Positions 1-25,165 of a stretch of DNA of 25,165 bases are shown here, piece after piece. The notes beneath the pieces are model-generated. The model was not told the DNA's origin, did no database searches, and saw only the letters and a list, made by a program, of their open reading frames with translations. Each line of letters starts with the position of its first letter. Position 1 is the stretch's first letter. Position numbers and translations under genes: made by a program. Source of the stretch: a virus; IMG/VR virus record IMGVR_UViG_3300027621_000458, positions 1-25,165 of that record. One strand, 5' to 3'.

Positions 1-861
1 ATCTTTTACGATACTGGCTGTTGCCAAGTCCACTATGACGGTGGAACCAGTTACTACATTGTAGACAACTGCAATCCTCCATGCCCTCCCATGGGTCCAA
101 CTGGTTCTACCAGAACAGTCAATCCTTCTTCTTTTCAGTGGACTGGATGTAGTGAAAGTGGCACATTTGATTACGCTGGTGATATCGAAGACGAATGGCA
201 CGATGGTTCTTGTGGGTATTACTGGCAACAGAATGGTACTTGGACTGCCTCCGATGGACAAATTATTTTCCAAAATGGTGCTAACAATTGTTGCACGGTT
301 GTATACACAAGTTACAACAATTCTTATCAAGTAAATGATAGTTGCTGTGCCGAATCTGGAACTGAAATACGCACCGAAACAAGCGACAGCACCCTTAACT
401 GGTCTTCCTGTGACAACAGCGGAACTTGGGTATACAACACTGCCACCACTGTTTATTACGCTGACGGTAATTGTGGTGAATATTCCGCTGGTAGTAATTA
501 CGAACAGCCTGTTGGAACCGTTATTTATGACAATGGCTGTTGCCAAGTTTACTATCAAGGGAGTGCTGGTTACGGTGTAACTGACAACTGCGGTCCTCCA
601 AACCCGCCTTCTGGTGAAGCAACTGGCAATACTGGAACTCAAAATGCCCAGACCTTTAATTGGACTGGATGTGGTACTAGCGGAAGTGCTGATTACTACT
701 ACGAAAACACTACAGAGTACCATGACGGAATGGGTGGCACTTATTGGTCTATGGGCAGTTCTTGGACGGCTTCATTCGGAGATTCAATTTATGATGGTGG
801 CTGTTGCGTAGTTAACCATAACGGTACAGGAGGGTACTATGAAAACGATACCTGTGCTCCA
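1..861 (+). repeat. Tandem Cys-rich modules, about 261-base period
   Basis: The W-x-x-C landmark Cys codons lie at 148, 409 and 670, which is exactly 261 bases (87 codons) apart. The Cys-Cys landmark lies at 19, 289, 538 and 802, with spacings of 270, 249 and 264 bases, so the modules differ by small in-frame indels. The repeats are diverged at DNA level but clear at protein level. Module 1 is cut by the window edge. Confidence 0.75.
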
Positions 862-1347
862 CCCGATTACCCAGACGCTGGCACGGAACTGGGTTCTGGA
901 AGTTCAGACCTTACCTCAAATATCAGTGCAGAAGGCAACGATATTGATGGCACATTCCACTCTGAAAACATTAGCGTAAGCATTGGTACTTACGATTGGA
1001 TTGATTATGCTGATGGTACTGGCGGCTCTTACACCACTAGTGGCAACAATTACAACGCTGACGGAACTATCTATACCTATTCATATGGACTTGTCGTAAA
1101 CCTTTCATGGGCAGTTACTGACGGTGGAGGGTCTTACACTGGCATTACCCCAGTCGCACTTAATGTGCCTACTTGGGTCTTGTCTTCTGGCGTTGTGTCA
1201 AGTGGACCTACTTCCTTCATTGACAAACTGTCTGAAGGTTACATTATCTTTGAAACCAACGACTGGTGGAATGGCGAGGCGAATGTCAAAACTCGTGTTG
1301 AATACCAAAACGGTGGTGGATACATTACTACTACAATTACCTTTTAA
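1..1347 (+). CDS. Cys-rich modular tail/adhesin-like protein (5' partial)
   Basis: The reading frame is open from base 1 to the TAA at 1345-1347, so the first visible Met (base 91) is internal and the true start lies upstream. About 448 residues are visible. They hold at least three full and one partial copy of a module of about 87 residues with a W-T/S-x-C entry, a central 'HDG'/'ADG' turn, a Cys-Cys pair followed by alternating Val/Tyr, and a closing D-x-C followed by Pro in three of the four copies. After about residue 290 the Cys-rich pattern stops and a Gly/Thr/Tyr-rich, apparently beta-rich C-terminal part follows. The position before tail genes in a late operon, the repeats and the extreme Gly/Tyr/Asn/Ser content suggest a surface-exposed tail fibre, appendage or capsid decoration protein. 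That role is inferred from context; I do not recognise a named family. Adjacent to the next gene with a 2-base gap. Confidence 0.7.
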   Translation: MFYDTGCCQVHYDGGTSYYIVDNCNPPCPPMGPTGSTRTVNPSSFQWTGCSESGTFDYAGDIEDEWHDGSCGYYWQQNGTWTASDGQIIFQNGANNCCTVVYTSYNNSYQVNDSCCAESGTEIRTETSDSTLNWSSCDNSGTWVYNTATTVYYADGNCGEYSAGSNYEQPVGTVIYDNGCCQVYYQGSAGYGVTDNCGPPNPPSGEATGNTGTQNAQTFNWTGCGTSGSADYYYENTTEYHDGMGGTYWSMGSSWTASFGDSIYDGGCCVVNHNGTGGYYENDTCAPPDYPDAGTELGSGSSDLTSNISAEGNDIDGTFHSENISVSIGTYDWIDYADGTGGSYTTSGNNYNADGTIYTYSYGLVVNLSWAVTDGGGSYTGITPVALNVPTWVLSSGVVSSGPTSFIDKLSEGYIIFETNDWWNGEANVKTRVEYQNGGGYITTTITF

Positions 1348-1349
1348 CC

Positions 1350-1556
1350 ATGAGCACCGAAAAAAAGAAGTTCCCTATTCCGAAGGGCTGGAACGCCCTT
1401 TACAATCCTATTGAAAAGAAGGTGTATGTTTGCCAAGATTTTCCCAGTGGAGGCTCGGCTAACTCCATCCTTCTTCTAATCAACAAGCCTAGCAAGGCAG
1501 AATTGCTTAAGGCTTTTACTGACCTTGGTCTTTCTTGGACCGCACCTGCCGCTTAA
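1350..1556 (+). CDS. Small phage protein of unknown function (68 aa)
   Basis: I do not recognise this family. The 68-residue product starts with a Lys-rich segment, then a compact globular-looking stretch with W15, Y-N-P and V-Y-V-C, and ends in an amphipathic helix (about 48-60) and a Pro/Ala tail. No membrane segment or signal peptide. It starts 2 bases after the previous stop and ends 6 bases before the next start, so it is probably translated as part of the late structural operon. The ATG lacks a Shine-Dalgarno sequence but has the A-rich context TTTTAACC-ATG, similar to other starts here. It may be a small tail accessory or chaperone-like protein, but only position suggests that. Confidence 0.65.
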   Translation: MSTEKKKFPIPKGWNALYNPIEKKVYVCQDFPSGGSANSILLLINKPSKAELLKAFTDLGLSWTAPAA

Positions 1557-1562
1557 TATGAA

Positions 1563-3446
1563 ATGGCAGATTCTAATAACAGTATCAGAAAAAAGCAAGG
1601 CGATTTTCAGTTTCTGTCTATCGACACTCGGAGCAACGGTACGGCTCTTAAAGAGGGCGTGTTACAAGACGGCAGAAACATTCGTCTTGAACTACAGTCA
1701 CTGGAAACAAGAAAAGGACTAAAGCAGTTCTTTTCCGACACCATCAAGGGAATCATTCTCCCTGCGGCTGGTGATGCGATTATTGCTTCTGGCGTAAGGG
1801 TTAGAAAGGATGGCACTGAAGAAATGGTGCTTGTCCTTAACGATGGGCTGTATCTGTACAACATGAACTCGTCTTCCCCGATGAGTTCTAAGTACAACTT
1901 CCCGACTGGCAGATTTGCTATTGAAGGGAAAACACAGGTTTTACAGGCAGTTAATAACATTTACATCCTGCGTGGTGAGTCTGAGTCTTTTAGCGAAGGC
2001 ACTTCTGACCACCAATCCAATGGCGTTGGTCAACCTTGGGTTATTGATGTAACCACCAACCTTCCGCACGGTCTTGCTATTGGTGACGAAATTATCCTTG
2101 AGTCCTTGCATGACGAGATGAGTGGCACTTTCCTTGTGCTGTCTTTAAATGGCACAAATGGTTTTAGGGTAAACAGCAACTTTGCTTCTGGTGTGCATGT
2201 TGACAAGGCTATTTTGGTGTGCAAAGGAAGACCTCCGCTTGTTTTTGATGGTTTTAGCGTAGACCTAACAGACCAGCATACAATTGATGGAAGCGTTGAT
2301 GGAAACTCTCAGCATTGCAGTTTTCCTCCATCCTCTAACGGTATCTATTTTAAGAACAGACTGTACCTCAAGTATAGCCGTGATGAAATTGCGGTCTCTT
2401 ACTACCTTCCAAACGAACAGGGAGACTGGGAGTTCGACCTAACCATCCAAGCCTTCCAGATTAACTCTGGTGATGACCAAGAGATTGTAGGATTCTACCC
2501 TTGGAGTGGCAACAAGGTTCTAGTTCTAAAGACTAACAGCATTTACGAAGCCATTATTTCGGACAATACGACAAGCCCAGAGATTGTGCTAAGTCAGTCC
2601 TCCGTTAAGGCTCTTACTAACGACATTGGTTGTGTAGCCAAGCGGTCTATGGGCAATGTGTCTGGCTCTGTGTTCTTCCTTTCTGGCTCTGGGGTTTTTG
2701 CCCTTGAACCGCAACTAGATGTCCAACTTATTGCCAACACCTTTCCGTTGTCAAAGTCTGTCCAGAAGTATGTTGACCTTATCGATGTAAACAACTCATA
2801 TAAGGCTGTAGGGCAGATTTTTGCTGGTCGGTACTACCTATCTGTCCCTATCGTTCTAGACGGAGTGTCAAGAATTAGCGTATTCGTTTACAACCTTAAC
2901 AATCGAAACTGGGAGTCTGTCGATACCTATCCGATTGGATTTAATATTGATAATATATTGGTAGCCAGATTTGGTAGCCAAAAGAAGTTGTTCTTCTTAG
3001 ACAATAAAAACGGTCTATTTCTGGCAGAAGAACTGGATGTTGACCAATTTGGCAAGACCAGAGGTGCAAAGAAGTTACCTCAATGGGTTACATTTTACCT
3101 AAACGAGTACGAATTTGACTTTAGCAACATTCAAATGTACGCCAAAACCAGACAGTATAACTTTCAAACCCTACAGACCAAACGGTTTGTTGCATGTGAA
3201 ATGTATGCAAACTATGGACTTGATGGGGCTATTGCCGTTACTGCCCATACCGTCAACCCAGATACTACAGTATTGGCTGACATTTCTACCGCCTCTTACG
3301 GAGAAGAGTTGACTCGTGCTTTCCCGCTTAGAAAACAGGGTACTTCTATTGAATTTGAGTTGACTTCGCTTCAAGGCAGACCAACTGTTTTCACCATTAC
3401 TACCGAAGCCACTGCTTCTGGTAGAGACTTAAAGAGCGAAATCTAA
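1563..3446 (+). CDS. Tail nozzle / tail tubular protein B-like structural protein
   Basis: This 627-residue protein begins with a short polar leader. A segment around residues 20-60 reads as 'leader - N - R - T-R-K-G-L', which recalls the start of podoviral nozzle proteins (T7 gp12-like, P22 gp10-like), where an early 'asn ... R-x-G-L' loop precedes a beta-rich body. The rest is almost entirely predicted beta strand with repeated short hydrophobic-aromatic strands, such as 'YLYNM', 'IYILRG' and 'GRYYLSVPIV', compatible with a beta-propeller or barrel platform. There is no membrane segment. It sits between the modular adhesin and a collar-domain fibre, upstream of the ejection proteins, as nozzle genes do in T7-like phages. 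Family assignment is by resemblance and context only; another baseplate or tail hub protein is possible. ATG at 1563 lies 6 bases after the previous stop, without a clear Shine-Dalgarno. Confidence 0.5.
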   Translation: MADSNNSIRKKQGDFQFLSIDTRSNGTALKEGVLQDGRNIRLELQSLETRKGLKQFFSDTIKGIILPAAGDAIIASGVRVRKDGTEEMVLVLNDGLYLYNMNSSSPMSSKYNFPTGRFAIEGKTQVLQAVNNIYILRGESESFSEGTSDHQSNGVGQPWVIDVTTNLPHGLAIGDEIILESLHDEMSGTFLVLSLNGTNGFRVNSNFASGVHVDKAILVCKGRPPLVFDGFSVDLTDQHTIDGSVDGNSQHCSFPPSSNGIYFKNRLYLKYSRDEIAVSYYLPNEQGDWEFDLTIQAFQINSGDDQEIVGFYPWSGNKVLVLKTNSIYEAIISDNTTSPEIVLSQSSVKALTNDIGCVAKRSMGNVSGSVFFLSGSGVFALEPQLDVQLIANTFPLSKSVQKYVDLIDVNNSYKAVGQIFAGRYYLSVPIVLDGVSRISVFVYNLNNRNWESVDTYPIGFNIDNILVARFGSQKKLFFLDNKNGLFLAEELDVDQFGKTRGAKKLPQWVTFYLNEYEFDFSNIQMYAKTRQYNFQTLQTKRFVACEMYANYGLDGAIAVTAHTVNPDTTVLADISTASYGEELTRAFPLRKQGTSIEFELTSLQGRPTVFTITTEATASGRDLKSEI

Positions 3447-3448
3447 TC

Positions 3449-4201
3449 ATGGCACAAATTAATAGCGGTTGGACATATGAATCTAGCGGTATTAAATCTG
3501 AAGTTACGGCTGAAAACCTTAACGCTCATGTCAATAATGCTGAATTGGCTGTTGGAGCCATTAAGGACCAAGATTCAAGCCTTTTATCCACTGATGCGGA
3601 CGAACTGCTAATTGCACAGGGAACTGTGCTTGTTCGTGTAACTAAGGAAAACTTCACCAAAACAATCAACGCTACCACAATCACTGCAACTACGGTGACT
3701 GCCACCCAGATTAATGGTGGTTCAATGGTTCCGATTGGTGCAATTATCTTATGGAGTGGCACGGTAATTGCACTTCCTGTTAATTGGAAGATTTGCGATG
3801 GCACTAGTGGTACGCCAGACCTTCGTGGCAAGTTTATCAGAGGTTCTGACGAACGAGTGTTAATTGATGGTGTAGCAAATATTCCCAAGTTAACTGGCAC
3901 TACTGGCGGTGCAGATAAGATAACAATTACTGGCTTACAAGTACCCAAACACACACACCAAATCTCGATTCGACAGATGCCGCAGGTAAACTATTACGGC
4001 AGTTCTGAAACTCGCCTTATTGATGTTGCACCAGTCAACCCAGATTTTAGCGATGCATATACTGGAGGAATTAGACATGTTGGACCTCCCCTTGCTTATC
4101 CTACCACGACCCCAAGCGGTGCTCCAATTCCAGAAACCGCAACCCCTCTTGAAATTCTTCCTTCATACTATTCTCTCGCATACATTATGCGGGTTTCCTA
4201 A
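3449..4201 (+). CDS. Tail fibre protein with phage tail collar domain
   Basis: The 250-residue product has an N-terminal helical region (about 1-65, possibly trimerising), then a Thr-rich strand repeat 'T-I-T-A-T-T-V-T-A-T' at about 74-86. A typical phage tail collar domain (PF07484-like) follows: 'PIGAIILWSG', then W-K-I-C-D-G-T and P-D-L-R-G-K-F-I-R-G at about 94-132. After it comes a 'GG-x-D' plus 'K-H-T-H-Q' His motif at about 155-172, as in the receptor-binding tips of short fibres such as T4 gp12, where such His residues can bind metal. The C-terminus ends in a compact 'L-P-S-Y-Y-S-L-A-Y-I-M-R' strand, the usual end of this fold. Likely a trimeric, surface-exposed fibre involved in host attachment. 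Starts 2 bases after the nozzle-like gene. Confidence 0.8.
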   Translation: MAQINSGWTYESSGIKSEVTAENLNAHVNNAELAVGAIKDQDSSLLSTDADELLIAQGTVLVRVTKENFTKTINATTITATTVTATQINGGSMVPIGAIILWSGTVIALPVNWKICDGTSGTPDLRGKFIRGSDERVLIDGVANIPKLTGTTGGADKITITGLQVPKHTHQISIRQMPQVNYYGSSETRLIDVAPVNPDFSDAYTGGIRHVGPPLAYPTTTPSGAPIPETATPLEILPSYYSLAYIMRVS

Positions 4202-4225
4202 CATCAATATGAGAACTTTAAACTA

Positions 4226-5074
4226 ATGGGACTAGGTTCACTTATCGGTGGTCTTGCCTCCAGACCAAAGGACATGCCATTGCCAAAGACCTACGGAGAG
4301 GTCGGCAATCAGAACATTGACATGCAGAGAGGCTGGCAACAGAACTATCTTGATTCTGAAGGTCAGTATAGACCTAAGTGGCAGGGGCTTAATGAGGCTA
4401 CTTTTGGCAGTCAATTGTTTGGTGGTAACGGCAACGCTGGTTATCTGAGCATGCTTCAGCAGACCAAGAACCAGAGCATGGGAATGCAGGAGGATTTTGG
4501 CGGTGCTCAGTTGAGCATGATGGGTAGACTTCAAGGTGCGGCTAGAAATGCGTACATGAGTCCCCTCATGCAGGGTGCTCAGAACCAGATGTACAATCAA
4601 GGCATGCAGTACGCTTCTGGCGAGTTGAGTGCTCAAGACAGATTTCAAGCAGGTCAGACTGCAAACATGGCTATGGCTGGTAGAGGTCTTAACGGAAGAC
4701 AGGGTGTAGCCGCCAATGTGCTTGGTAATTATGGCATGTCGCAGGACAGAATAATGCAGGGTAACAAGATGCTTCAAGGCGTGTTTGCCAATGAGCAAGG
4801 TATGGCTGACAATATTGCTGGGCTTACCCTTAGCGGTCAGAAACAGATGGGCTATTCTGCTGGCTTGTATGGTGATGCTCAAAAGTCTCTTGGTCAGTAT
4901 AACAACGGTATCTTTAATCCCGAATCTGAGCGTGGCTTCTCGCAGGATGCGGCTCGTTATAAGGCTGATATTTCCAACAGATTGGCTCAACAGCAATGGA
5001 AGGCTGGCATGTGGAAACAGGCTGGCAACATGCTGGATGATGGCTTTTCATCTGCATTTGGAGGATTCGGCTAA
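4226..5074 (+). CDS. Putative internal virion (core/ejection) protein, gp14-like by position
   Basis: The 282-residue product starts with 'MGLGSLIGGL', a short hydrophobic Gly-rich N-terminus seen on small ejection proteins. The remainder is very rich in Met, Gln, Gly, Ala and Asn ('MQ', 'GMQ', 'QNQM'), with predicted helices from about residue 60 to 200 and a C-terminal helix ending in a Gly/Phe tail. No enzymatic motif. In T7-like phages a small membrane-active protein (gp14) precedes two larger core proteins (gp15, gp16). Here the following genes encode 680 and 3665 aa, so I infer the same role, forming the part of the ejection channel nearest the outer membrane. Sequence similarity to gp14 is not claimed. 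A 24-base gap precedes it, and its stop overlaps the next ATG as TAATG. Confidence 0.5.
   Translation: MGLGSLIGGLASRPKDMPLPKTYGEVGNQNIDMQRGWQQNYLDSEGQYRPKWQGLNEATFGSQLFGGNGNAGYLSMLQQTKNQSMGMQEDFGGAQLSMMGRLQGAARNAYMSPLMQGAQNQMYNQGMQYASGELSAQDRFQAGQTANMAMAGRGLNGRQGVAANVLGNYGMSQDRIMQGNKMLQGVFANEQGMADNIAGLTLSGQKQMGYSAGLYGDAQKSLGQYNNGIFNPESERGFSQDAARYKADISNRLAQQQWKAGMWKQAGNMLDDGFSSAFGGFG
5060..5064 (+). promoter_or_regulatory. Strong Shine-Dalgarno (GGAGG) for the 680-aa gene
   Basis: GGAGG lies 9 bases before the ATG at 5074. It is notable because it is one of the very few good Shine-Dalgarno sequences in the window. It sits inside the end of the upstream gene and supports the TAATG-coupled start. 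Confidence 0.7.
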
Positions 5075-7116
5075 TGGCTGAGTCGTACATCGATTCTAAT
5101 CTGCTTGCTTGGCAGAAGTCTAATGTTTCTCAATCTCTTGAGGGACCAGAGGCTTTTGGTAAAGAGCGTGAAGACCAGCGTAAACAGTATGAAGCACTGA
5201 AGCAACAGCGTGAGCAGTTGATTGGTGCGGCTGAAGGACTACAGGAGAAGTACGGTGTCAAGGGTGATGCGGCTCCTTCTTACATCCATAAGTTCTTAAA
5301 GAAGTCCGAGTCCAGTGGTGGCATCAGCAATCTGTCTACGCAGGACATTGGGAAGTTCCTAATGACCCACGAGGTTATTCAGAAGCAGACGGAGCAGGAC
5401 GCTAAGATTGAACTGCAACAGGCTCAGTCACAGGCACAAAGGGCGGCGGCACAAGCAACCGTTCAGAAGTCGGCTGAAGACAAGGTTAGGTTTGATGCTG
5501 AACAGAAACTTAAGGCGTTCCTTGATGAAATTACCAACACTGACATTGGCAAGCCTACTGAAAGCGTTGAGGTTCCTCGTGGCGTTGGCGTAAAGAATCT
5601 AAAGGTTGGAGGCAGAGACGCTACCGACCAAGAAAAGTATATGATGGGCGTTGACCAGAACAATGGTGAAGTCATCGACAAGGATAAATTTGAGTATGCG
5701 GCTAAACTTACTGGAGCCAAACTTTCTGAACTGCTTGGAATCTCAAGCACCCCAGAACAAATTACGCAGACTGACGCTCAACTTGCCAATGCTAGACGAT
5801 TCTTTAGAGACAGTCTTGGTATCAGCCCAGAAGAAGCGTTTGATGCTGGCGGTGAAAGACCTAAAAGCGTTGACGGAAAACCAAGTCCTGTAGACAGAGG
5901 TTCTAATGGTGTCAAACTGTTTAAGACTATTATGGAGGGCGGTGTTGGTGGGGTATTCAAAAAGGCTTTCCCGACTGGAGTGCCGCAGTCATACAAGGGG
6001 GTTCCCCTTGCTAGTACTTGGAATTGGTCTGGTGGTAGAACCAATGCTCTAAACGATAAACAAATTGATGCCCTACAGGAATTCTTTAAAGAAAGTCTTA
6101 TTAATGCTGGTCAGACCGAACTGGCTACTCTTGGTCATCACACTCAAGCCGTTGCTAAGGAAGATAAAGCGGCTGGAGACATTGCTATTTCGTTTGAGAA
6201 GGCTGGTCTGTTTGAAACTGTTCAGCAGGAAATCAGAGATGGTAGCACTCTTGCCAGCATGCGTTATCAGAAGGCGGCGGCAAGATTCAAGGCACAGGGT
6301 CTAACTATCCCCATTCCAGAATCTGCGTATATGATGAGTGCAGTTCCTCAAACCGTTAAAAGCGTTCCAGAGTTTGGTTCTGATGGCAGACCCAATGGGA
6401 AGTATCAGACATTTATTAACATTGGAACTGCGGCTGAACCAAAGTGGCATCCCGCTAACCAAAAAACAAACGAATTAAAGACTGACACTGAAAGAGCACT
6501 TAGTGAAACCGTTGCTACTAATCAATTAAATGCCAGAACTGTTAAAGGTTCTTATGGAAGCATAGAAGTTGACGGCATGGTTACACGAGAGCCTAGTGAT
6601 AAATCCGTTGGGGAGTTATGGGAGGCTCTTGGAGCCGTTGAAGCATTTGAACAAAATGTTGATGGTCTTATTGAACTTCATAGAAATTATGGTCCATTAG
6701 ATAAAATGGGCTTAGACCCTAGGGCTAAAATTCTTTACGCTCTTAAGTCAACACTTACACAGGCTGTTGACCGTAAAACCCTTGTTGGACCAAGTGCCGT
6801 TACTGCGGATGACCAAAAGAAACTTGACGAACTTACTCAAAACCCAGAAAGATGGATTAGTTGGTTTAGTAAAGAAGCAAACATTGAGGCACTTGAACGC
6901 CTTAAGGATATTGTAATTACTAAAGCAGAAATTCAGATGCGTATTTCTGGGGTTCGTAGACCAGATGGTCAAAAGGCATATCAAATTAAGGGTCGCTCTG
7001 AAGGCGTGTCTGGTAAGGCGGCTGAGTATATCTTGGCACAAACTAGCGGTGCGAAACTTAACGCTCAACAGCAAAAAGTTGTTGATGATGCCAGAGCCGC
7101 TGGTAAGATTAAATAA
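5074..7116 (+). CDS. Putative internal virion protein with coiled coil, gp15-like by position
   Basis: The 680-residue product has no recognisable enzyme motif. Residues about 20-65 and 95-150 are Gln/Glu/Lys/Ala-rich and strongly helical, with runs such as 'EREDQRKQYEALKQQREQL', and probably form coiled coils. The rest is mixed alpha/beta and soluble, ending with another helix 'AQQQKVVDDARAAG'. No signal peptide or membrane segment. Between a small Met/Gln-rich protein and a giant protein, it occupies the place of T7 gp15 (about 750 aa), the tubular ejectosome component that helps pull DNA into the cell. Inference from order and size only. The start overlaps the previous stop as TAATG and has a GGAGG ribosome-binding site. 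Ends 3 bases before the giant gene. Confidence 0.5.
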   Translation: MAESYIDSNLLAWQKSNVSQSLEGPEAFGKEREDQRKQYEALKQQREQLIGAAEGLQEKYGVKGDAAPSYIHKFLKKSESSGGISNLSTQDIGKFLMTHEVIQKQTEQDAKIELQQAQSQAQRAAAQATVQKSAEDKVRFDAEQKLKAFLDEITNTDIGKPTESVEVPRGVGVKNLKVGGRDATDQEKYMMGVDQNNGEVIDKDKFEYAAKLTGAKLSELLGISSTPEQITQTDAQLANARRFFRDSLGISPEEAFDAGGERPKSVDGKPSPVDRGSNGVKLFKTIMEGGVGGVFKKAFPTGVPQSYKGVPLASTWNWSGGRTNALNDKQIDALQEFFKESLINAGQTELATLGHHTQAVAKEDKAAGDIAISFEKAGLFETVQQEIRDGSTLASMRYQKAAARFKAQGLTIPIPESAYMMSAVPQTVKSVPEFGSDGRPNGKYQTFINIGTAAEPKWHPANQKTNELKTDTERALSETVATNQLNARTVKGSYGSIEVDGMVTREPSDKSVGELWEALGAVEAFEQNVDGLIELHRNYGPLDKMGLDPRAKILYALKSTLTQAVDRKTLVGPSAVTADDQKKLDELTQNPERWISWFSKEANIEALERLKDIVITKAEIQMRISGVRRPDGQKAYQIKGRSEGVSGKAAEYILAQTSGAKLNAQQQKVVDDARAAGKIK

Positions 7117-7119
7117 TCA

Positions 7120-10100
7120 ATGGCTAATCAATTACATTTTTCTGATTCTACTAATGAAGAAAGAATTCAGAACGACTTTAAGTTTCTTGATGCCCTTCAG
7201 AAACCAGTTGCTACCACAAACAACGAGGCTCCTGTTGACCAAGCAGAAGAGGATGATAAAATCGGTGAGCGTGAGGCTTACATGATTGGCAACTACGGAC
7301 CTCAAGGATATGTTTCGTCTCCTCAAAATTACCCTAAGTACTTAGAGTGGAGGAAGAAAAACCAGCAGGGGGCTTTTGCTACGATTACTGATGCAATTGG
7401 TCATGCCGCTGGCACTATGCTTGGTGGTGCTTGGGACATGGTAAAAACTGGGGATATTGCTAAACCGCATACACTTGCGGGTACGGCTATTGAAGCCGCT
7501 TATACTGGCACTCAGTACTTCCTAAACATGATGGATATCATTAAGTATGACCCAGCCAGCCCTATTCACAGGGCATTGTTTACTACTGGAACTCCAGAAC
7601 AACAGTATCAAGATTACCTTAAACTGTCTCAATTTAATAGAGAAATGTTTGTCGTTGCCGAAGAAGGCAGGTTCATTCCTCGTGAATTTGATGTCGGTGG
7701 AGTTAAACTTAAGGGTTTTAATAAGGCGGCTGTGGCGGGTGGTAGCATGGTTCTAGACCCTAGCGTATTATTCCCTCCGCTAAAAATTGGTGGTGCTGTT
7801 GCCAGAGCACTTGGCAAGACCGCTATCGCTATTGAGTTGGGAGAACACATGGGTAACGCAATGGCTAAGGGTTCGATGCAAGCCGAAAAGATGGCTCTCG
7901 CTGTTGAAAAGAGGGCGGCTCAGACTGCTGGTATTGGAGAAGGCGTTTACAACTATGTCGGCAACAAGATTGAAAACCTTTTTGGCATTGAGAACATCAC
8001 GACTTCTAACGGAAAGATTGTACCTAAAGAGCAAATTCTAAGAACGGCACAGGGTGCTTTGTTTGGCACTGCCCTTCTTCATCTGCCTTATGTTGCACCT
8101 GCGGCTGGTCTTTGGGCTACTGCAAAGGTAACAGAAGTTGCGTCTAGAACTATCGCTGAAGCCATTTCTCATTCAAGAACCCCACACTATCTAAGTATCG
8201 CTGAACGCCTTGCTTACCAGTCCCCCGATGCTGGTGTTCGCACGATTGGCAAGATGGCTAATTTCTCCAGCGGATTTACGGACCACCTTGGAAGAATGGC
8301 ACAAGCCTCTTTCCATGGCTCTATGTATGGTGCTGGTTTTGGTTATGCCCTTGGCGGTGAAGAAGGCATGTATCATGGTATTGGTACTGGTATTGGTCTT
8401 GGCGGCTCCATGCACCTGCTTGGTTCCGTTTACGGCATCTATGGCAATAGAAGCAAGAAGCAGATTGATAATGTGATGAAGCACTTTGCTTATGTCGCAG
8501 AAGGATTTGATGCTCCTAAGAAAGAAGGCGTTCAAGTCTTGCTTAAAAATGTAAAGGACCAGCATGGAGACGAGGCTATGTACAAGGTGATGGCTGGTAT
8601 TGCCGCCACGGAAAGACTTCAGAAGAATGGTACGCACCTTATCCTTACTACTGAAAGGATTAAAGAACTTCTTAGTGATGCCGATTGGCAGGAGTACTCA
8701 AAGGAACTTAGCAATCCACAGTTTGGTGGCTACACTACCAGACGAAAAGACGGAAGAATCTTTACTATTATTAACGCAGACTATGCGGCTCCGTCCGCTA
8801 TTTCTGGAGAATTGTTTCACAACGCACTCCTTAATGACAGATACGGCTCCCTACTGAGAGAGCATGTTACTAAGGGTCTCCTTGGAACTGAAGACCATGA
8901 AGGGTTTCTATTTAAGATGCCGTTGGAAAAGCGGGTTGCCCTTCTTGAAAAATTTAGAGATGCGTACATGGAGTTGGACGATACCTCTCCTAACGATGGA
9001 GCACAGCGAGCCAACCTTAAGCAGTTCAATGAAGCGATTGAAGAGGTAAGACAGGGAAAGAAGCCGTCTACCCTTTATCCAATCTTTGAAGAACTTGCGG
9101 AGTCTTACTTTGGAAAGTACATTAAGGATAAGCCTATTGATTACCTGCTCCGTGGCGACAGCCCCCTTAATAACTTTGGAGACATCGTTTGGAACTCTGC
9201 ACTTGATACGGTCCACAGACTGATGAAGCACGATGTCGAAGCCGCTGGTGGCAGAATTCAGTTCAAGGCTGGTAACCCAGAGGGGTTCTTTTTAGACTCC
9301 AAGGGTAAGCGTGTCATTATTCCCGAACTTGACAGAGTAATGAAGATGGTCGTAGACAAGATGCGTAAAGACTCTGAGACTGTTAGAGGATTCCCTGCTA
9401 GAAAATCTGGAGAACTTACTGGCAACGAGATTACTTTTAAGGAACTAGACCACCTTTATAAGGATGACGGAACTGGCAAGATGGTTAAGAAGACCGATGC
9501 CGAGTACAACGCAGAGCAGGAAGGTAAGTTTACCTCGTTCTTTGCCAGACATGCAAAGATGGACCCAAGCAATAAGGGTCTTAGATTTACTGAAGTTGGA
9601 AGCGATGAAGAGCAGGGTGGAGTTGGCTCTTTTATGCCAGCATCGAGAAGACCTAACCTTAAGGCTACCAAGAAACTCATTGCTGAAAACAATGCGGAGT
9701 ACGAAAGAAACCAGAGAGAACTTGAAAACGCTGAGAAGCGTAAGGCTAGAGTTCTTGAAAAACAACAGAAGAAGGGCACTGAATTTACTGACGATGACCT
9801 TGAGGGTGCGGCTGACGAGGCTCGCTTTGAAGGTGCGAAGCATTTCAAGATTAGCGGATACATGACTGAAGCGGAGAAGACTTTGTTCACTGATATATTC
9901 GGGGCTACGATGGCTAACAGAGTATTTGCCCTTACCAGAACTATCCACTCCAAGGGGATTGACGGTAACAATATTTTGCAGTTTGTTTACGCAAGCGACA
10001 AGAGACAGAAGTTTAATTTTGACACCAAGGGAAGACCCACTGGCGAAGACAACACTCGCTATGAAGGTGCTGAAAAGGAACGCCATATCCTGCCTTACGA

Positions 10101-13100
10101 AGTTGTCCTTAAGTTTGAAAGAAAGCGTCTGACTCTCCTTGAGAAGGAAGAGATGGACCTTGAGGACACCGATGTCATGTACAAGGTTGGCAAACCTCAG
10201 TTGATGGTTAACGGTATTGATTACTACGCCATCGACAGACGAGTGAACTACATGTTTAACCACATGAGACCCATGGATGCCGCTAGGTCGGTAGGCTCTG
10301 GGTATGTTAAGTCCGTGTACGCAAGCGAAGCAGAGATGCATTTTGACATTAAGCGTCTGTTGAGCAACTACAGCAGAGGCGAGGTTGCCATGGCTGGTGC
10401 TGACTTCTTTGGTGGCGGCAAGGTTGGCAGAGCAAGGCGTGACATTATTAATGCGGCTATTGGTGCTCACCCTCCCAAGGATGGCTTCACCGAAAGTTAC
10501 ATGCAGGAAGAAGGGTTTCATTATCCTTTGCATGCTCAACTTAGAAACGGACATATGAACGAGGCGTTCACTCCGTGGACTTCTCTTAGACTTGATAGAA
10601 TCAGTGGCAGAATTAACCACCTACAGGGTGAAGGATTCTTCTATGACCATGAATATGCCTATGCTAAGGCACAGGGTAATTACGCTCCGAGAACAAGAAT
10701 GATTCCTACCAGTTTCAGCGGTCAGCCAACCAATGGAAGAATTTCACTAAGATACGAAGAGCCTGTTGGTGCTGATTTTGCAGGTAAAAAGAACCAAGGG
10801 ATTATTACTAGGACTAGGAATAACACTTACGGACGAAGAAGAGGATATAGCAATGGAGTTCAACTTGTGGACAATATTGACCCACTTCAGTTGATGTTGG
10901 TTAGAATTGAAAACAGGGCTTCGGACCCAGCCCAACATGCCCAGCGTGGTGGAGACATTACTTCCTTGGATGGATACATTCATGACATGACTAATGTGGG
11001 TCATCGTTTGGGGGCGGGTCCAGAAAAGGTTGGAGAATTTAACGCTTCAATTATGTCAATGGATAGGGCTATTTTTGAGGGGTATTTAATGAGACAGGGA
11101 CTTCCTAAAGAAATACGAGACCTGCAAAGAGGGTCTTACATTGGTGAGACTTCAATTGAATCACCGTACCAAAGCCTTGGACTTGGAAATATGTTATATT
11201 CTGAAGGTCTAGAACACCTTAGAAGAAGAGGTGTTGAGTTTCTTCTTTCTGGTGTAATCAATAAAGATGCCGAACCTATTGCACAGCGTATCAAAAGATT
11301 TGGGCAAGAAAATGTGTGGGGCGATTTTTCTACTACATATGGTAAACCAGATTGGCAGATAGTCTCTAAGGTCGAAGCAAAAAACCATATTGGACTTTAT
11401 GGCAATATGCGTATTCTTGCTAAAATGGTTGCACCACAGGGCGGCTTCCAGCCAGTCCAGCGTCACCAGCGTGACCACCACGGCTACCAAGTTTCAGCCT
11501 CTGACTCTATTCACATGGAGGATTCTGCGTTCAAAACTCCTAGTGGTGAGCCGATGCGTATGTATGCGTCCAATAAGATTGGAGCCTTTCACATTAGCCA
11601 GTTCGATGAATCTTCCGCTGTTACCAGATTTAACCAACACTCTGTTGGCTATCTGAGCGTAAGACCAGAAGAGATTCTTGACATCACTGGTAGCGGAAAT
11701 GTGACTCACGATTACCTTAATAGATTTGATGCAAAAGATTTAAGAAACAACGGCTTTAGAGCCATCAAGTTCCAGCACGAGGGAGAGGTCAGCGTTGCCT
11801 TTACCGATTTCCAAGACTTTAAGCAGACTGGCGTTAGCCTTTCTGACATTGTTAGCGGCAACTTTGCCCCAAGACAGAAGAAGAAACTCACCTTCCAAGA
11901 ACAGGTTGACCAAGAGGCTAAGAATATTCGTATTCAGATGTCTGAACTTGTTAAAAATAAGGCTGAAGTTGAACAGCGTAGGCTGGCTTTGATTCGTAAA
12001 TTGCAAAGAGCAGAAGGACAGGCAAGAAAGGACAGGGTTAAGGTAGGAAGCGATGAGCAGATGAAGGCTCAGAAGCAACTTAGAGTATCGCTTCAACAGT
12101 TGGACGATATTGAAGCCAACGCCACGGTAATGAAAAGTGTGTTTAGAGACTCCAGTATTGACTTGGTTCGTGCTGGCAGACCTAGCCTTGCTGTCATTGC
12201 TTCTCTGAGTGCTAGTGAGTACGCACGGTATAAGGAATACAAAGAACTACCAAGCGACATCCATAAGCGTCATGTTGAGATGGTTGATGCTGTGTTGATG
12301 GACCATTGGATTAGAAGAAGTGCCCTTAGAAAAGCATCTGCTACAAGAAAAGAAGCGTTTGATGCAAGCGAAGCGGGCAGAGAGGCTAAGGCTATGCAGT
12401 ACGAAGCAGACCTTAAGAAGTTAGAGGAAGAATTGATTACCTCTCTGTCTGCCTACAGAATGTTTGACATTGCGGACACACTGCTTGGCACTGTTCCTAC
12501 CACGGAGCGTATTGAACACAGGTCTAGATGGGAAAGAGACAGCAAGGGTAACCCGATTCCCTCCACCTTTGAAGATGTTAACGCAGAACAGGGTAGAGCA
12601 ATGGGTATTACCGACATCCCAGAAGGAAGAAAATCTGGAAGAACTGTAAAGGAAAACTTCACTTTGCTTGATGCGGCTTACCAGACGATGACCGACTCTG
12701 CCGCTGGTGATGGACATAGAAGCCCTACTCAGCGTTTGATTATGCTGACACAGGCACTTGCCAAGCAGTTTGAAATCGAAGGAAAGGCTACCCCAGAATT
12801 TAAGGCAAGACTTGAAGAGATGCGTAAACAGTTTACCCAGACCTACGAGTTAACTAACACCAATCTTAGAAAGTCTGCGGCAGAAATCCTTAGACATGGT
12901 CTGCACTCCCTGCGATGGACCGATGAACTTGAGTTCAATAAACAGGACAACCTTGGAAGATGGTCCAGAAGTGGAGATGTTGTTCGTTCAAGCCTAGGAA
13001 CCTCTGGTCACTATGTGAAGCAGTACAGACCAGAGATGCCAGACATTGGTCTTAACTTTAGAAAACTTAAACTTCCACCTTCAATGAAGTTTGAAAAGAC

Positions 13101-16100
13101 TACTATCCAAATTACTGGCAGAAAGTCTGGAAGCCAATATGTCAGTGAGGCTGGTCTTGCAGACCACATTGAAGCATTCAGAAAAGAACTCATGGCAACG
13201 GTGACTAGGAATGACACTGGAGATGGTGCTGAAAGTCATACTGATATTGGAGACTTCATTAAGGATGCCAGCCCACAAGAAATTGCTGACATTGCTTTCT
13301 CTAAAAAGGGATGGGAAGATTGGGATGGTATTGACGAAGTCCGTGCTGGAAGAAATGGAAAGCGTATTAGAGACTTTGCAAGAGGAGAGAGGAAGGTTAC
13401 CACCTATACTAACAACGCACAAATCCTTTCCCATGAAGGCAGACCTAACATAGCAATTTTATTCGAAAAGGGTTCAGATGCCCCTTGGGAATTTGCAGAC
13501 GGTAGAACCATGTTCCCTTCTGGTGCTGACACCCTCCGTGTTGTTCCAATGAGTGAAGTCCAATTTGTGGAAATTGAAGGCGTTAAACATTACTATTGGA
13601 ATAAAGATTCAACTCTCAGCGGAGAATCCAAATCCAAGGGCTTCAGAAACTTTGACGATATGTTGCTTGAATACGATGGCATGAAAACCATCGCCAGACT
13701 TACCTATGGATACAAGAAGGGTGAGTACACGGCACACCGTGCTAACGGCTGGAAGATTACGGACAAGAAGTTTGCCTCAATCGAGGAAGCCAAGCGAGCC
13801 GCTATCATTGACCTGCATGAAAACAATTCGGCTGATGTTGTGTTCCAAAGTCTTAAGCGTGTTAGCGATGAACAGGCTGATTCAATCCTTAGACTGATTA
13901 GTCACGAAACCGACATTGAATACGAGAACCCTAACACTCAAAAAATTGTTAAGAAGAAGGTTCCTAATCCAGACTACAGACCAGACCTGCCGTCTGGTTT
14001 GGGTCAGAATCTAGAGTTTGTTGACGAGAGAAAAACGATTAAGGCTGGCGATGCTCTGCCCGAATGGAAGAAACTAGCCGTCTTTAAGTCTGGAGACATG
14101 CTGTTGGTTACCTCTGACAGTAGGCAAGACCTTGTTAGTAGCGTTGCTAGAACCAAGAAAGGAACTAAGGCTAAAACCTCTGATGTTCTTGGTCAAGCCG
14201 AAGAAGCCAGCGGTAATTTTTCCTCAAAAGCGATTGGAGATGTGTATAAGATTCTCTTTGATGACGCTGGAAATTTCGTTGGCATCGACAGAGTTGACAG
14301 ACTTACCACCGTTGAATCATTGAATCAGTGGGTTGGCACTATGAGCGACCCTCAGACTGCTTCCTTTGAAGCGGTTAGGTCTGTTGCCGATAGGCTTTCC
14401 AAGCAGTTTGCAGAAATTATCAAGCCCAAGTTTGTTGAAGAGAGAAAGAAAATTGCCAATGTTTTGATTAACAATCCGAAGTTGATTAAGGCTAAGGTAG
14501 AACAGCAGAGACAGATACAGGGTGAAGTTCTTCAGCGACTCAAGGAAAGAGGCATCAAGGATTTCAAGCAACTAGAAAAGGCTATTACAGACCTTGACGG
14601 TCCGCTTGAACAATTGGCAAACAGGCGTGACAGTCATTTGCTATTCTTAATTAGAAGAGGTTACATTCTAAAGCCAGAGGTAGTTAGACGGCTTCTTAAA
14701 GATGGAGTGTTTGAAAGTATTGATGACCTAAAAACTCAACAAGCGTGGGTTGATGAGCGTAATCGTTATGACAGTGCGTCAATTAGAATTCCAGATGAGT
14801 ACGCTGTTGCTGACCAAGGTGCTATTTCACAGGGTGACATGGCGGCTCTAATTGAGAATGCACTTTCTGAGGTTAAAAGGGCTAGTGATGAACAGATGCT
14901 TCCTCAAGGTAAGCAAGAAGTCCTAATGGACATTCAAGACAAAATTAAGGGAGAGTTATTTCAACAACTCGTTAAAGAAATTGAAGACCTTGAACTCCAG
15001 TTGCATGCCGCACAAGGTGGCAAGGTTAACCAAAGAAGTGCATTGGCTGAAGCAAGAATTGGCAAGAAGCGTGGAACGGTAAAGCAGATGACTGAGGTCG
15101 AGTGGGAGACCTATAAGATGGAACTGGCTCGTGAAAATAAGCCCGCCCCAGAAACCGAGGTAGCCCTATCTGAATATGAAGCAAAGGTGACTATGAATGT
15201 AGCACCAAGGCAAGATTTTTATACCATGCCTAGATTTATCCCGCTTGAGGGAGAGTCCTATCTAAGCCCTCATAAGATGCATGCAAGATTTAGACATGCA
15301 ATGGCAGACATGATTGGCTTGCACAAGGCTACCATTGATGAAGGAAATCCAAACAGAGTTAATCTTCATGACTACCTTCATGACGATGGATTGTTTGACA
15401 TCGCAGACGATACATCAACTAGGCGTGACATTATTCGTGAATCAAATCTTCATGTTAAAGGAAACGCTGGTGGACTCATGGCTTGGGACAAAAGCCCAGA
15501 AGGAATGGATTTTAAACTTGCCGCTAATAAGTTTATGTTTGATGAGTTGGGACACAGAAATGCTAAGGCTAGTCTTGAAAAGAAACTTGCTCTTCAAGAA
15601 CAAGACCCCGCCAAGAGGGACGCACTACTTGAACAGTTGTTTGCAGATACCCAACGCAGATACACTGCCACATGGAAGACTAATGTTGACAAAGTAAATG
15701 AGGCTTTTCTAAAGTTACCAGAACCATTAAGGGTGCAGTACGAAGACTTCCTACGCCAGCAGGGTGACAATCTTGATGTTACTAAAACCCGCCTACTTGC
15801 AGAGACTGCTGAGTTTATTAGAGAGGCTACCGCTAGACAGGCTGAAATGGATGCAAGACTTCAAATCTCATTAAAGAAGTTTCAAGAAATGGGAATCACT
15901 TCTGACCCAATGCGTGTTTTCTCTCAAGACCACAAGTACCAAGCAATTTTCCCCACTCTTTGGCAGGAGTTTTATCCGACTAGGGCTGAAATACAGAAAG
16001 GTTCTCAGCGTACCAAAGCCGTCAAAGAACACACTGGAGAAGCCATTGTTATGGAAGAGGCTGAAGGAGGCAAGAGACCTGTTCAATGGCAGTCTGGAGC

Positions 16101-18117
16101 AGAAAGTACTTACGAATTTGATGCAAAGACCACGATGAGAATGGGGGATGTTATTGGTGGTCAACTCTCCATTGACAGCGTTCTTAAGAATGTTTCTGAC
16201 GGAGAGGCTATTGAAGGGCAGATTCGTGCACTCCGTGGTCTAAGAGAAATTGACTTGTTCGATAAGGCTCTTGCCCATGCCAATAGACTACAGTCTGAAT
16301 ACAAGAGAACTGGTCAGCCTGTTGGTATTGACGCTGAAGACTTGAAGTTGGTAAGTCTTTATTTCCCCGACATCATTAAGGAAGACGGTCCTAATCATGT
16401 GCCTGTCAGAGATACTTGGAGGGCTGAATATGAATCCTCTTTGAGAACAATCTCTCCCGATGCTGACAAGAATCTGGAAGTACAGAAGGTTAACACCCTC
16501 TACAATCACTGGGTCAAACAGGCAATGAACGACCAGCAAAAGATGTACCTTGCTATTGCAAGAGTCAGTGGTGAAGCAAGGCTTGCAGAACTTACCAGAC
16601 CAGAAAATTTGGTTGGAGATAGGATTGATTGGAGCAAACTTAAACTAGAAGAAGCGGATTACATTCTTCACACCATCCCCCAAATCAAGACTGGCATTGC
16701 CAAGTACACAAGTTTGTCGGAACTGGTTTCTAATCCAGAATACATTGGCTACATGATGTCTGTGTTCAGCGATGAGGCAGGTAATATTAACAGTATCTTC
16801 AGTGGGCAGGAAGCCAACATGAAGACAAAGACATGGCTTGGTCTTGCGGGAGATTTGAAGGCTAGAAATGCAAGAGGTCTTGTTGACACTATTGACCAGA
16901 CTGGTGACCAAATTGCCAGAGAGAACACTACCCAAGCGGGTGCAGATGCCTCCATGGAGAGTGCCGAGGCTTGGTTTACTGGCATTGAACAGGCACTAAC
17001 CCAGCAAGGTCGTGACAAGATTACTGCCTCACAGCAGGTTCTTCTTGGGCTGGCTAAGACCGAGTCTGCCGTTAAAGTTTACAAGGGAAGAGTAGAACAG
17101 TTCCTTGCCTCTAGACCAGACGCTAGGGCTAATCTGTTGGCACTTAATGATGACCTTAAACTTATCTCTGCTAACCCAGAGCCAGTAAGCACTCAACTTA
17201 AGTACAACGACTTTGGTATGCCAGAGATTGTTAACCCAGATATCACCGATGCGTTCTTCAGAACTCCTAATGGAAAGTTTGTTGCCTTTAAGCACGGAGA
17301 CATGTTCAAACTATTCTTCACTGGTGAGGATAGTGAGATTAAGGTTCCTCCTTCTCATGTGATGACTGCCCCAGACCTTGAGCGAATCCAGATTGGTATT
17401 CGATTCTTTGCTGATGACATTCGTTCCGCACAGGTTCTTGCAGTCCAAGAGTCTGGTCAGCCTGTTATTCCTTCCAAGCAACTTGGCTCTTATAGTAAGA
17501 ACTTCTTTGATGTCCACGGTGGCTCACTACCCCCGCATGTTATTGAAGCCCTTACTGCTGAACTGACTAAGATTGGTCAGTACTCCGAGACCACCTACAT
17601 ACAGACTGGCGGCAACAAGCGACAGATTACCATTTACCCAAACACCGAGGTCTGGGACAGACTGCACAACGGAGACTACGAGAAGGTCAATGGCTCTTGG
17701 AAACTTAAGGACGATGTGGTTGCGGCAAGACAGCAACTCCTTGATAGCAACAAGGCTCTTGCAGAGCAGAAGACACAGACCCCCGCCCAGAAACTTGCTG
17801 GCGGCTCTGGCAGAGGCGTTGCCAGCGGACCCCCGCCCACCGTACCTCACGCTGACAGGGTTGATGCCAAAACAACTTGGAGTGTTGTTAAGGAAGGTAA
17901 TATCATGGTTGGAGACAACCCTAAGCCAGCCTTCCAAGACTGGACCGCTGTACAAAACAGTGAGGGATTTGTAATCCTAAGAAAACAGGCTATTGATGCC
18001 AGAAACAGGTGGACAAGTCACTTTGTTGTGTTTAGTCCTGCTGGTATTATGATGTCGGAAGAGAAGAGCGAACAGGAGGCGGTGTCATCCATCTTTAAGA
18101 ACCATGGCTTACGATAG
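7120..18117 (+). CDS. Giant multidomain virion/ejection protein (3665 aa) with GNAT-like and ART-like segments
   Basis: One uninterrupted frame encodes 3665 residues. Residues about 308-336 and 400-442 are Ala/Gly-rich and hydrophobic, candidates for membrane insertion during DNA ejection. Residues 563-567 read G-E-L-F-H, a possible remnant of an HExxH metallopeptidase helix. Residues about 1308-1400 resemble a GNAT acetyltransferase: a strand-helix, then L-G-L-G at 1353-1356 followed by a long helix, strand, 'N-x-x-A' and a terminal 'RFG'. Residues about 1455-1571 resemble a degenerate ADP-ribosyltransferase (ART-PolyVal/MuF C-terminal-like): 'TPSGEPMRMY' near 1473-1482, 'FD', then 'GFRAIKF' and a final 'F-T-D-F-Q-D-F-K'. 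A coiled coil follows (about 1573-1672). The last domain (about 3588-3665) sits behind a Pro/Gly linker (3547-3587). Position matches T7 gp16, but gp16 is about 1300 aa and N4 virion RNA polymerase about 3500 aa. I see no N-terminal transglycosylase and no convincing polymerase motif. Probably packaged and injected. Confidence 0.8.
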   Translation: MANQLHFSDSTNEERIQNDFKFLDALQKPVATTNNEAPVDQAEEDDKIGEREAYMIGNYGPQGYVSSPQNYPKYLEWRKKNQQGAFATITDAIGHAAGTMLGGAWDMVKTGDIAKPHTLAGTAIEAAYTGTQYFLNMMDIIKYDPASPIHRALFTTGTPEQQYQDYLKLSQFNREMFVVAEEGRFIPREFDVGGVKLKGFNKAAVAGGSMVLDPSVLFPPLKIGGAVARALGKTAIAIELGEHMGNAMAKGSMQAEKMALAVEKRAAQTAGIGEGVYNYVGNKIENLFGIENITTSNGKIVPKEQILRTAQGALFGTALLHLPYVAPAAGLWATAKVTEVASRTIAEAISHSRTPHYLSIAERLAYQSPDAGVRTIGKMANFSSGFTDHLGRMAQASFHGSMYGAGFGYALGGEEGMYHGIGTGIGLGGSMHLLGSVYGIYGNRSKKQIDNVMKHFAYVAEGFDAPKKEGVQVLLKNVKDQHGDEAMYKVMAGIAATERLQKNGTHLILTTERIKELLSDADWQEYSKELSNPQFGGYTTRRKDGRIFTIINADYAAPSAISGELFHNALLNDRYGSLLREHVTKGLLGTEDHEGFLFKMPLEKRVALLEKFRDAYMELDDTSPNDGAQRANLKQFNEAIEEVRQGKKPSTLYPIFEELAESYFGKYIKDKPIDYLLRGDSPLNNFGDIVWNSALDTVHRLMKHDVEAAGGRIQFKAGNPEGFFLDSKGKRVIIPELDRVMKMVVDKMRKDSETVRGFPARKSGELTGNEITFKELDHLYKDDGTGKMVKKTDAEYNAEQEGKFTSFFARHAKMDPSNKGLRFTEVGSDEEQGGVGSFMPASRRPNLKATKKLIAENNAEYERNQRELENAEKRKARVLEKQQKKGTEFTDDDLEGAADEARFEGAKHFKISGYMTEAEKTLFTDIFGATMANRVFALTRTIHSKGIDGNNILQFVYASDKRQKFNFDTKGRPTGEDNTRYEGAEKERHILPYEVVLKFERKRLTLLEKEEMDLEDTDVMYKVGKPQLMVNGIDYYAIDRRVNYMFNHMRPMDAARSVGSGYVKSVYASEAEMHFDIKRLLSNYSRGEVAMAGADFFGGGKVGRARRDIINAAIGAHPPKDGFTESYMQEEGFHYPLHAQLRNGHMNEAFTPWTSLRLDRISGRINHLQGEGFFYDHEYAYAKAQGNYAPRTRMIPTSFSGQPTNGRISLRYEEPVGADFAGKKNQGIITRTRNNTYGRRRGYSNGVQLVDNIDPLQLMLVRIENRASDPAQHAQRGGDITSLDGYIHDMTNVGHRLGAGPEKVGEFNASIMSMDRAIFEGYLMRQGLPKEIRDLQRGSYIGETSIESPYQSLGLGNMLYSEGLEHLRRRGVEFLLSGVINKDAEPIAQRIKRFGQENVWGDFSTTYGKPDWQIVSKVEAKNHIGLYGNMRILAKMVAPQGGFQPVQRHQRDHHGYQVSASDSIHMEDSAFKTPSGEPMRMYASNKIGAFHISQFDESSAVTRFNQHSVGYLSVRPEEILDITGSGNVTHDYLNRFDAKDLRNNGFRAIKFQHEGEVSVAFTDFQDFKQTGVSLSDIVSGNFAPRQKKKLTFQEQVDQEAKNIRIQMSELVKNKAEVEQRRLALIRKLQRAEGQARKDRVKVGSDEQMKAQKQLRVSLQQLDDIEANATVMKSVFRDSSIDLVRAGRPSLAVIASLSASEYARYKEYKELPSDIHKRHVEMVDAVLMDHWIRRSALRKASATRKEAFDASEAGREAKAMQYEADLKKLEEELITSLSAYRMFDIADTLLGTVPTTERIEHRSRWERDSKGNPIPSTFEDVNAEQGRAMGITDIPEGRKSGRTVKENFTLLDAAYQTMTDSAAGDGHRSPTQRLIMLTQALAKQFEIEGKATPEFKARLEEMRKQFTQTYELTNTNLRKSAAEILRHGLHSLRWTDELEFNKQDNLGRWSRSGDVVRSSLGTSGHYVKQYRPEMPDIGLNFRKLKLPPSMKFEKTTIQITGRKSGSQYVSEAGLADHIEAFRKELMATVTRNDTGDGAESHTDIGDFIKDASPQEIADIAFSKKGWEDWDGIDEVRAGRNGKRIRDFARGERKVTTYTNNAQILSHEGRPNIAILFEKGSDAPWEFADGRTMFPSGADTLRVVPMSEVQFVEIEGVKHYYWNKDSTLSGESKSKGFRNFDDMLLEYDGMKTIARLTYGYKKGEYTAHRANGWKITDKKFASIEEAKRAAIIDLHENNSADVVFQSLKRVSDEQADSILRLISHETDIEYENPNTQKIVKKKVPNPDYRPDLPSGLGQNLEFVDERKTIKAGDALPEWKKLAVFKSGDMLLVTSDSRQDLVSSVARTKKGTKAKTSDVLGQAEEASGNFSSKAIGDVYKILFDDAGNFVGIDRVDRLTTVESLNQWVGTMSDPQTASFEAVRSVADRLSKQFAEIIKPKFVEERKKIANVLINNPKLIKAKVEQQRQIQGEVLQRLKERGIKDFKQLEKAITDLDGPLEQLANRRDSHLLFLIRRGYILKPEVVRRLLKDGVFESIDDLKTQQAWVDERNRYDSASIRIPDEYAVADQGAISQGDMAALIENALSEVKRASDEQMLPQGKQEVLMDIQDKIKGELFQQLVKEIEDLELQLHAAQGGKVNQRSALAEARIGKKRGTVKQMTEVEWETYKMELARENKPAPETEVALSEYEAKVTMNVAPRQDFYTMPRFIPLEGESYLSPHKMHARFRHAMADMIGLHKATIDEGNPNRVNLHDYLHDDGLFDIADDTSTRRDIIRESNLHVKGNAGGLMAWDKSPEGMDFKLAANKFMFDELGHRNAKASLEKKLALQEQDPAKRDALLEQLFADTQRRYTATWKTNVDKVNEAFLKLPEPLRVQYEDFLRQQGDNLDVTKTRLLAETAEFIREATARQAEMDARLQISLKKFQEMGITSDPMRVFSQDHKYQAIFPTLWQEFYPTRAEIQKGSQRTKAVKEHTGEAIVMEEAEGGKRPVQWQSGAESTYEFDAKTTMRMGDVIGGQLSIDSVLKNVSDGEAIEGQIRALRGLREIDLFDKALAHANRLQSEYKRTGQPVGIDAEDLKLVSLYFPDIIKEDGPNHVPVRDTWRAEYESSLRTISPDADKNLEVQKVNTLYNHWVKQAMNDQQKMYLAIARVSGEARLAELTRPENLVGDRIDWSKLKLEEADYILHTIPQIKTGIAKYTSLSELVSNPEYIGYMMSVFSDEAGNINSIFSGQEANMKTKTWLGLAGDLKARNARGLVDTIDQTGDQIARENTTQAGADASMESAEAWFTGIEQALTQQGRDKITASQQVLLGLAKTESAVKVYKGRVEQFLASRPDARANLLALNDDLKLISANPEPVSTQLKYNDFGMPEIVNPDITDAFFRTPNGKFVAFKHGDMFKLFFTGEDSEIKVPPSHVMTAPDLERIQIGIRFFADDIRSAQVLAVQESGQPVIPSKQLGSYSKNFFDVHGGSLPPHVIEALTAELTKIGQYSETTYIQTGGNKRQITIYPNTEVWDRLHNGDYEKVNGSWKLKDDVVAARQQLLDSNKALAEQKTQTPAQKLAGGSGRGVASGPPPTVPHADRVDAKTTWSVVKEGNIMVGDNPKPAFQDWTAVQNSEGFVILRKQAIDARNRWTSHFVVFSPAGIMMSEEKSEQEAVSSIFKNHGLR

Positions 18118-18589
18118 ATTTAACATTCCACCTTTTTTGCTGGGTTCTTACAATCCTGCATTCCCACCCCTTAGAGCACCAAAACACACGCCCTACCCAA
18201 TGCGTAACCTATATCCAACAGAAACAACATTCTTTTTAAATAACCCTACTGTGTCTGGAATGGCGGCTGAAGATGGTTCTGTTATTTTTAATCCTTCTTG
18301 GGCTGAAAAGGCAACACCTTATCAAAAACAAGGACTATATTATCTTGAGGCTTCTCGTCATCATATGAAAACCGATGACTCTTGGAGAGATGTCGAGTTC
18401 ACTCCAGAGCAAGAAAAGTATTTTAAGTCTATGGGTGATAAGTATTATTCTAAGTTAGGTGATTCGACAAAGCAAACCCTTGTAAGCAGAATGATTGCGG
18501 GTGATGAAATCCCAGATGCTCCATACACAAACGAGCAACAAAAAATTGCAGATAAAATTTGGGGCAATATGATTAACCATGGAAGATAA
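18104..18589 (+). CDS. Conserved late phage protein of unknown function (161 aa)
   Basis: The 161-residue product has a Pro/aromatic N-terminus (to about residue 45), then 'G-M-A-A-E-D-G-S-V-I-F-N-P-S', a helix with 'Y-Y-L-E-A-S-R-H-H-M', 'F-T-P-E-Q-E-K-Y-F' and a C-terminal 'T-L-V-S-R-M-I-A-G-D-E' helix. I recognise this layout ('EDG-VI-NP', 'LTPEQ', 'RI-x-GD') from unannotated proteins encoded just after internal virion proteins in many podo- and other phages; no function is known to me. It overlaps the end of the giant gene by 14 bases and the holin-like gene by 11, so it is translationally coupled. No signal peptide or membrane segment. Confidence 0.7.
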   Translation: MAYDRFNIPPFLLGSYNPAFPPLRAPKHTPYPMRNLYPTETTFFLNNPTVSGMAAEDGSVIFNPSWAEKATPYQKQGLYYLEASRHHMKTDDSWRDVEFTPEQEKYFKSMGDKYYSKLGDSTKQTLVSRMIAGDEIPDAPYTNEQQKIADKIWGNMINHGR

Positions 18590-18878
18590 GTCTATTAGAG
18601 AAATTGCGGACGAACTGCACAAGGGTGGCTGGATTATAGCCCTGCTTGGTGCGGTTGCGATGTTTGCTAGACTCTTGCTGTCAAGCGACAAGCACTCTTT
18701 GATGGGTTGGATTAGGTTTATTACGGCTGGCGGTATCACTGGTGTCTTGGTTTATTTTGCACTTTTTAATGTAATGATTGACCCAATGCTTAAGTCGGTA
18801 CTTTACAGTATCTCTGGTGCTATTGCCCCCGAACTTTTTGAACTTGTTATTGGAAGGATTAAGCGTAAACTCTTTTAA
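18579..18878 (+). CDS. Putative holin
   Basis: A 99-residue membrane protein. A charged N-terminal helix (1-17) is followed by hydrophobic segments at about 18-34 and 44-67. A weaker amphipathic/hydrophobic stretch lies at about 73-91, and the end is basic 'RIKRKLF'. Size, topology and the very basic tail fit a phage holin of the LydA/Phage_holin_3 type, which would form the inner-membrane lesion that times lysis. It lies directly before a lipoprotein with spanin-like architecture, the usual lysis-cassette order, though the only lysozyme-like gene in the window is on the other strand. Overlaps both neighbours: 11 bases upstream, and TAATG with the downstream start. Confidence 0.65.
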   Translation: MEDKSIREIADELHKGGWIIALLGAVAMFARLLLSSDKHSLMGWIRFITAGGITGVLVYFALFNVMIDPMLKSVLYSISGAIAPELFELVIGRIKRKLF

Positions 18879-19633
18879 TGAAAAGATTACTGCTGTTGGC
18901 TATCCTCTTGACTGGATGCTCAACCGCACCCAAAGTTGCAGAGGTAGTAACTCGTGTAGATGTAATTGAGAACAATGATAAAGACCTGTACATCGACCAA
19001 CTTGAATCTGAAGTTTCTTCAGCGGCTGGGGCTGTATTTGTTGTTTCAGAAACTCTTAAAGACGGACCTCCCAAAGAAATCTTAAAACTGACTTACACCA
19101 GATTGGCTGGGATTAAGGAGCCTTCTAATACCGAAATCCAATTATACCAAAAGGCACTTAAAGATGAAAAAGTATTACAGGTCGAAAGAATAGAAGCATC
19201 CAAAGTATCTGAAGAGACAACACTAGCATACGCAAAAGTATTAAAAACAGATGAAGAAAATAAGTCACTTAAGCGTCAAGTAGAGTTGGTTGAGAAACAG
19301 GCAGAAGCAGAGGCTAGGCGGCTTACGACTGAACACACAATTGCCAGCATCACCAACACTTGTAGAGTGATTGGGTTTGGCTTCTTGGCACTGTGTGCTG
19401 GACTGGTATTTATGTCAAGGTATCAGACCGCAACTATCTGCGGCTCGATAGGCATGGGGTGCATTGTCGTACCCGCCATACTGCCTTCAGTCATTATGAC
19501 TTCTTGGTTTCCATACACCGTTATCGGTTGTGTACTACTTGTGGCTCTCATTTCCTATTGGGAACTAAAGTGCCACCGAAATGAACTTGACTGTGCTCTC
19601 AAGAGTAAGCACGATGACCTTAATCAAGACTAA
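18878..19633 (+). CDS. Lipoprotein with coiled coil and C-terminal membrane segments, candidate unimolecular spanin
   Basis: A 251-residue product. Residues 1-14 are a lipoprotein signal (M-K-R, seven Leu/Ala/Ile, then lipobox L-T-G-C with Cys14 as lipidation site). Residues about 20-160 are soluble, and about 85-150 are highly charged and helical with heptad-like Leu/Val spacing, probably a coiled coil. Three hydrophobic segments follow at about 162-180, 187-207 and 212-229, with a charged, Cys-containing tail. Lipidation at one end plus membrane anchoring at the other, joined by a coiled coil, is the logic of unimolecular spanins (e.g. phage T1 gp11), which fuse inner and outer membranes at the end of lysis. 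Known examples have one C-terminal segment; three is unusual. Last gene of the + strand unit, after the holin-like gene. Alternative: a structural or superinfection-exclusion lipoprotein. Confidence 0.6.
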   Translation: MKRLLLLAILLTGCSTAPKVAEVVTRVDVIENNDKDLYIDQLESEVSSAAGAVFVVSETLKDGPPKEILKLTYTRLAGIKEPSNTEIQLYQKALKDEKVLQVERIEASKVSEETTLAYAKVLKTDEENKSLKRQVELVEKQAEAEARRLTTEHTIASITNTCRVIGFGFLALCAGLVFMSRYQTATICGSIGMGCIVVPAILPSVIMTSWFPYTVIGCVLLVALISYWELKCHRNELDCALKSKHDDLNQD

Positions 19634-19734
19634 TGTAGGCGGCTGTACATGTGGCGTGGATGCTCATTGGGATTAGTCTTGATAGTGGTTACCATTCCCC
19701 ACCGCCTACTGGGGATGGATAACCCGACTAATCC
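19623..19734 (+). other. Interlocking inverted repeats at the convergent gene junction
   Basis: A perfect 12-base inverted repeat pairs 19623-19634 with 19672-19683. A hairpin pairs 19692-19700 with 19711-19718 (8 pairs, one bulged T), with a 10-base loop at 19701-19710. Eight loop bases (19702-19709, CCGCCTAC) are perfectly complementary to 19635-19642 (GTAGGCGG), directly after the first arm of the long repeat, giving a pseudoknot or loop-stem kissing order. A competing 8-base pairing exists between 19670-19677 and 19727-19734. The block lies between the stops of converging genes and overlaps both gene ends. No U-tract follows any stem on either strand, so it is not a textbook intrinsic terminator; a bidirectional terminator, RNA 3'-end protector or DNA site are all possible. 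Confidence 0.6.
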
Positions 19735-20060
19735 TCATCGCCATCCGTCTCCGCTTCATCAGCAGATTGTACTCCCTCACTGTCGTTATTGAGAAGCACA
19801 GGTTTAGGCGATGGCATGTAGGCGAGCGAGCGTTCTGTATTGTAATCAACCATCTCCGATGCTTGAGAGAACGAAAGGGAGTCCTTAGCCATAAAGCATT
19901 CGATGATTGTTGCCCTATTGTATATGACTCCACCAGTGGAGAGGTCTTTCCCCAAGATGCATGAATCGAGCCACTGCCTAGGCTCAAGGAATATGCATCC
20001 CTTATAGGTTTCATCGTTTTCCTTTAGTTCTGCTTTGCTTACTTTTCTTGCTTGTAACAT
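19728..20060 (-). CDS. Unknown phage protein with acidic tail (110 aa)
   Basis: I do not recognise this 110-residue protein. It starts with a charged helix, has 'GCIFLEPRQWLDSCI' (two Cys about 12 apart) and 'VIYNRATIIECFM', which look like strand-helix elements. It ends in an acidic, disordered tail (about 90-110, many Asp/Glu/Ser). Last gene of the minus-strand unit; its TAG lies inside the inverted-repeat block at the convergent junction. The ATG at 20060 lies inside the 3' end of the preceding gene (50-base overlap), which is longer than usual here, so a shorter form is possible, but no good later start before residue 50 is seen. No Shine-Dalgarno. Confidence 0.55.
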   Translation of the reverse strand: MLQARKVSKAELKENDETYKGCIFLEPRQWLDSCILGKDLSTGGVIYNRATIIECFMAKDSLSFSQASEMVDYNTERSLAYMPSPKPVLLNNDSEGVQSADEAETDGDED

Positions 20061-20310
20061 AGTAGTGTTTAATAGGATAAGTCCTCATACCCGCCCGAAT
20101 TAGGAAGGTCTTTTCTAATAGAAGTTCGGGATGTTCTAGCCTTAAAGTATTTAGACTTCTTTGTGCGGTTTTTTGGCTTCGTCTTATTTTTATTGCATAC
20201 TCTGCACTTGTGAACCACCCCTTTTGGGGTTTTTCGGTGTAGCAGTTTTGCAAGGTCTGCTGAAGAAGGTTCAACTGTTCTCTCGTTAAACTGTCTTTTG
20301 AGGGCTTCAT
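20011..20310 (-). CDS. Small winged-helix/HTH-like protein (99 aa)
   Basis: The 99-residue product has an N-terminal helix 'TREQLNLLQQTL', then W-F-T-S-A-E-Y-A at about 32-39, and a 'RRSQKTAQRSLNTL' helix at about 43-56. That order fits a winged-helix DNA-binding domain (T-x-x-E-Y-A ... S-x-x-T-A-x-R-x-L). A 'RTYPIKHYYV' beta wing follows at about 76-85, then a very basic tail (Lys/Arg/Ser). Plausibly a phage transcription regulator or DNA-binding accessory; the target is unknown. The ATG overlaps the TGA of the metallophosphoesterase gene as ATGA, the same coupling used elsewhere in this operon, which supports this frame over the other open frame on the same strand. Confidence 0.6.
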   Translation of the reverse strand: MKPSKDSLTREQLNLLQQTLQNCYTEKPQKGWFTSAEYAIKIRRSQKTAQRSLNTLRLEHPELLLEKTFLIRAGMRTYPIKHYYVTSKKSKQSRTKGKR

Positions 20311-21047
20311 AGGTCTGCGTGAGAGTAGATGAACTTTTTCCCGACTTTGTGGGCTTGCCAGATTTTCCAGTTGTCACCTTCAATAAATCCGTAAATCCAA
20401 CCGCTACCCCACTTGCTTGTGGCGAGTCTATTTTTAGCGTATGCCATTTCCCCTTTTTTACAGAGGCATCCACCAGAAAAGCCAACTGCCCCTCCGTGTC
20501 TTTTGGCACAGACTTGCTCGATGCGGTGGAGGTGACCCATGACCACAGCACCTTCTGGTACGCAGTAATGCCTTGCATGCTCTTCGACAGCATGTTGCCC
20601 ACATGTGTAGCCATGGACAAACTTAACTTTGCCCAGCGTGTGGACACCGTCATGAGCGTGGTAATCGTAGATTTTACGACAGCCATGCTTTTTGAGATGA
20701 TTGCGGATGTCGCTGTCAATGCTTGATACATAGTCAAGTACCATGCCATTGGTTGAGGACGAGATGATTTGACTGAGTCGGTCTTCGTGGTTGCCATAAA
20801 GAAATACGGTTGGCTCATATCTTTCAATGAATTCTTTGCCAGCCTTTATGTCGTAAAATAGAGATTCGTCTTCTTCTCTGCCAGACGCACCACGCCTAAT
20901 TGAGCGAAAGTCGAAGCAGTCTCCTAGATGAATACGATGTTGAGGGTCAAAATCTGAGCAGAACTTAAAAAACTCTTTGGCAACGGACTCGTCCACCATG
21001 TCACCATGATTGTCCCCCACAGCGATAAATTTTTGACGCTTACTCAT
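20307..21047 (-). CDS. Calcineurin-like metallophosphoesterase
   Basis: The 246-residue product carries the full metallophosphoesterase signature: G-D-N-H-G-D (Asp12, His14), L-G-D-C-F-D (Asp43), Y-G-N-H-E-D (Asn86, His87), then V-H-G-Y and a final G-H-L-H. These bind two metal ions and hydrolyse phosphomono- or diesters. Phage members act as nucleases or phosphatases on nucleic acids or nucleotides; the substrate here is not determinable. I chose the ATG at 21047 (MSKRQ...), not the in-frame ATG 15 bases earlier, because it overlaps the stop of the 55-aa gene as ATGA. It ends with the same ATGA overlap with the next gene. Located in the DNA-metabolism operon, so a role in nucleotide or DNA processing is likely. 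Confidence 0.9.
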   Translation of the reverse strand: MSKRQKFIAVGDNHGDMVDESVAKEFFKFCSDFDPQHRIHLGDCFDFRSIRRGASGREEDESLFYDIKAGKEFIERYEPTVFLYGNHEDRLSQIISSSTNGMVLDYVSSIDSDIRNHLKKHGCRKIYDYHAHDGVHTLGKVKFVHGYTCGQHAVEEHARHYCVPEGAVVMGHLHRIEQVCAKRHGGAVGFSGGCLCKKGEMAYAKNRLATSKWGSGWIYGFIEGDNWKIWQAHKVGKKFIYSHADL

Positions 21048-21211
21048 TTGATTAGAACCCACTTGTTAAGTGAGAATAGATAATCCCATCGAGCCTTGGC
21101 ATCAAGGAAATATCGCTTGGTTTTAAAAAACTCTTTAGTGGTCTGGTTCTTCTTACCTGCAACAATATACCCGCCTCCGTGGGCAGGACGCATCCATTTT
21201 GGGTTGTTCAT
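21044..21211 (-). CDS. Small basic protein of unknown function (55 aa)
   Basis: This frame is shorter than usual ORF cut-offs but well supported. It begins with ATG at 21211, 3 bases after the stop of the upstream gene, preceded by GTGAGG at a good Shine-Dalgarno distance (8 bases). It ends in TGA at 21044-21046, overlapping the start of the metallophosphoesterase as ATGA. It fills what would otherwise be a 150-base gap in a gapless operon. The product begins 'MNNPKWMRPAHGGGYIVAG', then a basic helix with 'TTKEFFKTKRYF' and 'KARWDYLFSLNKWVLIK'; three Trp, many Lys/Arg, no Cys, no membrane segment. Possibly a nucleic-acid-binding accessory; no family recognised. Confidence 0.75.
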   Translation of the reverse strand: MNNPKWMRPAHGGGYIVAGKKNQTTKEFFKTKRYFLDAKARWDYLFSLNKWVLIK

Positions 21212-21214
21212 GTT

Positions 21215-21475
21215 CTAATCCTCACGCTGTTGGGCATCGGTGCGTCCTTCGTTCTCATGAATAGGAGAATTGCTTCCGCTTCCTCCATGGTCAACATTAT
21301 AAACTTTTGCTTCCCACTTCGCCTCGCCCAGCCCAGCAGGTAAGCCAAGCGGATGTCCGCTTTCAGTACGCTTTTTTTCGCTATCATATGTGTCTAGTAG
21401 TTTGCAAAGAGCCTCAACTGGAATGCCTAGCATTAGAGACACTGCTCTGATTGTGTTGGACTTCGGGTCGTTCAT
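21215..21475 (-). CDS. Small protein of unknown function (86 aa)
   Basis: The 86-residue product has a helical N-terminal half ('NTIRAVSLMLGIPVEALCKLL', an HTH-like helix-turn-helix feel without a diagnostic motif). Its C-terminal half is Gly/Ser/Asn/Asp-rich and probably disordered. It overlaps the end of the preceding gene by 62 bases if ATG 21475 is used; a second ATG at 21433 would cut the overlap to 20 bases. Neither has a strong Shine-Dalgarno. It ends 3 bases before the 55-aa gene. No function recognised. Confidence 0.5.
   Translation of the reverse strand: MNDPKSNTIRAVSLMLGIPVEALCKLLDTYDSEKKRTESGHPLGLPAGLGEAKWEAKVYNVDHGGSGSNSPIHENEGRTDAQQRED
21220..21225 (-). promoter_or_regulatory. 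Shine-Dalgarno (GTGAGG) for the 55-aa gene
   Basis: Read on the minus strand, GTGAGG lies 8 bases before the ATG at 21211. It helps decide that the 55-codon frame is a real gene. Confidence 0.55.
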
Positions 21476-21734
21476 TAAATAAGGCTTTGTTTATGGTTAG
21501 TTGCACCTTCTCTAATTCAACTTCAAGGCACTGCCTGTACTTCATGAGTTTCCCGATGTCGAGTTTCTCAATCTCACGGCAGTCCTTTTTAAAGTAGTCG
21601 CTTTTTAGTGGAGGCAGTTTGTGGTAAGCCCCTTTTTTAGAAAGGGACACCGAGTTGACTTTGTACTTCCATCCAGCCTCCTTTGCCGAAATACCTTCGG
21701 CTAGGGCTAATCTGTAGATTTCTTTAAGTGTCAT
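21414..21734 (-). CDS. HTH-like DNA-binding protein (106 aa)
   Basis: The product begins 'MTLKEIYRLALAEG', then 'ISAKEAGWKYKVNSVSLS', which fits a helix-turn-helix of the kind in small phage regulators ('LA-x-x-G-x-S-A-x-E-A'). A Lys-rich loop and a Glu/Lys-rich helix (about 55-88) follow, possibly for dimerisation, then a Ser/Asn-rich tail. I chose ATG 21734 rather than the in-frame ATG at 21755, because the longer form would read into the 3' end of the tRNA gene. There is no ordinary Shine-Dalgarno between tRNA and ATG; the nearest purine run (GGAGGGG) lies within the tRNA 3' strand. Role inferred: regulator or terminase-small-subunit-like protein. Confidence 0.55.
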   Translation of the reverse strand: MTLKEIYRLALAEGISAKEAGWKYKVNSVSLSKKGAYHKLPPLKSDYFKKDCREIEKLDIGKLMKYRQCLEVELEKVQLTINKALFNERPEVQHNQSSVSNARHSS

Positions 21735-21743
21735 GGCGTGGAG

Positions 21744-21815
21744 TGACCCCTCCAAGAATCGAACTTGGATAACCCGCTTAGAAGGCGGGTGTTCTATCCG
21801 TTGAACTAAGGGGTC
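21744..21815 (-). tRNA. tRNA-Arg (anticodon UCU)
   Basis: A full cloverleaf folds on the minus strand. Acceptor stem GACCCCT pairs with AGGGGTC (7 pairs, one end A discriminator at 21744). D stem GTTC/GAAC has a GG-containing loop. The anticodon stem CCCGC/GCGGG holds loop CTTCTAA, with TCT at positions 34-36. The variable loop is short, and the T stem CCAAG/CTTGG holds loop TTCGATT. No CCA is encoded (CTC follows), so the host must add it. Anticodon UCU decodes AGA and, by wobble, AGG. It sits inside the operon, 7 bases after the ERF stop and 9 bases before the next ATG, so it must be cut from the polycistronic transcript. Confidence 0.95.
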
Positions 21816-21822
21816 AGTTCAC

Positions 21823-22518
21823 TTAGTACGGTACATCGTCACCAGATGGCTGGGGCGATGTCATGGCATACAGGGCTTGGGCAGATTTCTTAAGGAGCAA
21901 GTCCTTGGGGTTAACCTTGCCAGTCTTTTCCCACGGCTTGGGTTCCCAAGTGTTAGCCCAGTAATTTAAGTCGCTTACAGGCAGGTCTTGCAAAGCCGTA
22001 CCCTTTGCCTTGCCAAAAGGCACAGGAAGAGTAAAGTCTGGTTCACCGCTTTTAGCGGGGCTAGAAGCCTTGAAGGATGGGTTTGCAACGAACTTAGAGG
22101 GCTGGGCAGGGGCAGACTCACGAACCGTCTCTGCGTCATCGTCAGCCGTGCTAATGCCCGCTACAGCCGCCAAACTGTACCTGCGAAGGTACGAGATGAT
22201 AGAGCCAGCCTTTTGACCGTCCATGTTGTCGGCAGACTTAATAAGGCAGTCGCTCTCAAGGGAGCCACCAGCCTCATGCACTACAATCGTGCGAACGCCA
22301 ACGGCAGTGTCAGTACCGATAGGGCACTGAAGAACAGCCAGACCGTGCTTGGCAAACACAGGCTTAATTTTTTTCAAATGAGCCGATAGACTTGCATAGA
22401 CATTCTTGTGGAATGGGTTCTGGCTGTCTGGTTGGACATCATCTAGTTCAGCAATGGCTTTGACAAGCGAAGCACAGAGAAGTGCTTGGCGGGTTTCAAA
22501 CGAGTTTTCTTCGCTCAT
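21823..22518 (-). CDS. erf: ERF-family single-strand DNA annealing protein
   Basis: The 231-residue product matches the ERF recombinase pattern: N-terminal helix, then 'NPFHKNVYASLSAHLKKIKP', 'HGLAVLQCP', strand 'GVRTIVVHEAGGSLESDCLI' and the diagnostic 'QKAGSIISYLRRYSLAAVAGI' followed by acidic 'ADDDAE' (about 100-127). ERF proteins bind and anneal single-stranded DNA ends for phage recombination and genome circularisation. A Ser/Ala/Pro linker (about 128-163) leads to a second small domain, 'VPFGKAKGTALQDLPVSDL' then W, resembling the C-terminal module of exonuclease X-type proteins (PFGK-x-KG-x-x-L-x-D-L-P). The C-terminus ends in D-D-V-P-Y, an acidic tip like that of SSB-interacting partners. 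Between a 67-aa unknown and the tRNA; a PD-(D/E)XK nuclease upstream in the operon could be its exonuclease partner. Confidence 0.88.
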   Translation of the reverse strand: MSEENSFETRQALLCASLVKAIAELDDVQPDSQNPFHKNVYASLSAHLKKIKPVFAKHGLAVLQCPIGTDTAVGVRTIVVHEAGGSLESDCLIKSADNMDGQKAGSIISYLRRYSLAAVAGISTADDDAETVRESAPAQPSKFVANPSFKASSPAKSGEPDFTLPVPFGKAKGTALQDLPVSDLNYWANTWEPKPWEKTGKVNPKDLLLKKSAQALYAMTSPQPSGDDVPY

Positions 22519-22521
22519 GTG

Positions 22522-22725
22522 TTATTTGGTTTCGGTGGTGGAGAGGGGCTTACGGACAGAGTCAATGCAGTCAATATTGACCCGCTTGACCTTTCCGTTG
22601 TCCTGTCGGTAAGTATAATAATTATACTTGGAAACCTTTACAGGCTTGAGCAAGCGAGCCATCCGTCCGTCTGGAAGGATGACATACTTGGTGGCGTTTA
22701 CTACTGCGTATTGTTCGTTATTCAT
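22522..22725 (-). CDS. Small phage protein of unknown function (67 aa)
   Basis: Starts at ATG 22725, overlapping the end of the previous gene by 8 bases; the longer open frame upstream (to 22866) is read-through of another gene's antisense-phase and is rejected. The product reads N-A-T-K-Y-V-I-L-P-D-G-R-M-A-R-L-L-K-P, then 'YNYYTYRQDNGKVKRVNID', a short all-beta fold with a 'P-D-G-R' turn. I have the impression of similar short proteins in other phages, but I know no function. Ends 3 bases before the ERF start. Expression with replication/recombination genes suggests a DNA-metabolism or regulatory accessory. Confidence 0.6.
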   Translation of the reverse strand: MNNEQYAVVNATKYVILPDGRMARLLKPVKVSKYNYYTYRQDNGKVKRVNIDCIDSVRKPLSTTETK

Positions 22726-22924
22726 TGTGGTTGGGAGAGTCAAATTGGTCTGCTTTAATTGCTTTGTCAACAAGAGTGTTTCGGAATGATGCTTTGTGGG
22801 CGTGTATCTGTCGCTTCTCTTGGTCTGGTATGTCGGACAGTATCTCGTCCAAGTGCATTTGTGCAAGGTCGAAATGCAACTTTATGTAGGAATATTTATT
22901 TTCCCAGTATTTATCGCTTGACAT
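22718..22924 (-). CDS. Small charged helical protein (68 aa)
   Basis: The 68-residue product is almost wholly helical and charged: 'DKYWENKYSYIKLHFDLAQ', 'HLDEILSDIPDQEKRQIHAHK' and 'NTLVDKAIKADQFDSP'. No Cys, no membrane segment. It overlaps the preceding lysozyme-like gene by 14 bases and the following gene by 8, both typical of this operon. No family recognised; compact helical phage proteins of this size are often host-takeover or replication accessories, but nothing here proves it. Confidence 0.6.
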   Translation of the reverse strand: MSSDKYWENKYSYIKLHFDLAQMHLDEILSDIPDQEKRQIHAHKASFRNTLVDKAIKADQFDSPNHNE

Positions 22925-23366
22925 AATAGGTTAAAAATCGAGCACATCCCCTTTGCTTAACAAGAGGTGCTTTATGAATCCCGAACCCAATACGCTTACT
23001 CCCAGTCCACCCCATGGTGTACATGAGGTAAAGTGTTTCCGCTTTAGGTTCATCCATGTTGAGTTCGACATATTTAGCATTGAGCCACTCAAGGTAAGAC
23101 TTTGCATAGGCACGAGAAATGGTCGGGCTTGAAGTCCATCCATAGACACGCTCTCCATTTTGCTTTCGGATGTCAGAGATGAAGCCCCATGTCGTATCGT
23201 AGATTTGGTATGGCGAGATAGAGCGTCCTCCATCGCCCACCAGTGTCTGATTTTTTGTCTCAGCATATGCGGTGGCATCAAGGACATGCTCGATATCCGT
23301 TCGTGCGAAGAGTCCAGTAGCGAGTGTATTGAGGATGACAAGGGCAACATATTTAAGCGGCTCCAT
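22911..23366 (-). CDS. Lysozyme/transglycosylase-like protein with N-terminal hydrophobic segment
   Basis: The 151-residue product begins 'MEPLKYVALVILNTLATGLF', a weakly hydrophobic, Ala/Thr/Gly-containing segment followed by Arg. That resembles a signal peptide or a signal-arrest-release (SAR) anchor. The domain behind it reads 'Y-A-E-T-K-N' (Glu36, candidate catalytic acid), then G-D-G-G-R-S-I-S-P-Y-Q-I at 44-55 and W60, the hallmark of SLT/lysozyme-like folds ('E-S-x-x-N ... GD-GGxSxGxxQI ... W'). It would cleave peptidoglycan glycan strands after export. I chose ATG 23366 because it overlaps the DnaC-like stop by 14 bases; the longer frame to 23501 reads antisense-phase sequence of that gene. 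Located in the replication operon, away from the holin. C-terminal 'G-W-T-G-S-K-R-I-G-F-G' is typical of the fold's last helices. Confidence 0.75.
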   Translation of the reverse strand: MEPLKYVALVILNTLATGLFARTDIEHVLDATAYAETKNQTLVGDGGRSISPYQIYDTTWGFISDIRKQNGERVYGWTSSPTISRAYAKSYLEWLNAKYVELNMDEPKAETLYLMYTMGWTGSKRIGFGIHKAPLVKQRGCARFLTYYVKR

Positions 23367-24042
23367 AGATTTTGAAATAGTCTTTGATTCTTCGGATAAT
23401 AGCCGCACCAGTTTCAGAATTCTGGAACCTGTCACTGAGACCAGTGCCATTATAATTCGTGGTGATAATTGTAGCCCTCTCGTTGGCGGTGCGTTCGTCA
23501 ATGATAGCGAACAGGTCAGACTCCATACGCTGGGTCAGCCTCTCCTTGCCCAAGTCATCGATTACAAGAACAGCACGGTTAATAAGGCTGTCCAGAACAT
23601 CACCGTGATTTTGATTCGCAAAGCCGCTTTCAATCTTCTGCTCAAGCCTACGCATAGTGATGAACTCGCAGGTCTTTGGGTAGGCGTTGAACCACGCTTG
23701 ATTGAAGAGCCTCCATGCGGCTCTGGTCTTGCCTGTGCCTGTCACGCCATGGAGCAACACGCTTTGAGTGGTGTTGGGCTTGTACTCCATGATAGCCCTC
23801 TGCATTGAAGCGGACAACTGTGCATCCACGGTGTGCATGAAGGCACTTGGAGTGTCTGGGTGAATAGCCGCAAAGGTCCAACCGTGCTTATCAAAGACCT
23901 GCAAATATTTGTACGGATACTCGTGGTGCTCCTTTATGGGGAAGCAGTCGAGGCAGACATTTACATACGGTTTGAACTTGCCGCTGTTAGCGTCCCATAC
24001 TGGGACTGCGGGTTGTTTGCAGTGGATGCACTTAGAAGCCAT
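23353..24042 (-). CDS. dnaC: DnaC-like AAA+ helicase loader
   Basis: The 229-residue product starts with a zinc-finger-like C-x-x-C (Cys5, Cys8) paired with C-x-x-C (Cys30, Cys33), then a linker. The AAA+ core follows: Walker A G-V-T-G-T-G-K-T (99-106), Walker B V-L-V-I-D-D-L-G (Asp162, Asp163), the family-typical 'G-K-E' after it, a sensor-like 'I-I-T-T-N-Y' and 'S-D-R' arginine region, and a terminal 'R-R-I' helix. This matches DnaC/IstB-type helicase loaders, which open and load the replicative helicase ring onto single-stranded DNA using ATP. It overlaps the initiator gene by 11 bases, the usual initiator-loader pair. The N-terminal zinc finger probably contacts the helicase. No helicase gene is in the window, so it may load the host DnaB or one encoded outside the window. 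Confidence 0.88.
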   Translation of the reverse strand: MASKCIHCKQPAVPVWDANSGKFKPYVNVCLDCFPIKEHHEYPYKYLQVFDKHGWTFAAIHPDTPSAFMHTVDAQLSASMQRAIMEYKPNTTQSVLLHGVTGTGKTRAAWRLFNQAWFNAYPKTCEFITMRRLEQKIESGFANQNHGDVLDSLINRAVLVIDDLGKERLTQRMESDLFAIIDERTANERATIITTNYNGTGLSDRFQNSETGAAIIRRIKDYFKIYGAA

Positions 24043-24682
24043 TGGCGTGGTCGTTGTTGGTTAAGGTTTTGGTTTTGTTCGTCTTGTCCAGAAAAACACC
24101 CTGCCAGCCGTTGACAATACTTTTATCGATGGCTTGTACACATTTCTGTTCACTGCCCCAACCTGCCATCATCTTCAACTGTTCACGGATGGTCGTAGCC
24201 TTCATGGGCTTCTTAATTTCCTTCCTGTACTCAACCCACTTGGTCCAAGCCTCTTTGAAATCACTGCCATAGGGCAATGGTTCCTGTATCTTAATATCCT
24301 CTATTTTATCTTCTATTCTATATGGGGGAACTGTGCTTCCCCCCCCTAGGGAAGTGGACTTCACTGGGGGAGTGAAATTGGTTTCCTTGGTAGCCTCAAT
24401 CAAAGCCGTCTTCGTAATGGTGTGCAGGTAGCGGACTGAGCCTTGGGCGTTGGAGACGCACTTGCGTGTAATCAACCCTGCCTCAAGCAGTGCGTTGACG
24501 ATGTTCTTCACCTGCCGTCCAGACACGCCTAAGATGCGAGCGAGGTAGCCATTAGAGGCATAGCAACCACCCTCCCCATCAAGTCCATCGATAATCCCAT
24601 ATGCCACCTTCTCAGTGACCGTGAGACCCTCGTGCTCCAAAATCTCTTTCGGAACCCAAACCCCAGTAAATTTTGGTCCCAT
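24032..24682 (-). CDS. Winged-helix replication initiator (phage replisome organiser)
   Basis: The 216-residue product begins 'F-T-G-V-W-V-P-K-E-I-L', then 'LTVTEKVAYGIIDGLDGEGG', 'C-Y-A-S-N-G-Y-L-A-R-I-L-G-V-S' and 'VKNIVNALLEAGLI'. This is the standard N-terminal winged helix of phage initiators and DnaD-like proteins (G-V-W-I-P ... E-K ... S-N-x-Y-L-A ... L-x-x-x-G-L-I). A Pro/Gly/Ser/Thr linker (about 105-135) leads to a C-terminal 'W-T-K-W-V-E-Y-R' helix and 'GWQGVF', typical of the replisome-organiser C-domain that contacts the loader. ATG 24682 is preferred: it overlaps the upstream stop as TAATG, while the longer start is a TTG. Linker DNA carries candidate origin elements. The next gene is the DnaC-like loader. 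Confidence 0.85.
   Translation of the reverse strand: MGPKFTGVWVPKEILEHEGLTVTEKVAYGIIDGLDGEGGCYASNGYLARILGVSGRQVKNIVNALLEAGLITRKCVSNAQGSVRYLHTITKTALIEATKETNFTPPVKSTSLGGGSTVPPYRIEDKIEDIKIQEPLPYGSDFKEAWTKWVEYRKEIKKPMKATTIREQLKMMAGWGSEQKCVQAIDKSIVNGWQGVFLDKTNKTKTLTNNDHANGF
24281..24376. other. Candidate replication origin inside the initiator gene
   Basis: The stretch encoding the initiator's linker holds an AT-rich, pyrimidine-biased block (24281-24323) with TATCYT-type repeats starting at 24287, 24295 and 24307. Next to it are three hairpins: 24324-24330 with 24337-24343 (7 pairs, 6-base loop), an alternative 24336-24341 with 24349-24354 (6 pairs), and 24360-24365 with 24371-24376 (6 pairs, 5-base G loop). 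An eight-C run lies at 24339-24346. In lambda the origin lies in the linker-coding part of gene O next to an AT-rich unwinding block; the layout here is analogous. No classical long iterons are visible, so this stays an inference. Confidence 0.4.
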
Positions 24683-25165
24683 TATCGTAAACAAGGAATG
24701 CAGATGGAATCAATCGTGGTGTCTTCCAGATTGACCCAAGCATTGTGTTCCTTGCAGTGCGTATACTTCGCCATGTGGAGCAGGAGTGCGGACTGACAGT
24801 GCTTAATGATGTTCGGATGAATGGTGTGCACAGCGACCCCAAACGGAGCGTCCTTTTCGCACACGATGAATTTGAACTCAAACGGCTTTCCGTAAGCGGC
24901 TTCAGCCAACAGGGTATAGAACGCAACCTGCACCCAGTACTTTCGGTCAGTCAGTTCAAACTTAAAAGCCTTACCGTCCGCAGAGTTCTTCGTGGTCTTG
25001 ATATCTGCAATGATTCCGTTTTCAGAATCAACGATGTCGAGTTTGCCCTTACATGGTACGCCACCGATTTCAGCGATGACCACCAATTCATGGCGGGACG
25101 AATCAATCAGTTTGCTTGCCGTGGGGCTGGAACGCATAGCGTCTACACACCCAGTTACAATGTCC
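24682..25165 (-). CDS. PD-(D/E)XK nuclease family protein (5' partial)
   Basis: The frame is open to the window edge on its 5' side (the ATG at 25137 is internal, with no stop before base 25165), so about 160 C-terminal residues are visible. They show a Glu-rich strand, 'G-K-L-D-I-V', then 'I-I-A-D-I-K-T-T-K' (PD-(D/E)XK catalytic Asp and D-x-K), followed by 'F-E-L-T-D-R-K-Y-W-V-Q-V-A-F-Y', the Q-x-x-x-Y helix of DUF3799/lambda-exonuclease-like phage nucleases. The C-terminus has three Cys among His and Trp and ends C-I-P-C, a possible metal-binding tail; in related nucleases C-terminal Cys residues hold an Fe-S cluster. It would degrade or resect DNA, likely paired with the ERF annealing protein. 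Stop overlaps the initiator ATG as TAATG. Confidence 0.82.
   Translation of the reverse strand, partial: DIVTGCVDAMRSSPTASKLIDSSRHELVVIAEIGGVPCKGKLDIVDSENGIIADIKTTKNSADGKAFKFELTDRKYWVQVAFYTLLAEAAYGKPFEFKFIVCEKDAPFGVAVHTIHPNIIKHCQSALLLHMAKYTHCKEHNAWVNLEDTTIDSICIPCLR

Follow-up and report, generated by a model that had tools for sequence, protein, structure and literature searches.

What kind of protein is encoded by a single reading frame that fills nearly half of a viral contig? The question is raised by the window (the whole 25,165-bp stretch of viral DNA analysed here, a complete IMG/VR-type record from an uncultured virus), of which 43.7% is occupied by one giant ORF (Table 1). The stop-free single gene that the original prediction had described over 44% of the window was found intact at 3665 aa. 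It makes up about a quarter of the phage genome, which is estimated at 45 kb, begins 3 bp past the preceding 680-aa gene, and shares its last 14 bp with the next ORF (from 18104).

Table 1. Features of the giant gene and of the genes upstream of it (positions in the window; residues of the giant protein).
Feature	Residues	Position	Strand	Remark
Tail-tube/head-closure-like protein		1563-3446	+	27% identity to 'head closure Hc3' of Phage C75C1
Tail collar fibre protein		3449-4201	+	phrog_1800, E=1.3e-17
282-aa gene, small member of putative ejection triplet		4226-5074	+	assigned by position
680-aa gene, middle member of putative ejection triplet		5074-7116	+	directly upstream of the giant; assigned by position
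Giant ORF	1-3665	7120-18117	+	3665 aa, about 406 kDa; ATG start, no in-frame stop
Gly/Ala-rich N-terminal region	1-480	7120-8559	+	clade-wide (GSMYGAAFGY..GGEEGxYxGxGTG)
Zincin-like segment	526-700	8695-9219	+	motif level
GELFH, reduced HExxH	563-567	8806-8820	+	
Conserved core, no known domain	801-1195	9520-10704	+	no fold match
Block absent from sister giants, contains GNAT	1196-1436	10705-11427	+	
GNAT segment	1300-1436			core match 1338-1402
Acetyl-CoA motif QSLGLG	1351-1356	11170-11187	+	
Candidate degenerate ART-PolyVal-like domain	1437-1600	11428-11919	+	
Charged regions, no recognised domain	1601-3199	11920-16716	+	
C-terminal region	3200-3665	16717-18114	+	conserved in wider subclade

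Direct searches with the giant against Pfam, PHROGs, NCBIfam, PADLOC and the PDB gave no significant match. The giant's counterpart on a 45,104-bp contig, of 3656 aa, is 84% identical over the full length and is set in the same gene order; comparison of the two yielded an overall dN/dS of 0.13 (0.097/0.733). Values for individual parts ranged from 0.06 to 0.20 across all segments tested; the N-terminal chassis was lowest and is the most conserved part (0.06), and the GNAT segment was among the least conserved (0.19). Because dN/dS is low in every segment, the whole frame must be translated and under purifying selection. The giant ORF is a real gene and not a chance frame.

The order of 282-aa gene, 680-aa gene and giant, from which the original prediction had likened the giant's position to that of T7 gp16, is present in the window, and the same succession of small, medium and giant genes recurs in its relatives, as in T7 and N4. 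T7 gp14, gp15 and gp16 are three ejection proteins, and N4 likewise has an ejection triplet (PMC12633501), encoded in the order gp52 (16.5 kDa), gp51 (66 kDa) and gp50, the virion RNA polymerase (vRNAP). Neither the 282-aa nor the 680-aa protein significantly resembled a known ejection protein in sequence, gp52 for the former and gp51 for the latter included. Downstream, a holin-like gene (phrog_6384, E=2.7e-4) lies 0.5 kb from the giant, and genes for an Erf annealing protein, a DnaC-like loader, an exonuclease and a metallophosphoesterase follow on the opposite strand. A tRNA-Arg gene (anticodon TCT; 21743-21815, minus strand) is found amid these recombination and replication genes. The ORF that overlaps the end of the giant (18104-18589, plus strand) encodes 161 aa and is absent from the closest relative, L002, in which the holin-like gene comes directly after the giant. 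The related 45,104-bp contig has candidate ORFs for portal, terminase and capsid where these would be expected; position and size are the grounds for naming its portal and capsid, and its terminase is supported by a 31% match to that of Phage C75C1 and by weaker ones to annotated large terminases.

To what clade does this gene belong? Scans with a tail-tube alignment and with an alignment of the giant's N-terminus yielded 80 and 29 loci, respectively, which were then extended. In about 50 related contigs a giant ORF, homologous or at least syntenic, comes at the end of the same series: a tail-tube-like gene, a fibre gene, then genes of ~280 and ~680 aa. At 56 loci, which overlap and represent about 50 distinct contigs, the giant is preceded by a gene of mostly 620-890 aa at a distance of -44 to +19 bp, and at 53 of these a further gene of about 160-390 aa stands ahead of the medium one. 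The giants themselves range from 2081 to 4096 aa, and other modules were recognised in some of them, namely ART-PolyVal (E=1.7e-16) and a ParB C-terminal domain (E=9e-41). No relative of the window giant was found among named phages (a collection of 50,697 records); GTDB genomes gave pattern matches, but no relative of the giant. Two of the contigs are irregular. One of 88,287 bp (L124/G034), about twice the usual size, has a second giant frame of 2590 codons with a weak GNAT match at 61863-62087 and is possibly two genomes joined. In L123 (giant frame 3705-14165), the tblastn match begins at 2770, about 310 codons ahead of the listed ORF, so that the N-terminus of this giant appears interrupted or mis-assembled.

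Within the giant, the clearest module is an acetyltransferase domain. A GNAT fold had been predicted at about residues 1308-1400, and this range falls inside the segment that we delimited at 1300-1436. Taken alone, the window giant scores 14.0 bits against PF00583, in register and below the cut-off of 20.7. Six-frame searches of 32 related records with the same profile returned 15 matches, all of them within giant frames and in two records above the cut-off, and scans of single giants gave 43.5, 31.1 and 47.5 bits for L103, L107 and L111, all above it. When a profile of the window segment and two homologues was compared by hhalign with eight GNAT segments from these relatives, the probability was 97.6 (E=2.8e-12); when 504 chunks taken from other giants were scanned, the best 16 scores all fell on GNAT sites (38-55; median 12.8). 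The motif A consensus (Q/R)xxGx(G/A) is intact in the window as QSLGLG, is conserved in L002, and reads RGLGGS in L088. On these sequence and profile comparisons, residues 1338-1402 are a GNAT acetyltransferase domain.

This domain is not shared by the sister giants. In L121, L140, L122 and L123, the region around residue 1195 runs directly into the ART-like domain, and no GNAT was detected at the window's position in any other giant of the wider subclade, the sole match (in the 88-kb contig) lying in a different frame. Since a block of ~240 residues is missing from all sister giants, the GNAT was probably brought into the window giant by one insertion of that size. The more distant phages L103, L107 and L111 carry at least two GNAT copies each, at ~1990-2930, far from the position of the window GNAT.

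The segment that follows, residues 1437-1600, is conserved among the sister giants, and its assignment differs between sequence and predicted structure. It showed no sequence match to PF18760; hhalign against PF18760-positive segments of other giants gave a probability of 0.7%, and a chunk scan with the segment did not rank ART sites first. In contrast, its AlphaFold model (mean pLDDT 62; mostly 70-86 in the central part) matched phage proteins in a viral fold library with E-values of 3.7e-5 to 5.3e-4, among them a 'PolyVal ADP-Ribosyltransferase', an 'ART-PolyVal-like' protein and the vRNAP of a Roseobacter phage. The same model gave no significant match in a PDB fold search; the hits included tankyrase (PARP) domains and ART-like toxins of toxin-antitoxin systems. 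For the PolyVal ART clade, a catalytic His on strand 1, part of an H-Y-D configuration, has been described (Iyer 2017, PMC5512222). This His is missing in all ten homologues compared, where A, V, T or another residue takes its place. We conclude with moderate certainty that residues 1437-1600 represent a decayed ART; as the sequence tests were negative, the support comes from fold comparison. The degenerate ART originally proposed at about 1455-1571, within this segment, finds support in the predicted fold and none in the sequence.

A third module lies within the chassis. Eight more distant giants have an intact HELFH, HEIFH, HEALH or HELAH aligned to residues 526-700, with a preceding strand that ends in 'IN' and an EE downstream. 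Across the window's own subclade, G or E stands in place of the first His, and E564, H567 and E657/E658 do not vary; the window thus has GELFH in place of a full HExxH and keeps the downstream EE (657-658). No zincin fold was recovered for this segment in Pfam, PDB or fold searches, and no giant frame matched MPTase-PolyVal (PF18818) above the curated cut-off. We therefore identify the segment as zincin-like at the level of the motif, from the HExxH/E geometry of the relatives, and the lost HExxH ligand points to a segment no longer active as a peptidase, if it ever was. No domain could be assigned to more than half of the giant, and most of it has no Pfam match. PXR and FadR, returned by Foldseek for a model of residues 481-1200 (E about 0.4, TM 0.07), were dismissed as noise.

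How are these modules to be read together? Polyvalent proteins combine MPTase, ART and GNAT domains, with the GNAT typically adjoining the ART, and the phage-type GNAT of these proteins is RimI-like and probably protein-modifying (Iyer 2017, PMC5512222). The same study defines them by at least two domains of disparate activity and by their encoding among virion genes. The giant has a GNAT, a predicted ART-like fold and a zincin-like segment, the latter two probably inactive, and its gene lies among virion genes by gene order in the window and in relatives. The polyvalent-protein reading of the original prediction is thereby supported. Its description of a multi-enzyme protein is probably too strong: conserved catalytic or metal-binding residues are gone from the ART-like and zincin-like segments, so that of the three recognised modules the GNAT alone, which retains its cofactor motif, is plausibly an active enzyme.

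We think it likely that the giant is a polyvalent ejection protein of a short-tailed phage, the third and largest of its triplet. It is best read as belonging to a known type of protein, in a new family and on an unusual scale, and we infer that it is packaged and injected. As the third and largest internal virion protein it would replace T7 gp16 or N4 gp50. The predicted build is an N-terminal chassis (residues 1-1195) that includes the decayed zincin-like metallopeptidase segment, followed by the added GNAT block, the decayed ART-like segment and a long tail with a conserved C-terminus. Such a protein would probably sit above the portal in the virion, thread through the tail during infection and help the DNA across the envelope. 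Early in infection its GNAT would then, with host acetyl-CoA as the donor, acetylate a protein of the host or of the phage. Extended to the whole uncultured clade of ~45-kb short-tailed phages, the model becomes tentative, and we give it somewhat less than an even chance: the third ejection protein would always be a chassis of 230-450 kDa with swapped effector modules (GNAT, ART, ParB, HExxH peptidase-like), each phage injecting its own host-modifying enzymes, and this subclade would have added an acetyltransferase while older modules decayed.

The same data bear on a purely structural ejection protein that, like T7 gp16, forms the inner-membrane end of a DNA channel, with GNAT, ART and zincin as inactive fossils retained as spacers or folding units. 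The key residues gone from two modules, the stronger conservation of the chassis relative to the GNAT, and the sister giants that manage without the GNAT would all fit such a protein. We nevertheless regard it as unlikely: the GNAT looks later-added, is under purifying selection and retains its Q-x-x-G-x-G motif, and the presence of at least one GNAT elsewhere in other giants of the clade suggests selection for activity. Still less probable is a structural protein of the tail or of lysis, one that remains outside the cell or has a late function. The downstream holin-like gene and the upstream fibre genes would suit this role; however, almost every relative has the giant at the end of a small-medium-giant triplet, and its GNAT and the ART and ParB modules of the clade belong to families with intracellular substrates or cofactors.

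Size and operon position would also match N4 gp50 (3500 aa), and hence a virion RNA polymerase that transcribes early genes. N4 gp50 has a HExxH segment (PMC12633501), with which the zincin-like profile of the clade aligns weakly (E 0.014). Yet the polymerase module itself found no counterpart: neither the giant nor its N-terminal, middle and C-terminal profiles matched a PDB RNA polymerase at E<=1, N4 vRNAP or its polymerase module had no match in any giant (best E about 0.5), and profile-profile comparison of the giants with that module found none. The test for a polymerase that the original prediction had called for was accordingly negative by sequence and profile comparison, and we consider an N4-type polymerase very improbable.

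As a polyvalent ejection protein, the giant resembles known polyvalent proteins in its very large, multidomain build, its place in a late/virion operon, the succession of GNAT and ART-like domain, the zincin-like segment, and the exchange of domains among relatives, with ParB and ART-PolyVal modules in other clade members. It differs in that none of the giants matches PF18818, that conserved catalytic or metal residues are absent from the window giant's zincin-like and ART-like segments, that Pfam recognises no domain in most of the protein, and that the sequence family was not found in the named phages searched. With N4 gp50 (Schitoviridae) it shares approximate length, gene order and the HExxH-type segment, but not a detected RNA polymerase module or significant sequence similarity. 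T7 gp16 likewise closes a run of three adjacent genes at the ejection position and is the largest of them; the window giant is 2.8 times longer and has no PHROG or Pfam match. The nearest GenBank record found, Phage C75C1 (OQ984151), has homologous tail-tube/head-closure and terminase proteins and also a giant ORF, of about 2770 aa. However, this ORF comes directly after the fibre gene, is followed by genes of ~375 and 1343 aa, and has no detectable similarity to the window giant.

Polyvalent proteins are so far mostly computational predictions. With its ~50 members, constant operon position, and modules gained and lost, the clade offers a natural set for separating delivery chassis from cargo, and for tracing enzyme decay inside a putatively injected protein. 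An active GNAT would mean that the phage delivers a protein acetyltransferase as soon as infection begins.

At the other end of the window, positions 1-1347 (plus strand) encode a Cys/Tyr/Gly/Asn-rich protein without a match in Pfam or PHROG. It has apparent repeats of ~90 residues (DGNCGxY..., YDNGCCxV..., VNDNC), measures 539 aa in the related contig, and is possibly an adhesin or fibre.
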